A stretch of 64,000 nt of DNA. Source: Candidatus Syntrophocurvum alkaliphilum (lineage in GTDB: Bacteria > Bacillota > Syntrophomonadia > Syntrophomonadales > Syntrophomonadaceae). Below are positions 1 through 64,000 of the stretch, one piece after another (the first letter of the stretch is position 1; the number at the start of each line of letters is the position of its first letter). The notes below the pieces were generated by a model. The model had not been told where the DNA came from. It saw only the letters and a list, made by a program, of their open reading frames with translations, and made no database searches. Location of the stretch: contig NZ_CP046457.1 of NCBI RefSeq assembly GCF_009734445.1, positions 1,172,001 to 1,236,000 on the forward strand, read 5' to 3'. The position numbers and the translations under genes are program-made.

Positions 1-658
1 TATCTATATCAGTTCTATTTATCATCTCTTTTATAAGATTAACATCAACTGGATCGATATTTATAAACCCATCTATAACAAGCATCCTAGTTTCATCCAG
101 TATTTTAGAATTTTGCACCTGATTTAAGGCAAGCACAGAAAAATCATCTAAGTCATAAACACTCATACCTTTTTTATAATTCTCATAATCCTTATATATC
201 TTTGCTATGGCTTTTAACTTTACTCCTAAAGTCCCATCTATACCTAATGCCTTTTCATTCAATTCTTCTGGACTAATATGTAATCTTTTTAGTTTTCTAA
301 TAGTTTGTTTTACACCACTAATAAAGCCTGATTTAGCTTTAACCCTATTAAAAAGAAAATTTTTAGGCTGTTTTTCTAGTATTTTTCTTATCACTAATCC
401 AACTTCGTATTCTGAAAGAACATTATTTTTTCTAATTAAATCTGTAGTTAGCATTTCTTCTAAATCAGTAAAGGTTAAAATATAGCAGTTGTATAAACCA
501 CCTAGCTCCTTTATAAACAACTCCCTTACATCAAACATTGCCTCTCTTGAAGGAAGAATATATATAGCTTTCATGCCATTTCTGATACTATCAGCACACT
601 TTATTACTAATTCTTTTCGCATATTACTATGGAAATTGCCAAGGTATAACTTATTCAA
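1..658 (-). CDS. addB: AddB-like exonuclease/helicase subunit, N-terminal part (runs off window)
   Basis: The reverse strand is open from a TTG at 658 to the window edge (219 codons). The TTG follows a GGAGG site by a good spacing, which decides the start. The translation begins NKLYLGNFHSNMRKEL and contains IYILPSREAMFDVRELF, NCYILTFTDLEEML and, near the edge, ETRMLVIDGFINIDPVD. These fit the inactivated helicase half of AddB/RexB-type proteins, where a nucleotide-binding strand is followed by a TF/L-x-E motif and a later LVIDGF motif. AddB works with AddA in double-strand end resection and recombination repair. Its neighbour addA is not in the window, so AddB is a family-level assignment. 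A related PD-(D/E)XK helicase-nuclease is the main alternative, because the nuclease end is not visible. Confidence 0.6.
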   Translation of the reverse strand, partial: MNKLYLGNFHSNMRKELVIKCADSIRNGMKAIYILPSREAMFDVRELFIKELGGLYNCYILTFTDLEEMLTTDLIRKNNVLSEYEVGLVIRKILEKQPKNFLFNRVKAKSGFISGVKQTIRKLKRLHISPEELNEKALGIDGTLGVKLKAIAKIYKDYENYKKGMSVYDLDDFSVLALNQVQNSKILDETRMLVIDGFINIDPVDVNLIKEMINRTDID

Positions 659-675
659 AAAATAACCTCCCCAAG

Positions 676-800
676 CTATTTTTTATCCAAAAAATCTAAA
701 ACTACATCAATATACTGCTCTTGGTTTTCTATAAAGCCATTAATATGACCTGCTCCTTCTTCAAATACAATAAAAAATACTACCTGTCCCCCTAAAAATT
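676..800 (-). pseudogene. 3' relic of an alpha/beta hydrolase gene
   Basis: Just upstream of the AddB-like gene, the reverse strand encodes VVFFIVFEEGAGHINGF followed by about 20 more residues and a TAG stop at 676-678. The pattern of an acidic residue, then GAGH, then a tyrosine some ten residues later and a terminal helix ending in DFLDKK matches the C-terminus of alpha/beta hydrolases, where the histidine is catalytic. No open frame continues upstream past about 800, and there is no start codon with a ribosome site. I read it as the decayed tail of a hydrolase gene. Confidence 0.5.
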
Positions 801-864
801 AAAAATTTATTGGATTGTACGAATATTTTGTAGGTGATAAAATAATTATAGAAAGAAAGATAAA

Positions 865-893
865 AAACTTACTATATATAACATAGTAAGTTT
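865..893 (-). terminator. hairpin with T-run on the minus strand
   Basis: AAACTTACTAT at 865-875 pairs perfectly with ATAGTAAGTTT at 883-893 around a 7-base loop, and a run of T follows on the minus strand. It looks like an intrinsic terminator, although no intact gene that would use it is obvious. Confidence 0.5.
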
Positions 894-1069
894 CCATTCT
901 AATTTTCTAATAGTCACACCCAGTTCTTAATTTTTTGTTTATATTAAAAAGATTCACACCCAGACGACATTTCATTACTATTTATTACTACCTTTATTTA
1001 TAAAGGGTTTAACATTAACCAAAACTGAAAAATAGTTAAACCTACACTTGGTATATGTATGCAATGCTG

Positions 1070-1390
1070 AGTATAAATATACGCTCTTGCTCTTATAATT
1101 ATCCATTCTCTACTAAGCTTTTAATTGGATAATTGATTCTGCTGCAAAAAGTAACTACAACAAACTTAAGGCTGAGCAAACATGTTTATCTAAGTCCCGA
1201 ATAGCAAGGCGTGGTGCATAGATCACGGTTAAGTATAAATAAAAAATCATTTTAGATAATAAGTGCTAAGCTAAAATGAAGGTAAAGACCGATGAGTGGC
1301 GTGATAAACATGTTTGCTCAGCCGATTCCATACTCTAAGTTTAGCTTTTTGCAGTGGAATCATAATTTAAAAAATAAAAAAGGAGGGATA
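1070..1390 (+). ncRNA. long structured leader or non-coding RNA of unrecognised class
   Basis: This gene-free stretch is rich in nested inverted repeats. A 21-base arm at 1170-1190 (GCTGAGCAAACATGTTTATC plus one flanking G) is repeated exactly in reverse complement at 1303-1323. Outside it, GATTCTGCTGCAAAAAG (1135-1151) pairs imperfectly with CTTTTTGCAGTGGAATC (1345-1361). Inside it lie smaller stems: CGTG/CACG, and CATTTTAG/CTAAAATG. A separate AATTATCC/GGATAATT stem sits at 1097-1104 and 1127-1134. The block ends just before a strong ribosome site and a 26-codon open frame. I tried to match it to M-box, ydaO and cyclic-di-GMP riboswitch cores by eye and could not. It is either a leader controlling the small protein or an independent RNA. 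Confidence 0.5.
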
Positions 1391-1393
1391 GTT

Positions 1394-1474
1394 ATGTTAT
1401 TAGAAGTTTTAGGGTTCTGTGTGTTTGTCGCTTTTGTCCTCATAGTAAATAACATCTTATTTAAAGAGGATTGA
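1394..1474 (+). CDS. 26-residue hydrophobic small protein
   Basis: An ATG at 1394 follows AGGAGGG with ideal spacing and opens a 26-codon frame ending at TGA 1472-1474. The product, MLLEVLGFCVFVAFVLIVNN and six more residues, is almost entirely one membrane-spanning helix with charges only at the C-terminus. A longer in-frame start at 1292 exists, but it lies inside the conserved hairpin arm and has no ribosome site, so I reject it. The size and single helix recall KdpF-type small membrane subunits, but no kdpA follows and the sequence does not clearly match. Function is unknown. The structured region immediately upstream suggests it is controlled at the RNA level. Confidence 0.45.
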   Translation: MLLEVLGFCVFVAFVLIVNNILFKED

Positions 1475-1616
1475 AAAATTACAGATATGATTGTCAATCA
1501 TAATAGCATACGTAGTTTGTTTACTTGCAGCAAACCAAAATATATAATGTTTCCTTTTAAGTGATTTGAGGACCTATTGCAGTCTGAAAATTACTATTTT
1601 TTTGCTTAAAATAATT

Positions 1617-1646
1617 GAAAGCCTTAGCAAAAATTTACTAAGGCTT
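1617..1646 (-). terminator. intrinsic terminator of the glycosidase gene
   Basis: AAGCCTTAG and CTAAGGCTT form a 9-bp stem around an A/T loop. The TAG stop of the gene at 1638 lies inside the stem, so the hairpin ends the minus-strand transcript directly. The tail is T-rich but interrupted. Confidence 0.6.
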
Positions 1647-2735
1647 TATAATAATATTGGTTTTCACCCTTCTTTCACCATCAGAAGGTTTGTTTAAAAC
1701 ATCACCATCATAGTAGAAAGTACTAGAGTCTCCTCCATCTAGATTATAGGCATCACGAACATTAAACTCAATTAGCTTTTCCTGTGCTTCTTCTAACGTT
1801 ACTCCACTACTCCAGCCTTCTCTTCTTCCATCAATAACAATAAAAAGTAAATCTCCATTGGTGAAATGACCAATCATAGTACGAGGCTGCCTAGTATTGG
1901 CCCAATCTTCAGGTATAGGTTGCTTTTCACCATCTTTTAATAAAGTTGGTAAGAAACTAGAACCATGCAAAATGTTGTGCTCACTTATCTCTTCTCTGGT
2001 TTCAAAAAAACCACCTACTAATTGTCCACTATCATTAAATCCAACAAAACTTAAACTAGTATCAGGTGAAAATGATACAATCTCCCCATCTACCACTGTA
2101 GTACCTAGGGTAACAAGCCCACCATCATGCCAATAAAAGCCACCAGCATTCACCGCTAATATCGCATCATTTCGCTCTGCAGCTTCTCGAGTTGTCTCCC
2201 CAGGGCTAGGTTCTACCTTGTCCTGAGCTAACACTAATTCTAATGCCTCTATGTCATGCAAGCGCACCTTAGCCATATAACCACGATATCCTACCTCTTC
2301 TAGAGAATAGACTTTGGTTGTAGATTTATCACCAAAGGTTTGTCCTATAGGGTCCCCAAGCATATTAGCCAGCAAATAATCCAGCATCTCAGAAGACATT
2401 TGGCTTTGTTTGTCTGATTGTTCAAGTAATTCCTGCAATGACGAATGTTGTTTTCTATATTCTTGCAATTCTTCATAGGCATTACTATGGATATAATTTA
2501 TTAACTGGTATGAAGCTTCAGTATGATTAGACAGATTTCCAATAGCTTCACCTAAATCAACCAATTCATTTGATATTTTATAAGCATCTTCTTGAAACGC
2601 GTCATCCTTTATGTATATGTCTTCCATTTCATTTAGTGTAAAGTGTTGAAACTGAGCATATGCCAAACCAACACCTAAAAATGGCATTACGACAAATAAA
2701 CTAAATAAAGTAAATAATTTTATCTTAAAAAGCAC
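1638..2735 (-). CDS. secreted phosphodiester glycosidase (NAGPA-like) domain protein
   Basis: The 365-residue product begins with a signal peptide or membrane anchor (about 1-27, LFVVMPFLGVGLAYA). A helical, partly coiled region follows to about residue 150. The C-terminal half has the phosphodiester glycosidase (PF09992) signatures: AVNAGGFYWHDGG near 196, RQPRTMIGHFTNGDLLFIVI, and NLDGGDSSTFYY from 331. Members of this family act on sugar phosphodiesters or related cell-surface glycans outside the membrane. The start overlaps the end of the upstream coiled-coil gene by 11 bases, so the two are probably translationally coupled and may form an envelope complex. The catalytic glycine and aspartate-rich motifs look intact. 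The exact substrate cannot be inferred. Confidence 0.8.
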   Translation of the reverse strand: MLFKIKLFTLFSLFVVMPFLGVGLAYAQFQHFTLNEMEDIYIKDDAFQEDAYKISNELVDLGEAIGNLSNHTEASYQLINYIHSNAYEELQEYRKQHSSLQELLEQSDKQSQMSSEMLDYLLANMLGDPIGQTFGDKSTTKVYSLEEVGYRGYMAKVRLHDIEALELVLAQDKVEPSPGETTREAAERNDAILAVNAGGFYWHDGGLVTLGTTVVDGEIVSFSPDTSLSFVGFNDSGQLVGGFFETREEISEHNILHGSSFLPTLLKDGEKQPIPEDWANTRQPRTMIGHFTNGDLLFIVIDGRREGWSSGVTLEEAQEKLIEFNVRDAYNLDGGDSSTFYYDGDVLNKPSDGERRVKTNIIIKP

Positions 2736-3174
2736 GAACGGCCTCCTCCAGCTTTTCTAGCTGTTCTTCAAAGGTGGTAAGTTGCCTTTCTAACTCTATC
2801 ATCTGATCCTGCAAGCTATGACGTGTTTCATCAGTCCCATCCATGGTTTCACCAGTTATTTCAAGCATTTCTTGAATCATAGCTATCTCATTGCGAATCT
2901 CTATAATCTCTTCATTAGACTTATTTATCTCATCGTAAAAAAACTGCATGGTCTCAGTTATGTTTTGTTCAATAAGCTGATTTTCATGCTTTATTTCCTC
3001 AATCTGACTTGCAACTACTGGGTGGGTTTGTTGCAAATAATTTGAAGTAAAATAATACCCTCCATAAAAAAGCCCCGCCCAAGTAAATAATATAAGTACA
3101 ATATATATTATAGTTCTTTGTTTGTTAGATTCCATAACTCTGTTTTGCTCCCTACCCATTTCCCTTTCATCCAT
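2725..3174 (-). CDS. membrane-anchored coiled-coil protein
   Basis: The 149-residue protein starts at ATG 3174, which follows AGGAG by five bases. An upstream in-frame start at 3204 has no comparable site. A charged cytosolic N-terminus of 20 residues leads into one membrane segment (about 21-43, IIYIVLILFTWAGLFYGGYYF). The rest is a long heptad-like coiled coil rich in E, Q, I and L. It overlaps the downstream phosphodiester glycosidase gene, whose product also has an extracytoplasmic helical region, so the two probably interact at the membrane surface. I recognise no enzymatic motif or named family. Confidence 0.65.
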   Translation of the reverse strand: MDEREMGREQNRVMESNKQRTIIYIVLILFTWAGLFYGGYYFTSNYLQQTHPVVASQIEEIKHENQLIEQNITETMQFFYDEINKSNEEIIEIRNEIAMIQEMLEITGETMDGTDETRHSLQDQMIELERQLTTFEEQLEKLEEAVRAF

Positions 3175-3343
3175 AATTCTCCTGACACCCTTTCTTATAA
3201 ACAATAAAAATATAAGCTATACCGTTATATAGGTATTTTCACTAGAAGTTTAACATATTAAAAAATGTAATAACATAATTATACACAATAATCCATTTTA
3301 TTTGTTTGGAATAATTAACCACTAGGTGCAAAGCTTATACCTG

Positions 3344-3370
3344 TTGTATATTAAAGGTAAATGATATAAT
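3344..3370 (+). promoter_or_regulatory. possible sigma-A promoter of the SLH protein gene
   Basis: TATAAT at 3365-3370 is a consensus -10 box 59 bases before the ATG at 3430. TTGTAT at 3344-3349 could serve as -35, but the 15-base spacer is short, so only the -10 is convincing. Confidence 0.35.
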
Positions 3371-3429
3371 ATTCGATAATAAAAGAAAAATGTAGAAAAA
3401 TGTTTTAAGGGTATGGGGAGAGGTACTTA

Positions 3430-6400
3430 ATGAATCATATAAATACAATTTCTAATAAAAAAATAGTTGCTAAAATAGTCAGTGTGTTAGCCATAAGCTT
3501 ATTGTTTGCTTTTAGTTTTTCCGACAAAGCTTGTGCTCATTTTGATGATATTGCAAAAAATGAGCCAATATATCCTTATTTGGTGTATTTAAACAATAAA
3601 GATGTTGTTACCGGTTATCCAGATGCTACATTTAGAGCTACTAATTCTATAAGTAGAGCTGAATTTGTGGCGTTAGTACTACGTGCAAAGGATATTGATA
3701 TAGTTAGTGGGGACAAGCTCACTTTTACTGATGTTAGCTCTGATTTTTGGGCCTATGATGTAATAGAAACAGCATATAAAGAAGGAATAGTAAGTGGTTA
3801 TCCTGATGGTACTTTTAGGCCGCAAGCAACAGTAACTAGAGCTGAGGTTGCTACAGTTATGATGAACTTAACTAAATCTACTGGTAGTGCTAAGTTAGAA
3901 ATAGATGATATAAATGGACACTGGGCTGAAGAACAGATTAAAGCTGTAATTAATGCTAATGTTATGGAATTAGCAGATGCTGGGACATTTTCCCCAAATA
4001 TTGCTGCTAATAGAGAGCAATCTGCCTATGCTATAGCACGTATGATGGTTTTGGCTCCAGAGCTAAGGAAAACCGAATTATTAACATCACTAGTACCTCT
4101 AAAAGGTGAGGTGAAAATCTATAGCGATGAAGATGTTAAAAAGGTGCAAAATGAAACTGTATGTGATATAGGTTATAAGATAACCACAGGAAAAGATGCA
4201 CAAGCTATATTAACTTTTCCTGATGACTCCAGTATACTTATAGATGAATTAACTGAGTTAAAAATAAATGATGCTATTGGGCAGTCAACAATAGGTGTGG
4301 ATGGCACTGAAATAGTTGTTGTTGACTGGTTAGAGTTAGAATTATCAAAAGGAAAGATTAATGGGGTGCTAGCTTCTAATTATTTTAGCCAAGATGATAA
4401 GGATATCGTTTTGGAAGAAGCCCAAGAAGTTCCATGGTGGAAAGAAGCAACTCAAAAAAGAACTAGAGTAAAAGTACAAATGCCTGGGAGTATTGCCGAA
4501 GTAAAGGGAACTATTTGGGAGAATATTGTTGATGAGCAAAACCATAGAGTAAGCGTTCTTGAAGGTGAAGTAGACGTAATATCATCTGATACTAGTGTAA
4601 ATGTTAATGCAGGACAGGAAACTAATATAGTATCTCATTATTCACCACCAGAAGCACCAAAACCTATGAGTAATCCAACATTAAATAATTGGGCAACTGT
4701 CGATGATTGGGTTGAAACAACAGTTAAAGCTATTGAGAATACTAGTACAGTAATGGGTATTGATATTACTCAAAAAACCACTATAGTTAAAGACCAGATT
4801 AATAAAATAAAAAACACTACTAATGAACAAATACCTAGTTCACCTAGGCGTTCGTCTAGAAGTAATAGTGGTGGCACGGTAATAACTAATCCAACAATAG
4901 AAAGCATTAAAGGCGTAAATAATATAGAAGTAGAATACGGAACAGAAGAAAGTGCTGCTATAGATAAACTAGCTGAAAGCACTACTATACTTGATAGTGA
5001 TGAAGATAGTCATACTGTAAACTTAAATTGGACAATAAAAGACTATGATAAAAATAAAGCTGGTGCCTACTCTGCAATAGGTGCTTTTGAACTACCTGAG
5101 GGAGTAGAACAATCAGACCCAGAGACTGCTTTAGAAGTTGAAACTACGGTAACAGTAAATGAAGAGGTAAAACCAACTATTGATAGCATTAATGATGTTA
5201 GTGACATAACAGTTGAATACGGAACAAAAGAAAGTAATGCTATAGAGAAACTAGCTGAAAGCACTACTATACTTGATAGTGATGAAGATAGTCATACTGT
5301 AAGCTTAAATTGGACAATAAAAGACTATGATAAAAATAAAGCTGGTGCCTACACCGCAATCGGAACTTTTGAACTACCTGAGGGAGTAGAACAATCAGAC
5401 CCAGAGACTGCTTTAGAAGTTGAAACTACGGTAACAGTAAATGAAGAGGTAAAACCAACTATTGATAACATTAATGATGTTAGTGACATAATAGTTGAAT
5501 ACGGAACAAAAGAAAGTAATGCTATAGAGAAACTAGCTGAAAGCACTACTATACTTGATAGTGATGAAGATAGTCATACTGTAAGCTTAAAGTGGACTAT
5601 ACAAGAATATGATAAAAATGAAGCAGGTACCTACACTGCAATCGGTACTTTTGAACTACCTGAGGGAGTAAAACAATCAGACCCAGAGACTGCTTTAGAA
5701 GTTGAAACTACGGTAACAGTTAAAGAAGAAGTAAAACCAACCATTGATAGCATTAATAATGTAAATGACATAACGGTAGAATACGGAACAGAAGAAAGTG
5801 ATGCTATAGATAAACTAGCTGAAAGCACTACTGTAGTTGATAGTGATAATGGAGAACATACCGTTTATTTGGATTGGACAATTGAAGATTATAATGGAAA
5901 TGAACCAAGCTCCTACACTGCAATCGGTACTTTTGAACTACCTGAGGGAGTAGAACAACCTGACTCAGAGACTACTTTAGAAGTAGAAGCTACTATAACA
6001 GTTGAAGAAGAAGTAAAAGAAATATCCATAGACAATAATCTAAAAGATATAATAATAACTCAGCTTAATTTAGAAGATAGCAGTATAACAAAAAATGATT
6101 TAGAACAACTTACTGAATTGGATGCTAGTAATGCAGATATCACTAATATCAATGGTTTGCAATATGCTATAAACTTAGAAAAGCTAAATATAAGTGATAA
6201 TGAAATAACAGACTTAGCACCTTTACAAACACTAAGCTTAGTAGATTTAAATGTAGCGGGTAATTCTATAGATGATTTCTCAGTACTAATAGACTGCTTA
6301 GATAACAATAGTACTTTAGAAATAAGTCACAACGATATTACAGAAAACCCAAATTCAAGTAATTTTGAAGATTTTGAGCCATTACTATTAAAAGGTGTTA

Positions 6401-6684
6401 ATATAACCTATACACATAACAAGACAAGTATTATCGGTTATATTAATATTAAAAACAAAAATGAAAATAACATAATAATAAATATCTTTAAGAATGATGA
6501 ACTAATAGAAGAAAAGATTGAAATTCAAACCTTTGGTCAATCTAATGATTATGCAAAACTTAACGAAATAAGCAATTTACAGCCCGGTGAATATAAAGTA
6601 GTTTACGAATATCAAGAAGAAGTAAAAAGTACAATTAACATAAACTTAGAAACTAACCAAACAAAATTAATTATGATCCCATAA
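3430..6684 (+). CDS. SLH-anchored surface protein with FecR, four Ig-like repeats and leucine-rich repeats
   Basis: The 1084-residue product starts after GGGGAGAGG. A signal peptide (about 1-36, ending KACA-H) is followed by three SLH domains: 37-85 (VVTGYPDATFRATNSISRAE), 98-147 (IVSGYPDGTFRPQATVTRAE) and 157-205 (weaker). These attach the protein to secondary wall polymer. Residues about 235-395 resemble a FecR-type domain (ITTGKDAQAILTFPDDSSIL). A low-complexity linker with RRSSRSNSGG leads to four 94-residue Ig-like units (487-862) with the motif VEYGTxES and a GTFELPEGV strand, resembling bacterial Ig-like group 4. Leucine-rich repeats (about 866-965) and a beta-rich tail follow. It is a modular cell-surface adhesin or S-layer-associated protein. 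A terminator follows at 6742, so it is probably monocistronic. Confidence 0.85.
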   Translation: MNHINTISNKKIVAKIVSVLAISLLFAFSFSDKACAHFDDIAKNEPIYPYLVYLNNKDVVTGYPDATFRATNSISRAEFVALVLRAKDIDIVSGDKLTFTDVSSDFWAYDVIETAYKEGIVSGYPDGTFRPQATVTRAEVATVMMNLTKSTGSAKLEIDDINGHWAEEQIKAVINANVMELADAGTFSPNIAANREQSAYAIARMMVLAPELRKTELLTSLVPLKGEVKIYSDEDVKKVQNETVCDIGYKITTGKDAQAILTFPDDSSILIDELTELKINDAIGQSTIGVDGTEIVVVDWLELELSKGKINGVLASNYFSQDDKDIVLEEAQEVPWWKEATQKRTRVKVQMPGSIAEVKGTIWENIVDEQNHRVSVLEGEVDVISSDTSVNVNAGQETNIVSHYSPPEAPKPMSNPTLNNWATVDDWVETTVKAIENTSTVMGIDITQKTTIVKDQINKIKNTTNEQIPSSPRRSSRSNSGGTVITNPTIESIKGVNNIEVEYGTEESAAIDKLAESTTILDSDEDSHTVNLNWTIKDYDKNKAGAYSAIGAFELPEGVEQSDPETALEVETTVTVNEEVKPTIDSINDVSDITVEYGTKESNAIEKLAESTTILDSDEDSHTVSLNWTIKDYDKNKAGAYTAIGTFELPEGVEQSDPETALEVETTVTVNEEVKPTIDNINDVSDIIVEYGTKESNAIEKLAESTTILDSDEDSHTVSLKWTIQEYDKNEAGTYTAIGTFELPEGVKQSDPETALEVETTVTVKEEVKPTIDSINNVNDITVEYGTEESDAIDKLAESTTVVDSDNGEHTVYLDWTIEDYNGNEPSSYTAIGTFELPEGVEQPDSETTLEVEATITVEEEVKEISIDNNLKDIIITQLNLEDSSITKNDLEQLTELDASNADITNINGLQYAINLEKLNISDNEITDLAPLQTLSLVDLNVAGNSIDDFSVLIDCLDNNSTLEISHNDITENPNSSNFEDFEPLLLKGVNITYTHNKTSIIGYINIKNKNENNIIINIFKNDELIEEKIEIQTFGQSNDYAKLNEISNLQPGEYKVVYEYQEEVKSTININLETNQTKLIMIP
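4890..6017 (+). repeat. four tandem 282-bp units inside the SLH protein gene
   Basis: Units start at about 4890, 5172, 5454 and 5736 and encode the Ig-like domains. Units two and three are nearly identical at the DNA level over long stretches, while units one and four have diverged. This points to recent unequal crossing-over or gene conversion, so copy number may vary between strains. Confidence 0.85.
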
Positions 6685-6741
6685 TAATCCTGTAACCTCC
6701 TTGAATTAGGTAAGATTTTTTAAATGCTTAATAAATAAGAG

Positions 6742-6777
6742 AACCCTAGAGATGGCATAGCCTTCTAGGGTTTTTTT
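6742..6777 (+). terminator. intrinsic terminator after the SLH protein gene
   Basis: AACCCTAGA (6742-6750) pairs with TCTAGGGTT and runs into seven T residues at 6771-6777. This is a textbook Rho-independent terminator 58 bases after the stop. Confidence 0.85.
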
Positions 6778-6805
6778 ATTGAATTATAGTTTAATATTAA
6801 AAATA

Positions 6806-7138
6806 TTAGCTATTTTGTGTAACCCCAAGTTTTTTTACTGTATCTCTAAACAATTGTACTTTCTTACTGTTTGTACCCTCAGCTCTACGGTTATATAGCA
6901 CATCTGGATATGGAAAAGTTTTCTGTAACCATCTTTGTTCTTTTTCACTATAATAAGCACCTATAATCAAATGTTTTTTTAAGTCTACTTCTTGTTCTGA
7001 AAAAAAATAAACTATATTACCTACTTTCCTACCTGCACTCTCTAAGCAAGTAATCGAGTATGTTGGTTTTTGCTTTCTTAATCTGTCTATAACAGGTTTA
7101 CGTACAAAAACACCAATATATATTTGTCTATCATCCAT
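6806..7138 (-). CDS. short YheC/YheD N-terminal-like protein
   Basis: The 110-residue product starts at ATG 7138 after GGAG; a GTG at 7147 is also in frame. It contains IYIGVFVRKPVIDRL at the N-terminus and TFPYPDVLYNRRAEG near residue 87. This combination is typical of the N-terminal part of YheC/YheD, endospore coat-associated proteins whose full forms carry a C-terminal ATP-grasp domain and are several times longer. Here the protein stops right after that motif, and no ATP-grasp sequence follows downstream. It is either a truncated gene or a stand-alone N-terminal module. It is flanked by terminators and is not in an operon. Confidence 0.5.
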   Translation of the reverse strand: MDDRQIYIGVFVRKPVIDRLRKQKPTYSITCLESAGRKVGNIVYFFSEQEVDLKKHLIIGAYYSEKEQRWLQKTFPYPDVLYNRRAEGTNSKKVQLFRDTVKKLGVTQNS

Positions 7139-7588
7139 ATTAATCACTCCAAAAAGGTCCTTCTAATATTAATAATATGCAAAATAAGTGCCATTTGCTA
7201 CAAATTAGTAATTATGGTACTAAATAACACAATAGTGTTACTCCTAGACATAAAAAAAGCTAATGATTAACACTTGGTTTTACTTTTATCCTCACTGGAA
7301 CATAATTTAATCTATTATTTCTACTATACCAGTCTCACCGTTTCTTCTAAAAACTTGACCATCTTTAAGTTCAGTGGTAGCTTGGCAACTGCTATAACGC
7401 AGCCTACCTCTTATCATAAATAAGATACTATTTGTTATTAAGGTTATATTTTGCTTTTTTTTTATGTACTGATTGTTCATACATGATAATGAAATAGATT
7501 CTCAGATTGACTTCTTTTTTATTAAAGGAATATTTGGTAAAAATGAAGAAATAAAGTTTTAAATGTTAATCACTTAGGAGGATTTTAT
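7139..7588. other. intergenic region with little recognisable content
   Basis: About 450 bases between divergent genes. Apart from a possible 36-codon frame on the minus strand (entered separately), I see only A/T-rich sequence. The ribosome site TTAGGAGGA directly precedes the parA start at 7589. Confidence 0.6.
7307..7417 (-). CDS. possible 36-residue protein
   Basis: An ATG at 7417 opens a 36-codon frame ending TAA at 7307-7309. The product ends LKDGQVFRRNGETGIVEIID, which has the balanced composition and alternating beta pattern of a real small protein or of the end of a larger one. No ribosome site is visible, and the frame stays open upstream of the ATG for several codons. It may therefore be a relic of a longer gene. 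I recognise no family. Confidence 0.25.
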   Translation of the reverse strand: MIRGRLRYSSCQATTELKDGQVFRRNGETGIVEIID

Positions 7589-8338
7589 ATGCGAAAGATT
7601 GCTATAAGTAATCAAAAAGGAGGTACTGGGAAAACTACTTCAACTATCAATATAGCTTATGGTCTGCAAAAAAAAGGACAAAAAGTATTAGTCATTGATC
7701 TTGACCCCCAAGCTAATCTTACTGCCTCCTTAGGAATAAGTGATAATACTGCCCAAAAAAATATTTTTCACATTATGAAAAATGAATGTCATGTAAATGA
7801 TGCTATATTGGACATACGAAATGTATCAATCATACCTGCAAATATTAATTTGGCTGCTTGTGAGACTGAATTTTCTAACATAGCTGGTAGGGAATTTATT
7901 CTTAAAGAATCTTTACATGAAATTAGTGACTTTGATTTTATTCTTTTAGATTGTTCTCCTAGTTTAGGCTTACTTACTTTAAATGCTTTTGTTATGGCAG
8001 AAGAGATTATTATTCCTGTTCAAGCAGAATTTTTGGCTTTACAAGGTATGAGTAAATTATTAGAAACTATAGAGATAGTTAAAAATCGTATTAACCCTTC
8101 TCTTAAAATAAGTGGTATTATATCAACTCGTTATGATAATAGAAAAATATTAAATCGTGAAGTTGTAGAAAAACTAGAAACACATTTTGCTGACAAACTA
8201 TTTTCAACATTTATAAGAGAAAATATTTCTTTGGCTGAAGCACCTAGCTTTGGACAAGATATTTTTACATACCGTCCTGATTCTGCTGGGGCGAAGGATT
8301 ATTTATCTTTATGTGAAGAGATTTTAAAAAGGAGTTGA
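7589..8338 (+). CDS. parA: ParA/Soj-family ATPase
   Basis: The 249-residue product starts after AGGAGG and opens with ISNQKGGTGKTTSTINIAY, the deviant Walker A motif of ParA/MinD ATPases with the signature lysine. Further motifs include VLVIDLDPQANLTASLG (Walker A'), FDFILLDCSPSLGLLTLNA (Walker B) and the ParA-type ISGIISTRYDNR. ParA ATPases bind DNA or membrane cooperatively and segregate DNA or position cargo. The usual partner ParB with its HTH domain is absent. The next gene overlaps the stop codon and encodes a small coiled-coil protein that may be the cargo adaptor. The pair resembles plasmid-type or orphan ParA positioning systems rather than the chromosomal parAB locus. Confidence 0.9.
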   Translation: MRKIAISNQKGGTGKTTSTINIAYGLQKKGQKVLVIDLDPQANLTASLGISDNTAQKNIFHIMKNECHVNDAILDIRNVSIIPANINLAACETEFSNIAGREFILKESLHEISDFDFILLDCSPSLGLLTLNAFVMAEEIIIPVQAEFLALQGMSKLLETIEIVKNRINPSLKISGIISTRYDNRKILNREVVEKLETHFADKLFSTFIRENISLAEAPSFGQDIFTYRPDSAGAKDYLSLCEEILKRS

Positions 8339-8343
8339 AAGTG

Positions 8344-8694
8344 ATGACTCAAAAAAAACGAATGGGTAAAGACCCTTTTGAACAATTAGAATGGATACAA
8401 GACAGCCGTGATCCTAATATAGAAAAAAATCTAGCTTCAAAAGTACAAACAGAAAATACTAGTCAGGAAAAAGCAAGTAAAACTAGTATTGAAATAAACA
8501 ATAATCAGCAAGAACAAATTTTGAGTTTACTCAATGAATTAAATGATAAACTTAAATCATTTGAAAAACAGGAAAAAGAGGTTGCACAATTACGTGAAGA
8601 AATTTCTGCACTTAAAAAGCAACTTGAACATGATATGATGTTAATTAAAAACCCATGGATGATATGGTTTCCATGGGCTATTTTCAAGAAATAA
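8344..8694 (+). CDS. small coiled-coil partner of the orphan ParA
   Basis: The 116-residue protein begins at ATG 8344, nine bases after AAAGGAG. An earlier GTG at 8341 is also possible, and a TTG at 8335 is too close to the ribosome site. The N-terminal third is basic and polar, residues about 50-95 form a charged coiled coil (QEQILSLLNELNDKLKSFEK), and the C-terminus is short, aromatic and hydrophobic (NPWMIWFPWAIFKK), which could bind membrane. The gene starts directly after the parA stop, so the two are co-translated. I infer that it couples ParA to its cargo, because ParA partners are often small and coiled. No named family is recognised. Confidence 0.6.
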   Translation: MTQKKRMGKDPFEQLEWIQDSRDPNIEKNLASKVQTENTSQEKASKTSIEINNNQQEQILSLLNELNDKLKSFEKQEKEVAQLREEISALKKQLEHDMMLIKNPWMIWFPWAIFKK

Positions 8695-8763
8695 TTCTGC
8701 CTGTTTCCTGACTTTAAAATCGAAAAAGTTTAGCCTATTTTCATTTCTTAAATATAAAAGCTC

Positions 8764-8801
8764 AAAAACAAAAAATAGCAAGAACTATTTCTGTTCTTGC
8801 T
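8764..8801 (-). terminator. terminator of the helicase-LexA gene
   Basis: AGCAAGAAC (8777-8785) pairs with GTTCTTGCT (8793-8801). On the minus strand the stem is followed by ATTTTTTG, so it terminates the gene ending at 8889. It may also stop the parA transcript. Confidence 0.65.
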
Positions 8802-8888
8802 AATATACTTAATGTTTTAAAATGAACTTTTGCAGACGCATATTCCCATACCTTTTACTAAAAGATAATCATATTTAACCCTAATCCA

Positions 8889-11342
8889 TTATATCTTTTT
8901 CACTACACCAATTACTAAACCAAGAATATTGGCCTGCTCGTTTTGAATTTGTATAGGTTCATAATTATTGTTCTCAGGAATTAAAAGAATGGTATCCCCC
9001 ATTTTCATCCATCGCTTCATTGTAGCATCATCATTAATAGCTACAACTACAATGTCTCGGTTATAAGCCTCCTGTTGTTTTCGAACAAGTACATAATCTC
9101 CATAATGAATTCCAGCATCTTGCATGCTATCACCTTTTACCTCTAGCATAAAACATTCGCCTTGCCCTTGTAACCATTCGTTGGGCAAGTAAAATCGTTC
9201 TCCTATCTCCTCATTCATATAGAGAGGTACACCTGCAGCAATATTGCCATATATCGAAACACCCCTAGTGTTATCATCTGAGTATATAGTTTCCTCCACA
9301 CCTTCACCTTCTTTAACCGTCAATACATATGGTTCATAAGGGTCACGAATGATTTCATATTCACAATTATGTTTCAAGTCATTATATATATATTTTTCTA
9401 TGGAAGAAGGGAGCATAGATGTATGAAATGGAGGAATATCGTCCACTTTTTCATGCTCATTATTTATTACAATCAGTTCATTGCCATCTGTTACTATGCC
9501 ATACTGACAAGTCTTGCTGTGACTCATATAACTCTTTAGCTGTGAAAAACCCTCTTTAACACCTGTTCCAAAATATTTTACCTCAATAAATATAAAAGGT
9601 ATGAGATTGTTATTATTATAAATTGACACTGCAATGTCTACAGAACCCACTGCAGAGAAACTATTAACCTTATACTCAACATCTATCAATTCAGATGGGT
9701 ATTTATAAGTTTGTTTTAATTCCTTAATAACCCACTGCCTAACTTTTTCTTCTTTGGAATAAAGGTTAAATATTTTTTCTCTAAAGGCATAATTATCTAT
9801 CCTTATATCATAATACTTCCTAAACTTGCTGTATGAATTGATCCTTAAGTAATTATGGTTAATTTCCTTGATGAAAGGAGAAGGGGTACCGCTAGAACTC
9901 AAATAAAGAAGTTCATTAGCTCTAGTCATTCCTACATATAATAACTTTCTATCGTTTGACATTTGAACACTTTCGTCATCTATGTCCTGATACGATATAA
10001 ATGGCACTAGACCTTCATTTAGACCAATAATGAAGACTACTTTAAATTCTAATCCCTTAATGGAATGCATAGTAAGAAGTTTCACCATATTGCTTTGAAA
10101 ATCCGAATCTTTCTTAGTAATGATATTACATGGAATACCTAATTTATCAAAGTATTCTTTTGCCTCGTGAAGTTGATTTCTATTTTTAGCAATAACCACA
10201 ATATCTTTATAGTCATACCGTTTTATAAGATTACCTTGTATTTCTTTTGCTACACTATTCAATTCATTCTGTGGTTGCCTAAACCATCGGTATACAGGAA
10301 AATAACCTTGACGGTCAATCAAAGATGGTTTTACAAAATTTTCATCATCAATGATATTTTGATCCTTCTCAATTAGGCTATACGCTGCTTGAGCAATTTG
10401 CGTTGTAGTTCTATAGTTTTTTGCTAAAGTATTACTTTTCCCCGTCATATCAAAACCAATGGTGGTAAAGCTTCTGCCTTTGACTAACCATGAATGTGGG
10501 TATATGCTCTGAGCAGTATCAGTTATAAAGTATATACTACTGTACTCTTCTTTTTGGTACATCAATTTTAGTACCTCAAGCTGTACTCTAGTCAAATCCT
10601 GGCTTTCATCAATAATGATATGAGTATATCTCTTACCCACCATTTTCTTAGCTTGCTCTAAAGCAATTAGAGCCATATCCTTAAAATCTATGTATCTTTT
10701 TTCCTTAAGGCGTTCATTGTAAAGAATCATGAGATCAAAGATTGCTTTTCTTGTATTGGAATTTTTCATTAATTTCTGGGGGCCTTCCTTGCTCTGATGA
10801 TTCATTCTGCCCAATCTATCTGCATTTTGATATTCCTCGATCTCCATATAATTACAAGATTTAATCCAGTCAATTTCATCCATTAAAAAAGATATATTCC
10901 TATGATCCAATATATTTATATTGGAATATTCCTTTTTTAATTCTGCAACACATGCAGATAAGATTGCATATTTTGTTCTACTGTCTGATATTACTTCACC
11001 TATTTGCTTATTGTGCTTTTTATATTGACTAAAATATTTATAAAGAATACTATCGATTGTATGTATATCAACTTTTTTCTTATTTTTGCCAAAAATATCT
11101 TGAAATGGCATTTGGTTTTCTTCTTCTACTTTTTCATATAAATGCTGGATGTAATTAACCAGCGTTTTATTGTATGTTACCATCAAAACATTGTCATCTT
11201 CCCCAAAACAATAATTAGTTAATAAAAAGGGAATTCTATGAACAGCTACAGTTGTCTTGCCTGAACCAGCTACTCCCTTGATTAAAACATGACCATTTGG
11301 CTTAGCTTGTATTAACCTCTTTTGTTCCATATTTAACTGCAT
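8889..11342 (-). CDS. UvrD-type helicase fused to a nuclease-like domain and a LexA-type S24 peptidase
   Basis: The 817-residue protein follows a GAGGAGG site. Residues 1-500 are a superfamily 1A helicase: Walker A GVAGSGKTTVAVH (23-), HIIIDESQDLTRVQ, TMHSIKGLEFKVVFIIGLNE and LLYVGMTRANELLYL. Residues about 540-640 look like a type I restriction HsdR N-terminal nuclease fold (FIEVKYFGTGVKEGFSQLKSY). Residues 694-817 are a LexA/UmuD-type autopeptidase. The cleavage pair Ala-Gly is at 703-704, Ser739 is in GDSM and Lys776 in TMKRW. The Ser-to-Lys distance of 37 is the same as in E. coli LexA. The protein could unwind DNA and be switched by self-cleavage. No SOS box is visible upstream. It has no operon partner, and its role is inferred as DNA-damage response or phage defence. 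Confidence 0.8.
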   Translation of the reverse strand: MQLNMEQKRLIQAKPNGHVLIKGVAGSGKTTVAVHRIPFLLTNYCFGEDDNVLMVTYNKTLVNYIQHLYEKVEEENQMPFQDIFGKNKKKVDIHTIDSILYKYFSQYKKHNKQIGEVISDSRTKYAILSACVAELKKEYSNINILDHRNISFLMDEIDWIKSCNYMEIEEYQNADRLGRMNHQSKEGPQKLMKNSNTRKAIFDLMILYNERLKEKRYIDFKDMALIALEQAKKMVGKRYTHIIIDESQDLTRVQLEVLKLMYQKEEYSSIYFITDTAQSIYPHSWLVKGRSFTTIGFDMTGKSNTLAKNYRTTTQIAQAAYSLIEKDQNIIDDENFVKPSLIDRQGYFPVYRWFRQPQNELNSVAKEIQGNLIKRYDYKDIVVIAKNRNQLHEAKEYFDKLGIPCNIITKKDSDFQSNMVKLLTMHSIKGLEFKVVFIIGLNEGLVPFISYQDIDDESVQMSNDRKLLYVGMTRANELLYLSSSGTPSPFIKEINHNYLRINSYSKFRKYYDIRIDNYAFREKIFNLYSKEEKVRQWVIKELKQTYKYPSELIDVEYKVNSFSAVGSVDIAVSIYNNNNLIPFIFIEVKYFGTGVKEGFSQLKSYMSHSKTCQYGIVTDGNELIVINNEHEKVDDIPPFHTSMLPSSIEKYIYNDLKHNCEYEIIRDPYEPYVLTVKEGEGVEETIYSDDNTRGVSIYGNIAAGVPLYMNEEIGERFYLPNEWLQGQGECFMLEVKGDSMQDAGIHYGDYVLVRKQQEAYNRDIVVVAINDDATMKRWMKMGDTILLIPENNNYEPIQIQNEQANILGLVIGVVKKI

Positions 11343-11777
11343 AGCAGATCCTCCTCAGAAACTTAAACACTATTTAAATAATTATTTGCTTCGCGGTTAA
11401 AACGGTTATTTTTAACATACATTATAATCCAAATAATTCTATATTTCTTTTAAATACCCTTTTTTGTTTTAATTATTGTGTATACATGAAACAATAACAC
11501 CACAAAGCATTTGTTTATATCCGCGAACTATAAGACCCCAGGGTATAAAAAATCCGTCAGACTAATGTTTGAGGGAGCATAATCACACTTAGATATTTAC
11601 TTGAAATTTTCTCGCACCCCTAAAAATTTCATTATTATAAAAACTTGCTGTCTTGTTATAACCATATTCCAATCCCCTTGCTAATAAAATATAAACTCTA
11701 GTTTTATAATGTTTAAACCGGACACCCTTGTGTCCGGTTATTTTTTAGAACTGTAAATTTTAAAAACGATATTATCT
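11343..11777. other. intergenic region, no gene recognised
   Basis: The stretch lies upstream of the helicase-LexA gene. A short region near 11520-11660 (around GACCCCAGGG) has a less A/T-rich texture and could be an old insertion-element end, but no frame or terminal repeat supports this. A strong hairpin at 11716 is entered separately. Confidence 0.5.
11715..11746. terminator. bidirectional intrinsic terminator
   Basis: AACCGGACA (11716-11724) pairs with TGTCCGGTT (11731-11739), followed on the plus strand by ATTTTTT. It lies just beyond the relic that follows the nuclease-helicase gene and probably ends that minus-strand unit as well. Confidence 0.7.
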
Positions 11778-12079
11778 TTACGGTCTAACTACTGTAACGT
11801 CCTCATTTACTACAAAATAGTATTTATCACTTTTCTTTATTGGATGTAGTATATAGGGTACACCCCTTTCCATATTTGAAAGTTCATTACTTGCAATTTC
11901 TGCTATAAAACATTGAGGGTCGGCAGAAAAATTCCAACCGTTTAATTTGGCTTTAACATCAGCTCTTCCTGGAGACTTAAGAATAAATGGCCAGCTATCA
12001 TAAGGAAGTTATCTAAAAAAGTACACATTTGCTGATAATCTTGCCCTGTTATCCATTCCTTTGTGAAAATAGCAAACTG
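11778..12079 (-). pseudogene. frameshifted C-terminal relic after the nuclease-helicase gene
   Basis: Directly after the TAG stop of the helicase at 12080, the same frame continues as QFAIFTKEWITGQDYQQMCT and on to DNFL. Near 12009 the coding sense switches by one frame to PYDSWPFILKSPGRADVKAK and runs through GVPYILHPIKKSDKYYFVV to a TAA at 11778-11780. Codon use and protein texture are good on both sides, so one ancestral gene with a frameshift is the simplest reading. It may be the lost C-terminal domain of the helicase, or the tail of another gene joined by recombination. I do not recognise the domain. Confidence 0.55.
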
Positions 12080-14341
12080 CTATTTTTCAAACCTAGCGTA
12101 GTACTCCTCTAACTTTTTATTACACCTATCAATTATCCAATCTTTATCATCACTACTAAGCTTTTTGTACACACTTGGGTTAAACATTATCCATTCTATT
12201 TCTTTACATCTTTTCACAAAGCTCATATCAGATACAACTTTAAAGGGATTTCTAAATATCAAGTGTTCAACATCTTTTCTACTATAATCACCTTTAGCAA
12301 AAATACTTGCTTTCTTTTCAACTACTAATCCTTTATCTTTACGTCCTTCATAATAATCAATAAAAAAATCTATTAAATCTTGAACTTTTACTCTTCCAGT
12401 ATCATTGCATCTATCAAGCATTGCCATAAATAGAACTGGTTTATAAGAATAACTCATATCCATAGTGTTTATATACTCTATAAACTTCTCCTTTATATTT
12501 GCACTAGTAATGAGATCCCAATTAAACTCTTTAGCGTATTTTTCAATACTTTCTTTGTGGAAATAATTAAATCTTCTCGTATCACTTATAGGAACAGATA
12601 GATCTGGTTTTATCTTTCCATTTTTTATATATGATTCAATTGTTCCTTCCTGCACATCAACCATACGTACGAATTCAGTCTGTGATAACATATTTTTCGC
12701 TTCATTTTGCCAGTCAAATAAATCAATAACCTCAAAGTCCTTAGCATCTATAGGAATATCTAAATACATAGTTGGTTTTTCTCCTTGATAAACCATGTTT
12801 TTATCAAATTGCTTTTTATCTGGTGGTGCCACTACATATTCAAATGGACGGTATTCGGCAATATTAAGAATTCGGTGTAAAGAACATGGTGTATTTAACA
12901 TTCGGGCATTATCAACAAAATCAAATACTAATAAATCCTCTTTACCTTCACATTTTCTTGTTCCCCTTCCCACCTGCTGTAAATATATAGTTTTAGACAT
13001 TGTTGGTCGTGCCATAAATAGCACTTCAGTTCTGGGACTATCCCATCCTTCATTTAATAAGTCACATGCACAAAGAACATTAACATTACCATTTTCATAT
13101 TCTTCAAGAATTGAATTACGATAATTTAGTTTATCTTGTCCTGAGATAGGTCTTGCTTTAACACCAGCTGTCTGTAATAATTCAGCTATTTCTTGAGCAT
13201 GCTTTACACTGGCGCAAAATATAACTGTCTTTTTATTCTTTACGTATTTTAAATATGTATCTACAATTAATTTATTGCGTTCAGGAACATATATCTTACT
13301 TTCTAAATCTTGCATATTATATTTAATTCCATTAATTCTAACATCAGATAAATCAACATTTGTTTTAACTCTAATGCATCTAATTGGTGCTAAATAACCA
13401 TTTTCAACAGCTGTTTTCAAATCCATTTTGTGGGCTGTATTTTGAAAAAGTTCTAGCATATTTTCGCCATCCATACGTTCTGGTGTAGCAGAAAGGCCTA
13501 GAATAAATTTTAGTTTGAAATAATTAAGAAGCTTTTTATAAGTTTTAGCAGCAGCATGATGACATTCATCAATAATGATGTAATCAAATGAATCAGGGAA
13601 AAAATCATCAAGATTTCTAGAAATGCTTTGTATTGTTGCAAAAATCACTTGTTCTGTTTTACTTTTTACACTCCCAGTATACCTACCTCGACTAGCTTCT
13701 GGCCAAATATTAGCAAAAGTATCTTCAGCTTGGTCTGCTAGCTTAAGAGCATTTACTAAAAATAGAGTTCTACCACCTACGGATTTAGCATCTGTAGCAG
13801 CTGTAACTGTCTTTCCAATTCCAGTAGCATGATATAATAAAGCTATGCTCTCACCTTTAGCACGCATATTTTGTAAATTCTCTATAGCTTCTTCTTGGTA
13901 TTCACGCAATTCTATTACCTTTCCTTGTTGAAGTGGTAAATAATCCTCGAAGGCTTTAAAAAATGGATTTTCTCCTAAAAAAGTAAGTAGTTCGTCTTTA
14001 ACTTTTTCTGGTTGTTTCATTAGCTGTCTATAAGCCCAACGAAAAACTTTCCATTCATTATGCACTAAACTATTTTGTTTTAATAAATCATCATAATATT
14101 TGTTTTCTGAAACTAATTTGGGATTATGATAGGTTTCACCATCAATCTCAATTGCAATTCTCATATCTTCATTTTCAAGAGCAAAATCTATGTATCTTTG
14201 ATTACCATAAATATCTTTAAAAGGATATTGAACATATAATTTTTCTTCTTTTTCAGGACCAAAAGCCTCGCAAAACAGTTGTACAAAGATATCTTCTGCT
14301 TTGCTGCTTACAGCATTAACACTTTTCTCGTAGTGATACAC
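12080..14341 (-). CDS. SF2 helicase with N-terminal nuclease domain (HIT-helicase module 1)
   Basis: The 753-residue protein has an N-terminal PD-(D/E)XK-like region (about 35-110, with YIDFALENEDMRIAIEIDG and later KVFRWAYRQLM). This resembles DUF559/Vsr-type nucleases fused to helicases. It continues as a superfamily 2 DEAD/DEAH helicase: HATGIGKTVTAATDAKSV near 168, YIIIDECHHAAAKTY, FILGLSATPERMDGENML and YLQQVGRGTRKCEGKEDLLV. The remaining C-terminal segment is helical and unassigned. The gene starts three bases after the HIT hydrolase gene stops, so the two form an operon. The arrangement is repeated at 25.4-28.2 kb with a different nuclease domain. I infer an anti-phage or DNA-processing module. 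The stop may be premature, because coding-like sequence continues behind it. Confidence 0.75.
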   Translation of the reverse strand: MYHYEKSVNAVSSKAEDIFVQLFCEAFGPEKEEKLYVQYPFKDIYGNQRYIDFALENEDMRIAIEIDGETYHNPKLVSENKYYDDLLKQNSLVHNEWKVFRWAYRQLMKQPEKVKDELLTFLGENPFFKAFEDYLPLQQGKVIELREYQEEAIENLQNMRAKGESIALLYHATGIGKTVTAATDAKSVGGRTLFLVNALKLADQAEDTFANIWPEASRGRYTGSVKSKTEQVIFATIQSISRNLDDFFPDSFDYIIIDECHHAAAKTYKKLLNYFKLKFILGLSATPERMDGENMLELFQNTAHKMDLKTAVENGYLAPIRCIRVKTNVDLSDVRINGIKYNMQDLESKIYVPERNKLIVDTYLKYVKNKKTVIFCASVKHAQEIAELLQTAGVKARPISGQDKLNYRNSILEEYENGNVNVLCACDLLNEGWDSPRTEVLFMARPTMSKTIYLQQVGRGTRKCEGKEDLLVFDFVDNARMLNTPCSLHRILNIAEYRPFEYVVAPPDKKQFDKNMVYQGEKPTMYLDIPIDAKDFEVIDLFDWQNEAKNMLSQTEFVRMVDVQEGTIESYIKNGKIKPDLSVPISDTRRFNYFHKESIEKYAKEFNWDLITSANIKEKFIEYINTMDMSYSYKPVLFMAMLDRCNDTGRVKVQDLIDFFIDYYEGRKDKGLVVEKKASIFAKGDYSRKDVEHLIFRNPFKVVSDMSFVKRCKEIEWIMFNPSVYKKLSSDDKDWIIDRCNKKLEEYYARFEK

Positions 14342-14344
14342 AAT

Positions 14345-14731
14345 CTAACACCCCAATACACAGTAATATATCCTCTTCTCCGGTATTACTCCCCTAACTC
14401 CACCAGTAGGATTATCTAAATCTCCTTTATACCTTGGGATTAAGTGTACGTGTACATGAAAAATAGTTTGTCCTGCATCTTCGCCACAATTAATTCCAAT
14501 GTTATAGGCATCAGGTTTATATTTTTCATCTAGTAGGTTTTTACAATCCATAACCAGTTTATCTATAGCCTGTCTTTCTTGTATTGTAGTATCAAAGTAA
14601 TCAGCAACATGTCTTTTAGGAATTATTAGCATGTGACCAGGATTAACTGGGTATTTATCATATATAGCAAATGCTAAATCATTTTCTAGAACTTTTTCTT
14701 TTATTTCACAAAAAATACATTTGTCTATCAT
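14345..14731 (-). CDS. HIT-family hydrolase (module 1)
   Basis: The 128-residue protein starts at ATG 14731 after AGGAG. It has the N-terminal CIFCEIKEK of HIT hydrolases with a cysteine pair, the segment GHMLIIPKRHVADYFD, and the catalytic triad motif HVHVHLIPR near residue 103. HIT enzymes hydrolyse or transfer nucleotides from adenylated or nucleotide-linked substrates. The protein is nearly identical to the one at 27843, including its GGVRGVIPEKRIY tail, but carries seven extra C-terminal residues. The gene is placed directly before a nuclease-helicase gene with no gap. This suggests that the hydrolase removes or senses a nucleotide modification linked to the helicase's job. That functional link is inferred. 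Confidence 0.85.
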   Translation of the reverse strand: MIDKCIFCEIKEKVLENDLAFAIYDKYPVNPGHMLIIPKRHVADYFDTTIQERQAIDKLVMDCKNLLDEKYKPDAYNIGINCGEDAGQTIFHVHVHLIPRYKGDLDNPTGGVRGVIPEKRIYYCVLGC

Positions 14732-15126
14732 ATTTCTTGCTCCTAAGTAACAGCATGTTTCTTCCCATTATACAATATTAACCAATTTAAGCGGAAAGAA
14801 ATAAAAAGAATCCTCATTTTTTTGATACTTCTAAGCAAAACACTTTTAATAATAATTTAATAACATTACACCTATAGCTAATTAAACAACACTTTTTAAA
14901 AAACACTTTAGCTTTTAATAACTTATTATTTCTATATTATTAACAGTAAAAATAAGACAAATAACTGCAGGATATTCATCAAATCTTATAGAAACAATTT
15001 AATATCTTTTTCAATAAGACACGCAATAATGTACAAATTGCTTTTAAGTTCTAATTTAAACTAAAATAATTAACTTAATTTTGTAGGCTTTATAATATAT
15101 GAAAAGTATCGAGGGGAGAGAGTATT
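14732..15126. other. divergent intergenic region
   Basis: This 395-base A/T-rich region separates the HIT-helicase unit from the GmrSD gene. TATAAT-like hexamers occur near 15090, and GAGGGGAGAG (15110-15119) is the ribosome site for the TTG start at 15127. I see no gene in it. Confidence 0.55.
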
Positions 15127-16803
15127 TTGAAATCCAATTTATCCGCAGAAGAAACACCTTTGCATAAAATTTTTTCTGATGATTATTTGTTCACGATTCC
15201 TCCTGTTCAAAGACCTTATTCTTGGACTACTGATGAATCAGGAGAATTATTAGATGACTTACTTGAATTTATAGAACATCATGGAGTATCAGAAAAGAAT
15301 ATTAGTAGTATCCATGAACCTTATTTTCTAGGTAGTATTGTTTTAGTAAAACAAGATGATCCTTCATCAGAAATTTTAGATGGACAACAAAGACTTACTA
15401 CTTTGACTATCCTAATTGCTGTTTTAAGAGACATTTTAGGAGAAGAATATGCTTCAGAACTTGACAGTATGATTGTACAAAAAGGTAGTAAAATCAGAAA
15501 TATAGAGGATACATTTCGCCTAAGGCTACGAAATCGCGATAGTGAATTTTTTAAAAAACATATTCAAATAAAAGGATCAACTTTAAAAATTAACAAAAGT
15601 ACTACTTTTAATACTGATAGCCAAAAAGCTATTATAGAAAATGCTATTTATTTTAATGAAAGACTTAATGAGCTTAATGAAACAACTATAAAAACATTGC
15701 CTAGTGTAATTGCTACCCTTTGTTATATTGTAGTAGTCTCTACTCCTAATTTTGATTCAGCATTTAGAATTTTTACTGTATTAAATGACAGAGGATTAGA
15801 TTTAATGACAAGTGATATTTTTAAAGCTAAAGTTATCGGAGATATAGTAGAAAGTGAACAAGATTCATATACAAACAAATGGGAAGATGTTGAAGTATCA
15901 TTAGGAAGAGAGCGTTTTAATAAACTTTTTGACCATATAAGAATGATTCTACAAAAACGTAAAGGTAGTGCAAATTACAAAGCAGAATATGATGAAATTT
16001 TTTCCCAAATAAATGGTAAAGCATTTATTGATGAAGTCTTAATTCCTTATGGTGAAATATATTTAAAATTAGTAGATTATAATTCATATTATAGTAATAA
16101 TCCTCGGCTATTAAAAATACTAAGTTTATTAAATAAAGTTGATAACAACGATTGGATTCCACCTGCTATGTTCTACATGTTAAATAATAATAATAATTTA
16201 GAAGAATTTTTATATAGGTTAGAAGTTTTTGCAGGTACAAGTATGATTTTAAGAAAAAACTTTAATTGGAGAATGTCAAAGTATTCGCAAATTCTAAGAG
16301 AAATGGATAAAGGAGTAAATGTATTTAAAAGTGATTCAGCTTTAGAAGTTAAGAAAGAAGATAAAATAGAAGTACTAAATAAACTAAATGGTGAAGTATA
16401 TACAGATTTAAAAGATACAGCTAGAAGGTATCTACTATTGCGTTTAGACTCTCTTTTAACTGATGGACAGCCTTACTATGACCATTCTGTTATTACTGTT
16501 GAGCATGTATTACCACAAAAACCAAAAGAGAATAGTGAATGGTTAGACAATTTTGATGATCCATCCCAATTTGTTCACAAATTAGGAAATTTAGTATTGC
16601 TTACACGAGCTAAAAACTCACAAGCTAAAAACTATGATTTTCAAAAGAAAAAAACATCGTATTTCCAATCAAAAAATGGTATAAGTTCATTTGCTTTAAC
16701 AACTCAAGTTATTCAAGAAGATTCATGGACACCGGAAGTCTTACAAACAAGGCAAAAGAAATTAATTAATTTATTAAAAAAAGCTTGGAAGTTAAATGTC
16801 TAA
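15127..16803 (+). CDS. GmrSD-type (DUF262 + DUF1524) type IV restriction enzyme
   Basis: The 558-residue protein uses a TTG start behind GAGGGGAGAG. The N-terminal DUF262 domain carries IPPVQRPYSW (24-33) and DGQQRLTTLTILI (85-), the nucleotide-binding DGQQR signature. A helical middle follows. The C-terminal DUF1524 HNH-type nuclease has ITVEHVLPQKP (His460) and KLGNLVLLTRAKNSQAKN (from about 485). This is the fused GmrS-GmrD architecture, which uses NTPs to cut DNA with modified cytosines and so blocks phages with glucosylated hydroxymethylcytosine. It stands alone on the plus strand amid minus-strand defence genes. All hallmark residues appear intact. DUF262/DUF1524 proteins with other specificities are possible. 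Confidence 0.85.
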   Translation: MKSNLSAEETPLHKIFSDDYLFTIPPVQRPYSWTTDESGELLDDLLEFIEHHGVSEKNISSIHEPYFLGSIVLVKQDDPSSEILDGQQRLTTLTILIAVLRDILGEEYASELDSMIVQKGSKIRNIEDTFRLRLRNRDSEFFKKHIQIKGSTLKINKSTTFNTDSQKAIIENAIYFNERLNELNETTIKTLPSVIATLCYIVVVSTPNFDSAFRIFTVLNDRGLDLMTSDIFKAKVIGDIVESEQDSYTNKWEDVEVSLGRERFNKLFDHIRMILQKRKGSANYKAEYDEIFSQINGKAFIDEVLIPYGEIYLKLVDYNSYYSNNPRLLKILSLLNKVDNNDWIPPAMFYMLNNNNNLEEFLYRLEVFAGTSMILRKNFNWRMSKYSQILREMDKGVNVFKSDSALEVKKEDKIEVLNKLNGEVYTDLKDTARRYLLLRLDSLLTDGQPYYDHSVITVEHVLPQKPKENSEWLDNFDDPSQFVHKLGNLVLLTRAKNSQAKNYDFQKKKTSYFQSKNGISSFALTTQVIQEDSWTPEVLQTRQKKLINLLKKAWKLNV

Positions 16804-17337
16804 AAATAAACATCAATTTAAAAAATAATTAAATAAATAGATTATGATGTACCATTTCATGAAATAGTACAGTTCATGGAATAAAGCTATACAATACGGT
16901 CTGCTTCCGTTTTTTTAAATGGAAATAGACAATTTATGTTTTTAAATATTTTTGATTACATTTGTAAAGATGTAAAGAGAGTAGTCTATATCTGGCATTA
17001 TAATTATTGCTACTCTTAAAAAAATACTTAAAGAACTTCCATTGCAAAAAATATTTTAAATCGAGCAAACCAATTAATAAAGGTCTAAAGTTTCAGAATA
17101 ATAAAAATATGATTATAAATTTAGATATTACCAAATCATATCTTTATGACTACTAAAATTTCATAACATTAAAATTAAAATTTTTTACATCAGAATTCAT
17201 AAGATTTTCAAGGAGAGTGTCAAGCTGCTCCCCTTTTTTTGAAAATTACCAGTTTCTTATTAGGTATGCTATACCTTTTATATTATTAGATAAAATATTT
17301 GAAAGAATAGTAATAATTAGCCTATAGAGGAGCCAAT
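16804..17337. other. intergenic region with a near-perfect palindrome
   Basis: About 535 gene-free bases lie after the GmrSD gene. At 16849-16870 a 22-base palindrome (GTACCATTTCATGAAATAGT plus AC) has one mismatched pair and could be a regulator site or a terminator-like hairpin. Near 17195-17245, ATTTTCAA and TTGAAAAT flank a GGAG/CTCC stem with a run of T, a plausible weak terminator. Nothing else is recognised. Confidence 0.5.
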
Positions 17338-17412
17338 ATGATTAATATACCAGGTGAAATACACGTTATAATTACTAAGCTTAATAGTTTTGGAAACTAT
17401 ACAAGATGTTAG
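17338..17412 (+). pseudogene. 5' relic of the CCA tRNA nucleotidyltransferase gene
   Basis: An ATG with the ribosome site GAGGAG opens 24 codons, beginning MINIPGEIHVIITKLNSFGN. The first 62 bases match the start of the full cca gene at 63004 with about six differences, and then similarity stops abruptly after the FGN codons. It cannot encode a functional enzyme. The relic and the intact gene face the same way and bracket 45.6 kb of defence and CRISPR sequence. Confidence 0.75.
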
Positions 17413-17536
17413 TAAAATAAATTTCTATCTAATATATGTAAAAAAGAGATTTATAATCATATCCATTGCCTATACTATTTTCTACATATGTTTTAGCTAT
17501 ATTTTTGTTTAAGCTTTAACCTATAATATGAAATCA

Positions 17537-20305
17537 TTAATGCCTATCTTCTTTAGATAAGTTACTATTAATAACCTGATTCAGCTTATCTCGTAGTTTT
17601 ATTTCTTCACCACTTTCGTTTGTGGCAACTCTTAAAACAGGTATTCCATATTTATTCAGAATAGTGTCTTTCATCTTATCCCTTTCCAATTGTCTTGGAT
17701 TGTTAGCATGATACGCATACCCATCAACTTCTACTACTAAAACCGGCATTTTATCTAGTTTATTAAAGATAACAAAATCTGTGTGTGTTAATATATTCAT
17801 AGCAAATTTATATTCTTCACTATTAAGCTTGTCTGGATTGCGAATAAGCATTCTAAGTGGTTTATGTATAACCCAGTTTAAGTTTGCAAACTGTAGCTCA
17901 CTAAGCACTTTTTCAATTACAGCATTTATTAGATTTTCCGAATCAAAATAAGACACTTTTTTCCTATTCTTCATTTGTTCATATATTTGTTCAGTATATT
18001 TTTTATAAAGTAAATCAAATACTGAATATATTTTACTATCAATAATTTCAAAGTTATTGTATTGAATATACTTTACCAAATCCCCAATATTTGAATTGTC
18101 AATTTTTTCGTTGTCTGATACGATTAAGATTAATCTATCAACCGCACGTGATACAGCTACATTAATTAAATTAGGATCATCAACAAATTCATTAATTTCA
18201 TTTACGACAGTTGATAAAATCACAATATCCCTTTGTCTACCTTGATATTTATGAACTGTGTCTACCTCAATGTTTGTTTCATTTTCCTTCTCTCTTAATT
18301 TATTCGTTTGTTTCCTGTAAGGTGAAATTATAGCTACAGAGCTCATGGTATTATGATTTTTTAGCTTAGGTATGATTTCTTGTTGAATTACATCGATTTG
18401 CCGTTGATTATATGTTCCTCTAGCATGATTACCCTTAGCTGTTTTATACACAACTATGGGATTATGCCTTTCTTGTTCTTCAGTTAATACTATAAGTTCA
18501 TTATTATAGAATTTTTGATTGCAAAAACCAATAATTTTAGGGTGACACCTATAATGCTCTTTTAATATCGTTTTACACACTTTGCTACTATACAATTCTG
18601 AAATTGAAGATAATATACTATTGTTTTTGTAATTATATGCTTTATTTAGTTTATAATTATTAAATATTTTATTTGTTAAGTCAGCTTCTTTTTTAGGTAC
18701 AACCATAGGTAATTGTTTTAAGTCACCTACAATTACAGCATTTTTAGCACAAGATAGCGCTAATGCGCCAGTAACAATATCTACTTGTGATGCCTCATCA
18801 ATAATTACATAATCAAATAAATAATTATTACTTATACAACTCTTTAATGAATGGGTAGTGCTTAAAATAACTGGGTATTCTTTAATAAACTGTTTAAAAT
18901 CTTTTTCTTTCCATAAACAATTCTTTGTAAACACTTTTCGCTCTTTATTTTTCATATACTTTTTAGCTAAATTTGCCTTAAATAAACTCATAGAAATATT
19001 TGTGTATCCCTCAGTAGCATTATCAAACCGAAAACTTTCCAAACGTCCGTTTAAGTTATTAATAATCGCGCTTAACTCTGCAGCCTTATTTTCATAATAT
19101 AGTTTTTGAAAAAGTGCTATTATTTTTTCATTAGAATTATTATAAAAAGAAAAACTTACTATACCATATAATAATAGATTTTTTAATTTATAACTTAAAG
19201 AAATAGCTCTATCACTTTCTATCAATTGCTTGAATTTTAACCATAGTTTTAATACCGTATCAGAGTTATGCTTGAATATAGAACGATATGGCTCCATCCT
19301 TAAATTATTTTCATCGTAATAAGTATTAAAATACTCTTGTTCTACTAATAATGCAGATAATTCCTGTTTGTAGATTGCAACCTTATTTTTTATTTCTAAA
19401 TGCTCTTCTAGTTTTATTTTGCTTATTAATAATTTTTGCTCAAGGTCTTTATAAGTTTTGTTATCTAGATACCATGTCTTCATGTCAGGATATAAATGAG
19501 TTTGTTCAGAGAAAAATTTTTGTTTGTTTTCATTATTTCCTAAAAAAGCTGCTATTAAATCTACGCCTTGCTCCTGAAGTTTTTCTAAAACATTTGCTGT
19601 TGCAGAGTTATTGTTAGACACAACAGCTACTGTTTTTTCATTTATTATTGCATTTGCAATAATGTTTAAAATGGTTTGTGTTTTTCCAGTTCCTGGAGGG
19701 CCTTCAATGATGCTTATTTGTTCGCTAAACGCTTTTTTAGTTGCAGTTTTTTGACTCAAATTAAAACCAAATGGAAATATTGAAAGTATATTATTTTTTA
19801 TTTTAGGCAACTCAATTGGGTTTATATATTTTGCTAAAACACTACTTGGATTGACATAGTTTATTCTTTCATATTGCTTTCTTAAAAAGCTTTTTTCATC
19901 TTCATCTCTAATACTAATTTGTGTAGAAAGATGTTTTAAATAATCATAACAGCTGATCACATCAGAACTTTTTATATCAGAATTATTAAAAGATTTTTCT
20001 TTTATAATAATTTCATTACGATGATAAACAATATTATATCCGTTAACAAAAAAGATTCGTACATACTCACCAAAATTAACTATTTTCTTAACTTCAGAAA
20101 ATGGTTGTTTATTAATATAAACTCTTGTTGTTTCGGGGTTTAAAAGTTTAGGATTCTTTAACCATATTACATTACGTGGATTGTATGAGTATGTTTTATT
20201 GTTAGCATATGTAATCATGCACTTACTATCTTTATACTCACATTCTTGTATTGATTGAGTTTTATCTTCACCTTTTACTATAATAAGATGCTTTTCAACA
20301 TCCAT
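17537..20305 (-). CDS. Upf1-like SF1 helicase with C-terminal DUF2726/Vsr-type nuclease
   Basis: The 922-residue protein has a beta-rich N-terminal region (about 1-115). A superfamily 1B helicase core follows: Walker A EGPPGTGKTQTILNII (201-), YVIIDEASQVDIVTGALAL, AVIVGDLKQLPMVVP, EVDTVHKYQGRQRDIVILST and NLINVAVSRAVDRLILIVS. A charged helical insertion sits between the Walker A and DEAS motifs. The C-terminal 110 residues look like a PD-(D/E)XK nuclease of the DUF2726 group (VLVVEVDGYAYHANN and GIPVLRVATNE). Similar helicase-nuclease fusions occur in anti-phage islands. Here the gene is followed on the same strand by an Mrr-type gene with a 35-base gap, so they may be co-transcribed. Its role in defence is inferred. 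Confidence 0.8.
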   Translation of the reverse strand: MDVEKHLIIVKGEDKTQSIQECEYKDSKCMITYANNKTYSYNPRNVIWLKNPKLLNPETTRVYINKQPFSEVKKIVNFGEYVRIFFVNGYNIVYHRNEIIIKEKSFNNSDIKSSDVISCYDYLKHLSTQISIRDEDEKSFLRKQYERINYVNPSSVLAKYINPIELPKIKNNILSIFPFGFNLSQKTATKKAFSEQISIIEGPPGTGKTQTILNIIANAIINEKTVAVVSNNNSATANVLEKLQEQGVDLIAAFLGNNENKQKFFSEQTHLYPDMKTWYLDNKTYKDLEQKLLISKIKLEEHLEIKNKVAIYKQELSALLVEQEYFNTYYDENNLRMEPYRSIFKHNSDTVLKLWLKFKQLIESDRAISLSYKLKNLLLYGIVSFSFYNNSNEKIIALFQKLYYENKAAELSAIINNLNGRLESFRFDNATEGYTNISMSLFKANLAKKYMKNKERKVFTKNCLWKEKDFKQFIKEYPVILSTTHSLKSCISNNYLFDYVIIDEASQVDIVTGALALSCAKNAVIVGDLKQLPMVVPKKEADLTNKIFNNYKLNKAYNYKNNSILSSISELYSSKVCKTILKEHYRCHPKIIGFCNQKFYNNELIVLTEEQERHNPIVVYKTAKGNHARGTYNQRQIDVIQQEIIPKLKNHNTMSSVAIISPYRKQTNKLREKENETNIEVDTVHKYQGRQRDIVILSTVVNEINEFVDDPNLINVAVSRAVDRLILIVSDNEKIDNSNIGDLVKYIQYNNFEIIDSKIYSVFDLLYKKYTEQIYEQMKNRKKVSYFDSENLINAVIEKVLSELQFANLNWVIHKPLRMLIRNPDKLNSEEYKFAMNILTHTDFVIFNKLDKMPVLVVEVDGYAYHANNPRQLERDKMKDTILNKYGIPVLRVATNESGEEIKLRDKLNQVINSNLSKEDRH

Positions 20306-20340
20306 TGTTAAACTGCTTCCTTTCTAATTGGAATATTTAA

Positions 20341-21249
20341 TTAATATTCATCTATAAAGTAATCTGAATCAATTTTCTTTATTTCATATGTATTTACTGT
20401 TGTAACTCCAACATCAAAATCAATCATCAAACTAGCCAATTGTTCTCCTTCAATGAGAATAATTTTACTATCTATCAGTTTCACATATTCAATAGCTTCG
20501 TTACTAAAATTTGCAGTAGTTATAAAAATGCCTTTCTTTGCACTCTTTCCCATTAAGGCACCTGCAAACTTTTGTATTTCTGGTCTCCCTACTGTTCCCT
20601 GCCATCTTTTAGCCTGTATATATATTATATCTAATCCAAGCCTATCTTCTTTTATTATTCCATCAATACCTTCATCTCCACTTTGGCCAATTGCTTCCCC
20701 TGCATCTTTCCTTGAGCCTCCATATCCCATGCTTACTATTAGCTCTACAACTAGCTTTTCAAAGAATGTTGGAGAGCATTTTTTAATAGTATCTAAAAGC
20801 TCACTAGCAAGCTCACTTCGTATTCTCTGATAGTTCATCTCTAGTCCTTCTTCAGGATCTATTTCTTCAAAACTATTATTTACTGTGGTATTGTTAGAAT
20901 TTTTTCTAGTATTTTTGAATTCTATAAATTCTGGATATCTCTTTAGAATAGATATATTAATTTCGCTAGGGTTTTCTTTAAGTAACTCTTGTCCTCTACT
21001 AGATATTTTAAAGTGAGCTTTTTTGGTGTACTCAATTAACCCAGCTTTTTTCAAATATGTTCTAGCCCAACCTACTCTATTACGAAATACAGCTTGTTTG
21101 CCACTAGGTAATAATTCTTTTATTTCAGCGTCTGTTAGTTCAAAATGCTTTGCTAAATAATCATAAATTTCAGCTAGAGAATACTCTCTTCCATCTTCAA
21201 TATATTTTAATAACGGCAACATAACACTTTGATAATCTGGAATACTCAT
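20341..21249 (-). CDS. mrr: Mrr-type restriction endonuclease
   Basis: The 302-residue protein has an N-terminal winged-helix Mrr_N domain (1-95, YLKKAGLIEYTKKAHFKIS). After a polar linker, a PD-(D/E)XK Mrr_cat domain (about 155-285) shows FEKLVVELIVSMGYGG, GDEGIDGIIKEDRLGLD and IYIQAKRW. Asp196 and the Gln-x-Lys pair Q212/K214 supply the catalytic triad of the Mrr subfamily. Mrr enzymes cut methylated or otherwise modified DNA. The gene lies upstream of the Upf1-like helicase on the same strand. All active-site residues are present, and the length is typical. Confidence 0.9.
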   Translation of the reverse strand: MSIPDYQSVMLPLLKYIEDGREYSLAEIYDYLAKHFELTDAEIKELLPSGKQAVFRNRVGWARTYLKKAGLIEYTKKAHFKISSRGQELLKENPSEINISILKRYPEFIEFKNTRKNSNNTTVNNSFEEIDPEEGLEMNYQRIRSELASELLDTIKKCSPTFFEKLVVELIVSMGYGGSRKDAGEAIGQSGDEGIDGIIKEDRLGLDIIYIQAKRWQGTVGRPEIQKFAGALMGKSAKKGIFITTANFSNEAIEYVKLIDSKIILIEGEQLASLMIDFDVGVTTVNTYEIKKIDSDYFIDEY

Positions 21250-21511
21250 GTAAACACCTCTTAATAATGATATACATATTGTTTCTATAATTTACCTTTT
21301 TCTTCTTTATATACTTAAATACCTTTTATTTTTGTCTTCACTTGCATGTTATTGTATTATATATTTTTCTATAGATGGTGGAAATAGGTGTATAAAATGC
21401 TAATACCTTCGCACTATTTTATGCTCGTTGTTTAATATAATTAGTTTAGTTATTAACTTCTGTTACTAATAATAATTTAACCATTTGCACTAAACCTACA
21501 TTTTGGATAAT

Positions 21512-21622
21512 TACTCTCTTCTCCAGTATTACTCCCCTAACTCCACCAATAGGATTATATATCTCTTTTGTTCTTAACAATTAAATGTATCAGTAAATAA
21601 AAATATTGTTTGTCCTTCATAC
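21512..21622 (-). pseudogene. degenerate third copy of the HIT hydrolase gene (3' part)
   Basis: The sequence TTACTCCCCTAACTCCACCA with its surroundings matches the 3' end of both intact HIT genes (14345 and 27843), including the codons for GGVRGVI and, further on, the region before HVHVH. It is interrupted by substitutions and small indels and has no full frame. It sits immediately downstream of the DUF3427 fragment on the same strand, so a HIT gene once lay next to the 3' end of the helicase as well as the 5' end. Confidence 0.65.
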
Positions 21623-21630
21623 TTGAAAAC

Positions 21631-22381
21631 TTAAACAACATCAACAACTTTATTTGATTTTTTAAGAATAAAAGGTGGTATTGGTTTTTCCAATTCCCAA
21701 ACAAAACTAATAGGTTTTGATCCCTCATGAGAAACATAATTAGCCTTACCAAGGAAGTAAAATGGTGATGTAATAGAATTTTCACTTCTATACCCCCTTA
21801 CAAAAAGCAGTATTGTATTTTTATTTTTTCTACTATTAATATATCTTTGGCCAGTTGGCGATGAATCTGATGTCCTGCTTTGTGATTGCCAATGAAACAT
21901 TTTTTCACTAATAGCGTAATCATCATATTGTGTTGTAGCAGTAAAGTGCTTTTCGGACTTATTTATAGTTATAAAAAATAGATCTGTATTTTTATCTTCT
22001 AAATAAAGTACCCCTTCTCTAAAACTCTTTTTATGATCTAAAGTATGCACACCAAAAGCTGCTAATATCTGATCTGTACTATATCTTGCATATACTTCTA
22101 GAGGACAAGCATAATCAAGGTTAATTTCTTCTGCCATATAATCAATATTGTCTCTATTATACTTAAGCAGTTCGATTATCTCTTCAAATATGTATTTATT
22201 ATCATGCTTAAGTTTATTTATATAATAGATTAAGTCTCCCTTAGGTGAGTCATTCCAGACAGTATAGTGAAACATTAGAAGCATTATTTTTTCTTCTTCA
22301 CTTAGACTCTCTAAAGAATAATTTTCTTGATTTAAATATGAAATTAAGAATTCTAGTAATTTTAAAGAATTTATATGCATT
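21631..22381 (-). pseudogene. C-terminal DUF3427 fragment of a transposon-split helicase
   Basis: About 250 codons encode the DUF3427 domain: YARYSTDQILAAFGVHTLD, GVLYLEDKNTDLFFITINKS, KMFHWQSQSRTSDSSPTGQR and GKANYVSHEGSKPISFVW. This domain normally forms the C-terminus of long PLD-helicase proteins. No start with a ribosome site exists, and the frame enters from the transposon end at 22382. The N-terminal part of the same protein is at 25412-27793. Joining the flanks across the transposon gives the plausible junction KRVM-HINSLKLLEFL and a full-length protein of about 1040 residues. The fragment is unlikely to be expressed unless a promoter reads out of the element. Confidence 0.85.
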
Positions 22382-22407
22382 TGTTGTTTTGCACAATAAA
22401 CTAACCA
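22382..22407 (+). repeat. left terminal inverted repeat of the transposon
   Basis: Begins TGTTGTTTTGCACAATAAAC. It matches the right end in reverse complement at 22 of 26 positions. Motifs like TAGCAGATTAAAATT and TTTGCAAATTAAAAC follow at 22455-22500. Confidence 0.7.
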
Positions 22408-22507
22408 CACTTTAGCACATTAAAAATAAATAAAATCCGTTTTAATCTGCAAAATTAGCAGATTAAAATTCTTTAAAAACCAAAGTTTTGCAAATTAAAA
22501 CAATTAA

Positions 22508-22536
22508 AAAAGCCGGTACAAAGACCGGCAAAAAAA
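22508..22536 (-). terminator. terminator of the transposon operon
   Basis: GCCGGT and ACCGGC form a compact stem. On the minus strand the stem is followed by TTTTTTAATT, right after the ATPase gene stop at 22541. Confidence 0.75.
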
Positions 22537-22540
22537 TATA

Positions 22541-23341
22541 TTACATACCTAAATCTATTGCAGCTAATCGAACTGCCTCGTCATCAATATACTTTAGTCC
22601 CTTTTGACAACCAAAAACTAGACTATTAGTCGCTAGGCTATTAATCAAACGTGGCCATCCACGACTTACAGAAGTAATTGCTTCAATTGCTGCATCTGAA
22701 AATATAGGATAACTAGATCCAGCTAAAGTCATTTGGTGTTCAATATAAGCTTTAATTTCTTCTCTAGACAAAGCTTGCATTTTGTATCGCATAATAAGCC
22801 TTTGGTTTAATGGTTGATGATGTCCTAGTGATAACTTCATACTTAAAGATGGCATACCACACAGTATAAGAATAAAAGGATTTTCTGCATCCATAGAGAA
22901 ATTAAATAGCATATGTAAATCACTTAAAAAGCTTGAAGTTGCAAATTGTAATTCATCTAAAACAATAAAAGGTGTAATCTTTTTATTATGGTAAAAGCTT
23001 AAAATAGCCTCTTGAATTTGTTTAAAAAGATCAATTTTTCTAGAAGCAGGTTCTAAATCAAGACTATAAGCTAAGCCTCTATAAAAATCATTAACAGTAA
23101 CAGTAGATAAAGGGAAATATACAGTCTTGTATAAAGCAGGATTAAGAGAAGTGGTAAAAGATCTTAATCCTGATGTTTTCCCTGAACCTGCTTCACCTAC
23201 TATCATGCCAATTCCACGATTATCTTTTAAATAATTAAGTCTAGCAGTTAATTCATTGTAAGAATTAGAAGTAAACATATTCTTAGAATTAATTTCTTTA
23301 CTAAAAGGTTTAGAAGATAAAGAATAAAAACTTTTAAACAT
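22541..23341 (-). CDS. ExeA/TnsC-like AAA ATPase of the transposon
   Basis: The 266-residue protein has Walker A VGEAGSGKTSGLRSF (48-), Walker B PFIVLDELQFATSSFLSDLH, and an AAA sensor region FILILCGMPSLSMKLSLGHH with LNQRLIMRYKMQALSREEI. ExeA-family ATPases of this length serve as target-selection or transposase-activating partners (TniB, IstB, TnsC type). The gene starts two bases after the transposase stop, so they are translationally coupled. It is intact and full length, which suggests that the transposon is recent. Confidence 0.85.
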   Translation of the reverse strand: MFKSFYSLSSKPFSKEINSKNMFTSNSYNELTARLNYLKDNRGIGMIVGEAGSGKTSGLRSFTTSLNPALYKTVYFPLSTVTVNDFYRGLAYSLDLEPASRKIDLFKQIQEAILSFYHNKKITPFIVLDELQFATSSFLSDLHMLFNFSMDAENPFILILCGMPSLSMKLSLGHHQPLNQRLIMRYKMQALSREEIKAYIEHQMTLAGSSYPIFSDAAIEAITSVSRGWPRLINSLATNSLVFGCQKGLKYIDDEAVRLAAIDLGM

Positions 23342-23343
23342 AA

Positions 23344-24633
23344 TTAACTATCCCCCTTTTGCGTTGAAGCCTGATGAAAAGAAAGCTTCTGTTCTGGGTT
23401 ATCTAGAGAATAGTCACGTTTAATAATAGCATTATCAGCTAAAGATACTAACTTACCATATTCTAAAAACTCATCATTTTCATATACCATTACCTTATCC
23501 ATATTTTTAGGATCAAATCTTACTTCAACACGTTTACCTATAAAAATAGAAGAGACCTCATAAAACTGATTGTAAAGAGAAATAGTAGAATCATTATTCA
23601 CCTTGCGTTTCTCTCTTTTTAAAAATAGATTATTAACCCATAAAGGGTCATCAACCACCTTGATTTTGCTTGCCTGGGACATATACTTATCAAGAGGTGA
23701 AATTTTCAAAGCAGAATGTATGCGCCTGTGATAATCCTCTTCTAACCATCTTAAAAAAGCGTTATTAAGTTCTTCTAAAGAAGACGGCTTTTTAGGGATT
23801 AACGGTAAAAACCTATCTCTTACAGTGCGAAAAAATCTTTCTATTTTCCCTTTACTAGCAGCATCATACGGCTCGGTATGTGAAATAGCAGTTCCCATTC
23901 TAGCGCATGCTTCATGAAATAGAGTAGAGCGATAAACCTTAGCATTATCAAGATAAACTACTTGAGGAATACCCCTTCTAAGTAAAGCCTCAACATATAT
24001 ACTCTTCATACTCTCAAAATTTTGCTCTACATCAAATCTAGCAAAAGTAACAAGTCTTGAACAATCATCAATAAATGCAAAAAGATAAGTAGGTTTTCTT
24101 TTTCCATTAACATAAAGATAAGGTCCAACCATCATATCGCCTTGCCATAGGTGATTAACTTCATCATAAGCAAATTTTTTTCTAACCTTAGAAGATGATT
24201 GTTCTACTAAAGGTTTAGCTAAATTTCTTTTAGCAAGAAAACGGTAAACTGAATGATAAGATATCTGTGAACGTAAAAACAAGCCATCTTTAACCATCTG
24301 TTCATAAAGTAGCATTACACTAATACTAGGGTTTTCTTGTCTATAGGATATTATCTTTTCACCTAAAGATGAAGAAATAACTCTAGAAGAGCCCTTGTCT
24401 TTTCTGCCTTTAGGTTTCAGTGCATCTAAGCCGCCTTTTTTGTAATCATAAAACCAGATCCGAATTGTTTTAGCATTATACTCTCTTTTACCGTAATAAG
24501 GGACATCATGGACTTGTGATGCTAATGTCTCTAAATACTCACTAATATCTTCAATTTGATTATTAAGAATTGGAGCAACAAGAGAAAAGCGAAATAGAGC
24601 TATTTGTAGTTTTTGTTCTTCTGTAATAGCCAT
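23344..24633 (-). CDS. DDE integrase-core transposase
   Basis: The 429-residue protein has an N-terminal HTH region (about 60-135, NAKTIRIWFYDYKKGGLDAL and RVISSSLGEKIISYRQ). An rve-type integrase core follows, with LWQGDMMVGPYLYVNGK (first Asp near 169), VVYLDNAKVYRSTLFHE (second Asp) and DAASKGKIERFFRTVRD (catalytic Glu). The C-terminal beta barrel is typical of Mu/TnsB-type transposases (GKRVEVRFDPKNMDKVMVYE). It cuts and joins the element ends and works with the adjacent ATPase. A ribosome site is embedded in the repeat TCCAATAATAACTGGAGG region upstream. All DDE residues appear present. Confidence 0.9.
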   Translation of the reverse strand: MAITEEQKLQIALFRFSLVAPILNNQIEDISEYLETLASQVHDVPYYGKREYNAKTIRIWFYDYKKGGLDALKPKGRKDKGSSRVISSSLGEKIISYRQENPSISVMLLYEQMVKDGLFLRSQISYHSVYRFLAKRNLAKPLVEQSSSKVRKKFAYDEVNHLWQGDMMVGPYLYVNGKRKPTYLFAFIDDCSRLVTFARFDVEQNFESMKSIYVEALLRRGIPQVVYLDNAKVYRSTLFHEACARMGTAISHTEPYDAASKGKIERFFRTVRDRFLPLIPKKPSSLEELNNAFLRWLEEDYHRRIHSALKISPLDKYMSQASKIKVVDDPLWVNNLFLKREKRKVNNDSTISLYNQFYEVSSIFIGKRVEVRFDPKNMDKVMVYENDEFLEYGKLVSLADNAIIKRDYSLDNPEQKLSFHQASTQKGDS

Positions 24634-24644
24634 TTAAACACCTC

Positions 24645-24674
24645 CAGTTATTATTGGAGGTTAACCGGTTAACC
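24645..24674. promoter_or_regulatory. palindromic operator candidate upstream of the transposase
   Basis: GGTTAACCGGTTAACC at 24659-24674 is a perfect 16-base palindrome directly before the transposase gene, next to a CCTCCA/TGGAGG stem that holds its ribosome site. It could bind the transposase or a repressor, or sequester the ribosome site. Confidence 0.5.
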
Positions 24675-24765
24675 TAATTAAATATATTTTATTAGTAAAT
24701 ACCTATATAAAGCTAGGCAAAAGGTTTGTGGAATAAAAAAATTGTTTAAAAACTTCTTAAAAATG

Positions 24766-25296
24766 TTAAAATGAAAGTGCCATAAAGTTATTAATTATTT
24801 GATCATAATGACCTTTTAAGGTTGTTTCTCTTGGCGGAGGGGTTAAATATTTTAATAACTGAATGGCTTTTTTATTTTCATCTCTAGAAATGCCATACAA
24901 TTGCTGCTTCTCTCTTAATGCAACTATTAAAGCATTCATATTCCTTAAAAATCTAGCTTTATAAAAGGCTGCTTGTTGCCTTGATAATCTTGTGGGAAGT
25001 TTACTAAAAATTTTATTAAGTTCTTTTAATATAAGTGGGCGAGAATGCTGAAAATATGGTAGTAGGAAACTTGGGATTAAAGAAGTGGTTTTCTTGCAAG
25101 AGCGACAATAGTACCTACAGATTTTTATCTGGTATTCCTTCTTATAATAAATGACATTTCTATAGTAATACCCATGCCTATATAACTTAATCCTAGCTTT
25201 ACAGCAAGGACATTCTAAAATATGAGGAAAAGTATTATTTACTGTAGTTTTTATATACTTTGAAATTTTATTTGCCTTTGTCCATATAATTTGCAA
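24766..25296 (-). CDS. zinc-ribbon accessory protein of the transposon (DUF6431-like)
   Basis: The 176-codon frame uses a TTG at 25296 placed eight bases after GGAGG; longer in-frame starts lack a site. The product has two cysteine pairs, ECPCCKARIKLYRHGYYYRN and CRYYCRSCKKTTSLIPSFLL, forming a zinc ribbon. A basic helical region follows (RQQAAFYKARFLRNMNALIV) that may bind DNA. Proteins of this kind (I recall the label DUF6431) occur beside ExeA-type ATPases and DDE transposases in Firmicutes. It is the first gene in the element and lies next to the right end. I infer a role in end recognition, target choice or regulation. Confidence 0.65.
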   Translation of the reverse strand: MQIIWTKANKISKYIKTTVNNTFPHILECPCCKARIKLYRHGYYYRNVIYYKKEYQIKICRYYCRSCKKTTSLIPSFLLPYFQHSRPLILKELNKIFSKLPTRLSRQQAAFYKARFLRNMNALIVALREKQQLYGISRDENKKAIQLLKYLTPPPRETTLKGHYDQIINNFMALSF

Positions 25297-25395
25297 TATT
25301 ATTACCTCCATAATAATCTGCAAAAAGTTTAGCAAATTATTATGGCTTTAACATCACTTTTATTAGTTGTAATTTGCAAATAAAGTAAGGGGTTT

Positions 25396-25421
25396 TGTAT
25401 AGTTTAATGTGCTAAATAACA
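25396..25421 (-). repeat. right terminal inverted repeat of the transposon
   Basis: Read on the minus strand it begins TGTTATTTAGCACATTAAAC. Further binding-site-like motifs (TTAGCAAATTATTA and TAATTTGCAAATAA) lie at about 25325-25385. Confidence 0.7.
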
Positions 25422-27793
25422 GCCATTACCCTTTTAAGAGCAGAGTTTAATTCTTTATCAATACACTCTATATAATTTCTTTTTAAGTTCTCTAAATGAC
25501 ATAATTCAAAAAAAGTAGCAGTTTTATATATTTGCCAAGGTTGTAGTTGATAATGATTTAAGAAATTACTTAATGTAAGAGGCTTATTTGTTTCATGTTT
25601 GTAGTTTCTAATCATTTTCCTTAAGTTGTTTTTATTGGCATAGGTTTGTTTAATATTATTTAATATATATTCTTTTGCTTTCTTTTCAAGCTGTACAAAA
25701 CATCCTTTGGGTAAGGTTGGAAATTCATTTTCTATTTCTTCCTCAATAGAGTTTTCAGTTTTTCCTACTACACTTCTTAATTTACTTCTAAAATTAAATT
25801 CTTTATTTGCTTGTCCCACAAAATCAAGAACAGTTAGAACATCTTTATTTTCAGTTATTCTTAGTCCTCTACCTAATTGCTGAATAAACACTGTAGAGGA
25901 CTCTGTAGGCCTTAAAAATAGTACCGTATTTATTTCTGGAATATCTATCCCTTCATTATATAAATCTACTACAAAAATAAACTTAATTTCTCCCTTAATT
26001 AATTGTGTTTGAGCATTGTTTCTTTCCTCTAGTGAAGAATCTGAATCAAGATTAATAGAAAGAATGTTTTTCTTATTAAAATACATACTCATATATTTCG
26101 CATGATCTTTACTAACACAAAATCCTAAACCTCTAACAGCAGCAATGTCATTAATATATTTATCTAAAGACCTAATAATAAGGTTCGCCCGCATATCGTT
26201 TCCAGTAAAAACATTACTTAACTCAGATATATCATATTTTCCTCTAACCCAATTTATTGAATCCAAATCTACGCTATCTGTTACACCGAAATAGTGGAAA
26301 GGACATAGAAGACCTCTATCAATAGCTTCATGAAGCCTGACTTCATACGCTATTCTGTTATTAAAATATTTTAAAATATCTTCTCCATCCATTCTCTCTG
26401 GTGTAGCTGTAAGACCTAGAAGTATATCTGGTTTAAAATGATTTAAAATCCTATCATAGGAATCTGCAGTACCGTGATGAGTTTCATCAAGTATAATAAA
26501 GTCAAAATAATCTTCATTAAATTTTTTATATTTTGAGTCTGCATTTAATGTTTGAATTGATGCAAATAAATAATTATCAGAACTTGGGCTATGTTCTCCT
26601 ACCCACAAGTCCCCAAAGTTTTGGTCTTTTAAAATTGTTCTAAAGGTCATTATACTTTGCTGCAAAATTTCTTTTCTATGAGCTAAAAAAAGGAGTCTAC
26701 AATTAGGATTTTTCTTGTAGTACTCCTTGAAATCAAATGCTGACACCACCGTTTTCCCTGTACCAGTTGCAGCTACTATTAGGTTTTTCCTAGAGTTAAA
26801 CACCTTTCTTTCAACCTCTAACTTATCTAATATTTCCTGTTGATAAGCATAAGGTCTGATATCAAATGTAATTCTAATTTCATCTGTAGTAGTTTCTTGA
26901 CTCAATGATTGTTTAAGGAGCTTGGTATCATTTACATTATTTATATCAAAGGTCATAAAATCTTTTGCATTCCAATAGGTTTCAAAAGTTATTCTATACT
27001 TTTCTATTACTTCTTTTGATGTATACTCAGATATTTTCATATTCCATTCAGTACCTTCTGTAAGGGCAGCCTTAGATAAATTTGAAGAACCTATATATGC
27101 AGTACTAAACCCTGTTTCCCGATGAAAATAATATGCCTTGGCATGAAGCCTAGTTCTTTGTGTATCATAAGATATCCTGATTTCTGTATTAGGTAGCTCA
27201 GCTAACATCTTTATTGCCTTAAAATCTGTTGCCCCCATATAAGAAGTAGTTAAAACTCTCAGCTTTTTGGTTTTCGTATGCTCTATTAAGGAATTCATAA
27301 TAAGCCTTAATCCACTATACTTGATAAACGATACTAATAAATCTACCCTGTCAGCTGTGGCTATTTCTTTATTAATTTCACTATATACAGTAGGTTCTAC
27401 ATGAGAACCAGTGAATAGTGAACTTTTAGATATAGAGGTTATAGGTTGTATTTCCTTAATATCCTTATTAATAATCTCCTTATCAAATACACCTCTTAAT
27501 AGATGGTTTTCATTTATTTTATAATTCTTAAACTCTTCATCATCTATATATTCAGCAAAGGAATTAATTATTTTATTGGCTATTTCTACTTGTTTTAATA
27601 CATCTTCTTTAGATGATTTATAGTAATTTAGTCCTTTTTTAAATATATAGCTTAAATATGTAGTTAAAATTAAATTAGCATCTGTATAGTCAATTATTTC
27701 TTTATATATTTCTACATCATTTATATTCTTTTTTATCTCTTCATTCAACTCTTCGTTTATGACCTGTTCATATAGTCCCTTCTTAAGGTTCAT
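25412..27793 (-). CDS. PLD-nuclease SF2 helicase, N-terminal part of a split gene (HIT-helicase module 2)
   Basis: The 793-codon frame encodes a phospholipase-D-like nuclease region (about 130-245) with LHAKAYYFHRETGFSTAYIG (H217, K219) and SSNLSKAAL. An SF2 helicase follows with AATGTGKTVVSAFDFKEYY (341-), FIILDETHHGTADSYD, LGLTATPERMDGEDILKYF and FIQQLGRGLRITENKDVLTV. The frame enters the transposon at 25421, and its last residues (VI-stop) come from the transposon end. The missing C-terminal DUF3427 domain is at 21631-22381. The nuclease and motor parts are complete, so a truncated protein could still be made. The upstream HIT gene lies 49 bases away (from 27843). The whole module mirrors the one at 12-14.7 kb. 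Confidence 0.85.
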   Translation of the reverse strand: MNLKKGLYEQVINEELNEEIKKNINDVEIYKEIIDYTDANLILTTYLSYIFKKGLNYYKSSKEDVLKQVEIANKIINSFAEYIDDEEFKNYKINENHLLRGVFDKEIINKDIKEIQPITSISKSSLFTGSHVEPTVYSEINKEIATADRVDLLVSFIKYSGLRLIMNSLIEHTKTKKLRVLTTSYMGATDFKAIKMLAELPNTEIRISYDTQRTRLHAKAYYFHRETGFSTAYIGSSNLSKAALTEGTEWNMKISEYTSKEVIEKYRITFETYWNAKDFMTFDINNVNDTKLLKQSLSQETTTDEIRITFDIRPYAYQQEILDKLEVERKVFNSRKNLIVAATGTGKTVVSAFDFKEYYKKNPNCRLLFLAHRKEILQQSIMTFRTILKDQNFGDLWVGEHSPSSDNYLFASIQTLNADSKYKKFNEDYFDFIILDETHHGTADSYDRILNHFKPDILLGLTATPERMDGEDILKYFNNRIAYEVRLHEAIDRGLLCPFHYFGVTDSVDLDSINWVRGKYDISELSNVFTGNDMRANLIIRSLDKYINDIAAVRGLGFCVSKDHAKYMSMYFNKKNILSINLDSDSSLEERNNAQTQLIKGEIKFIFVVDLYNEGIDIPEINTVLFLRPTESSTVFIQQLGRGLRITENKDVLTVLDFVGQANKEFNFRSKLRSVVGKTENSIEEEIENEFPTLPKGCFVQLEKKAKEYILNNIKQTYANKNNLRKMIRNYKHETNKPLTLSNFLNHYQLQPWQIYKTATFFELCHLENLKRNYIECIDKELNSALKRVMAVI

Positions 27794-27842
27794 TTAGACC
27801 CCCACTTCCTGAAAAACATATATTTATTAAATCCACATTCTT

Positions 27843-28211
27843 TTAATATATCCTCTTCTCCGGTATTACTCCCCTAACTCCACCAGTAGGATTATCTAAA
27901 TCTCCTTTATACCTTGGAATTAAGTGTACGTGTACATGAAAAATAGTTTGTCCTGCATCTTCGCCACAATTAATTCCAATGTTATATGCATCAGGTTTAT
28001 ATTTTTCATCTAGTAGTTTTCTACTTTCCATAATTAGTTTATCTATAGCCTGTCTTTCTTCTATTGTAGTATCAAAGTAATCAGCAACATGTCTTTTAGG
28101 AATTATTAGCATGTGACCAGGATTAACTGGGTATTTATCATATATAGCAAAAGCTAAATCATTTTCTAAAAATTTTTCTTCTGTATCGCAAAATACACAA
28201 CTATTATTCAT
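27843..28211 (-). CDS. HIT-family hydrolase (module 2)
   Basis: The 122-residue protein starts at ATG 28211 after AAAGGAG; an earlier in-frame start at 28250 lacks a site. It has CVFCDTEEKFLENDLAFAIY, GHMLIIPKRHVADYFDTTI and the histidine triad HVHVHLIPRYKGD. It differs from the copy at 14345 mainly in the N-terminal 15 residues and in a segment near residue 65. This implies a recent duplication or gene conversion. It precedes the split PLD-helicase gene on the same strand and probably shares its transcript. Confidence 0.85.
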   Translation of the reverse strand: MNNSCVFCDTEEKFLENDLAFAIYDKYPVNPGHMLIIPKRHVADYFDTTIEERQAIDKLIMESRKLLDEKYKPDAYNIGINCGEDAGQTIFHVHVHLIPRYKGDLDNPTGGVRGVIPEKRIY

Positions 28212-28281
28212 TACACTAATCTCCTTTGGGTAATTAACACCATTATACAATATTAGCCAATTTTTATGGAAGGATAAACCA

Positions 28282-28317
28282 GAAAAAGAAAAAGCTGAGA
28301 TTTAATATCTTCAGCTT
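28282..28317 (-). terminator. terminator of CRISPR array 1 transcript
   Basis: AAGCTGA (28292-28298) pairs with TCAGCTT (28311-28317). The minus strand continues TTTCTTTTTC, so it can end the array transcript before the HIT gene. Confidence 0.6.
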
Positions 28318-28383
28318 AATAAATTCATACTCAAAACTTTCATCTTAAGCAAACTAATATTTTGATGTAAATCCCTCTAAAAG

Positions 28384-28743
28384 GGGCTAATCCCTTATAG
28401 GTACGCTAAAAACAAAGAAATGTAGTAAAGCCAGTTAAGGAGGGAAACAAGTTTCAATTCCTTATAGGTACGCTAAAAACTATTCCACGGTTCATTGAAT
28501 TTAAGTATTTTATTTTTGTTTCAATTCCTTATAGGTACGCTAAAAACTACAAAGTAATAACATCTAAAACCTGTGCTAAATGGTTTCAATTCCTTATAGG
28601 TACGCTAAAAACATTCAAACTCTATTCTTTCTTCATTATCCATGTGTAGTTTCAATTCCTTATAGGTACGCTAAAAACTATATCTAGCTACTTCACGAGC
28701 TGATGTTGCTAGAGTTTCAATTCCTTATAGGTACGCTAAAAAC
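28384..28743 (-). CRISPR. CRISPR array 1: 6 repeats, 5 spacers
   Basis: Repeat copies of 30 bp start at 28384 (degenerate), 28451, 28518, 28583, 28649 and 28714, with 35-37-base spacers. On the plus strand the repeat reads GTTTCAATTCCTTATAGGTA then CGCTAAAAAC. The degenerate repeat is on the left and the conserved leader on the right, so transcription runs on the minus strand. The transcribed repeat begins GTTTTTAGCG and ends in ATTGAAAC, the usual 8-base crRNA tag of type I-B and III systems. Arrays 1-5 share this repeat. Confidence 0.97.
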
Positions 28744-28900
28744 CCACTAGGGTGAAGAAGAATACATGGTTTTAGCATTTTTGCTTTTCCATGTTAATTT
28801 ATTCTAATATTTATATTTTTCTTTGTAAAGCCCTATATTACAAGATTTTTATTTGTCGTCGACCCCTGAGGTTTTTTACACTACTGGAGGTCGACGACAA
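28744..28900 (-). promoter_or_regulatory. leader and promoter of array 1
   Basis: The minus strand carries TTTACA (28824-28829) and TAGAAT (28801-28806) with an exact 17-base spacer, a good sigma-A promoter reading into the array. Next to the repeat is a symmetrical element (ACATGG, AGCA, TGCT, CCATGT). At 28853-28900 a long hairpin with arms TTGTCGTCGACC and GGTCGACGACAA closes the leader. Confidence 0.8.
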
Positions 28901-28964
28901 ATTTTATGAGTTATATATTAATACATTTTGAAATATCTGCTTCATCAGACAAACTAGTTTTCAT

Positions 28965-29771
28965 TTATTTAAAATAATCATCTTCATCACTTATGTCAGC
29001 CCAGTCATCATCTCCATGATAATAGTTGTAATTTTCATCTGAGTTTAGCTCTTTAATTAAATCGTCTAATTCTTCATCATGGTATTCTTCTTCGCAATGC
29101 TCTTGTTCCCAATAATCTGATTCTAAATAGAGTTCCTCATCAATAGATTTTTTAATAGGTGTATTACTTTTTTGATTAATTATATTAGGTTTATTTGTAT
29201 TTTGTTTTTTTTGCTCATCATTCTCTGCTTTGCTTAGTAATACTAATTTATTTAATCCTTCTAACACTAATCCAGATTCAGTCATTTCTAATCCTATTTT
29301 TTCATAATTTTTAAATTCTTGTGCTTGTGTATATAATTGCAAAGCTAGTTCTGGTTCATTATTAAGTGAAGCAATACGCGACATTACATTTATAACATAT
29401 GAATCTTTTCCAAAGTATTTAATCATCTCATTGCAGTATGCTTCTGCTGTACTTACATTACTTAAATCACAATAAACAGCAGCCAAACCAACAAGTGAAA
29501 CAGGATTTTTTCTAATTCTTAAAACTTTTTCATAAACAATAATGGCTCTTTTTAAATAAGTATTATCTCGAGTTTTTTTATAAAGTTTTCTATAGGTTGC
29601 TCCTAATGTATTATAAGGATATATACTGTTAGGGTTAATTGCTATTATATTTTTAAGAGTCTTTGCAACTGCTTTTTGATTATTTGCTTTCTGATAATGT
29701 TTAACCTCTTTCCAGGCGATTCTTAGTTCAGCATTATCTTTCTCTTTAAGCAAATAATTTCTTTTATTCAT
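28965..29771 (-). CDS. TPR-repeat protein with acidic tail
   Basis: The 268-residue protein starts at ATG 29771 after GGAAGGAGTG; an upstream in-frame start lacks a site. Residues about 15-170 form tetratricopeptide-like helical pairs (NPNSIYPYNTLGATYRKLYK, NPVSLVGLAAVYCDLSNVS, NEPELALQLYTQAQEF). A polar linker leads into a very acidic tail (DDLIKELNSDENYNYYHGDD). TPR proteins act as scaffolds. It sits between Csx15 and array 1, with its own terminator upstream and a copy of the 17-base locus motif about 100 bases upstream. A scaffold or regulatory role in the CRISPR locus is inferred; I know no named cas family that fits. Confidence 0.6.
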   Translation of the reverse strand: MNKRNYLLKEKDNAELRIAWKEVKHYQKANNQKAVAKTLKNIIAINPNSIYPYNTLGATYRKLYKKTRDNTYLKRAIIVYEKVLRIRKNPVSLVGLAAVYCDLSNVSTAEAYCNEMIKYFGKDSYVINVMSRIASLNNEPELALQLYTQAQEFKNYEKIGLEMTESGLVLEGLNKLVLLSKAENDEQKKQNTNKPNIINQKSNTPIKKSIDEELYLESDYWEQEHCEEEYHDEELDDLIKELNSDENYNYYHGDDDWADISDEDDYFK

Positions 29772-29870
29772 CTTTACTTCACTCCTTCCATAATTCCCCT
29801 TATTTTTCATAACCTTTAAAAATGAATAAAGCCAATATAGTTATTTTACTTTACATTACATTTAAAAGTA

Positions 29871-29887
29871 GGACACAAGTATTACGA
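29871..29887. promoter_or_regulatory. recurrent 17-base locus motif, copy 1
   Basis: GGACACAAGTATTACGA lies 100 bases upstream of the TPR gene start. Six near-copies of this motif occur only in intergenic regions of the CRISPR locus. Confidence 0.5.
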
Positions 29888-29888
29888 A

Positions 29889-29918
29889 ATAAAAAAAATT
29901 CGCTTCAAGCGAATTTTT
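29889..29918 (-). terminator. terminator after csx15
   Basis: AATTCGCTT and AAGCGAATT form a 9-bp stem, followed on the minus strand by eight T residues. It ends the WYL-csx15 unit. Confidence 0.8.
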
Positions 29919-29959
29919 AAAAGATATTCATAATTTACTTTAGTATTATTAATATTAGA

Positions 29960-30340
29960 TTATCGGATCTGTCTTGCTTTTTCTCTTAACTGTTGTAGAT
30001 TTATTATTTCTGCTACTTCGAAACTAGTTGAAATAACATTACTAATTGGTTTGAAACGAACTATAGCTGGAAAATGTCCAGCAAGTCCATGAATTAGAGA
30101 AATTAATGCTGCTGTACTATAATTTAAAGAAGGTGGATTAATCAAGAAAGGTTCTGTTTGCCACTGATGTGATGTAAATCCAACTTCCTTTATTATAGAA
30201 AACAACTGCTCTTCTAAATTTTTTTCTATATCAATAAATGTATCTATATCCCTTATCTCAGTTACTTTAATATTTGTAATTTCTTCAATTCTTTTTATAT
30301 CTTTATCATGCATGGGATGTGAAAAATTTATAATAATCAT
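29960..30340 (-). CDS. csx15: CRISPR-associated protein Csx15
   Basis: The 126-residue protein matches the Csx15 pattern: N-terminal MIIINFSHPMHDKDIKRIEE, a middle HQWQTEPFLINPPSLNYSTA, ALISLIHGLAGHFPAIVRFK, and C-terminal FEVAEIINLQQLREKARQIR. Csx15 is a small protein found with type III CRISPR loci. Its biochemical role is not established to my knowledge, although its position beside cOA effectors suggests a signalling or ring-nuclease-like role. It starts four bases after the WYL gene stop and is clearly in the same operon. Confidence 0.85.
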   Translation of the reverse strand: MIIINFSHPMHDKDIKRIEEITNIKVTEIRDIDTFIDIEKNLEEQLFSIIKEVGFTSHQWQTEPFLINPPSLNYSTAALISLIHGLAGHFPAIVRFKPISNVISTSFEVAEIINLQQLREKARQIR

Positions 30341-30344
30341 TAAA

Positions 30345-31160
30345 TTACACCTCTATTTCAAAATTATCATTATATCTATTAATAGCTTGGGTTAAGGAAT
30401 GTTGGAGTTTTTCTTTAAGACCTTTTGGTTCTATAAGTATAACCCTTGTTCCCCACTCTCTAAGTTTAGCTAAAATATAAACCTCTTCTTCATCGTAGTA
30501 ATATGTTTCTAAATAAAACTCTTCAGTATCTTCATGCCAAAATACATGGGTATCTAAAAAAGAAAACGAATTAAATAATCTAATATTTTCTGTTGTAAGT
30601 CCTGCTGGAATCTTTATAACCATTTTCAAACGTCTTTGTTCTAATTTATTTTCTAATACAATAACATTTTGTAAGAATTCATCTTCTGAACATTTTAATA
30701 ATACAACTCCCGATATTAGATTTAATGGTGTTCGCATTATAAAAGGAGCATAATCTCCAGTTTCTCTATACCAAAGCAAATACCATTCTCCTCTGGGATA
30801 AAAAAATTCTAGTTTATATGGTATTCCTAGTCCTGAAAATTCTTCTTTATTTCTATTTCTATACTTTAGTTCTAACCTATTTCTATTTCTAATAGCTTTA
30901 GATAATAATCGATAAATTGTTTTATCTACGGGTTTAACCTTTGGCAATCCTTTTAAGATAACATGTTCTGGTAATATATAATCATCAACATTATTTAATT
31001 TATTATTAATTTTTGAAATTGTTGATTCTTCTAAAAATATTTTTGCTTCTTCTTGTTTGAGCATATATTTTAACCAAGTAATTTCCTTATATGTAGGAGG
31101 AAATATAATTTCTTCATTAGTATGACTTAACCTATAGTATTTTTCAAATAAATCAGCCAT
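30345..31160 (-). CDS. WYL-domain regulator of the CRISPR locus (1)
   Basis: The 271-residue protein contains a WYL-type region: AIRNRNRLELKYRNRNKEEF, then YKLEFFYPRGEWYLLWYRET, with a following strand FIMRTPLNLISGVVL. The C-terminal WCX-like part carries WHEDTEEFYLETYYYDEEEV and LREWGTRVILIEP. WYL domains sense nucleic-acid or nucleotide ligands and control many CRISPR and defence operons. The N-terminus lacks an obvious HTH, so it may act as a ligand sensor without its own DNA-binding domain, or carry a diverged one. It heads the operon with csx15. A terminator and tiny open frames lie between it and array 2, a possible attenuation arrangement. Confidence 0.7.
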   Translation of the reverse strand: MADLFEKYYRLSHTNEEIIFPPTYKEITWLKYMLKQEEAKIFLEESTISKINNKLNNVDDYILPEHVILKGLPKVKPVDKTIYRLLSKAIRNRNRLELKYRNRNKEEFSGLGIPYKLEFFYPRGEWYLLWYRETGDYAPFIMRTPLNLISGVVLLKCSEDEFLQNVIVLENKLEQRRLKMVIKIPAGLTTENIRLFNSFSFLDTHVFWHEDTEEFYLETYYYDEEEVYILAKLREWGTRVILIEPKGLKEKLQHSLTQAINRYNDNFEIEV

Positions 31161-31257
31161 GTTATTACCTCATTTTTTCATGTGATAAACTCTTCTCTTT
31201 TTTTAGTTTAATACTCCAAAAATTACTAAAAACCTTCTATATATTTATAATATAAAA

Positions 31258-31297
31258 AAATCCCGGTCTGTTAGTTTGTAAACTGAACAGCCGGGCT
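31258..31297 (-). terminator. intrinsic terminator upstream of the WYL gene
   Basis: CCCGG-CTGTT pairs with AACAG-CCGGG with one extra base, and the minus strand continues GGGATTTTTTTA. Because it lies only about 100 bases before the WYL start, it could be a regulated attenuator. Confidence 0.75.
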
Positions 31298-31349
31298 ACA
31301 GTAATTTTTTAATTTGTTTGTTCATTATATTGTTGTTAAAAACTTCCAT
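31296..31349 (-). CDS. possible 17-residue leader peptide
   Basis: ATG at 31349 follows AGAAAGGAAG and encodes 17 codons (MEVFNNNIMNKQIKKLL), with the TAG stop overlapping the terminator stem at 31296. The strong ribosome site and the position fit a leader peptide that controls termination ahead of the WYL-csx15 operon. It could also be chance. Confidence 0.3.
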   Translation of the reverse strand: MEVFNNNIMNKQIKKLL

Positions 31350-31381
31350 ATTGCACTTCCTTTCTTATTTTTAGTTAAACC

Positions 31382-31426
31382 TTATATTATTTTAATTGCA
31401 TGTATAAACATTAATATTATTGACAT
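31382..31426 (-). CDS. possible 14-residue peptide
   Basis: ATG at 31426 follows AAAGGATGTGAG and encodes a hydrophobic 14-mer (MSIILMFIHAIKII). It lies just ahead of the 17-codon frame. Both have convincing ribosome sites, but their size makes the call weak. Confidence 0.25.
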   Translation of the reverse strand: MSIILMFIHAIKII

Positions 31427-31535
31427 CTTTTTCTCACATCCTTTCATAATTTTTGTTGTTACATTTAACGGTAGTATTTTTTTCATCTCTTTCAAAATCT
31501 ATATTAATAATACGTTTGTTTTGCTTCTTTTTAAA

Positions 31536-31552
31536 GGACATATCTATTACGA
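31536..31552. promoter_or_regulatory. recurrent 17-base locus motif, copy 2
   Basis: GGACATATCTATTACGA lies between array 2 and the WYL gene. Confidence 0.45.
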
Positions 31553-31644
31553 AGGAGGATTTATTTTTTGAGAATGAGTAAGATTGTCAAATTAGAAAAT
31601 AAAGATATTTAGATAGGTTTTAAAGAAAAGCTTCATAGGAATAG

Positions 31645-31675
31645 AGGGGGGGTATCAATCTGTACCCCCCTTTTT
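31645..31675 (+). terminator. strong hairpin at the trailer end of array 2
   Basis: A run of seven G plus TA pairs with TACCCCCC, followed by five T on the plus strand. On the minus strand the stem comes right after the array, so it may also end or process the array transcript. Confidence 0.6.
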
Positions 31676-31679
31676 AAAG

Positions 31680-32038
31680 TGTCTATCTCCTTATAGGTAA
31701 ACTAAAAAATATAGTCAAGCCCAATTAATGTTCGATGCCCCACTGGGATTTCAATTCCTTATAGGTACGCTAAAAACGCTTTTGTCAATCGTGCTTGCTG
31801 TAACATGATAGGTTTCAATTCCTTATAGGTACGCTAAAAACGATTGTACTCCATTTGTTCTCGATTTAAAGCCAACCTGTTTCAATTCCTTATAGGTACG
31901 CTAAAAACCAGGAGAAAGCAGCTATAAAATACTTGAAACGTTAGTTTCAATTCCTTATAGGTACGCTAAAAACTTGTCCAAGTTTTTTTCACATCCCCCC
32001 TTGGATGAGTTTCAATTCCTTATAGGTACGCTAAAAAC
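31680..32038 (-). CRISPR. CRISPR array 2: 6 repeats, 5 spacers
   Basis: Repeats start at 31680 (clearly degenerate), 31748 (one change), 31812, 31879, 31944 and 32009. Degeneration is on the left and the leader on the right, so the array is read on the minus strand. The repeat is identical to array 1. It follows the III-D operon's last gene. Confidence 0.97.
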
Positions 32039-32194
32039 CCACTAGGGTGTAGAAAAATACATGGTTTTAGCATATTTGCTTTTCCATGTTAATTTATTCT
32101 AATATTTATATTTTTCTTTGTAAAGCCTATATTATAAGATTTTTATTTGTCGTCGACCCCCGGGGTTTTTTACACTACTGGAGGTCGACGACAA
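32039..32194 (-). promoter_or_regulatory. leader and promoter of array 2
   Basis: TTTACA (32119-32124) and TAGAAT (32096-32101) are separated by 17 bases on the minus strand. The leader hairpin (32147-32194) begins nine bases after the stop of the CARF-HEPN gene. Confidence 0.8.
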
Positions 32195-32202
32195 AAATAA
32201 TG

Positions 32203-34704
32203 CTATTTTAACTGCATATCATTTTCAGCTTTGTTCAGCAGAATTAAAAAACTATTCCAATCGTCTGTGTTTTTTTCAAATATTATATTATTAAATCTTT
32301 TTTGTAACTCTTTTATTTCTTCTTGTTTATCTAAAGAAGCTAGAAATGGATTTTCTCTATAGCCACAGTGGGTTATATCATTACGCAGTTCTTTTAATTG
32401 TTTCCAGAAATCGAGTATTTCTATATCCTTTGAGTTTGTTTTTACTAGCTCATTTAATAGATCATTATATTTATCACGGTATTTTTCAATTAAATAGCCT
32501 TCACCACTATAATTTGGATTATTAAGAATCAGTTTAGTTATTAACACTTCATGCATATTTGTCACTGCTTGCCAATATTGAGAATGATTTATTAACCATT
32601 CAACCAGATAACTATAGCGTTTATCAAATTCATTTTCATTTAGCTTTTCAAATTCATTTTCAAAACGTTCTAAAATTGGTATGTATGGTTTAGCCCATTG
32701 CTCTATTTCACTACTCATTTTAGTGTAGTCAATTTTTTCATATAATCCCATAACCTGCTTTAGTTTTTCACTATTATTAAAATTTAGACAGGAACTAATA
32801 TTTTCTAAGTTATTAGAAACTTTTTTCATTACTTTAGGTGTTAAGTCACTATTCCTCTGGTATGCTAATTGATGTTCATTATTTATTAGTTTTGCTAATA
32901 AGTTTTGGTCACCATAATCAATAAAATCATATATTCCTCGAATCCAATCTAGCATTGTTACAAAACGTGTTAAGTCAAATGTAGGAGATATCTTTACCCC
33001 ATCTTTATCTTTTCTTGCTTCATAAGCTCCATAATAAACTGCTTCTATAACACAATTTTTCACAACTTTTAAATAATAAATTGCAATTAAATTGATAAAA
33101 GGAATAGAACGAAAACCATGAGTAATATCAAATATTACCTTACTATTATCTTCTACATTATTAATAATACTAAAAAAGATATCCCATAATTCTTCCTCAT
33201 TACGACCATCGGGAATATCTACAAAGTTTAGTCTATCGTATTCGGTTAATTCATCTTCTAGTGCTTTTTTATGAATTCTTTTTGCAGCTTCAGTAACTAT
33301 TATTATAGTTTTATCAGGTTTTAATGCCTGAACTACCACCTTTTGAAACAACTTTGTTTCCACTCTAATATTCTCATCTTTTTTCTTAAATTCATAGGTT
33401 GCTACTCCATAGTCAGACGTTCCTAATGTACTTATTAGTATAGTTTTGTCTGTTTCTTTACTTAAATTAATATCTTTTAAGTTATCTGTTTGAGGCTGTT
33501 TGTTATTATCTGTTTCTAATAGAGATTTACCTGTTAGTATAGAGGTTAATTTATTCCAATCGTTTTTACCATTTTCATTTATTACTGATTTAAATCTAGC
33601 AAATATATTTTCTATAGATTTTTTATCAAAATTAGGAGAACTGTCTTTAAACCCGCAATGTGCTATAGCATTACGATAATCTATTAAATTCCCCCATAAA
33701 CTAATTATTTTTGGTTCTTTATTATTTTTTTTAAATTCTTCACTTAGTTTATTGGATATTTCTTCACGTTTTTTAAAGTCATATATCTCATTTTCACTAG
33801 AACCATATATCTTTATTAAGATTTTTGATATATAAAGTTCACGCATATAACTAAATGCTTGAGCATATTGCTCATGTGTTAACAGCCAATCAATTAAGTT
33901 TATAGAGCATTGAGCAAAATCACTGTCTACCATCATAGAAAAATCTTTTTCTATTTTTGCTAACATAGGATATAAGGGTTTAGCCCTTTTTTTTACTTCT
34001 GTTTCGATTTCGGTTCTATTGCTTTTTATATTGATACTATACTTAGTTAAAGCATCACTTAATTGCTTACTCCTACTAAAATGTAGACAGAGATCAATCT
34101 CTTGTAAATTATCTGCTAATTCATTTAAATATGTAATAGGCTCGTTATTTTGTTTCAAATCAATACTTTTTATTAATTCTACTATAACTTTACTATCACC
34201 ATATTTTATAAAATCTTCTAGACCTTTTATCCATTCTAATAAATCTGCAAATATACTCAAATCTACAGCAGGAGTTACTGGAACCCCTTTTTCAAAAGCT
34301 CCATAATAAACTCCATTAACAGTACAATTCTTAACTGCTCTTACATAAGCTATAAGTAAGGCTATTATCATAGGTATAGAACGGAATGAGTTAGTTATAT
34401 CAAATACTAGCTCCTCATTTTCACTTATTTCATTTATAAATATAGAAAAGATTTCCCAATACTCTTCTTCATTTTGCCCTTCTGGTATTATAACTGGTTT
34501 TATTGGTATATTGGTATCAAGATTTTCTATTAACAATTCCCAATTCTTTTCATATGCTCGATTAGTTAGAAAAACAATTACTTCAGTAGGTTTTTTGGCT
34601 TCGATTATAGCTTTTTGAAAAAAGGAAGTTTCTACACTTATTCCGTCAAACTCGTATACAGTTTTCTTATAATCTGTAGTTCCTAATAAACTAATTAACT
34701 TCAT
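32203..34704 (-). CDS. tandem CARF-HEPN effector (Csx1/TIGR02221-like, duplicated in one chain)
   Basis: The 833-residue protein is two copies of one unit. Copy 1 (about 1-390) has MKLISLLGTTDYKKTVYEFD, the CARF motif VFDITNSFRSIPMI and a HEPN-like motif RNAIAH (R-x4-H) near 345. Copy 2 (about 420-830) has ILISTLGTSDYGVATYEF, VIFDITHGFRSIPF (the DxTHG signature of TIGR02221/Csx2-type proteins) and RNDITH near 795. Csx1-type proteins normally dimerise to form one cOA pocket and one composite RNase site; here one chain supplies both halves. It is the last gene of the III-D operon, so it should respond to cyclic oligoadenylate made by Cas10. Both HEPN motifs look intact, while the CARF signature is degenerate (T-N-S) in copy 1. 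Confidence 0.8.
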   Translation of the reverse strand: MKLISLLGTTDYKKTVYEFDGISVETSFFQKAIIEAKKPTEVIVFLTNRAYEKNWELLIENLDTNIPIKPVIIPEGQNEEEYWEIFSIFINEISENEELVFDITNSFRSIPMIIALLIAYVRAVKNCTVNGVYYGAFEKGVPVTPAVDLSIFADLLEWIKGLEDFIKYGDSKVIVELIKSIDLKQNNEPITYLNELADNLQEIDLCLHFSRSKQLSDALTKYSINIKSNRTEIETEVKKRAKPLYPMLAKIEKDFSMMVDSDFAQCSINLIDWLLTHEQYAQAFSYMRELYISKILIKIYGSSENEIYDFKKREEISNKLSEEFKKNNKEPKIISLWGNLIDYRNAIAHCGFKDSSPNFDKKSIENIFARFKSVINENGKNDWNKLTSILTGKSLLETDNNKQPQTDNLKDINLSKETDKTILISTLGTSDYGVATYEFKKKDENIRVETKLFQKVVVQALKPDKTIIIVTEAAKRIHKKALEDELTEYDRLNFVDIPDGRNEEELWDIFFSIINNVEDNSKVIFDITHGFRSIPFINLIAIYYLKVVKNCVIEAVYYGAYEARKDKDGVKISPTFDLTRFVTMLDWIRGIYDFIDYGDQNLLAKLINNEHQLAYQRNSDLTPKVMKKVSNNLENISSCLNFNNSEKLKQVMGLYEKIDYTKMSSEIEQWAKPYIPILERFENEFEKLNENEFDKRYSYLVEWLINHSQYWQAVTNMHEVLITKLILNNPNYSGEGYLIEKYRDKYNDLLNELVKTNSKDIEILDFWKQLKELRNDITHCGYRENPFLASLDKQEEIKELQKRFNNIIFEKNTDDWNSFLILLNKAENDMQLK

Positions 34705-34724
34705 TATTCTCCACCCCTGTTTTT

Positions 34725-35243
34725 CTATTTTCGTTCCATTTTTTCTTTTAGGGCTTTGAGTTTGTCAAAATTTGCTTGGTTTAATGTTCCAGATGATTCA
34801 TTGTTATGATTATTATTAGTTTTATTATTTTTTTCTATTTGTACCTTATTATATAAAGGGATTGTATTCTCTTGTGCTAAGCGTGCTAACCAACCACTGT
34901 AGTAGCTTAATTCACTTATACTTGCACCTTGTAGCTCTTTTCTTAAAGTTTTTTTCTTTTTACTTAAACCAAAACCCATTTCTAAAACAGTTTCATATTG
35001 TTCTTTAGAGCCTCTACTAGCTTTTATTAAATGGGATTGTGGTATAGTTTGTAATGTTTTTATTATTTCTGATTCTTCAATACCGTCAGGGTTTTCTCTT
35101 TTTAATTGCATTAATATAGTATTTATATTTTGAAAAACACCATTGCCAATGTTGTTTTCTCTGCCTCTTTGGTCTATAAAAGTACCAAATCCAGGAGTAG
35201 AGATTACTTTTTCAGCTAATTTTAACATTTTTATATTTTGCAA
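34725..35243 (-). CDS. III-D operon protein of unknown family
   Basis: The 172-residue basic, mostly helical protein begins MQNIKMLKLAEKVISTPGFG and has IPQSHLIKASRGSKEQYETV and GASISELSYYSGWLARLAQE. It lies between the last RAMP gene (15 bases away) and the CARF-HEPN gene. I recognise no named family. Type III-D loci often carry small extra proteins such as Csx19, but I cannot confirm identity. An RNA-binding or assembly role in the complex is inferred from position and composition only. Confidence 0.5.
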   Translation of the reverse strand: MQNIKMLKLAEKVISTPGFGTFIDQRGRENNIGNGVFQNINTILMQLKRENPDGIEESEIIKTLQTIPQSHLIKASRGSKEQYETVLEMGFGLSKKKKTLRKELQGASISELSYYSGWLARLAQENTIPLYNKVQIEKNNKTNNNHNNESSGTLNQANFDKLKALKEKMERK

Positions 35244-35257
35244 AATTAATCTCCCCC

Positions 35258-36376
35258 TTAATATGTTTTATTTCCATCACGTATAGGCCAAGGATTACCA
35301 GCAGGATTATCCCAGTTTAATATATTACTTAATATATTAATATTTGTTTTTATATCTTTAGGAGCTTTTTCTCTATATTCTTTAGCAAGTGTTGTAAAAT
35401 CAAGCTCTTCTTTCTTTAAACCATAACGACTTTTAATATCTTCATACTTTTCAAAAGAAAATCTAACACTACCAAAATAAGCTGGTTTACCATAACCTAT
35501 TTTGGGGGTTATAGCTTTATCTAGTCCAAAAGAGAAAGCTAATAAAGACAGTTCTTCATAACTTAAATTATTTATTATTACACTACCAACAAGTGTTGTT
35601 CCCGCAGGTATGAATTCATGAGGAATACCATTTTTTCTTTCTTCTGTTTCTTTAGAATGATAATAAAACTTCCTACCCCGGAATCGGTAGTTTCGGGAGT
35701 TATTATTTAATAATTTTAGTTTTTCTAAATATTCTTCTTTGGTACAAGTATTGCATTTATCAAAATCATTACATACTTGACAATAATATAACCTTTCATT
35801 TCCATAGCCATTTTCGGGAAAGGGACGTAATCTATTTTTTGGATAGTCCTTTTTAAAAGGGCTTTGTAATTGTGGTAATAATCTGGTTTCTAACTTCACT
35901 TCTTCAATAGGTGAAAAATCTTCAAAAATAATTTGCCCTTTATAAGATACATCTCGTGAGCTAAAACCAAATAATCTACAACTTACACAGGCATCTTGTT
36001 TTTGGCATACAAATCTATTACTAGATGGTAAAGCTTGATTTAAAAACCTTTTTGGTGGTTGAGGAGCACATGAATATGATACTGATTCTGTAATACTGCG
36101 AATAGCCCCCTTAATGCCGGAACCGGGAATATAAACTCTATTATTTAACTCTGCAGTCATAACAGTAAAATCATTTTTATTATCTTCAAATCGGTATTTG
36201 CCCTGCGAAACATGGACTGGACTTAAGGTTTCCATTTTTAAAAACAATTTGCCGCTATATCTGTCTGGATGTATTTTATTATGACCTATGTATTTTTCAC
36301 TTTCCTTTTTTTCAAGTAGTGGAACAAATGCATACGGTTTTTCTGATAAAATGGTACCTTTACTCATGTTACCCAC
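35258..36376 (-). CDS. type III RAMP protein (Csm5-like/Csm3-like Cas7)
   Basis: The 372-residue protein has the RAMP core KLFLKMETLSPVHVSQGKYR, the glycine-rich loop YIPGSGIKGAIRSI, and CVSCRLFGFSSRDVSYKGQ. Near the middle a cysteine cluster (YYCQVCNDFDKCNTC) suggests a zinc-binding insertion. It is the most downstream RAMP and may cap the complex at the 3' end of the crRNA, like Csm5. It overlaps the upstream RAMP gene by eight bases. Assignment to Csm5 versus a further Csm3 paralogue is uncertain. Confidence 0.75.
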   Translation of the reverse strand: MGNMSKGTILSEKPYAFVPLLEKKESEKYIGHNKIHPDRYSGKLFLKMETLSPVHVSQGKYRFEDNKNDFTVMTAELNNRVYIPGSGIKGAIRSITESVSYSCAPQPPKRFLNQALPSSNRFVCQKQDACVSCRLFGFSSRDVSYKGQIIFEDFSPIEEVKLETRLLPQLQSPFKKDYPKNRLRPFPENGYGNERLYYCQVCNDFDKCNTCTKEEYLEKLKLLNNNSRNYRFRGRKFYYHSKETEERKNGIPHEFIPAGTTLVGSVIINNLSYEELSLLAFSFGLDKAITPKIGYGKPAYFGSVRFSFEKYEDIKSRYGLKKEELDFTTLAKEYREKAPKDIKTNINILSNILNWDNPAGNPWPIRDGNKTY

Positions 36377-37211
36377 CTACCTTTGTTAGGCTTTTACTTA
36401 CATCTACTTCATAAAGAGGACTGCCTTCTTCTAATAGTTCTTCCCAGCCATTTAGATTAGAAGTAAAATAATAAGCCTCTTTTTTATAGTCTAATTTTCC
36501 TCCTATATCTTCCTTTTCTCTACCTAGTAAAAAACCCTCTTTATTAGAACGATAATCTCTGATTTTTATCTTAATATCTGATACAGTGACTCTACCCATT
36601 CCACGTGTAGTGCCACCACCAATTCCATATAATCCATCATCTAAATCTTTTATAGCCCAAAGACTTAGTTTTAATTGTTTTAGTTCATAATTAGTCAAAA
36701 ATATAGAAACATTAAAAACAGCACTCTCTACTACTTCTTGGTCATATAAAGCACCCTGTTGAGCAGCTCCTGTAATGCGATTTATTCCTACACCTTTTTT
36801 TATGCCTGTAATCACTTCACCTATTGGATAAGCATCAGGAAAAGCTATTCTAGAAGCAGTTAAGGTACTACCAAATAATTGGCAAGCAAGGCACATGTTT
36901 TCATATTTTTCTTTTGCAGTATTATCACTTAATTCTTTTTGTTTATTTGAACAAGACTGGGAACTATTAGTAACATTACAGGTTACGCCCCCTAATAGAT
37001 TAATTATTTGTTCACAACGAGTTCTGATTACCCCTTTTAAACTTGCTCCTGGAATATATACACTTTCTTTTCCTCCATAAAAAGATCTAACACATTGCAT
37101 ATCTGGACGATTAGGCTCTAGTACATTTTCTTGACCACTTCGTATAGCTAAAGGGGAAACAGGTTTTATATTAAATGAGATTATGGCTTCATTTTTCAGA
37201 TCTTTAAACAA
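36369..37211 (-). CDS. type III RAMP protein (Csm3-like Cas7)
   Basis: The 280-residue protein has FNIKPVSPLAIRSGQENV, VYIPGASLKGVIRTRCEQI (the RAMP glycine-rich loop), CLACQLFGSTLTASRIAF and GIGGGTTRGMGRVTVSDI. These are hallmarks of Csm3-type backbone subunits, with a cysteine pair in the insertion. It lies two bases after the neighbouring Csm3 gene and overlaps the next gene. The Asp that cleaves target RNA in Csm3 is not obvious in the segment PNRPDMQ, so its RNase activity is uncertain. Confidence 0.75.
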   Translation of the reverse strand: MFKDLKNEAIISFNIKPVSPLAIRSGQENVLEPNRPDMQCVRSFYGGKESVYIPGASLKGVIRTRCEQIINLLGGVTCNVTNSSQSCSNKQKELSDNTAKEKYENMCLACQLFGSTLTASRIAFPDAYPIGEVITGIKKGVGINRITGAAQQGALYDQEVVESAVFNVSIFLTNYELKQLKLSLWAIKDLDDGLYGIGGGTTRGMGRVTVSDIKIKIRDYRSNKEGFLLGREKEDIGGKLDYKKEAYYFTSNLNGWEELLEEGSPLYEVDVSKSLTKVGG

Positions 37212-37213
37212 GC

Positions 37214-38122
37214 TTATCTCTCCCTTCCAGCATTAGATTCCAACACTTGTAGTAGTTGTTCAATAGATATATCATTGGCACCAATTTGCTCAACTGCTTT
37301 AAGTAAATCATCACGATTGTATGTTTGAGATTCAAGTGGCTTTATATCCACCTTTGCAAGCTCGTGTTCAAATATAAGTTTTTCTTCCTTTATAGTTTTT
37401 ACTCCAGAATTATTCTCATCTATATATGTTTTTGCAATAACAATATCTTCTAAATGAACTTTGCCTAGACCACGTGTGCTTTTCCCACCTAAAGAAATAT
37501 CTCCATTAGATAAAGCAAATAAAGCTAACAAAAAGTTATGCCATGTATCATCTTCTAAATTATCTGCAATAGCCTCGAAATGAAAAACAGTTCCAGCAGG
37601 TACAGCTTCAAAGTCATATAATAATCCTGATGATGCAGTTTTAGTATCTCGGTCTATAACTACTCCATTACGTGTTTCATAAAAACCAACCCATTTTTCA
37701 GTATCAACTGTTAAGTCTCTTAGTTTTACTTTTCCAGCATAGTTGTGATTTCCAAACAATCTACATACAGGACAAAGGCCTGTATATACCTCATAGGCAT
37801 TTTCTTCAGGACTTTTTTTGTTATTTTCTTTCCATTTTTCCAAACAAGGTTTTTTAACTATATCACATGCATCTGCCCCATCAGGTTTACCCCAATTAGC
37901 ATTTATAATTCTTTCCATAAATGAACGCCAACTACCTTTTAAAGAAGATGCTGGGATCAAGGGACGTTGTAAGCTATCCTTTATTACTGGACTATCACTA
38001 ATACTAGGACGAAAACCAGTCTCATCTCCACCAATATGTAATGCCGTATCACACACTAGGTAAGCAGTAATCTTATATCGATTGTGGAATTGATTTAGCA
38101 AATAGTGTATATTTTCACCCAT
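37214..38122 (-). CDS. csm3: Csm3-type backbone subunit
   Basis: The 302-residue protein has LVCDTALHIGGDETGFRPSI, then SDSPVIKDSLQRPLIPASSL with KGSW (glycine loop), CPVCRLFGNHNYAGKVKLRD and DISLGGKSTRGLGKVHLEDI. The Asp in DSPVIKD matches the conserved catalytic aspartate of Csm3, so target-RNA cleavage is likely. Its start overlaps the preceding gene by one base. A putative catalytic thumb loop VVIDRDTKTASSGLLYDFE is present. It probably polymerises along the crRNA together with the other RAMPs. Confidence 0.85.
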   Translation of the reverse strand: MGENIHYLLNQFHNRYKITAYLVCDTALHIGGDETGFRPSISDSPVIKDSLQRPLIPASSLKGSWRSFMERIINANWGKPDGADACDIVKKPCLEKWKENNKKSPEENAYEVYTGLCPVCRLFGNHNYAGKVKLRDLTVDTEKWVGFYETRNGVVIDRDTKTASSGLLYDFEAVPAGTVFHFEAIADNLEDDTWHNFLLALFALSNGDISLGGKSTRGLGKVHLEDIVIAKTYIDENNSGVKTIKEEKLIFEHELAKVDIKPLESQTYNRDDLLKAVEQIGANDISIEQLLQVLESNAGRER

Positions 38123-38616
38123 TATCGTTTACCTCCTCTGCCTTTTGGATTAGATTCTTTTTTCCCTTGTTGACGATTATTATCTGAATTAACAACATAA
38201 GAACCCTGCCAATAAACATAGCCCAAAAAGCGTTGGATTAGTTGATTTTCTATATTTTTTTTATTTATTTCTTCTGGTAAATCTATTTTTTCAACCTGAG
38301 TAATAATTTTTTCTATTTTTGACCACAGTACTTCACCCATTACTTTATTCTCACTACCACACACTTTTGCCCAACCTGAATTTTTATCTCTTCCAATTTT
38401 ATAAAAAATATAAGCCTTTAACTCTAACGCTACTGTCATTTGTAATGATGCTTCTAGTAATGTTCGGAGTTGTGTTATTCCAAATCCTCTACCTTTTATA
38501 ATGTTATCGATTCCAGAAGTATTAAAAAACTCTTCACATAATTTTAGTAAAAATTCACTTTGCTCATCTATTATTTGTTGTTCTAGTTGTTTTTGTTTAA
38601 TTTCATTAACTAACAT
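38122..38616 (-). CDS. Cas11-like small subunit of the III-D complex
   Basis: The 164-residue protein is mainly helical, with GFGITQLRTLLEASLQMTVA and ALELKAYIFYKIGRDKNSGW. These resemble the QIR-type helix of Csm2/Cas11 small subunits. The C-terminus is basic and glycine-rich (RQQGKKESNPKGRGGKR), fit for nucleic-acid contacts. It sits between Csx10 and a Csm3 gene, where III-D loci place a small subunit. The identity is inferred mainly from position, size and helicity. Confidence 0.6.
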   Translation of the reverse strand: MLVNEIKQKQLEQQIIDEQSEFLLKLCEEFFNTSGIDNIIKGRGFGITQLRTLLEASLQMTVALELKAYIFYKIGRDKNSGWAKVCGSENKVMGEVLWSKIEKIITQVEKIDLPEEINKKNIENQLIQRFLGYVYWQGSYVVNSDNNRQQGKKESNPKGRGGKR

Positions 38617-38621
38617 TACAA

Positions 38622-39845
38622 TTAATCCCTCCCTACTGAATACTTAACATGAAAATCATTACATATTATTATTTCCCCACAACCATTTTCTGTGTTTTTG
38701 CCTATGCCATTCGACTCTAAATTTACTAGCTTATTAATAAAGGAACCATCAACTAATTCTTTATTAAATGCTAAAACTATAACACTACCTGCTAATGTCC
38801 AAATAACTGGTGCAATCATTTTTTCTGCTGTACCCATACGAGTATCCCAACCTCGGCGTATTTCATATTCTCCAATAAAATCTATTAGTTCAAATTCTTC
38901 ATCTATTTCTATAAGGTTTAATGACTCCTTAATAGAGTTCTTTATAGCTTGCATATATTCATTATTACTATAATATTTATCAGTAGTAATATATTGGTCT
39001 AGGTTTAAATCTGCATCACTTTGCAAATCTAGACTTAAATATATTTTATCTTTTGATTTCTTTGTAATTTTTTTATTAAAAGCATTTATTCTCTCTTTTA
39101 AATTGCTAATTACATCAGTGTTATCAGTATAATAATCAATAATTCTACATTTACCTAATCCAGCACGTGTATATGCTCCAAACCTTAAAACATCAAAAGG
39201 AATTTTTAAACTCTGTTCATTTAAAGCAATATTTTCTGGTATATCCCATGTTGTTTCCATTAATAATCTTTGTTCTATACTTTGCCAATCAGCTATTGTA
39301 TCAATGGAATACAAACGTCCTTGTGCATTAGTGCCTGTTGTAGCATCAATACCACCTTTTGTAATCAGTTGTCGTTTGAACGATTGAGGTGTGTTTTTTT
39401 CATTTTTAAACTTTGTTGGTGGGCTTTCTAACCTTTCAGAACAGTCTGGACATACTAGTTTTTCAGCTTGAGTTGCATTTAAGCTTTTATGCAATAAATC
39501 AACTGGGCGATGACTACTGTTATACTTACACAGCAAACTTGTTTTAGACCAAGGACTACATCCTTTTGCTTTAATATTAGTCAATTTTATTTGGTCAAAG
39601 TTTTTACACCATGAAATATATGTGCATTTTTTACAATACTCACTATTTTTAAATTCTAAAATATTAGTAAATGTATTATCTTCATAATCTAACGCTATAC
39701 AATTATCAAGAATATGCTGTACTAATGAAGCACGCACAACATTACCCGGAATATATTCTAAAGAACGGATATAGTTGTTATTTTGTTTGCGACCACCAGC
39801 TAGCAAAGGGGATAATGCTTCGAAAATAATCTTGACTTTCATCAT
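38622..39845 (-). CDS. csx10: Csx10-like RAMP (Cas5-group subunit of type III-D)
   Basis: The 407-residue protein opens VKIIFEALSPLLAGGRKQNN and continues YIRSLEYIPGNVVRASLVQH, the RAMP start and glycine loop in the form seen in Csx10. Two cysteine clusters (CKKCTYISWC and CPDCSERL) suggest zinc binding. A second RAMP-like loop, FGAYTRAGLGKCRI, lies near 230. Csx10 replaces Csm4 in type III-D and holds the crRNA 5' tag next to Cas10. The gene overlaps the preceding RAMP by four bases (ATGA). Confidence 0.75.
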   Translation of the reverse strand: MMKVKIIFEALSPLLAGGRKQNNNYIRSLEYIPGNVVRASLVQHILDNCIALDYEDNTFTNILEFKNSEYCKKCTYISWCKNFDQIKLTNIKAKGCSPWSKTSLLCKYNSSHRPVDLLHKSLNATQAEKLVCPDCSERLESPPTKFKNEKNTPQSFKRQLITKGGIDATTGTNAQGRLYSIDTIADWQSIEQRLLMETTWDIPENIALNEQSLKIPFDVLRFGAYTRAGLGKCRIIDYYTDNTDVISNLKERINAFNKKITKKSKDKIYLSLDLQSDADLNLDQYITTDKYYSNNEYMQAIKNSIKESLNLIEIDEEFELIDFIGEYEIRRGWDTRMGTAEKMIAPVIWTLAGSVIVLAFNKELVDGSFINKLVNLESNGIGKNTENGCGEIIICNDFHVKYSVGRD

Positions 39846-40516
39846 GCACTTCCCCCTTCACTGATATCATTTATTTCATATTCTTTTTCATTCACAAAAA
39901 ATCTAGGAGTTATATTTACCCAACCTAAACCCCTAGTTTGATTTCCTCCTAGCGTTCTTATATGTTCAATAGATAAACGGAGTAAGTTAATTTGCTGATC
40001 TATACTGACAGTATTTAATCTCAATGAACCTTCAAAACTACCGGCAAAAGCTATAGCCTCACTAGGTGAAAATACCTCTTGATTAAATAAGAGTTTATTA
40101 CCAGCTACACCCCTTTGTCGCTCTATAGTAACACCCCTTCTAGGCATCATTAAGGAAGCAATATAGCTTTCAGACATGTTATCTAAAACAGGATATAAAT
40201 TATCAAAATATAAAGCCCCCGGATATGTGTTTCCTGCTGCTCCAAAATATGCGCAGACTATACAATTTTTGCAGGGTTCATTACCATTGACATCATTATT
40301 GCAAACCTCAATATCTAAAGCTCTAGCCATTATAGTGGTATTATACCTCATTCTACCTTTTATAGTTGTCCCAGGAACAAATGGAATATTTCTAGCATCC
40401 CTTAAAACATAAGAATCCATAATCCCAGCCAAACCTGTACCAGAACTAATACTATATGCTGAATCAAACCTAGCTTCAAGCTCTACTTTTAATCTAGTTG
40501 GCATTTTTCTCATCAC
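39842..40516 (-). CDS. type III RAMP protein (Csm3-like Cas7)
   Basis: The 224-residue protein has LKVELEARFDSAYSISSGTG, FVPGTTIKGRMRYNTT (glycine loop), CKNCIVCAYFGAAGNTYPGA and IRTLGGNQTRGLGWVNITP. All are hallmarks of the compact Csm3 fold. It overlaps the cas10 end by 23 bases, and the start is a GTG in GTAGGTG context. As the first RAMP after Cas10 it is a backbone subunit. The segment GIMDSYVLRDARN carries an Asp that could be catalytic. Confidence 0.8.
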   Translation of the reverse strand: MMRKMPTRLKVELEARFDSAYSISSGTGLAGIMDSYVLRDARNIPFVPGTTIKGRMRYNTTIMARALDIEVCNNDVNGNEPCKNCIVCAYFGAAGNTYPGALYFDNLYPVLDNMSESYIASLMMPRRGVTIERQRGVAGNKLLFNQEVFSPSEAIAFAGSFEGSLRLNTVSIDQQINLLRLSIEHIRTLGGNQTRGLGWVNITPRFFVNEKEYEINDISEGGSA

Positions 40517-42635
40517 CTACTTTCGGGCTATCTTCTGTATAACTCCATATTTCTAACATATCACTCCAAGGTGTATATAGAATTTCATCTTTCATTCCTT
40601 TTTTGAAAAATGGTTCATCACTAATGAAGTTAAAACCTATTTGTATTTTATTTAATGCACTAACTATACGTTCTCTTTCCTTATTCTTTAATCTCCATAC
40701 ATTATATAAATAATAAAGTTTAAATTCTTCGCGAGTCATTTGGAGTTGTGCCTGCATAAATCTGTATATCAAAGATTTTTTACTCTTTGCCTCATCATTA
40801 GTTTCAGATAGTATATGAATTGCATCAGTAAGTGCTTCTGTTTCTAGCCAAGTAAGTGGCATTAAGCCATTACTTTTAAGTAAATTTGCTTTTTCTTTGC
40901 GAAGTGAAAGAATATCATCAGTGAAGCTACCACTAGATTCAATAACCATTAAATCTAAAGTGCCATTTTTCTTTTCCTTTTCTCGTAATACTTGTGATCG
41001 TTTTTTAGCATTTTTAAGTAAAGCCTTACAGTTATCAAACATGTGAATAAGTGGGAAATTATATCTAGCTATAACCACACCAGCAGAAAGGGTGATAGCT
41101 TCTTTATCTGAGGAAAGGTTCCGAAAGCTATCATCAAAGAATTTGCCCATTTGAACAGTTAAGGAGATTGCTCGAGATGCAGGTACATACATTAAAACAT
41201 CGTCTCCGCCCAAAGCTATTATCTCAGCTTTTAAATCTGGCATAACTAAACTCAATGCTTTATATACAGCTTCTTTAGTGACTTTTTCTGTCTTATCACT
41301 AAATGTTTTACTAGCTACTAAATTATCTAGAGACATTACAATTTGTCCCATGTTATTACCATCAGCATATATTAATGCAATATGATTATTATTAGAATCT
41401 TGCTTAGCTAAACCTTCTAAATGCTGTGGTAAGTTCAATTCTTTTGGTTTTGGTATAGAGTTCAGTTCACAATAGTAAAAATATTCCTTATAATAACTTT
41501 TTCTACCTAGATGGGCACCAGCTAATACTCGATGATAACATGATGAGCAAAGATATTCTTCTTCATCTAATAATCTTTTCTTATATGCTTTGCGCATATT
41601 ACAGTGAGAACATAATGTATCATCTTTACAAAAACTATAAGAATCAGTAATTTTATCATTTTCATCACTTAATCCTGCATTAATATCATTTAAGTTGTTG
41701 TCGTGATGAATAATAGGTATTTTAATCCTCTGTCTTCGTTTTAGTTGTTCTTCTAATTTTGCAAGGGTTCTTCTATATTTTTCCCCTAACCACAACATAG
41801 CAATATTAATTGTAATATGTGCTGTACTACACTGAGCTGTAACACTAACCTGTCGGTGTAGAGTTTCAATTTCTTGAGTTAGCCTTTTTCCTTCCCCGGC
41901 AGGGACAATTGCTAAAACACTTCCACCACCAGCATAAACTACAGACTCAGGAACAAAGAGGTTTCCGATTAGATGTGGAATTCGTTCACGATTTAGAATA
42001 TCTAGTATCCGGCTAGCACCTCGAATATTAGGCAATTTATTTGTTTCTAAAAAATACTCTTTAACTTTTACTGCACTATATTTAACTATATCAACCTCAT
42101 GAAGAAGGTTTTTGCTTTCACTTTTTCCTGTAATACAGTTATCAACTAATGAGGTCATCTGTACTAAGTTATTATCTTTATTTGCAAAATCACCTAGTTC
42201 TCCCAAACAATCACTTAATAAAAAATCTCTTATTTTTTCGTCCCATTGCTCTCTATCCGACTTGTTTAATAGAGCATAAACTAAACCTATTCTAATTTGT
42301 ATCCAATCAATCCATGGCCAAAATATACCTTTTGCTCGTTCTGGTTCTAAAGCTTGTGCAGGAACATCTAGTATCAAATTAATTAATTCAAGCTTAGTAT
42401 TTTGATTATTGATTAAATCTTTATAACCCTTATGCAAGGAATTAGACTTAATATAGTTTGAAAAATATTGCTTTATTTCATCTTTAATTATTTTTAAATC
42501 TTCTTTTTTCAAGTAATAGTTTGTTTTTGTCAATGGATCTTGCCATTTAATTGCTTCATTTGGTATTTGCTTTTCCTTAGCTATTTTTTCGATAATTCCA
42601 TCACGCTTTAATTTAAACCAATCAATACAATACAA
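40494..42635 (-). CDS. cas10: Cas10 (type III-D-like), cyclase-competent, no HD domain
   Basis: The 713-residue protein starts at TTG 42635, eight bases after AAAGGAG; a GTG at 42644 overlaps the site. There is no N-terminal HD nuclease motif. The zinc finger has CSHCNMRKAYKKR and CSSCYHR (near 345-375). The first palm is IALIYADGNNMGQIVMSLDN (near 425). The second palm carries EIIALGGDDVLMYVPASRA (near 475), the GGDD motif of an active cyclic-oligoadenylate synthase. Thus target-RNA binding should produce cOA messengers, while single-strand DNA cutting by Cas10 is unlikely. It heads an eight-gene operon. A sigma-H-like promoter lies about 400 bases upstream. Confidence 0.85.
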   Translation of the reverse strand: MYCIDWFKLKRDGIIEKIAKEKQIPNEAIKWQDPLTKTNYYLKKEDLKIIKDEIKQYFSNYIKSNSLHKGYKDLINNQNTKLELINLILDVPAQALEPERAKGIFWPWIDWIQIRIGLVYALLNKSDREQWDEKIRDFLLSDCLGELGDFANKDNNLVQMTSLVDNCITGKSESKNLLHEVDIVKYSAVKVKEYFLETNKLPNIRGASRILDILNRERIPHLIGNLFVPESVVYAGGGSVLAIVPAGEGKRLTQEIETLHRQVSVTAQCSTAHITINIAMLWLGEKYRRTLAKLEEQLKRRQRIKIPIIHHDNNLNDINAGLSDENDKITDSYSFCKDDTLCSHCNMRKAYKKRLLDEEEYLCSSCYHRVLAGAHLGRKSYYKEYFYYCELNSIPKPKELNLPQHLEGLAKQDSNNNHIALIYADGNNMGQIVMSLDNLVASKTFSDKTEKVTKEAVYKALSLVMPDLKAEIIALGGDDVLMYVPASRAISLTVQMGKFFDDSFRNLSSDKEAITLSAGVVIARYNFPLIHMFDNCKALLKNAKKRSQVLREKEKKNGTLDLMVIESSGSFTDDILSLRKEKANLLKSNGLMPLTWLETEALTDAIHILSETNDEAKSKKSLIYRFMQAQLQMTREEFKLYYLYNVWRLKNKERERIVSALNKIQIGFNFISDEPFFKKGMKDEILYTPWSDMLEIWSYTEDSPKVGDEKNAN

Positions 42636-43096
42636 GCACTTCACTCCTTTCGTTTATTTCTAATATTTTTTAAGTTTACTGTATATAATGTTTAATTACC
42701 TCTTTATTTTATATCATGGCTTATATTTCCAGTAACTTTGACAATAATGTGCCTTATATAAATAAAAAGTTATATTTATATTGAAGTACAGTAAAAAGAA
42801 TGAACTGTCCTAAGGCATAACTATTAATAAAACCTAAGTGTTTTACGAGTATGTAATGTCGTAATAAATAGTACAAAAGCAAGTATATGGGTTAATGCTA
42901 AGTATATAAAAAACTAATCAATTAATTTATACTGGTATTATGAGATAAATTATTACATGTTATTTGTAACCTACAGGATTGTAGAACAATCATAAAATCA
43001 CCTGCCCATTATATGACTAATACCATCATGATTCTGCATAATTTCACTAAATCCTGCCAAAAAGTACTAGTAGTCTAATACTTTTTTCCTAAATTG
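42636..43096. other. regulatory region upstream of the III-D operon
   Basis: About 460 gene-free bases hold a sigma-H-like promoter at 43031-43055 (entered separately). They also hold a weak inverted repeat (TTTACTGTA near 42675 and TACAGTAAA near 42788) that could be an operator, and a plus-strand GTCGTAATA near 42869 that recalls part of the 17-base motif. The long untranslated leader suggests post-transcriptional control. Confidence 0.5.
43031..43055 (-). promoter_or_regulatory. sigma-H-like promoter upstream of cas10
   Basis: The minus strand reads AGGATTT, 14 bases, GAAT. This is the spacing expected for sigma-H (RNAGGAWWW, 11-12 bases, RNNGAAT). It reads toward cas10. Confidence 0.55.
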
Positions 43097-44101
43097 TTAT
43101 GAGGATTGTTTGTTCTTATTAAAGGAAAATGTATCAGTTACTTTATCCTTAACTTTTCCCATAGCCGATACACACGAATCATAGCTAGAATAAACAAAAT
43201 CAGATGTCACTTTAGTTGTATTTTTATAAAAGAGTGTAGCTACAGATTTTATAGAATTTGATATTATTGACCCTAACATCTTTGAGGCTTCAGCAGTTGC
43301 ACCTTTTAATATGGTAATCTTCTCTTCTTGTTTTAATGGCATACTATACTGTTTAGATATAAAACCAACACGCATAACCAAAAATGAATTTATAGCTCCT
43401 TGAAAAACTGAATTAGCAAATAAAGCCCCAATAGACCCTGCACTGCCAGCTATTGTTACATATATACCTTCTGTGAAGTTTTCCATAAAAGGTTCTAACT
43501 GTGTTTGTACTATTTCAATATCATCCATTTCTGTTACCACTAAAACAGTAGCAAAAACATTAATATATAAGTTTTTCAATTCTTTTATAGAAGGTTTTTG
43601 ATTATATATAAGAGCAATTTTAGTAGTAAGTTTAATGAGCAAAATAAAAACAACTAAGCCATCGAGTTTTCCATACTGTGATATAGAAGTAAATAAAAAT
43701 ACTTTTTTAGCTGTTTTTTTTATTTCTTCATCAGCTAATTCATCCAATTTTTTCATTGCTATATCTACATTTTCATGAGTTTCTAGATTAAATTCTATTT
43801 CTTTTAAATTTTCATTATCTATAAGTCTGTTTTCAATAAGTTGTAAGTAGTTTTTATAATCTTCAGTATCTTGTAATGGTGGTTGTGGTAAAACTTCTGG
43901 CATTTGTCGCCATATAGATGCAATATATATAATCAATATTGTAAATAAAGCTATTATTATAACAGTTGAAACAATTCCCAAAATATGATTCATTGCAAAA
44001 ATGCTTGATATAAAGCTAACAATTTGATTAATAAAGAATATTATGAGTATACCTAAGATCATTAATTTTATTGCTTTTAGAATTGCGTTCCACTTATCCA
44101 A
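43097..44101 (-). CDS. DUF697-type membrane protein in the CRISPR locus
   Basis: The 334-residue protein starts at TTG 44101 behind GAAGGTG. Two membrane segments (about 12-33 and 38-62, VIIIALFTILIIYIASIW) precede a helical linker. A DUF697-like hydrophobic domain (about 150-285) has IAGSAGSIGALFANSVFQGA and FLVMRVGFISKQYSMPLKQE. DUF697 proteins such as YcjF are inner-membrane proteins, often linked to GTPases or stress. Here it follows a DUF2314-like gene with a 32-base gap and lies between array 3 and cas10. A membrane effector role in immunity is possible, but nothing in the sequence shows how it would be triggered. Confidence 0.6.
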   Translation of the reverse strand: MDKWNAILKAIKLMILGILIIFFINQIVSFISSIFAMNHILGIVSTVIIIALFTILIIYIASIWRQMPEVLPQPPLQDTEDYKNYLQLIENRLIDNENLKEIEFNLETHENVDIAMKKLDELADEEIKKTAKKVFLFTSISQYGKLDGLVVFILLIKLTTKIALIYNQKPSIKELKNLYINVFATVLVVTEMDDIEIVQTQLEPFMENFTEGIYVTIAGSAGSIGALFANSVFQGAINSFLVMRVGFISKQYSMPLKQEEKITILKGATAEASKMLGSIISNSIKSVATLFYKNTTKVTSDFVYSSYDSCVSAMGKVKDKVTDTFSFNKNKQSS

Positions 44102-44133
44102 TCATCACACCTTCTTTTTGTATTAGTTTTATA

Positions 44134-44451
44134 TTAATCTTGTATTAAATAGTCTTCTACATGTCCAAATGGTATTTCTACAATATCTTTCATATCATAA
44201 TAGGTTATAAGTTTAGGGATGTTTGCTAATCTTCCAATAATACATTCTCTTTTATAATCTATTTCATCTATTAATACCCAAATATGCTCAGACCATTTTT
44301 TATCTATAGTAATAAAAGGTGCTTTAATATAGGCATTTTTTGTTTGATAGTTTTCTGATACTTCTTTTAGCCAAATGTCCCTAATTTGTTCTTTCCTATT
44401 TAGAATCCTATATAAATTAGTTTTTTCCAGATTATTATCTTCAAATCTCAT
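44134..44451 (-). CDS. DUF2314-like small protein
   Basis: The 105-residue protein follows AAAGGAG. It has NAYIKAPFITIDKKWSEHIW and CIIGRLANIPKLITYY, then GDVVEIP-type sequence MKDIVEIPFGHVEDYLI. This is the order of the DUF2314 (YegJ-type) fold: a K-A-x-F strand, an E-H-x-W motif, a gain-of-function G-x-L-x-N-x-P segment and a final isoleucine-aspartate strand. DUF2314 proteins often act as small immunity or regulatory partners. It shares a transcript with the DUF697 membrane protein, so it may restrain or modulate that protein (inferred). Confidence 0.6.
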   Translation of the reverse strand: MRFEDNNLEKTNLYRILNRKEQIRDIWLKEVSENYQTKNAYIKAPFITIDKKWSEHIWVLIDEIDYKRECIIGRLANIPKLITYYDMKDIVEIPFGHVEDYLIQD

Positions 44452-44622
44452 AGTTTGCTCCTTTCATTTTTTAATAAACAGAAAAAATAAGACCTGATGG
44501 GTAGGCTACTTAAAAAACATGGGGTTGTATTTAATTGAAAGAATAAAATTATTTTTAATGAGTGCTTGCATCCTTTATTTTTATGTTATATCTATAATAA
44601 TTTTTTTTATTTTTATAGAAAA

Positions 44623-44639
44623 GGACACAACTATTACGA
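44623..44639. promoter_or_regulatory. recurrent 17-base locus motif, copy 3
   Basis: GGACACAACTATTACGA lies between array 3 and the DUF2314-DUF697 operon, about 170 bases before the first start. Confidence 0.5.
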
Positions 44640-44704
44640 AGGAGATTTTTTAATATGAGAAGTATAAAAAGTTGTTGAAAATATTGGTATTAGACATGAC
44701 ATTA

Positions 44705-45788
44705 ATATAAATTCCTTATAGGTACGCTAAAAACGAAGGAGACGAGTTCGAAATTGATGCCGAAACGTAGTTTCAATTCCTTATAGGTACGCTAAAAACG
44801 TTGCTTGGTTTCCGTTCTCTACTGGATTATGAGTCGTTTCAATTCCTTATAGGTACGCTAAAAACCGTTGGTACAACCTTTTTCTCACGTAACCATTTAT
44901 AAGTTTCAATTCCTTATAGGTACGCTAAAAACTTAAAACAAGTAGTTAAAATTGGCAAAAGAGAATTAAGTTTCAATTCCTTATAGGTACGCTAAAAACC
45001 GGAAAACTACAAGGGCATTTAATAGCACTTCAAAGTTTCAATTCCTTATAGGTACGCTAAAAACACCAACCCATTCAAAGAGTTCCTGAGTGGGCAAAGA
45101 GTTTCAATTCCTTATAGGTACGCTAAAAACACGTGCTGTGAGGTAACTCTTGCAGCACGGATTATGTTTCAATTCCTTATAGGTACGCTAAAAACATGAA
45201 AGGATGATTTTAATGAAATTAATAAATTGGGGTTTCAATTCCTTATAGGTACGCTAAAAACTATGCCATGCTTGTTGATCCGAATGTAGTTCTGGTAGTT
45301 TCAATTCCTTATAGGTACGCTAAAAACATAATACAGGTGACATAGGAGCACATCAAGATTTTGGTTTCAATTCCTTATAGGTACGCTAAAAACCTGGCGC
45401 GCAATTTGAAATAGTAAAGAGCACTGAGTTTCAATTCCTTATAGGTACGCTAAAAACTTTTAGCACTTAAAAAAGTGCGAGGATAGGAGGAAGTTTCAAT
45501 TCCTTATAGGTACGCTAAAAACTTACAAAACGGGAGAAGCAACCGCAGAATATAGATGTTTCAATTCCTTATAGGTACGCTAAAAACACCTATCTTGGTC
45601 AAGGTAAACTTCTCCGTTTTCGTCGTTTCAATTCCTTATAGGTACGCTAAAAACCTTTCACTGATTTATCTATGTCTTTAGCTATATATTTGTTTCAATT
45701 CCTTATAGGTACGCTAAAAACGGGGTTTATTGGGCTAATCATTTTTCTACTATTGGTCGTTTCAATTCCTTATAGGTACGCTAAAAAC
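44705..45788 (-). CRISPR. CRISPR array 3: 17 repeats, 16 spacers
   Basis: This is the largest array. Repeats start at 44705 (degenerate), 44770, 44836, 44903, 44970, 45035, 45101, 45166, 45232, 45298, 45364, 45428, 45493, 45558, 45625, 45692 and 45759. Spacers are 34-37 bases. All repeats except the leftmost are identical to those of the other arrays. It is read on the minus strand from the leader at its right, directly downstream of the adaptation genes. Confidence 0.98.
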
Positions 45789-45945
45789 CCACTAGGGTGT
45801 AGAAAAATACATGGTTTTAGCATTTTTGCTTTTCCATGTTAATTTATTCTAATATTTATATTTTTCTTTGTAAAGCCCTATATTATAAGATTTTTATTTG
45901 TCGTCGACCCCCGGGTTTTTTTACACTACTGGAGGTCGACGACAA
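45789..45945 (-). promoter_or_regulatory. leader and promoter of array 3
   Basis: TTTACA (45869-45874), a 17-base spacer and TAGAAT (45846-45851) form a promoter on the minus strand. The leader hairpin (45898-45945) begins four bases after the ancestral cas2 stop at 45949. Confidence 0.8.
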
Positions 45946-45948
45946 ATT

Positions 45949-46233
45949 TTAGAGGAAGTTGTCTTCTCCTCCTTTTTCTACTCCCATTATTTGCCGTTCT
46001 GAGTATTTTGTTGTTCTAAAGGTATAAAATATTACTGAATCATATTATTTATCAATTATTTTTGCTAATTCTATTTTTAATTTTTTAAAACTGCTTTCAT
46101 TGATATTTCCTTCTAAAACAGAGTTTTGGACCCAGTATAAATATTTGCGTGAAGTTTTTAAAACTTTATTTACTCTTTTTTGCCCTACATCATATACCAT
46201 TATTACAAAAATAATATCACCACCTTGAAACAA
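45949..46233 (-). pseudogene. cas2: cas2 with an in-frame stop codon
   Basis: The frame encodes IFVIMVYDVGQKRVNKVLK, then YWVQNSVLEGNINESSFKKL and KIIDK, followed by TAA (46045-46047). The same frame then continues with DSVIFYTFRTTKYSERQIMG and EKGGEDNFL to a second TAA at 45949. The downstream part is clearly the C-terminal strands of Cas2, so one nonsense change (for example GAA to TAA) has cut the gene at about two thirds of its length. The N-terminal end overlaps the cas1 stop. The first clear ATG is at 46200, but a TTG (46233) or an ATT nearer the site AAGGTGG may be used. Cas2 is the structural bridge between two Cas1 dimers, so acquisition may fail unless the stop is read through. Confidence 0.85.
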
Positions 46234-47209
46234 ATGGGGTAAAATCTTTTTCGCCCATCAAATGTTTTTCTAATTTGTATAATTCCATTCGTATAATTCT
46301 TCGATATGATACTTCTCGACCTAGATCTCTATGTTTTATAGTAGTTCTTAGTTTTTCTTCCCAATTTTCCACAAATATCTTTCTTCCTTTTTCATTCATT
46401 AATATACCATTTAGTTTTTTTTCAAAATGTGTTTGCCTTAGCATGTTTTTTGCTAATAATGAAAATATCAATCGGTCAACTAGTATAGGTTTAAATATTT
46501 CTGCAATATCTAGGTTTAAAGTAAATCTGCGAAAATTTGTGGTATGTAAAAACCCTATTCGTGGGTCTAGGTGAGTTTTATAGATTTCACTTAATACTGC
46601 TGTATAGACTAAGGTGTTTCCAAAGCTAATTAGGGCATTTATTCTATCTTGTGGAGGTCGTCTATTTCTTCCTTCAAAAACAAAATCTTTTTTATCTATT
46701 ATGGTATTGAACGCAGAATAATATATTTCTCTTATATTACCTTCTAATGCCATTAGTACTTCAGTTTTATCACATTCTTCTATGTTATCTGCTAATGCAT
46801 TTATTTTTTCTATTTGTTCATTTACTTCTTTACCTCTGTTATTATAGTATTTTAAAACTTCTAGCATATTAGATACTGCCCCTTGAACAATTAACCTAGA
46901 TATATTCATACGTTTATTATAATCTAGATAATATTCTGCCTGTCTTAATATCATATAACCGGAATTTAGATGTTCTCTAGGATAAAAAGAACCAACATAA
47001 TATCCATAATTATTTAGAAAATGAAGTATTATTTCTTTTTGACTTAGGTATTCTAAAAACCTTTTGTTTAGACTTACTTCTCCAAATATTATTATTTCTT
47101 TAACATCTTCTACTGGTATATATTTTTTACCTTCTGCTCCATCAAAGTATATGGTATTATCTTTACGTTTGAATTCACCATCATTAAAGACATATATTGT
47201 TTTTTTCAA
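46217..47209 (-). CDS. cas1: Cas1 integrase (type I-B)
   Basis: The 330-residue protein starts at TTG 47209 (LKKTIYVFNDGEF) behind AAAGGATGG; a longer frame from 47239 overlaps cas4 and lacks a site. The Cas1 catalytic residues are present: Glu in FVFEGRNRRPPQDRINAL, His in RIGFLHTTNFRRFTLNLD and the acidic residue in DIAEIFKPILVDRLI. The C-terminal helical domain ends KDFTPFVSRW. Cas1 with Cas2 integrates new spacers next to the leader. The end overlaps cas2. Confidence 0.95.
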   Translation of the reverse strand: MKKTIYVFNDGEFKRKDNTIYFDGAEGKKYIPVEDVKEIIIFGEVSLNKRFLEYLSQKEIILHFLNNYGYYVGSFYPREHLNSGYMILRQAEYYLDYNKRMNISRLIVQGAVSNMLEVLKYYNNRGKEVNEQIEKINALADNIEECDKTEVLMALEGNIREIYYSAFNTIIDKKDFVFEGRNRRPPQDRINALISFGNTLVYTAVLSEIYKTHLDPRIGFLHTTNFRRFTLNLDIAEIFKPILVDRLIFSLLAKNMLRQTHFEKKLNGILMNEKGRKIFVENWEEKLRTTIKHRDLGREVSYRRIIRMELYKLEKHLMGEKDFTPFVSRW

Positions 47210-47226
47210 GATGTAATCACCATCCT

Positions 47227-47724
47227 TTATGACCAGCAAAATTCATTATAAGCACAGTTATAACAAAGTTTTATTTTTTTAGCTGAAGGAGCTTTTGTTT
47301 CAGCTACTATTTTTTTTATATTGGTAATCGCTTTATTTATCTCCTTTTCATCAACATCTTTTAACTCTATTTCTAATTTGTCTTTTTCTTCTGGAAATAG
47401 CAGTTCTCCTTTAGCCTCTATACCCATTTCTTTTAATTGTAAAAGGTAAAATTGCAGTTGTCTTTTTGCACTTTCTATATATTTTGAACTTTTTTTAACT
47501 TCCCCTACTATTACTTTATCTCCTTTGGTTTTTATTAAATCGATTTTTGCATTTCCTAAATCTATTTCTTTTTTTTCTCGGTTATATGTATTTTCACTTA
47601 TTATTCTACCTATACGAATATTTTCATTATCTTGATCAGGAAATAATTGATGAGCTAAAAGCCATACTTGTCTATGACATATGTAGTAATACCAAATATA
47701 TGTTCCAGTAACCTGAAAATCCAT
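47227..47724 (-). CDS. cas4: Cas4 nuclease
   Basis: The 165-residue protein starts after GAGGTG and begins VTGTYIWYYYICHRQVWLLA. The RecB-like core has IGRIISENTYNREKKEI and VIVGEVKKSSKYIESAKRQL (Glu-x-Lys). The C-terminal LCYNCAYNEFC supplies three cysteines that, with the N-terminal cysteine, bind an iron-sulphur cluster. Cas4 trims prespacers and selects PAM orientation. It lies between cas3 and cas1, as in type I-B loci. Confidence 0.95.
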   Translation of the reverse strand: MDFQVTGTYIWYYYICHRQVWLLAHQLFPDQDNENIRIGRIISENTYNREKKEIDLGNAKIDLIKTKGDKVIVGEVKKSSKYIESAKRQLQFYLLQLKEMGIEAKGELLFPEEKDKLEIELKDVDEKEINKAITNIKKIVAETKAPSAKKIKLCYNCAYNEFCWS

Positions 47725-47744
47725 TTTATCACCTCTTTACTAAG

Positions 47745-50282
47745 TTAAAAATATAGCTCATAATCCTCTTTTCCTAGGTGATGGGCTAGTCCTGTTTCCC
47801 ATGAGTATAAGTCTTTATCTATTAATAAATGTATAGGTAGGTCTTTGTTGCTTACGCTTAAAGAAAGTAGTATTTTAGGAGTTACTGCAACAATAAATTG
47901 CTGCATTAAGGCCATAAATAGTTTTCGTTCATTATGGGACAATTGGTTATATTTTTCGCGATCACTGTAAAAATCATATATTTCATCTACTTCATTCAGA
48001 TTAAAAATTTCCATTATATTTAATGTTTTTTCTATGTTAGTAGAGTTTTTCATCATTATTTTTTCAGGTTTATTTTCATAAAAATTTTTCAAGACAATAA
48101 GCTCTTGTTTGGTTGGACGAGCTATAAATAAGCTATGTTTGGTATAGTTTTCACCAAATGGTTGTTGACCTGCTAGTAAGCTCCACTCTCCTCTTGCTGC
48201 CTTTGGTAGTAGATTTAATATTGCTTTATTATCATTTCTTTTAAAGGTGTTTTTATAGTAGTCATTTAGGTGCTGTAGAAATTCTTCTTCTTCCCAATCT
48301 TTACATTTATGTATTAGTCTATCTGTTTCTTCTCTTTCAACTACTGAGTTATATACCCATTTGCGAGAATCTTCTTTACCATTTTGCAGATAGTTTATTA
48401 TTTCTAATGTACCTTTTTCTTGTAACATATGGCGATTTATTCGTCCGGCAAATTGAACGTGTGAAGGATAAATAGCTATGGGTCTTATTCCTTTAGTAAA
48501 ACTTAAATCTACTCCAGCTTCTAGTATTTGAGTTGATATAACGATAATTTTTTTGTTTAGTAATTTTAAGCTGTAATCTATAAAAGCAATTATAAAAGCC
48601 TTGTGTATTGGTGTCATTAGTCCATTAAGGTTAAAAATAATTATCTCACTTTTGGTAGATACCGCATCTATTTCTTCATTTCCTAAAATATTGTTTAAAC
48701 TGATATGGTTTTTTTGTTCAGCCATAATAGTATCTTTGCAATTAATAAATACCTCACATGCATCTTTTATAGTATTCATTACTACACATATACTTTGAGA
48801 TTCTTCGGTATGTATTTTTTGTGTTATTTCTCTTTCGGAATGAATTAAATCATTATATGAAACAATGTATCTTGCAGGTACTGTAACAGAAGTTTCTATT
48901 TTATAAGGTGTATTTTGTAATCCATATTCAAATGGTGGAAGAGTAGCTGATATAAACAAAACTTTACAATTATATCGTTTGCAGGCAATTTCTAATTGGG
49001 CTAAAAAGAGATTCCACACTGCTGAATTTATTATTTGTGGTTCATCAATTATAATAAAGGCATTTTGCAAAGCTGGTAAGCGTATAAGTTCTTGAGCTCT
49101 TTTAGGAAAAAATGCACGAAAAAGCTGATTAAAACTAGTACATACTATTTCTGATTGCCATGATTCTAATGTAATAATATCTTTATCTTCATGTATTTCT
49201 TCAGACATAAATGCTAAATGATGATGTTGCATTACATCTATTTGTGTAGCTTGACTAATTTCTAATGATGCTTGGGATAATATAGATAAATATGGTGCAG
49301 TGTAAATTATACGACTCTTCTCATTTATTAAACATGATTCCATAGCTATACGAGTTGCTGTTATAGTTTTTCCTAACCCAGTAGGTAATACTAGTGTATA
49401 AATATCGTTATTTGAGTTATTGCGATAAATCTCTAAGGCTTCTTTTTGTGCCTGTAATCTTTTTTCAATTATTGTGCTTGCTTTGTCTTTTTTTATTAGT
49501 TCTTCAGCAGATAATTCACAGTATTTTCCAATATGCTCTATTGCGCTTTTCACCTGGTTTTTATCTATTTTTACTTCATCTATTTGTGCAGCATGAAATC
49601 GATCAGCACTTATAAATGAGGCTGTTTTGTCTCTTAGACATAACAGCCTAGCTATATAGTTTTCATTAGTATTTTCTATTTTAGCTTTTTTGTTAATAAT
49701 ATTACTCATTTCTAAGGCTTGCCACTTAGCCCATTGTTTTGAAAAAGCTTTTTTATTCTTTAACAATATTTCATTACTAGGTGCTTTTTCATTTAAGCTA
49801 GGGTAATATTTGCTAATAAAATGGTGTAATCCTATTAAATCAATATCAATAAAAATAATATCTTTACTTAAAAATTGTTCATATGGAGATTCTGCTATAA
49901 TATCTTCTAGTTTTCCATGATGGTCACATATATCTCTACTTATTTTTAAAATTGTAGTTTTGGCAATAGTACGTTCGTTTTTATCTGCTAGTAAATCTTT
50001 TTCCCATTGCTGGTATAGTTCATGGGCATAAAAAGTAAATATTATAGCACCTAATACTGAATGTATTGGTCTTTTGTTTGCTGTTAGTTTATTTTGCCAT
50101 TCTGTTCTAGCCTTACCTAAGTCGTGACATAATCCACCTAAGAAATATAATTGTTCTTCATAAGAATTTGCTTGATTTCCCCATGCTTGTGCTACTACTT
50201 CTAAGTGGGTGGTTAATAGTTGTTTTTCTCCATTTATATCTGGTCTAGCTAGACAATCTTCAAATTTTATTACCATAGGCAT
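47745..50282 (-). CDS. cas3: Cas3 helicase-nuclease (HD plus SF2), type I-B
   Basis: The 845-residue protein has an N-terminal HD domain: LLTTHLEVVAQAW, GGLCHDLGKARTEWQN and IHSVLGAIIF (His and Asp metal ligands, with ICDHHGKL further on). The helicase has LVLPTGLGKTITATRIAMES, AFIIIDEPQIINSAV (DEPQ box), VLFISATLPPF and FAGRINRHM. Cas3 degrades target DNA after Cascade binding. The start overlaps the cas5 end by 13 bases. All catalytic motifs appear intact. Confidence 0.95.
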   Translation of the reverse strand: MPMVIKFEDCLARPDINGEKQLLTTHLEVVAQAWGNQANSYEEQLYFLGGLCHDLGKARTEWQNKLTANKRPIHSVLGAIIFTFYAHELYQQWEKDLLADKNERTIAKTTILKISRDICDHHGKLEDIIAESPYEQFLSKDIIFIDIDLIGLHHFISKYYPSLNEKAPSNEILLKNKKAFSKQWAKWQALEMSNIINKKAKIENTNENYIARLLCLRDKTASFISADRFHAAQIDEVKIDKNQVKSAIEHIGKYCELSAEELIKKDKASTIIEKRLQAQKEALEIYRNNSNNDIYTLVLPTGLGKTITATRIAMESCLINEKSRIIYTAPYLSILSQASLEISQATQIDVMQHHHLAFMSEEIHEDKDIITLESWQSEIVCTSFNQLFRAFFPKRAQELIRLPALQNAFIIIDEPQIINSAVWNLFLAQLEIACKRYNCKVLFISATLPPFEYGLQNTPYKIETSVTVPARYIVSYNDLIHSEREITQKIHTEESQSICVVMNTIKDACEVFINCKDTIMAEQKNHISLNNILGNEEIDAVSTKSEIIIFNLNGLMTPIHKAFIIAFIDYSLKLLNKKIIVISTQILEAGVDLSFTKGIRPIAIYPSHVQFAGRINRHMLQEKGTLEIINYLQNGKEDSRKWVYNSVVEREETDRLIHKCKDWEEEEFLQHLNDYYKNTFKRNDNKAILNLLPKAARGEWSLLAGQQPFGENYTKHSLFIARPTKQELIVLKNFYENKPEKIMMKNSTNIEKTLNIMEIFNLNEVDEIYDFYSDREKYNQLSHNERKLFMALMQQFIVAVTPKILLSLSVSNKDLPIHLLIDKDLYSWETGLAHHLGKEDYELYF

Positions 50283-50959
50283 ACAATTTCTCCATTATCT
50301 AATTGACAAAACTTATAATCTTCTATTTTATTATTTTTTTTAAAGGAAATATCTTTGCCAGAGGTTTCATATATAACACTACAGGTTTTCCCAAATGTTC
50401 TATTACCTAAGTATTCGTAATGTAACCCTCCTACCCTTGCATATTGCATATTTTCATTTGGATATAGTTTTTCTATAGCATTTATAGGAATGACAGTTGC
50501 ACAATTAATTTTGTCATTTACATGACTTTTCAATTCCTCAGCATTGTAGGTTCCTACATATTTAGGAAAGCATAGAGCAAAGGCACTTCCTAAATATGTC
50601 TGATAATGACTCCAAGAGTTTTGTAAATAGTGCTTTAGTTTATCTAAATGCTCACCATACCAGTAAATTCTATAGTATGGTTCTACTAATAACTCTATAC
50701 TGGTGGGACGATTAAAGTCACCACTGCCCATCCAACCTTTACCTAACATAGAAAGCTGTTGCACACTTTTACGAACTGGACTCATAACCCTTATACCAAC
50801 TTGAGCTTTTCCATAATAATCTGGTAAACCTATTATTGAGCCTGCTAATCCTCTTACAGTAGTTGGAGGTATAAAGGGGTAAGTAGCATGGGTATTCATG
50901 GTATCTGGCATTCTAAAATGAGCTATACTACTTTTTAAATCAAAAACTAATATTTCCAC
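50270..50959 (-). CDS. cas5: Cas5 (type I-B Cascade)
   Basis: The 229-residue protein begins MEILVFDLKSSIAHFRMPDT, followed by YPFIPPTTVRGLAGSIIGLP, the Cas5 N-terminal RAMP strand and glycine-rich motif. Cas5 holds the 5' tag of crRNA and contacts Cas8 and Cas7. It lies 22 bases after cas7 and overlaps cas3. The family is Cas5h/Cas5b-like. Confidence 0.93.
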   Translation of the reverse strand: MEILVFDLKSSIAHFRMPDTMNTHATYPFIPPTTVRGLAGSIIGLPDYYGKAQVGIRVMSPVRKSVQQLSMLGKGWMGSGDFNRPTSIELLVEPYYRIYWYGEHLDKLKHYLQNSWSHYQTYLGSAFALCFPKYVGTYNAEELKSHVNDKINCATVIPINAIEKLYPNENMQYARVGGLHYEYLGNRTFGKTCSVIYETSGKDISFKKNNKIEDYKFCQLDNGEIVCLW

Positions 50960-50981
50960 TTTTTCACCCCATTCAAATAGC

Positions 50982-51926
50982 CTACCATGGTTTTTGTAAT
51001 GTTCCTTCTATATTACCTATGGTTTTTATCCTATTGTCTATCCAGTATCTTACATTTTTTATTTTATCTATATTGGATTTTATGGTTTGTTCTAATACCT
51101 GTAAATCTAAGCATATATCTTCTAAACTATTGGGAGTTTTTTCATCGGTATTATGTACTAGTTTTACACCTTCCTCTAGGTATCCGATTCTAAACATAGG
51201 ATCATTATATTCTATGTGTAATAGGAATAATGGTTGTTGTATTCCTCGACCTCTAGCCTGTCTATGTTTTGTGCCATTCCATAAACCTTCTAGCAATAAA
51301 TCTACATCCTCAGGTTTCATTTTGCTTTCCTTAGCTATATTAGCATTTATTATTGCTGGTACTGCAAATACAGCAAAAGGCACGATATAACTTGTCCAGA
51401 TAGTACCTTGACCTACTTCTTTTGTTTCTGCTCCTTCAGCGGTATTTTTTATGTCACTAGATGGCATTACTACTGTGCCTTGTATATATTGACTTTCTAC
51501 TGGATGCATAGAGTGTGCCCAGCCAAATTGAACTGGTCCAGTTAGTTTAAAGGTTTCTTTTTTAACACTATATACAATCCCAAATGTTCTAACATCAAAT
51601 GCGTTATCTGTTAATACTTCTTGCATTTTGGCACTTTTATGTTCAGACTTTTTTTTAATTTCTTCGGCTAGACTTGATCTACCTAAAAGTTTTCCTTCTG
51701 GAGTTCTTTCTTCTCTAACAAATATATAATTAGTTTTTCCTCCATCAGGATATTTAGCAGCTACATAGTCTCTTATGTCTCTTTTTATGCTTACATCAGA
51801 TAAAGATATTCTGCCATCTTCTTCCCCAAATATCCTCCTAGCATTAGAGTCATTTAAAGGGTCACGATTAGGTATGCCATCTTTTACACTTTTTACAAAA
51901 AGTATTTCACCACTATTTATCATCAC
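50982..51926 (-). CDS. cas7: Cas7 backbone subunit (Csh2-type, I-B)
   Basis: The 314-residue protein starts after AAGGAGG. It has LFVKSVKDGIPNRDPLNDSN, RRIFGEEDGRISLSDVSIKR, FDVRTFGIVYS and FGWAHSMHPVESQYIQGTV. This is the Csh2/Cas7b pattern, with the D-x-R region that binds crRNA and the palm beta strands. Several copies coat the crRNA guide. It overlaps cas8b by 14 bases. Confidence 0.95.
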   Translation of the reverse strand: MMINSGEILFVKSVKDGIPNRDPLNDSNARRIFGEEDGRISLSDVSIKRDIRDYVAAKYPDGGKTNYIFVREERTPEGKLLGRSSLAEEIKKKSEHKSAKMQEVLTDNAFDVRTFGIVYSVKKETFKLTGPVQFGWAHSMHPVESQYIQGTVVMPSSDIKNTAEGAETKEVGQGTIWTSYIVPFAVFAVPAIINANIAKESKMKPEDVDLLLEGLWNGTKHRQARGRGIQQPLFLLHIEYNDPMFRIGYLEEGVKLVHNTDEKTPNSLEDICLDLQVLEQTIKSNIDKIKNVRYWIDNRIKTIGNIEGTLQKPW

Positions 51927-54003
51927 CGTTTACCTCCTTATTATCTTGGTTTCCTTTCTTTTTTCGCCCCATTGAATAACCTGCCCAAAATGCACACATA
52001 AAACGATCTTTGTCTTTTTTTATTTCATTTTCAAAATCAGGGTAATTCATAGATATAACTGCGGCTCTTTTGAGTAAATCATTACTAACCTCAAGATTTA
52101 ATCTAGCAACATATTCCTCCATCTTGCCTAGTGCTTTTGTTCTAATGGCTTCAGGAGTTAAACTACTACCGTAGTTTAATACCCTATGTTGTATAAAGTC
52201 TTTTTCGTGGTTTTGCATATAATATATGCTAGAAAATCTTTGTACTATTTGACCTGCAGCAAACCCTAATTCATCTATAGTAGTAAAATCCATTTCTTCA
52301 ACTGGAGTATCAAAACTTAATTTTATTAATTCATTAATGTTTTTCACTTCTAATATCCCCCCTTGCTTCTTTGAAATTTCTTTATTATAACGATTTAATA
52401 GAGTGTAGATACTAAAATAGTCTATGGCTTCTTTTTGTAAATTAAATATAGAGGTTGGTAACCTACTTGCTTCTTCTGTCATTTTTAATGCTGTATGACG
52501 AAAAAACATTTTATCATCTACCGGGAGTTTTTTAAGCATTTTTTCCATTATTGACCATAGATAAGCTGCTCCATAAGCTGTTGATATTAAATATGGCAGA
52601 CTAGATATTTGTTGCTTTTTATAAAGCACACCATTTTCACTTAATAAAGTGTACTTTAACATGTTTTCTTCCATATTTTCTCTGATTTCGTCAATTATAG
52701 AACCAATGCTTTCTATTGTAGTAGGCATAATATCTTCTATAATGGCTCTTAGATGGATATTTAGTTTTCCAGGTTCACCCGAAAAGTAGATAAGATATAG
52801 TCTCCACTCCTCGTTTAAACATTGTTCGGGTATTCTAGATACAAAACCAGTGATATTGTCTAAATGTTTTACTGCTATGTTTTTATTTGGGGTGTTAATA
52901 GAGCTATCCATAGAAACCTGTAATGCTGTAATCCAATCATGTATTTCATCATTATCATTTATTTGTTTATCTAGTAAAGGTAGGGCTAATATGCTCCCAT
53001 ATATATCCGCAATATCAGATTTTTTGCCATGTTTTACTTTTGCTACAGGAGCAAAAAGCTCTTTAGTTAAGTTCTTATCTACTAAATGCGCTAGTTTGGC
53101 AAAAATGTTTGCTCCTATACTCAAACTAGAATAACATTCCTGACAAAGTGCCATACTATTAATTAAGCTTTTTTCATTACCATAGCTTAATGGAGCCTCC
53201 CAAGTTGTAGGTATCCAGTAAAGTGCTTTGTTATATGCCGAAACTACTTCATTTTTTTTATCACAGATTGTGCATATTCCTTTTTCTTTAAATCCACCTT
53301 CCCTACCTTCGGTAAATTTTGAGTCCCAGAATTTATCCAGAATTTTAGCTGTGTCTGCTATTATGTAGATATTTTCATCTGTAGCACTTTCTCCTATCAG
53401 CACCTCATTATTAGCACATTGTGAGGTTTCAGAATAACGATAAGGGCTATCTTCATTGTCAATATATATAATTGCCATTAGTCCAAGTTGTTTTTTATCT
53501 AAAAAGCCATTAATACCTATTAAACTCTCTTGTAGTTTTTTAGCTATAGTCTCTACCACGTCATTGTCTAATTCTAAAGATATGGTTTTTTTTAAACGAC
53601 CATTAAGAAATGATTCTATATGTGTTTTGTCTTCTATAAAGTTTTTAAAATGAGTTTCATATATTAGGTAGTTTGGAACTGCATATCTTCCCTGAGCATG
53701 TAATGGATTTCCTCCACTAGGTATGATAAAAGGAAAAGAAAGTGATTGTTCTATATCGGGCATAAAAACCTCTTTATTTTTGGTTCCTTTAGTATAGTTA
53801 CCACATTCTTTTTTAGGCCATATACTAACTTTAGAATTAGTAGACCTTTTATCAATTTCTATGATTATTAGATTTGTTAAAAAATTTCTAGCATTAGGAC
53901 TAGCATTATCAGTTATTAGTTCTAAAATTTTAACATTTGGTATAGTCGATTTTTTAATGTAGTCGCCTATTCTAATGAAGTTTTGAAATAATATAGCTTT
54001 CAC
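51913..54003 (-). CDS. cas8b: Cas8b large subunit (Csh1-type)
   Basis: The 696-residue protein begins MKAILFQNFIRIGDYIKKST. It contains FPFIIPSGGNPLHAQGRYAV, a zinc-finger-like pair KGICTICDKKNEVVS and ALCQECYSSLSIGANIF, and a helical C-terminus with FMCAFWAGYSMGRKKKGNQD. This is Cas8b1/Csh1 of type I-B. It recognises the PAM and recruits Cas3. It lies between cas6 (27-base gap) and cas7 (overlap). Confidence 0.9.
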   Translation of the reverse strand: MKAILFQNFIRIGDYIKKSTIPNVKILELITDNASPNARNFLTNLIIIEIDKRSTNSKVSIWPKKECGNYTKGTKNKEVFMPDIEQSLSFPFIIPSGGNPLHAQGRYAVPNYLIYETHFKNFIEDKTHIESFLNGRLKKTISLELDNDVVETIAKKLQESLIGINGFLDKKQLGLMAIIYIDNEDSPYRYSETSQCANNEVLIGESATDENIYIIADTAKILDKFWDSKFTEGREGGFKEKGICTICDKKNEVVSAYNKALYWIPTTWEAPLSYGNEKSLINSMALCQECYSSLSIGANIFAKLAHLVDKNLTKELFAPVAKVKHGKKSDIADIYGSILALPLLDKQINDNDEIHDWITALQVSMDSSINTPNKNIAVKHLDNITGFVSRIPEQCLNEEWRLYLIYFSGEPGKLNIHLRAIIEDIMPTTIESIGSIIDEIRENMEENMLKYTLLSENGVLYKKQQISSLPYLISTAYGAAYLWSIMEKMLKKLPVDDKMFFRHTALKMTEEASRLPTSIFNLQKEAIDYFSIYTLLNRYNKEISKKQGGILEVKNINELIKLSFDTPVEEMDFTTIDELGFAAGQIVQRFSSIYYMQNHEKDFIQHRVLNYGSSLTPEAIRTKALGKMEEYVARLNLEVSNDLLKRAAVISMNYPDFENEIKKDKDRFMCAFWAGYSMGRKKKGNQDNKEVNGDDK

Positions 54004-54029
54004 CTCCTGACTAATAGTATTTTTTTCTC

Positions 54030-54773
54030 TTAATTAATCTCTTCCCAACATCCAAATCCTTGTGAGTTTTTGGAGCCTAATCCTGTAGAGTAAGATAGTT
54101 GTATTAGTTCTGGATTACCTGTTAGTTTAAATAATCCATCATAGCCTATTATTACTGTGTTTTTATACGTTATAATCTTTTTAAACTTTTTTTCTTGATT
54201 GCCATTAGGAATAATATTAAAGTTTTTATCTTCTGGCTCTACACCATTTATAGCTTTATATTTGTTTATAAGGTTTTGTCTTATTATTTCAACACCTTGC
54301 TGATTCCATGGTGAATAATATTCAGTTTTTTTGTTGTTTTCATTGTTAAGAGTTGTGTAAGCTACCATTGGTGAAATCATTTTCACTTTTTTTTCTGCTG
54401 AAAATTGTGGTGTACGATGTACATTTATAGTGCTTACCTCTAATAGGTTATTTCCTAACCAACTATCATCTTTACGCATTAAAGTTTCAGCTAAATCAGT
54501 TATAAATTGCTCTACTGCGGAAGAAACAATTAATTTTACTGGTGATTTAAAACTAATAATGCCTTTTTCGGGATTAATCCTAAATGTCCCCATTAGACGT
54601 GAAAATGTAAAAAGCTTAAATTTTTTCTGTTCTAATTCATATCCTTTTTCATGGATAAAAGCACTATAGTCTTTATCACTTAAATTGTTGTAAAGGTATG
54701 CCTGTAAAAAATAGTTATAATGCAAAGGTAATATAATGTCACGCTTAGAATTAAATTCGATACTTATTCTCAA
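54030..54773 (-). CDS. cas6: Cas6 crRNA endoribonuclease
   Basis: The 247-residue protein has LHYNYFLQAYLYNNLSDKDY, FTFSRLMGTFRINPEKGIIS and, at the C-terminus, YSTGLGSKNSQGFGCWE. The last is the glycine-rich loop of Cas6. A His near residue 18 and Tyr residues could form the active site. Cas6 cuts the repeat to leave the 8-base ATTGAAAC tag. It is the only Cas6 in the window, so it probably serves both the type I-B and III-D complexes. It is the first gene of the I-B operon, behind a sigma-H-like promoter. Confidence 0.92.
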   Translation of the reverse strand: MRISIEFNSKRDIILPLHYNYFLQAYLYNNLSDKDYSAFIHEKGYELEQKKFKLFTFSRLMGTFRINPEKGIISFKSPVKLIVSSAVEQFITDLAETLMRKDDSWLGNNLLEVSTINVHRTPQFSAEKKVKMISPMVAYTTLNNENNKKTEYYSPWNQQGVEIIRQNLINKYKAINGVEPEDKNFNIIPNGNQEKKFKKIITYKNTVIIGYDGLFKLTGNPELIQLSYSTGLGSKNSQGFGCWEEIN

Positions 54774-54809
54774 AAAATCACCCTCTTTACCTTGGTTAAT
54801 ATTTCCAAG

Positions 54810-54835
54810 TTTCTACAAAATACACCCTAAATCCT
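54810..54835 (-). promoter_or_regulatory. sigma-H-like promoter of the I-B operon
   Basis: The minus strand reads AGGATTT (54829-54835), 15 bases, then GAAA in the -10 position (consensus GAAT). It would place the transcript start about 25-30 bases before cas6. A near-identical copy upstream of the second WYL gene has a perfect GAAT. Confidence 0.5.
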
Positions 54836-54884
54836 GCCATTGTTTTATAAATATGAGTATATAATCTTAGGACTAAGTTTTATA

Positions 54885-54901
54885 GGTCAAAAGTATTACG
54901 A
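54885..54901. promoter_or_regulatory. recurrent 17-base locus motif, copy 4
   Basis: GGTCAAAAGTATTACGA lies about 50 bases upstream of the sigma-H-like promoter of cas6, a position suited to an activator or repressor. Confidence 0.5.
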
Positions 54902-54911
54902 TAGTCAGAAA

Positions 54912-54949
54912 TATAAAAAAACCTCTATTAAAATATTTTTAATAGAGGT
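54912..54949 (-). terminator. terminator of array 4 transcript
   Basis: ACCTCTATTAAAA and TTTTAATAGAGGT pair, and the minus strand continues with seven T. It ends array 4 transcription before the cas6 promoter. Confidence 0.8.
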
Positions 54950-55245
54950 CAATTCCTTATAGGTACGCTAAAAACAGGCCTTCAGACTTCCCTGTGTTGG
55001 ATATAGCCAAGTTTCAATTCCTTATAGGTACGCTAAAAACTCAAAGGGTTTATAGATTTCTATGATCCAGACAACGGGAGTTTCAATTCCTTATAGGTAC
55101 GCTAAAAACATTAACGAGCACGCACAAGAAGATCATGTTGATTTCAGTTTCAATTCCTTATAGGTACGCTAAAAACTGATAATGAATGGGTGTTCGAAGT
55201 CTTTGAGGATTTCGGGTTTCAATTCCTTATAGGTACGCTAAAAAC
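54946..55245 (-). CRISPR. CRISPR array 4: 5 repeats, 4 spacers
   Basis: Repeats start at 54946 (5' end degenerate, fused to the terminator stem), 55011, 55080, 55147 and 55216. It uses the same 30-bp repeat and the same orientation. The leader variant (CCACTGAAGGGTAG next to the repeat) differs from arrays 1-3 (CCACTAGGGTG) and is shared with array 5. Confidence 0.97.
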
Positions 55246-55401
55246 CCACTGAAGGGTAGAAAAATACATGGTTTTAGCATTTTTGCTTTTCCATGTTAAT
55301 TTATTCTAATATTTATCTTTTTCTTTGTAAAGCCCTATATTACAAGATTTTTATTTGTCGTCGACCTCCGGGGTTTTTTACATCACTGTAGGTCGACGAC
55401 A
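55246..55401 (-). promoter_or_regulatory. leader and promoter of array 4
   Basis: TTTACA (55326-55331), 17 bases, TAGAAT (55303-55308) on the minus strand. The leader hairpin (55356-55401) has compensating-type changes: arms TGTCGTCGACCT and AGGTCGACGACA gain a T-A pair where the other copies have C-A. Confidence 0.8.
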
Positions 55402-55408
55402 TTTATTA

Positions 55409-56704
55409 TTAGTTATTTAATAAATATATCATTTCCTTAAATTCTTCTTTTATCTCCTGTCGCAGTTTAGAAGGGGCTATGACTTCTGCTCTATGTCCAA
55501 AGCTTCTTATCCATGGTTTTATTTCTCTAAACCCATTAACTGTTATTTTATAATCAAAATAACCTTCATTTTCATTATATATTTCTCCCCATCGGCCTTG
55601 AGTTATAACTCGTTCTTTTAAAAAGTTATTATTCCCTTTGATGTCATCATGATAAAAACGAATATGTATTTCACAGTTTAATCCTGTTTCTAAAATCCAA
55701 CTATTAGTCAAGTCATTATCTATAGTATTTTGTAGTGATAAAAACTCGCTTTCATCTATTGTGTTTTCACCTATTTCTATATCATGTATTCGATCTAATC
55801 GCAGTCTTTGCATTTCACCTGTAGATTTGTTTTGTGCTAATAAGTACCATCTACCATAACTACAATCAAAGATCAATTTTAAGGGATATAAATTATATTT
55901 TTTATATTTTCTATTATTCTGGTTACTGCTACTACTACAATAAGCTATTGGCATATGTGATGGAAAATAGGATACAATAGTATTTTTCCTTTCGCTTATT
56001 GCCTGACTTAGTATATGAGAGCAGTCTTCATCTAATATTCGGCTTAACATAAAGTATCGATGTAATGCTACAGGCGAATATTTGATACTGTGCTTATTTG
56101 ATAAATAACTATCTAAATTATTTAATAACATATATCCTAATACTGAAAAAGGCAAGTAATGAATACAAAAGTATATGTAATCGCACAAATGTACTATTTC
56201 ATCTTCACTTAGGTTATCAATTAAGTCATTATTTAATGAATAGACTAATCTCCGATTATTTTTACTAGTGGATATAACTTTTAAGTCTATTAAATATTTT
56301 ATATATCGACGTAGTGTTTTTTCGTCTATTTCATCTTTTTCGCTTAATAAATCTAAAATATTATTAAGCGTTAATTTTTCATGATTGAGAATTTTTATTA
56401 TTTCTTCATATCGGCTTTTTTCTTTTTCTTTTATACTTTTCAAACAAAAAAGCTGGCTAAGAACAAAAACAGGACTATTTTTATAGTAATCATTATATAT
56501 CCCCTTAAAAACTTCTCTATTTCTAATGTCTATGGCTATTTCCTCATCCATTTTTTTTGCATCACTTATTTGATACATTGCTTTGTCTACCATATCAATA
56601 GATATTCCTAATCTATCAGCTAATTGTTTTCTATTGAATCCTCCCCTAAATAAATATAGGAATCGTATTAGCTCTTTTTCTAGTTTAAATTTTTCTACTG
56701 GCAT
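55409..56704 (-). CDS. WYL-domain transcription regulator of the CRISPR locus (2)
   Basis: The 431-residue protein starts at ATG 56704 after GGGAAGGG; an upstream GTG at 56746 is also possible and fits the promoter. Residues about 1-80 form a winged-helix-like region (FLYLFRGGFNRKQLADRLG). A WYL domain at about 265-345 has YNLYPLKLIFDCSYGRWYLL, and the C-terminal WCX part has INGFREIKPWIR-type sequence VNGFREIKPWIRSFGHRAEV. Such YafY-type regulators control cas and defence operons on ligand binding. The gene lies between arrays 4 and 5, and its promoter region is a near copy of the cas6 promoter region. It is therefore probably autoregulated and co-regulated with the I-B operon. Confidence 0.85.
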   Translation of the reverse strand: MPVEKFKLEKELIRFLYLFRGGFNRKQLADRLGISIDMVDKAMYQISDAKKMDEEIAIDIRNREVFKGIYNDYYKNSPVFVLSQLFCLKSIKEKEKSRYEEIIKILNHEKLTLNNILDLLSEKDEIDEKTLRRYIKYLIDLKVISTSKNNRRLVYSLNNDLIDNLSEDEIVHLCDYIYFCIHYLPFSVLGYMLLNNLDSYLSNKHSIKYSPVALHRYFMLSRILDEDCSHILSQAISERKNTIVSYFPSHMPIAYCSSSSNQNNRKYKKYNLYPLKLIFDCSYGRWYLLAQNKSTGEMQRLRLDRIHDIEIGENTIDESEFLSLQNTIDNDLTNSWILETGLNCEIHIRFYHDDIKGNNNFLKERVITQGRWGEIYNENEGYFDYKITVNGFREIKPWIRSFGHRAEVIAPSKLRQEIKEEFKEMIYLLNN

Positions 56705-56783
56705 ACATATAACCCTTCCCTTTTTTCGCCAATTAGGTAATGGCACATACTTTCACCCACTTTTTTTGGTTATTATTTCCACC

Positions 56784-56808
56784 ATTCTACAATAAACCCC
56801 TAAATCCT
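56784..56808 (-). promoter_or_regulatory. sigma-H-like promoter of the second WYL gene
   Basis: AGGATTT (56802-56808), 14 bases, GAAT (56784-56787) on the minus strand match the sigma-H consensus and spacing. Confidence 0.6.
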
Positions 56809-56857
56809 GCCAGTGTTTTGTAAATATGAGTATATAATCATAGGACTAAGTTTTATA

Positions 56858-56875
56858 GGTCCAAAAGTATTACGA
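56858..56875. promoter_or_regulatory. recurrent 17-base locus motif, copy 5
   Basis: GGTCCAAAAGTATTACGA (one extra base) lies 50 bases upstream of the sigma-H-like promoter of the WYL gene. Confidence 0.5.
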
Positions 56876-56885
56876 TAGTCAGAAA

Positions 56886-56922
56886 AGTAAAAAACCTCTA
56901 TTAAAAATAACTTAATAGAGGT
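56886..56922 (-). terminator. terminator of array 5 transcript
   Basis: ACCTCTATTAA and TTAATAGAGGT pair around a short loop, with a T-run on the minus strand. It is the duplicate of the terminator at 54912. Confidence 0.75.
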
Positions 56923-57479
56923 CAATTCCTTATAGGTACGCTAAAAACATGGGTTCTACATGGACCCTGAGTTGATAAAGAAAAAGGTTTCAATTCCTTA
57001 TAGGTACGCTAAAAACCACCGATCATTATAGCGAGGATAGTTAGTCCGATTGGGTTTCAATTCCTTATAGGTACGCTAAAAACAAGGAGTACATCAAAGA
57101 CAATTACAAATGCCATGAGTGGTTTCAATTCCTTATAGGTACGCTAAAAACCTAACTTCAATATGTCACCCTTTTCCAGAAAATAGTTTCAATTCCTTAT
57201 AGGTACGCTAAAAACCGCAGGTATGGTTGTGCCGACATATAAGAAGTTCCGTTTCAATTCCTTATAGGTACGCTAAAAACATAGTCCTAGTCTGTAAGGG
57301 TTGTCCTGTATGGGTGAGTTTCAATTCCTTATAGGTACGCTAAAAACCAAATAAAATAAGAGGATATGAATATACCCTCTTATGTTTCAATTCCTTATAG
57401 GTACGCTAAAAACACTTAAGTCAAAAGAGTGTTTGGTTTATTGAAGAAGGTTTCAATTCCTTATAGGTACGCTAAAAAC
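56919..57479 (-). CRISPR. CRISPR array 5: 9 repeats, 8 spacers
   Basis: Repeats start at 56919 (5' end degenerate), 56987, 57054, 57122, 57186, 57251, 57318, 57384 and 57450. The repeat, orientation and leader type match array 4. None of its spacers is shared with the other arrays by eye. One spacer (57348-57383) contains AAGAGG and CCTCTT and could form a hairpin in the crRNA precursor. Confidence 0.97.
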
Positions 57480-57636
57480 CCACTGAAGGGTAGAAAAATA
57501 CATGGTTTTAGCTTTTTTGCTTTTCCATGTTAATTTATTCTAATATTTATCTTTTTCTTTGTAAAGCCCTATATTATAAGATTTTTATTTGTCGTCGACC
57601 CCCGGGTTTTTTTACACTACTGGAGGTCGACGACAA
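57480..57636 (-). promoter_or_regulatory. leader and promoter of array 5
   Basis: TTTACA (57560-57565), 17 bases, TAGAAT (57537-57542) on the minus strand; leader hairpin 57589-57636. The block lies directly after the WYL relic. Confidence 0.8.
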
Positions 57637-57648
57637 TTATTATTAGTA

Positions 57649-57867
57649 ATTTAATAAATATATCATTTCCTTAAATTCTTCTTTTATTTCATTTCATAAG
57701 TTTAAAAGGAGCTATAACTTCTGCTCTGTGCCCAAAGCTTCTAATTAATGGTTTTATCTCTCTAAATCCATTAATTATTATTTTATAATCCAAATAATTT
57801 TCATTCTCTATATATTTCTCCCCCATCTATCTTGTGTGATTACTCGTTCTTTTAAAAGGGTATTGTT
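57649..57867 (-). pseudogene. degenerate 3' end of a second copy of the WYL regulator gene
   Basis: The reverse strand matches the last 70-75 codons of the WYL gene at 55409. It encodes segments like NYLDYKIIINGFREIKP and LIRSFGHRAEVIAPFKL, but with frameshifts and in-frame stops. It stands in the same place relative to array 5 as the intact gene does to array 4. It is therefore the remnant of a tandem duplication of the block promoter-array-leader-WYL. Confidence 0.85.
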
Positions 57868-57886
57868 TAAGTAGATATTTCCAAAA

Positions 57887-57926
57887 ACAACCAAGCTTTG
57901 TTATTAGTTATTAAACAAAGCTTGGT
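57887..57926 (-). terminator. terminator of the GGDEF gene
   Basis: CCAAGCTTTGTT (57891-57902) pairs with AACAAAGCTTGG (57914-57925), a 12-bp stem followed by TTGTTTTTGG on the minus strand. Confidence 0.8.
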
Positions 57927-57942
57927 AACAATCCTTGTATTT

Positions 57943-58713
57943 TTAGTTAATCTTTTGTTTATCTAAATACATTCTTTTATCAGCTAGTTGTAATAATTTT
58001 TCTATATCAACACTATCATCAGGATATGCAGATATACCAATACTCAAACTCAAATCAATATCGTGTGGCCAATTATAATTCGTTATGTTATTTTGCAACC
58101 TATGTTTGATTTTTAACGCTTCATCACTTGATGTATTAGGTAAAATTATAATAAATTCATCTCCACCATACCGGGCAATGATATCATTTTTACGACAATG
58201 GTATTTTAGATATTTAGCTACTTCATATAGAATTAAATCTCCTTGTAAATGACCAAACATATCGTTATATAATTTAAATTGATCTAGGTCTAAAAACATT
58301 ATACTTAAGTTGCAGTTTTCTTTACTGTTATGTTTTTTCATATTTTGTAGTATTTTTAATGCCTTATCTCGAGTGTATATCTTAGTAAGTGAATCATATG
58401 ATAACTTTTTTATTAAGACCCCTTTTTCTTGAAGTAAATATATATATATCAATAAAAATCCTATGGTTATTGATAAAGTAAATATGAGCTCACAATGTCT
58501 AGTTACATCAAGCATCACACTTGCTATTCCTGCTAATGTACCAATTATGAAAAAAATATATCCAATACTCTCTAAATAGCTACTTTTTTTATATGATTTA
58601 TATTTATCTCTATTACCCCAAAAATAACTAAATATTGCTACAATTAATAACAGTATTCTACTAACTAATAAAATAATTTTCACTCCCTCCTGTTTAAAAT
58701 AAGTTATTTGCAT
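57943..58713 (-). CDS. membrane GGDEF diguanylate cyclase
   Basis: The 256-residue protein has three or four membrane segments (about 11-30, 47-68, 73-92). A complete GGDEF domain follows, with SYDSLTKIYTRDKALKIL, IMFLDLDQFKLYNDMFGHLQ, the active-site RYGGDEFIIILPNTS and LSLSIGISAYPDDSVDIEKL. The intact GGDEF signature indicates cyclic-di-GMP synthesis. An AGGAGG lies inside the N-terminal frame close to a GTG, so the true start may be about nine codons downstream of 58713. It sits within the CRISPR locus, and a copy of the 17-base motif lies 34 bases upstream. It may be a bystander or a signalling gene under the same control. Confidence 0.85.
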   Translation of the reverse strand: MQITYFKQEGVKIILLVSRILLLIVAIFSYFWGNRDKYKSYKKSSYLESIGYIFFIIGTLAGIASVMLDVTRHCELIFTLSITIGFLLIYIYLLQEKGVLIKKLSYDSLTKIYTRDKALKILQNMKKHNSKENCNLSIMFLDLDQFKLYNDMFGHLQGDLILYEVAKYLKYHCRKNDIIARYGGDEFIIILPNTSSDEALKIKHRLQNNITNYNWPHDIDLSLSIGISAYPDDSVDIEKLLQLADKRMYLDKQKIN

Positions 58714-58746
58714 AGTTATTTTAAAGTTAATAGGATTTTTAAAACA

Positions 58747-58763
58747 GGACAGAAGTATTACAA
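58747..58763. promoter_or_regulatory. recurrent 17-base locus motif, copy 6
   Basis: GGACAGAAGTATTACAA lies 34 bases upstream of the GGDEF gene. Confidence 0.45.
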
Positions 58764-58773
58764 TATAATAATT

Positions 58774-58814
58774 TGCGTAAAAAAACTACCTGTTGATATA
58801 TCAATAGGCAGTTT
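58774..58814 (-). terminator. terminator of the Can1-like operon
   Basis: AAACTACCTGTTGATA pairs with TATCAATAGGCAGTTT with G-T type mismatches, a 16-position stem. The minus strand continues with seven T residues, right after the gene ending at 58842. Confidence 0.8.
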
Positions 58815-58841
58815 ATAATAAATACTGTTTAAATTATAAAA

Positions 58842-61061
58842 TTATAATATAGCTTTTTTTAATATATTGTAATCATGCTTAATATCAGAATACTTAATTA
58901 ATTTAATCCTCATAGCAATTGCTGTTTCTTTGAGATCAGTAAAATTATTCTTAGGTTCATTGTAGTATACTAAGATTTTGTTTACAAAAGTACCACCTAA
59001 AAGGTCCCCATAAACTTCTAACTCTTCTAATGCATTTAGTTGCCAGTTCCCAATTTTACATGAAATAATTGTTAGGCGAGAATTACAGCTTAATACTACA
59101 TCTAGTTCATTATTGGGTGGATCTATATCAGATAAACTCCAATCAAAAGATAAACTTACCTTTATATCATCAACTTCAGGAAAGTCTTTAACAGTGAAGT
59201 ATGTATATAATTCAAGGGGAGTTCCCTCTTTTTTTAGTATGCTTTTGTAATTACTAAAACTATTTGTTTCTTCAAGTTCTGGTTTTTTATTATCTTTAAT
59301 TTCATATTTATTAACAATACCTAATTTTTTTAATCCTGATAACAGTTTATTATCGATTCTAGATAATAATTCGGGATTATTTATACGTGAGAATATTGCT
59401 CTCCAACTTTCAATATATTTAAAAACTAAGTCCACATATTCTCTTAATGTTTTTTCATGTTTTAATACTTCTGTTGTTTCTTCTGATTTTATTTTTACTC
59501 TACATAGCTTGATATAATCATCTATAATTAGTTTTGGTAATAAATCATTTCCATCTAGGAAATGTAAATCAGTTTGACCAGTGTTTAGAATTACTCCATT
59601 TTGTGTATCAACATATATAATATGAGAGTTCTTTTCTACCCCAGCTTGTAATACACCAAAAGACATAGGTTTAGTGCCAGTGGTTGCATTAATTATAGTA
59701 TTGTTATTACCATATTCATTTATGATTTCTTTGCTTATTTTATAACTAACTGTTGCATCAAATGAATCAGTTACCCGAATATAAATGTTTGTATTTGGTA
59801 ATTTATTTTTTATAGTATCGCTTAGGTTCTCCATTAGTTTTATAAAACGAAATTCTTCTGTAAATATAAAATAAATATTGCGGGGTTTAAATTTTAAAAC
59901 AGCTAAATAATTAGGTATTATTTGGTCACTTATTAGTAAAACCATACATTCTACACCTTGCCTCGAAGGTGTTTCAGGTAATAAAACTTTTTCTATTATT
60001 TTTTCAGGATATTTATTTACAATATTGGCTTTAAGTATATTAATTCCCATACGGCTAGCTCTTTTTTGAAATTTATCTTTTCTACTTATATCACTATCCA
60101 TCACTAGAGTTTTGTTAGTAAAGATACCAGCTATATTTCGGGCTTCATTTTCTATAGAATTTAAATATTCAGTTGTAGCTTTATAATCATTAGCATAGCG
60201 AATTATATTTAATTGAGAATTTGTACTTATATATAATTCAGAATAATTATTGATACCAATATCATCTATATTTTTGTGATTCATTAATTTATAAAAGGAG
60301 TATATTAATGATGGCATGTAAGGTTTAAAAAACCAATGCCTAACATCTTTATTAATAATACATTCAATATGATCAGAGTTTATGTTTAATTTGTTTGTTT
60401 TTATAAAGTTAACTTTACTAAGTAAAAATATAATTGATGTATATATTGAAGGAATAAGGAGTTCTGTTTTATTGTAATTATCTTCTTTATTAAAATATTT
60501 GCAAAAATCTTTCCATTTATCATTCATGTTTACAATGTCATTAATAATTTGCTCTAAATGTGGTCTTTTTTCTTTTAAGAAATTATTTAATGTTTCATCA
60601 TAAGCTTTTCCTCTAAGTCTAATAAAGTGATGGATACTTAGCTTTGGTAAATATCCATCTATATCACCTGTTCTCATATTTAAAAAACAGTTGTTATCTG
60701 TATTTACATAAATAATGTGGGCATCCATTTCAAAACCTGCTTGAAATGCTCCAAAAGACATGAGTTTTGTGCCACCAGTAACATTTATAATAGTTTTTTG
60801 GTTTTCATTTTTTAATATCTCCAAACAAGTATTATAACTAGAAGTTGGATCTAAAGTTTGTAGTTTTTTTTCGATAAATTTAACTTCATCGATTTCTTCA
60901 GAAATAGTAGTTTTTAGGTCATTTTTGAGTTTGATCATTCGTTCTTCTTTACTATGAATAAAATAGATAGTGTTTGGTCTATAGTGCATAACACTTAATA
61001 AATTAGGAATTGTTTGGTCACTGATTAATATAATCATTGATAAATATTTTTTACTTGTCAT
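58842..61061 (-). CDS. Can1-like dual-CARF nuclease effector
   Basis: The 739-residue protein is two copies of a CARF-nuclease unit, as in the monomeric cA4-activated nuclease Can1. CARF 1 (about 8-135) has MIILISDQTIPNLLSVMHYR and IINVTGGTKLMSFGAFQAG. A degenerate nuclease-like region ends with FTNKTLVMDSDI. CARF 2 (about 375-510) has MVLLISDQIIPNYLAVLKFK and IINATTGTKPMSFGVLQAG. The C-terminal nuclease has NELDVVLSCNSRLTIISCKI (Glu, Asp and Lys of a PD-(D/E)XK site) and FVNKILVYYNEP. In copy 1 the matching site is SELYISTNSQLNIIRYAN, so the Asp and Lys are lost. cOA binding should activate the intact nuclease. It is co-transcribed with the membrane SAVED/CARF-like gene. Confidence 0.8.
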   Translation of the reverse strand: MTSKKYLSMIILISDQTIPNLLSVMHYRPNTIYFIHSKEERMIKLKNDLKTTISEEIDEVKFIEKKLQTLDPTSSYNTCLEILKNENQKTIINVTGGTKLMSFGAFQAGFEMDAHIIYVNTDNNCFLNMRTGDIDGYLPKLSIHHFIRLRGKAYDETLNNFLKEKRPHLEQIINDIVNMNDKWKDFCKYFNKEDNYNKTELLIPSIYTSIIFLLSKVNFIKTNKLNINSDHIECIINKDVRHWFFKPYMPSLIYSFYKLMNHKNIDDIGINNYSELYISTNSQLNIIRYANDYKATTEYLNSIENEARNIAGIFTNKTLVMDSDISRKDKFQKRASRMGINILKANIVNKYPEKIIEKVLLPETPSRQGVECMVLLISDQIIPNYLAVLKFKPRNIYFIFTEEFRFIKLMENLSDTIKNKLPNTNIYIRVTDSFDATVSYKISKEIINEYGNNNTIINATTGTKPMSFGVLQAGVEKNSHIIYVDTQNGVILNTGQTDLHFLDGNDLLPKLIIDDYIKLCRVKIKSEETTEVLKHEKTLREYVDLVFKYIESWRAIFSRINNPELLSRIDNKLLSGLKKLGIVNKYEIKDNKKPELEETNSFSNYKSILKKEGTPLELYTYFTVKDFPEVDDIKVSLSFDWSLSDIDPPNNELDVVLSCNSRLTIISCKIGNWQLNALEELEVYGDLLGGTFVNKILVYYNEPKNNFTDLKETAIAMRIKLIKYSDIKHDYNILKKAIL

Positions 61062-61086
61062 AATAGTCTCCTATTAAATAATAGAT

Positions 61087-61620
61087 TTAATTTGGTCTTT
61101 GCATAGGTCCCCAACATTCATAACCTTTATTGGGAGTGTTTTGGTATATCAGAGTTGATGTCATATTACTAAGTTCTGCACCAATTACTGCTGCTAACAT
61201 TATAGGACCTGCCATAAACAAATGTATTTTATCTACACCTTTTTTTTGTATCTGGCTTTTTGATTTTCTAATATCCTTAACTATTTTATCAATATTACTA
61301 TTATTGATTTCATAATTATGGCTATAATATATAATCATGTCTTTTGGAATTGTACCGTTTCTTTTAAACTGTTCAAATTCAGGTTGATTAGCAATGTAAT
61401 TTTCTACTTGTGCTTGAATATCTTGATCTACTAAAGCATCTACTATTAAAAATACTGGTCTTTGTCCTGGCTCTCTCCTTATCCTTTCTAGCTCTTGTTT
61501 TCTTTTCTTAGTAACAGTTATTAGTAGCCATAAAGCATATAAAACTGGTATAAATGCAATGATGCTAGTAATTGAACCGATGTAAGAAACAATGTCTAAG
61601 TAGGGCATATAAACCTCCAT
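61087..61620 (-). CDS. membrane-anchored SAVED/CARF-like sensor (Cam1-like candidate)
   Basis: The 177-residue protein has one N-terminal membrane helix (about 10-36, SYIGSITSIIAFIPVLYALW). A cytosolic Rossmann-like domain follows with RPVFLIVDALVDQDIQAQVE, KDMIIYYSHNYEINNSNIDK and the C-terminal VDKIHLFMAGPIMLAAVIGA then TLIYQNTPNKGYECWG. The HLFxAGPxxLAxxIG and terminal LIYQN pattern resembles SAVED domains, which bind cyclic oligonucleotides. One membrane helix plus such a sensor is the plan of Cam1-type and other TM effectors, which open a pore or depolarise the membrane when cOA binds. It starts 25 bases upstream of the Can1-like gene. Function is inferred from architecture and context. 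Confidence 0.6.
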   Translation of the reverse strand: MEVYMPYLDIVSYIGSITSIIAFIPVLYALWLLITVTKKRKQELERIRREPGQRPVFLIVDALVDQDIQAQVENYIANQPEFEQFKRNGTIPKDMIIYYSHNYEINNSNIDKIVKDIRKSKSQIQKKGVDKIHLFMAGPIMLAAVIGAELSNMTSTLIYQNTPNKGYECWGPMQRPN

Positions 61621-61684
61621 TCGTTAGCTAAATGTTTTTAATATACAGAACCATGTTCAGCAACTCTATCATGTATGCTGTAGG

Positions 61685-62422
61685 CTACCTGGCAATAATA
61701 TCAGGAAGTTCCTTATATGGAGTTAAAGTAAACTCTTCTTCTAAACCTACTACTCTATGAATCATGGGTCCTGTTTGATTAGTTTCAAGACAACTAACGT
61801 TTTCTGTAAAACTAATCTCTATGTCTCTTTTATATACTTTATTTGGTTTTAATCCAAGATCGTTTTCTTTTTCAGGTTTTAAATAAATTATACCTTGAAC
61901 AGCATTTTGATTTTTTGCATTATTATAAACTAAATGAGTAACACTCACAAAAGATGCGTTACATATATTTAAATGTTCCTCATAGTATTCTTCAGCTACT
62001 TCTTTCCCGAAAAAGCACAACCTACCAGTTTCAATAAAATCTTCTGACATTAATTCATATGAAGAGCGGTAGTCACCGTCGCCTATATCACGACCAATTA
62101 CTGTATAACTTCTATGAATGCCATCGTCTTCCTGAAATGGATCATTATTAATATCTTTATACTTTGGGTAATCTTTAAACCTTTCATAGTCTTCTAAGGT
62201 AAAACCAGGCATAATTTCATCATTTTCTATAGCAAACAGTTTGCTTAAGCATTTATTTTTAAAATCCTCTGCTGTCAATGACTCTATAAAATCTATCTGG
62301 CTTTCATGACTGGTTTCATTTTCTTCTTTCTTCTGCCCATTATCAGAGCAAGAGCATCCTGACACCATGAATATTATTATTAATATCATGATTGATAAAA
62401 CGTTTAATTTATTATTTTTCAT
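61685..62422 (-). CDS. lipoprotein of unknown function
   Basis: The 245-residue protein starts at ATG 62422 after AAAGGGAG; a longer in-frame start lacks a site. A lipoprotein signal (MKNNKLNVLSIMILIIIFMV then SGCSC lipobox, Cys near 24) leads to a charged linker rich in E. A soluble domain follows, with PGFTLEDYERFKDYPKYKDI and VIGRDIGDGDYRSSYELMSE. The protein is exported and lipidated on the outer face of the membrane. I recognise no named domain. It lies upstream of the CARF operon but is not clearly part of it. Confidence 0.65.
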   Translation of the reverse strand: MKNNKLNVLSIMILIIIFMVSGCSCSDNGQKKEENETSHESQIDFIESLTAEDFKNKCLSKLFAIENDEIMPGFTLEDYERFKDYPKYKDINNDPFQEDDGIHRSYTVIGRDIGDGDYRSSYELMSEDFIETGRLCFFGKEVAEEYYEEHLNICNASFVSVTHLVYNNAKNQNAVQGIIYLKPEKENDLGLKPNKVYKRDIEISFTENVSCLETNQTGPMIHRVVGLEEEFTLTPYKELPDIIAR

Positions 62423-63003
62423 AAACATCTCCCTTTGTAAATTCAATTTTTACATATCCTTTAATGAGGAATTGAACTAAGTTAGATTCCTCTAATATGT
62501 CATTTGTATCAACCTTGGTAATAACTTGTTTTATGTCCCTTCCCTTTTAATGGCAGATTTTATATGTTTGCATATACTCATCTCCCTTAAAGTTTTTTTA
62601 TAAATTATAATCAAATATTAATCAGGATATATAATTTTTATCTTATATATCCAACTTAGCATAAGATAAGAAAACTTATTGCTATTTAAAGCCTAGGTTC
62701 TATTTCCCACCCCCTTATTTAAGAAAAAATTATAACTATGTTTATATAATAAAACCCAATTATTCTTTTAACTATGACAAATGTATTACAATAATATAAT
62801 TAATACTTCATTTAATTAATTAAATCTAATAATTAATTGTATACGCCATAATATGCCAATAACCTCTTAAAAATAGTAAATTCTTACTAATAAGTGGATA
62901 TTTTTTATTAAACATTGTAATAGATTTGTCCTAATAACCATTTATAAATTTGATATAATATGAAAAATTAGAAGATTTCAAAAAATGAGCTGGGTGACGC
63001 AAA
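62423..63003. other. intergenic region, nothing recognised
   Basis: About 580 A/T-rich bases separate the lipoprotein from the divergent cca gene. A few inverted A/T tracts are visible, but I see no gene, repeat or recognisable RNA. Confidence 0.6.
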
Positions 63004-64000
63004 ATGATTTATATACCAGATGAAATACACTTTATAATTAATAAGCTTAACAGTTTTGGAAACCATTGCTTTTTGGTAGGGGGTTGTGTAAGGGATTACC
63101 TACTTAACAAAAAGCCTAAGGATTTTGATATAGTTACTACTGCTACAATAGATGAAATTAAGCGGCTATTTACTAAGGTTATAAGTACTGGTGAAAAACA
63201 TGGTACTTTGACAGTTGTTAATGGCAACTATGCTTGTGAGGTTACTTCTATTAATAGTGGTGAAAGTAATTTGGATATTAATAAACTGTTAAAAAGTAAT
63301 TTATTAAAACGTGATTTTACTATAAATTCACTGGCTATGGATATTAATGGTGAGATTTATGATTTTTGTGATGGGAAAAATGATTTGTTTAATATAATTA
63401 TAAAGTTTAATTTTGACCCTGTAGATAGGATAAAAGAAGATCCCCTTAGAATGATGCGATTTGTTCGTTTTGGATGTGAATTAAATTTTAAGCAAGATGA
63501 GCAGAGTAAAGTAAGTATTTTTAAAAATGCACATTTAATTAATAATGTTTCAAGCGAAAGGATTCGGGATGAGCTTTCAAAAATTTTGCTCTCAGATTAT
63601 CCTGCTAATGGTGTTAAGCAATTATTTAGTTTAGAGCTTTTGCAATATGTTATACCAGAGTTAATAGACTCATATGGTTTCAACCAACATTCTCCCTATC
63701 ATGATAAGGATGTTTTTAGCCATACTTTAGAAGTATTAGAGCATAGTCCTAAAAAGTTAAATATTAGATTAGGTGCTCTTTTACATGATGTAGCTAAACC
63801 AGTTACTTTTAGTATTGATGAAAATAATATTGGTCATTTTTATAATCATCCAAAAGTTGGAGCACAAATGGCTGAAGATATACTTAGAAGTTTAAAATAT
63901 GATAATAAAACTATAAATAATGTAAGTATTTTAATTAAAGAACATATGCACAGAAATAGATTTTCAAGCCATGCTGAAGCTAAAAGATTTATAAATCGAG
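63004..64000 (+). CDS. cca: CCA tRNA nucleotidyltransferase, N-terminal part (runs off window)
   Basis: The frame is open from ATG 63004 to the window edge (332 codons). The head domain has CFLVGGCVRDYLLNKKPKDF followed by DIVTTATIDEIK (the D-x-D metal ligands) and LLKRDFTINSLAMDINGEIY. The neck has DPVDRIKEDPLRMMRFVRF. An HD domain follows with HDKDVFSHTLEVLEHSP and LGALLHDVAKPVTF. This is a class II CCA-adding enzyme or poly(A) polymerase-type protein of Firmicutes, which repairs or adds the tRNA 3' CCA end. It is a housekeeping gene marking the island's right side. Its first 62 bases are duplicated at 17338. Confidence 0.9.
   Translation, partial: MIYIPDEIHFIINKLNSFGNHCFLVGGCVRDYLLNKKPKDFDIVTTATIDEIKRLFTKVISTGEKHGTLTVVNGNYACEVTSINSGESNLDINKLLKSNLLKRDFTINSLAMDINGEIYDFCDGKNDLFNIIIKFNFDPVDRIKEDPLRMMRFVRFGCELNFKQDEQSKVSIFKNAHLINNVSSERIRDELSKILLSDYPANGVKQLFSLELLQYVIPELIDSYGFNQHSPYHDKDVFSHTLEVLEHSPKKLNIRLGALLHDVAKPVTFSIDENNIGHFYNHPKVGAQMAEDILRSLKYDNKTINNVSILIKEHMHRNRFSSHAEAKRFINR

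Follow-up and report, generated by a model that had tools for sequence, protein, structure and literature searches.

LexA-type self-cleaving proteases are, to our knowledge, confined to repressors, polymerase accessories, and the regulators of phages or other mobile elements. LexA, UmuD, DinR, SetR, and cI all undergo proteolysis, and a scissile Ala-Gly or Cys-Gly pair together with a Ser/Lys dyad are their common features (PMC10020695). Here we describe a protease of this type that is carried at the C-terminus of a helicase-nuclease, encoded within a 64,000-nucleotide stretch of the Candidatus Syntrophocurvum alkaliphilum chromosome (the whole of the DNA that was analysed, hereafter the window).

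Results

The 2.36-Mb genome carries an intact open reading frame of 817 amino acids (8889..11342, minus strand, as for all of its parts given below; ATG start, 0 stops) which, on the basis of Pfam and homologues, joins an SF1 helicase, a PD-(D/E)XK nuclease, and a LexA-type S24 autoprotease. Residues 1-500 (9843..11342) correspond to domains 1A, 1B, and 2A of a UvrD-type helicase, as indicated by Pfam (UvrD-helicase at 3-281, 3.7e-26; UvrD_C at 411-484, 9.7e-27), alignments to PDB structures, and motif residues that are invariant in long homologues; the Walker A sequence GVAGSGKT lies at residues 23-30 (11253..11276). The alignment with this helicase skips PcrA residues 382-554, and the 2B domain is therefore missing, such that the initial annotation of a complete SF1 helicase was correct in that all motifs are present but not with respect to the 2B insert. 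The HsdR-like region that it had proposed proved to be an HSDR_N_2 PD-(D/E)XK nuclease at residues 530-637 (9432..9755; Pfam 3.6e-22), with conserved E556, D569, and E587-x-K589. A beta-rich segment (residues 645-692, 9267..9410), which is common to long and short members of the family and has no Pfam match, precedes the LexA-type domain at residues 697-817 (8892..9254).

Several lines of evidence identify this last domain as an S24 peptidase on the same chain, as had been claimed: a Pfam match (Peptidase_S24 at 697-811, 1.3e-31), a score of 120.4 bits against a cut-off of 110.95 for the NCBIfam LexA equivalog, and a LexA fold in the predicted model. NCBIfam has models for the separate parts, none of which spans the whole 817-residue chain. 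Conservation and spacing mark Ala703-Gly704 (9231..9236) as the predicted scissile bond, and conservation marks Ser739 (9126..9128) as the predicted nucleophile and Lys776 (9015..9017) as the predicted general base, all at the positions first assigned to them. Their proposed LexA-like spacing holds exactly for the Ser-Lys distance, which is 37 in each case, but only approximately for the Gly-Ser distance, which is 35 in the window protein and 34 in the LexA proteins measured, including that of the same genome. In the predicted model (mean pLDDT 81.7), the first 500 residues match UvrD/PcrA (best Z approximately 26-29), and residues 694-816 superpose on LexA as bound to RecA in 8s7g (Z 17.9, 1.7 Å, 122 residues). 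The S24 domain is 31-34% identical to solved LexA C-terminal domains over 122 residues.

The same three domains were found in more than 20 full-length homologues (the long form) when the combination was sought across genomes, and sequence comparison thereby establishes that the fusion is not a chance join. These homologues are 44-60% identical and occur in Clostridia, Bacilli, and Fusobacteria (Clostridium, Defluviitalea, Heliophilum, Bacillus, Lederbergia, Aquibacillus, Carnobacterium, Propionigenium, and Ilyobacter). Helicase residues K29, E246, Q278, R311, and R474 and nuclease residues E556, D569, E587, and K589 do not vary in any homologue whose contig extends over them, and the long-form enzyme probably unwinds and cuts DNA. 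At a threshold of E ≤ 1e-60, the long form is encoded in 17 of the 398 genomes sampled throughout the phylum. Copies interrupted by frameshifts or stops are frequent (L036, L039/G094, L044, L047, G243, and the second copy in G424), some of them on MAG contigs, in which the interruption could be an error of assembly. Phage carriage was considered and rejected, as phage and viral collections gave no full-length match.

Homologues without the catalytic dyad or the scissile pair would have counted against the proposed self-cleavage, and such homologues are largely absent. Ser739 and Lys776 are retained in 26/26 long forms and Ala703-Gly704 in 25/26. The one exception, from Ilyobacter (L025 11531-13963), reads V-S-G-D, with Asp in place of the scissile Gly in an otherwise intact protein. 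The LexA mutant G85D (solved as 1jhf) is altered at the corresponding residue; that mutant is non-cleavable, and the Ilyobacter homologue is therefore predicted to be a possible natural uncleavable variant, suggesting that at least one lineage may manage without cleavage.

Shorter relatives came to light first as L052 and L080, the latter sharing its genome with a long form (L028). The short form consists of helicase domains 1A/1B and the whole LexA-type domain, connected by a linker of approximately 30-56 residues; it lacks domain 2A (motifs V-VI) as well as the nuclease, and helicase and nuclease activity are therefore not expected. In the predicted model 1A/1B falls on UvrD 8-283 (Z 22.2) and the S24 domain on Thermotoga maritima LexA (Z 18.2), and HelD-like similarity was also seen. 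A match was obtained in 129 of 207 genomes of the family (Clostridiaceae-type). About 107 carry the short form, by a hand count of matches that span 400 or more of 495 residues, and 26 or more have the long form; across a 397-genome sample of the phylum the short form was present only in the seed genome. It is a chromosomal gene: plasmid and phage records gave no match, and carriage on either was rejected. Of the short forms tested, one scores above the threshold of the NCBIfam LexA equivalog and two lie just under it. A further type of truncation, a 343-residue nuclease-S24 protein without the helicase (L153 5891-6922), adjoins a tyrosine recombinase and was seen once.

Conservation within the short form is strongest in the protease. 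Ala703, Gly704, Ser739, Met740, and Lys776 are each present in 38/38 non-redundant sequences, as is the Walker A Lys, but the catalytic Glu246 in only 11/38; none of the short forms listed contains an internal stop. Median identity is 61% in the S24 domain and 37% in 1A/1B, and dN/dS in less diverged pairs is approximately 0.04-0.13 and 0.14-0.33, respectively, indicating purifying selection on both halves that is stronger on the S24 domain. As far as these sequences reveal, selection keeps the protease cleavable even without enzymatic cargo. Given that relatives devoid of the engine and nuclease have kept the self-cutting part letter-perfect, self-cleavage is probably central to what this protein is about.

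With LexA as the outgroup, the S24 domains of the fusion family form one clade (100/100), apart from the separate LexA of the same genomes. A first, narrower S24 tree had placed all short forms in a single clade, a result that was overturned by wider sampling: short forms L130 and L131 cluster with a long form of C. beijerinckii HUN142 (L035; 100/97), and a single short-form clade is rejected (p-AU 0.0085). The remaining short clade is modestly supported (80/61), and several divergent short forms sit on long branches. The tree of the N-terminal half recovers the same grouping (100/100) and again rejects a single short-form clade (p-AU 0.0003). Gene conversion of the S24 tail was set aside as an explanation of the odd long form L035, as agreement between two independent halves makes tail-swapping unlikely. 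The concordance of the two trees implies that the motor and nuclease were lost at least two times in Clostridiaceae, with the protease kept each time.

Regulation was assessed from the SOS box GAACN4GTT. As a positive control, the box was found upstream of lexA at 19/20 loci (0.5 expected); the corresponding figures are 2/43 for the long form (1.1 expected) and 0/50 for the short form (1.2 expected), with some loci overlapping. SOS-box control of the fusion gene is thus rejected, and damage dependence, if the term was meant by the initial annotation as LexA-controlled transcription, does not hold. An HTH-bearing LexA is separately present in 22/22 genomes tested; the fusion supplements LexA rather than replacing it, and by the SOS-box criterion it lies outside the LexA regulon. 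Since SOS boxes are absent from both forms, damage, if linked to the protein at all, would act on it after translation.

The location of the fusion gene in a defence island was borne out by its neighbours in the window, which comprise an SF2 helicase with an MTES_1575 nuclease domain (12080-14341, minus strand), a HIT protein (14345-14731, minus strand), and GmrSD-type, SF1+DUF2726, Mrr, and ParA genes. In L085 the homologue is likewise followed by an SF2 helicase and then a HIT gene, their reading frames overlapping, and this pair (12080..14731 in the window) is perhaps functionally linked to the fusion gene. Beyond this pair there is local synteny only, and a conserved partner was rejected, as no gene is widely common among the neighbours. 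More broadly, 102 close neighbours of long forms match 160 PADLOC families, including type I and type IV restriction, PbeA, DrmD, DpdE, and retron-type reverse transcriptase, while 84 proteins around 21 short-form genes match 8 families in the same test; these values are a contrast and not a count of systems, as one protein can match many models. The long form is usually in defence islands, although some contexts are housekeeping, as in Ilyobacter and Propionigenium.

Other features of these loci deserve mention in their own right. A ParA-type ATPase and a small overlapping second gene, a partition-like chromosomal pair, adjoin the fusion gene (7589-8694), and a TniA/TniB-like transposase pair (an rve/Mu-transposase protein and an AAA_22 ATPase) lies within the defence island (22541-24633). 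In L082, a reverse-transcriptase-like gene, assigned by sequence (7217-8140, 307 residues), is divergent from the long-form homologue. A large CRISPR region occupies 27500-62446 of the window, with type III genes (RAMP, 36369-37211; Cas10/Cmr2-type, 40494-42644), a Cas3-type gene (47745-50282), and arrays of the repeat unit GTTTCAATTCCTTATAGGTACGCTAAAAAC at about 28377-28768, 31741-32063, 44683-45788, and 56911-57480. Two stretches, 28712-28908 and 32007-32202, are near-identical (98% over 121 nt, then 86% over 92 nt), hold the palindrome TTTGTCGTCGACC...GGTCGACGACAAA, and end two repeat arrays approximately 3.3 kb apart, which suggests a duplicated array end. An 833-residue protein without a Pfam match (32203-34704) borders the type III genes, and a Card1-like protein of 739 residues with CARF_Card1 and Card1_endonuc domains (58842-61061), seemingly long for a Card1 nuclease, adjoins the CRISPR region.

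Discussion

The explanation that we favor, with moderate confidence, is that the long form is a stand-alone SF1 helicase-nuclease, usually resident in defence islands, in which a C-terminal LexA/UmuD-type autoprotease serves as a post-translational switch. The results above show the anatomy, conservation, evolutionary pattern, SOS-box absence, and predicted folds; the course of events that we consider most likely goes beyond them and would be as follows. The S24 tail would dimerise, as the LexA C-terminal domain does, and restrain the helicase-nuclease; single-stranded DNA exposed by damage or supplied by phage DNA would then carry a RecA filament that positions the cleavage loop, and Ser739 and Lys776 would cut Ala703-Gly704 in cis. 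RecA-stimulated cleavage in cis is proposed here by analogy with the established behaviour of LexA, UmuD, DinR, SetR, and cI. A helicase-nuclease of 703 residues would be released from a tail of 114 residues with its activity altered, more likely being freed to degrade DNA; in the main variant of this scheme, cleavage would instead be an off-switch that stops resection once RecA has loaded. The Clostridiaceae short protein, with its putative ATP- and DNA-binding 1A/1B module and intact autoprotease, probably works as a motorless damage-responsive switch.

A fuller version of this proposal is that RecA-filament-triggered self-cleavage directly switches the helicase-nuclease as a post-translational SOS branch acting on an effector, and that Clostridiaceae at least twice evolved from it a self-cleaving damage sensor stripped of motor and nuclease, whose chromosomal gene is now widespread and partly concealed by LexA-type annotation; we advance this whole tentatively, as a serious candidate that falls somewhat short of being probable. 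Mounting a LexA-type protease on a DNA-degrading motor would bring an immune or repair effector under direct control of the RecA filament, and the survival of the protease where motor and nuclease were lost, on two or more occasions, is in effect a natural experiment that tells which part counts. The short form also stands beside a real LexA in about half of the sampled Clostridiaceae-type genomes and, since it can exceed or come close to the cut-off of the LexA model, clostridial annotations and inferences on SOS regulons may be wrong.

One may postulate that the biology centres on the short form, as a LexA-like regulator whose HTH has given way to the 1A/1B module as a putative DNA-, fork-, or RNA polymerase-binding part, with the long form as its defence-island ancestor. 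The chromosomal location of the short form, its presence in 107/207 family genomes by hand count, its universal Walker A Lys despite a mostly lost Glu, and its HelD-like similarity are all in keeping with such a role; against this, neither target genes nor a conserved neighbour came to light. This scenario overlaps with our favored one, and we regard it as possible though doubtful.

In another scenario the protein is a DNA-repair enzyme under negative feedback, whereby resection leads RecA to load on single-stranded DNA and RecA-stimulated self-cleavage then switches the enzyme off. The AddA/RecB-like order of a helicase followed by a PD-(D/E)XK nuclease would fit, as would the housekeeping neighbours in Ilyobacter and Propionigenium, but the patchy occurrence of the long form (17/398 genomes), its defence-type neighbours, and the existence of interrupted copies would not, and a short form that has nothing to switch off is left unexplained; we consider this scenario unlikely. 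The S24 domain could also be a constitutive dimerisation or maturation module that is cleaved during folding or never, independently of a damage signal. The Gly-Asp site in Ilyobacter, the absence of an SOS box at both forms, and the absence of a common partner gene are compatible with this, yet a pure dimerisation domain need not keep the Ser and Lys that are invariant in 64 sequences, and we find the idea improbable. Finally, an ordinary stand-alone defence nuclease with a decorative S24 tail captured by chance would suit the defence-type neighbourhood in the window but is very hard to credit for a protease that distant phyla have conserved and that persists where the nuclease has been lost.

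Comparison with known systems

Individual parts of the fusion resemble described systems to different degrees. It shares an HSDR_N-type nuclease domain with HsdR, the R subunit of type I restriction enzymes, but its motor is SF1 rather than SF2, its nuclease follows the helicase, and neither HsdM nor HsdS is among the identified window neighbours. The best PADLOC matches to its N-terminal half are GajB of Gabija and C3a187 (NERD+UvrD), which are likewise UvrD-like helicases of defence loci; the fusion differs from both in having its nuclease C-terminal on the same chain together with an autoprotease tail, and from Gabija in that ParA, SF2 helicase, HIT, and GmrSD-type genes, and not GajA (OLD ATPase-TOPRIM), are its neighbours. 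AddA and RecB also place a UvrD-type SF1 helicase before a PD-(D/E)XK nuclease in one chain, and the catalytic residues are intact in the fusion. It is, however, much shorter, lacks 2B, has an HSDR_N_2-type nuclease and an S24 tail, has no AddB/RecC-like partner that we could see, and scores far below the family models (addA_Gpos, 58.2 bits against a cut-off of 707.65; recB, 42.6 against 696.05).

The S24 autoproteases of LexA, UmuD, and cI are matched in fold, including the cleavage loop, in the scissile Ala-Gly, from which the Ilyobacter homologue departs, in the Ser/Lys dyad, and in a near-identical spacing (35/37 rather than 34/37). Unlike LexA, the fusion has no N-terminal HTH and no Pfam LexA_DNA_bind match, with helicase and nuclease preceding the S24 domain instead; unlike all three, its protease is joined to a helicase-nuclease in the long form or to helicase 1A/1B in the short form, belongs to a clade of its own, and is encoded without an SOS box. 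A search of the open-licence literature returned no description of a helicase fused to an S24 protease. Judged against that literature, the self-cleaving module is already known, whereas the helicase-nuclease cargo and its repeated reduction to a motorless form are new.

Follow-up and report, generated by a model that had tools for sequence, protein, structure and literature searches.

A one-chain CARF nuclease with a degenerate and an apparently permuted site, and its half-SAVED membrane partner, as a candidate type III CRISPR effector cassette

Among the described CARF nucleases, Can1 (TTHB155 of Thermus thermophilus; 6sce) carries a CARF, a nuclease-like, a second CARF and a nuclease domain in one chain, with the first nuclease site lacking the canonical residues, and it was described as limited to Thermus in the reports cited (PMC6981274, PMC9704534). 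The related Can2/Card1 proteins (DUF1887; 7bdv, 6wxw, 8bao, 8q3y) have been reported as single-unit homodimers (PMC9704534). Another dimeric CARF effector that became a monomer through duplication and fusion is Csm6-2 (CARF-HEPN-CARF-HEPN), which was reported as a cA6-activated HEPN ribonuclease and does not have the PD-(D/E)XK fold (PMC11229360). The type III membrane effectors Cam1, Cap1 and Csx23 join a small membrane domain to a cytosolic ring-sensing domain; the one of Cap1 is a small CARF-like domain, and the protein was described to work as a tetramer (PMC12642688). A membrane segment is combined with SAVED in the families SAVED4 SAVED_TM (PDLC02011) and 'CARF, 2 TMs' (PDLC01160) and in Cap14 of CBASS, and a normal SAVED domain was described as having two CARF-like units (PMC12751052).

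Based on the analysis of a window of 64,000 nucleotides from Candidatus Syntrophocurvum alkaliphilum, we describe a two-gene locus that resembles these systems in part (Table 1). Both open reading frames of the initial annotation, here called P0002 and P0001, were found in place. They lie on the same strand and are separated by 25 nt, and the hairpin behind P0001 had a folding energy of -13 kcal/mol (z -3.35) that was equalled in 1 of 200 shuffles; this hairpin was absent from the output of a simple terminator scan. Because of the short gap and the shared terminator the two genes apparently form one operon, as had been proposed for the nuclease and its membrane partner. As a GGAGG sits just upstream of the second of two possible start codons of P0002, translation likely starts there and not at 61620, which would give 177 residues.

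Table 1. Features of the P0002-P0001 locus and of the type III-D locus in the window.
Feature	Position	Strand	Basis or remarks
P0002, first gene of the pair	61087..61608	-	likely 173 aa, GGAGG upstream of ATG 61608
P0002 membrane helix	61510..61575	-	residues about 16-37 (177-aa numbering), hydropathy
P0002 single CARF-like unit, C-terminal part of SAVED	61090..61467	-	PF18145 119-186/190, NF033611 185-252/261
P0001, second gene of the pair	58842..61061	-	739 aa, tandem CARF-PD-(D/E)XK; profiles and half-versus-half alignment
CARF 1	60612..61061	-	cA4-contact positions S14, S37, K99, Y118 (T121)
Nuclease-like domain 1	59967..60611	-	catalytic positions P250, Y273, E275, R288, A290, S302 (family alignment)
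CARF 2	59457..59966	-	cA4-contact positions S378, T401, K464, Y483 (T486)
Nuclease domain 2, presumed active	58845..59456	-	E617, E652, D654, S667-C-K669, helix E680; PF09002, conservation
Intrinsic terminator behind P0001	58779..58814	-	hairpin 58783-58814, then U tract
Type III-D locus	32203..42644	-	Cas10, Csm3-like, Cas5-IIId/Csx10, Csm2, tandem Csx1
III-D Cas10 with GGDD (at 479)	40494-42644	-	presumed signal source

The two halves of P0001 aligned with 31% identity over 339 columns (E = 2e-34), and PF23400 (Card1 CARF) matched the protein above its cut-off in two stretches (E = 8e-30), so that the proposed internal duplication of CARF and PD-(D/E)XK holds. PF09002 (Card1 endonuclease) matched only the C-terminal half (E = 1e-10, above the cut-off), and the presence of two CARF and two nuclease-fold domains per chain was judged from the homology of the halves. 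By these alignments P0001 is made of two homologous CARF plus PD-(D/E)XK units in one chain. A profile of the P0001 family recovered VC1899 (E 1.8e-40), Can2 (7bdv, 1.6e-39), Card1 (8e-21) and Can1 (1.9e-7). A Foldseek search with the P0001 model gave Can2 (E 2.2e-13) and Can1 (6sce, 4.2e-11), followed by further Can2, VC1899 and Card1 entries. The model, which was made together with two relatives, reached a mean pLDDT of 50 and a pTM of 0.33 and was poor outside the CARFs, with nuclease domain 2 mostly under pLDDT 50; neither an intramolecular CARF 1-CARF 2 pocket nor the active site was visible in it.

The cA4 contacts reported as common to Can1 and Can2 are S19, T42, K99 and Y118 (PMC7969007). 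These four positions are kept in both CARFs of P0001, with one change (S for T at the second position in unit 1), and all four residues, with T or S allowed at the second, occur in 5 of the 34 rows of the alignment, two of which are the P0001 halves. The predicted pocket residues favour cA4 as the ligand. The lysine of CARF 1 is kept also in Can1 (K90, equivalent by motif to K99 of P0001), whereas the second CARF of Can1 aligns T at the lysine position and both CARFs of P0001 have K and Y.

The first nuclease site of P0001 had been described as lacking its Asp and Lys. In the family alignments the place of the Asp is taken by Glu, that of the Ser by Arg and that of the Lys by Ala, and two profiles from which unit 1 had been left out also place R288-Y-A290 opposite the SCK of unit 2 and agree on S302, which makes a complete site in unit 1 unlikely. 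However, pairwise alignments of the two halves open a gap and pair this SCK with D292-Y-K294, four residues downstream. The loss of the Lys thus depends on the alignment, and some activity of site 1 may remain. We regard unit 1 as probably degenerate, with slight doubt left by the nearby DYK.

The second site reads ELD...SCK, with Ser667 at the position of the (D/E)xK acid and E680 on the next helix. A standard E-x-K site is ruled out by the alignment, which shows E-x-D...S-x-K together with E680. The helix Glu was found in all 23 Ser-type rows, 16 rows that represent at least 13 genus codes keep the pattern S-x-K...E, and E617, E652, D654, K669 and E680 are all conserved in L006, a Clostridiales single-unit Can2-type nuclease. 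The association of Ser with the helix Glu shows phylogenetic clustering, with 3-4 changes and 1-3 independent pairs, and is not significant, so few independent pairs making statistical proof of a Ser/Glu swap impossible. Can1 retains ECK, unlike the SCK with helix Glu of P0001, and on the same helix it has a Glu a few residues further on. In the printed alignments the site is spelled ECK in 7bdv, 1xmx and 8bao, and is more rearranged in 8q3y (S...T with helix Glu), an entry which we take to come from the 2024 study on Can2. Permuted PD...K...D/E sites have been published for restriction enzymes of the CCGG family (PMC6344858, PMC551604), and the Ser-type rows with the helix Glu match this permutation. 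The claim that the second site is complete is therefore retained in a changed form: it looks intact, but as an S-x-K...E variant without the canonical (D/E)xK acid, with a predicted permuted geometry.

P0002 has one clear transmembrane helix, which coincides with its strongest hydrophobic stretch (in the model, with a pLDDT of 64, the helix spans residues 5-48). The helix is followed by KKRKQELERIRR, and by the positive-inside rule for membrane protein orientation the sensor behind it probably faces the cytosol. The protein exceeds the curated SAVED cut-offs (PF18145, 36.9 bits versus 26.2; NF033611, 38.4 versus 33) and matches PDLC01160 (E 2e-32) and PDLC02011 (E 7e-31) of PADLOC, and its fold gave a VIA Z of 9.7 against residues 285-401 of the Cap5 SAVED. 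With the P0002 model Foldseek returned nothing at E 0.001 or better; Argonaute came first (2.2e-3), followed by AcrIII-2 and the Cap4 SAVED. The sensor of about 125 residues corresponds to one CARF-like unit and not to two in tandem. P0002 thus differs from the SAVED_TM, 'CARF, 2 TMs' and Cap14 proteins in its single clear helix and single unit, and from Cam1, Cap1 and Csx23, which use other sensor families, in being SAVED-derived. The earlier description of a one-helix SAVED/CARF-like protein stood in these respects, with a shorter likely length and with half of a SAVED domain.

The III-D cas10 lies on the same strand, 16-18 kb from the pair. As type I-B genes and arrays occupy part of this distance, a functional link of the cassette to Cas10 is drawn by homology. 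In the searches of the phylum genomes no second genome with the pair was found. P0001 matched 2 of 101 genomes, its own and, with a weak partial match, one other (G078). PDLC01880 had matches in 51 of 398 genomes of the phylum. Judged by the open frames of the listed places, only that of the window carries two units, and in the one other frame of more than 700 codons (G300) the nuclease part alone was matched. A scan of genome contigs with two nuclease peptide patterns gave one relative among 187 candidate stretches, which was single-unit. PDLC01160 matched 2 of 398 genomes, its own and, weakly and in part, G262 (E 4.8e-4), and PDLC02011 only its own of 63. Viral scans gave zero matches with P0001, A3 and P0002, and one distant canonical ECK protein (L037) with A1. 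In plasmids P0001 and P0002 each had a single partial match by tblastn, and L004 had none. In the literature searched, including that on TM-SAVED together with CRISPR, we found no paper describing this pair. The suggestion of an undescribed pairing thus agrees with the nearly exclusive occurrence of the TM-SAVED matches in this genome, but nuclease and membrane co-effectors as such have already been reported, namely Can1-2 with Cam1 (PMC11229360).

We favour, with moderate confidence, the reading that P0002 and P0001 form a cassette of two genes for ancillary effectors in type III CRISPR signalling. Foreign RNA detected by the III-D Cas10 would lead to a cyclic oligoadenylate, most likely cA4, one molecule of which would bind between CARF 1 and CARF 2 of P0001 as in a one-chain pseudo-dimer. 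Binding would close the degenerate first and the active second nuclease domain around nucleic acid, and by analogy P0001 should work like Can1: its single metal-dependent site is predicted to nick DNA and/or to cut single strands, as in Can1/Can2. In the permuted site D654 and K669 would take their usual places and E680 would stand in for the acid that S667 has replaced. At least two half-SAVED copies of P0002 would bind this ring or a related one and perturb the membrane. More tentatively, the cassette may be self-contained and separable from the cas10 operon, with a fused CARF nuclease of one permuted site and a self-assembling half-SAVED partner turning one signal into one-site DNA damage and membrane failure. 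The two proteins would then have taken opposite routes to ring sensing, the nuclease by joining a CARF that is normally dimeric into a single chain, the membrane protein by having just half of a SAVED domain that is normally fused.

The initial annotation likened P0001 to Can1, and the domain order is identical, the same half is degenerate and Can1 ranks high in the structural search. A true Can1 ortholog that left Thermus by horizontal transfer is nevertheless very improbable. The first half of P0001 has no significant match to that of Can1 (E 2.3), the second halves share only 20% identity (E 1.4e-6), and ECK is kept in Can1, unlike in P0001. In the tree both halves of P0001 group with L006 (support 97/92), and AU tests rejected the joining of the first halves (p 0.0054), of the second halves (0.0055) and of all four halves together (0.0004), although any tree placing Can1 is weakened by its long branches. 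With this caveat, identities and AU tests reject orthology and a shared origin with the Can1 fusion. P0001 appears to have been fused independently within the Can2/Card1 family, from whose members it differs in having two units and one intact-looking site per chain. The gene of its nearest relative (L006/L036) begins on the final base of the cmr6-like gene before it, in an operon that includes cas10. That both nuclease sites are dead and P0001 serves as a cA4 sponge or scaffold would agree with the degenerate unit 1 and the missing (D/E)xK acid of unit 2; we find this quite unlikely, as L006 keeps the five residues of the site and the S-x-K...E pattern recurs across genera as in active CCGG-family restriction enzymes.

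The two products could also act as one complex, with P0002 anchoring P0001 at the membrane or closing a pocket of mixed CARF and SAVED origin, and not working as an effector of its own; its half SAVED, its one membrane helix and the apparent operon would fit. However, P0001 has both halves of its own pocket and PDLC01160, the family of P0002, is a separate PADLOC family of 172 positions, and such a complex is in our view unlikely. It is somewhat less unlikely, though still improbable, that the neighbourhood is accidental and P0002 serves a CBASS-like or other signal with a different cyclic nucleotide and not III-D, since CBASS, too, has TM-SAVED effectors (Cap14, 3TM-SAVED structures) and conserved pairing was not found in the genomes searched. 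Against this, no CD-NTase was noticed by eye among the ORFs of the window, and the spacing and common terminator tie P0002 to P0001.

If the cassette reading is right, CARF nucleases that are fused into one chain and have one degenerate half arose on two or more occasions. This would suggest that type III effectors tend to evolve towards a single active site combined with a single scaffold half. Annotation by an ExK search would call the P0001 enzyme dead. P0001 would offer a natural test of a permuted PD-(D/E)XK site in a ring-activated nuclease, and P0002 one of cyclic nucleotide sensing by a half SAVED at the membrane.

The two halves of P0001, the fused CARF and PD-(D/E)XK protein, were 31% identical over 339 columns in a pairwise alignment (E 2e-34), and the profile of the Card1-type CARF (PF23400) matched two stretches of the protein (E 8e-30), in agreement with the internal duplication of CARF plus nuclease proposed in the initial annotation. 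The Card1 endonuclease profile PF09002 matched the C-terminal half only (E 1e-10). In a one-sequence search, a family profile made without unit 1, the first half, matched residues 8-357 of this unit (E 9e-45), so homology identifies the second domain of unit 1 as a degenerate nuclease. Among solved structures the family profile found VC1899, Can2 and Card1, and more weakly Can1, and Can2 and Can1 headed the Foldseek list obtained with the P0001 model. This model (mean pLDDT 50, pTM 0.33) is dependable for the two CARF domains only (blocks of 53-89 pLDDT; nuclease domains unreliable) and hence uninformative on how the halves are arranged.

Among single-unit relatives the nearest was L006 (contig LFTO01000024, Clostridiales MAG DTU086), 32% identical to the second half (E 4e-52) and 27% to the first (E 2e-33). 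The first base of its gene is the final base of a cmr6-like gene, and the operon includes cas10, with gene identities as read from the ORFs. In a 24-row tree the P0001 halves were sisters, not firmly (88/79), L006 joined next (97/92) and the Can1 halves were placed elsewhere. Grouping the first halves of P0001 and Can1 (p-AU 0.0054), their second halves (p-AU 0.0055) or all four halves together (p-AU 0.0004) was rejected, in tests that need caution with the long branches of Can1a (4.8) and Can1b (2.9). As these groupings were rejected and L006 is nearest, the sequences indicate that P0001 is a second, convergent fusion that reached the layout of Can1 inside the Can2/Card1 family, with the caution that the long branches urge.

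The four residues reported to contact cA4 in both Can1 and Can2 are Ser19, Thr42, Lys99 and Tyr118, and VC1899, which is without them, was reported as inactive in vitro (PMC7969007). At these positions the alignment placed S14, S37, K99 and Y118 in unit 1 and S378, T401, K464 and Y483 in unit 2. All four (Thr or Ser at the second) were found in 5 of 34 aligned rows, namely both P0001 halves, L004, L006 and L008. Since both units keep the contact residues, this supports a single predicted cA4 site to which both CARFs of the same chain contribute. Five SCK-type nucleases (L011, L016, L017, L020 and L039) have a CARF-like domain in which the lysine and tyrosine for cA4 are missing (the contact positions read N S P V/I E) and probably respond to another ligand or none.

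The canonical nuclease motif is E-x-D...E-x-K; mutating its first two acids was reported to abolish activity in Can1 and Can2 (PMC6981274, PMC7969007), as was mutating any of the three acids, including that of ExK, in Cdn1 (PMC12825302). In the Can1 record of T. thermophilus HB8 (L060, 22021-23931) ECK lies at 556-558, compared with catalytic Glu560 and Lys562 in the paper, whereas E541, D543, K90, R206 and R249 agree. Unit 2 of P0001 reads E652-x-D654...S667-C-K669. The site described as complete thus has E652, D654 and K669, but Ser667 replaces the canonical (D/E)xK acid and a glutamate, E680, is found on the helix instead. After removal of three gapped rows and unit 1 of P0001 from the 34, Ser occupied the position of S667 in 23 of 30 scoreable rows; all 23 had a helix Glu where P0001 has E680, and 16 retained the lysine of SCK. 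The seven rows with the strand Glu had K (two) or Q (four) at the helix position, the remaining row being Can1, where the helix alignment is ambiguous and a Glu lies close by. The canonical structures 1xmx, 7bdv and 8bao carry K there in the printed alignments. The pattern resembles CCGG-family restriction enzymes, in which the acid is reported as relocated (PD...K...D/E; PMC6344858, PMC551604), and AgeI and NgoMIV were named as the DNA-bound structures nearest to the Can1 nuclease (PMC6981274). On the tree the swap was clustered (3-4 changes, 1-3 independent pairs), too few for a statistical test. In the solved Can2 8q3y both Ser and the helix Glu are present and the lysine position is changed as well, and a rearranged site in this family may already have been described with it.

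For unit 1, the family alignment gave P250, Y273, E275, R288, A290 and S302 at the six catalytic positions, and two profiles concurred on the last three, in line with the proposed loss of Asp and Lys. In pairwise alignments of the halves, however, a four-residue gap puts D292-Y-K294 opposite SCK; these may be either chance residues or what is left of a displaced (D/E)xK motif. Unit 1 is taken as predicted inactive, with some doubt from D292-Y-K294.

Both ORFs of the pair were present as initially described, separated by 25 nt. GGAGG immediately precedes a second ATG at 61608 of P0002, the upstream membrane protein, which is thus probably 173 residues long and not 177. The hairpin closing the pair was absent from the list of a simple terminator scan. 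Promoter-like sites around the pair numbered 43 against 39.5 in shuffles (sd 5.9), no excess, and so do not locate the promoter. A putative lipoprotein gene upstream could share the transcript.

Features in and around the gene pair and the type III locus
Feature	Position	Strand	Remark
P0002 gene	61087-61620	-	177 aa by the initial start
P0001 gene	58842-61061	-	739 aa
D292-Y-K294, unit 1	60180-60188	-	
Hairpin, followed by a U tract	58783-58814		-13 kcal/mol, z -3.35; as good a score in 1 of 200 shuffles
Putative lipoprotein gene	61685-62446	-	upstream of P0002; by eye
GGDEF diguanylate cyclase gene	57943-58713	-	just past the terminator, between CRISPR arrays and CARF nuclease gene
CRISPR array and 3' end of WYL regulator gene (55409-56746), duplicated	54825-57900		downstream copy 421 bp, 89.8% identity, frame broken
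DUF697 membrane protein	43097-44101	-	PF05128, E 2e-6; between III-D cas10 and CRISPR array
Tandem Csx1 (TIGR02221/Csx1)	32203-34704	-	833 aa; effector of the III-D locus, CARF-HEPN-CARF-HEPN fusion
WYL protein	30345-31160	-	beyond III-D locus end
Csx15-like protein	29960-30340	-	PADLOC E 3e-35; beyond III-D locus end
Two very similar HIT-like proteins	14345-14731 and 27843-28250 (-)		each 5' of a same-strand helicase-like gene (by eye)

The SAVED assignment of P0002 exceeded curated profile cut-offs, with PADLOC matches to SAVED_TM (E 7e-31) and 'CARF, 2 TMs' (E 2e-32). Its model (pLDDT 64) comprises a long helix and a single Rossmann-like unit. Foldseek gave nothing at E 0.001 or better, Argonaute topping the list before AcrIII-2 and Cap4 SAVED. 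With VIA-align, residues 52-175 were placed on half of the Cap5 SAVED (Z 9.7, rmsd 2.8, 107 aligned), and also on AcrIII-2 residues 115-234, CalpL and Cap14 SAVED. The N-terminal SAVED half was the target in some rows and Argonaute reached Z 8.4, so structure alone is insufficient to decide the assignment. A normal SAVED is reported to consist of two CARF-like domains (PMC12751052). Since only the C-terminal portion of the SAVED profiles is matched and the soluble region has about 125 residues, profiles and model indicate that P0002 is a half-SAVED on a single membrane helix; the proposed helix and SAVED domain hold, but only half a SAVED is present. If it binds a ring, P0002 must self-associate to enclose it, for which Cap1, whose small CARF-like domain is reported to act on a membrane pore in tetrameric form, is a precedent (PMC12642688). 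On the Deinococcus sp. QL22 plasmid NZ_CP097155.1 (L038), three genes annotated as SAVED-domain proteins, one of just 336 bp, fall in a stretch of about 12 kb close to a patatin-like gene.

The window also holds a type III locus whose Cas10 has GGDD, called III-D from its Cas5-IIId/Csx10 and Csm2 matches. The halves of its tandem Csx1, a second fused CARF effector in this genome (one contig, 2.36 Mb), were 35% identical (E 5e-83), and both R-x4-H HEPN motifs are retained (RNAIAH, RNDITH). The DUF697 protein is a possible further membrane component. Among sampled relatives and the phylum, the fused nuclease and the membrane half-SAVED were found in this genome only, weak partial matches aside, so the pairing is a sample of one. 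Csx1, Can1-2 and the membrane effector Cam1 were reported together in three loci, and loci were reported to tend toward one ring species, mostly cA4 (PMC11229360). The trio here is like those loci, except that a SAVED-type membrane protein replaces Cam1. The initial finding is real and was mostly well read: the pair consists of a Can1-like fusion, reached by convergence and with an apparently permuted site, and a half-SAVED membrane partner.
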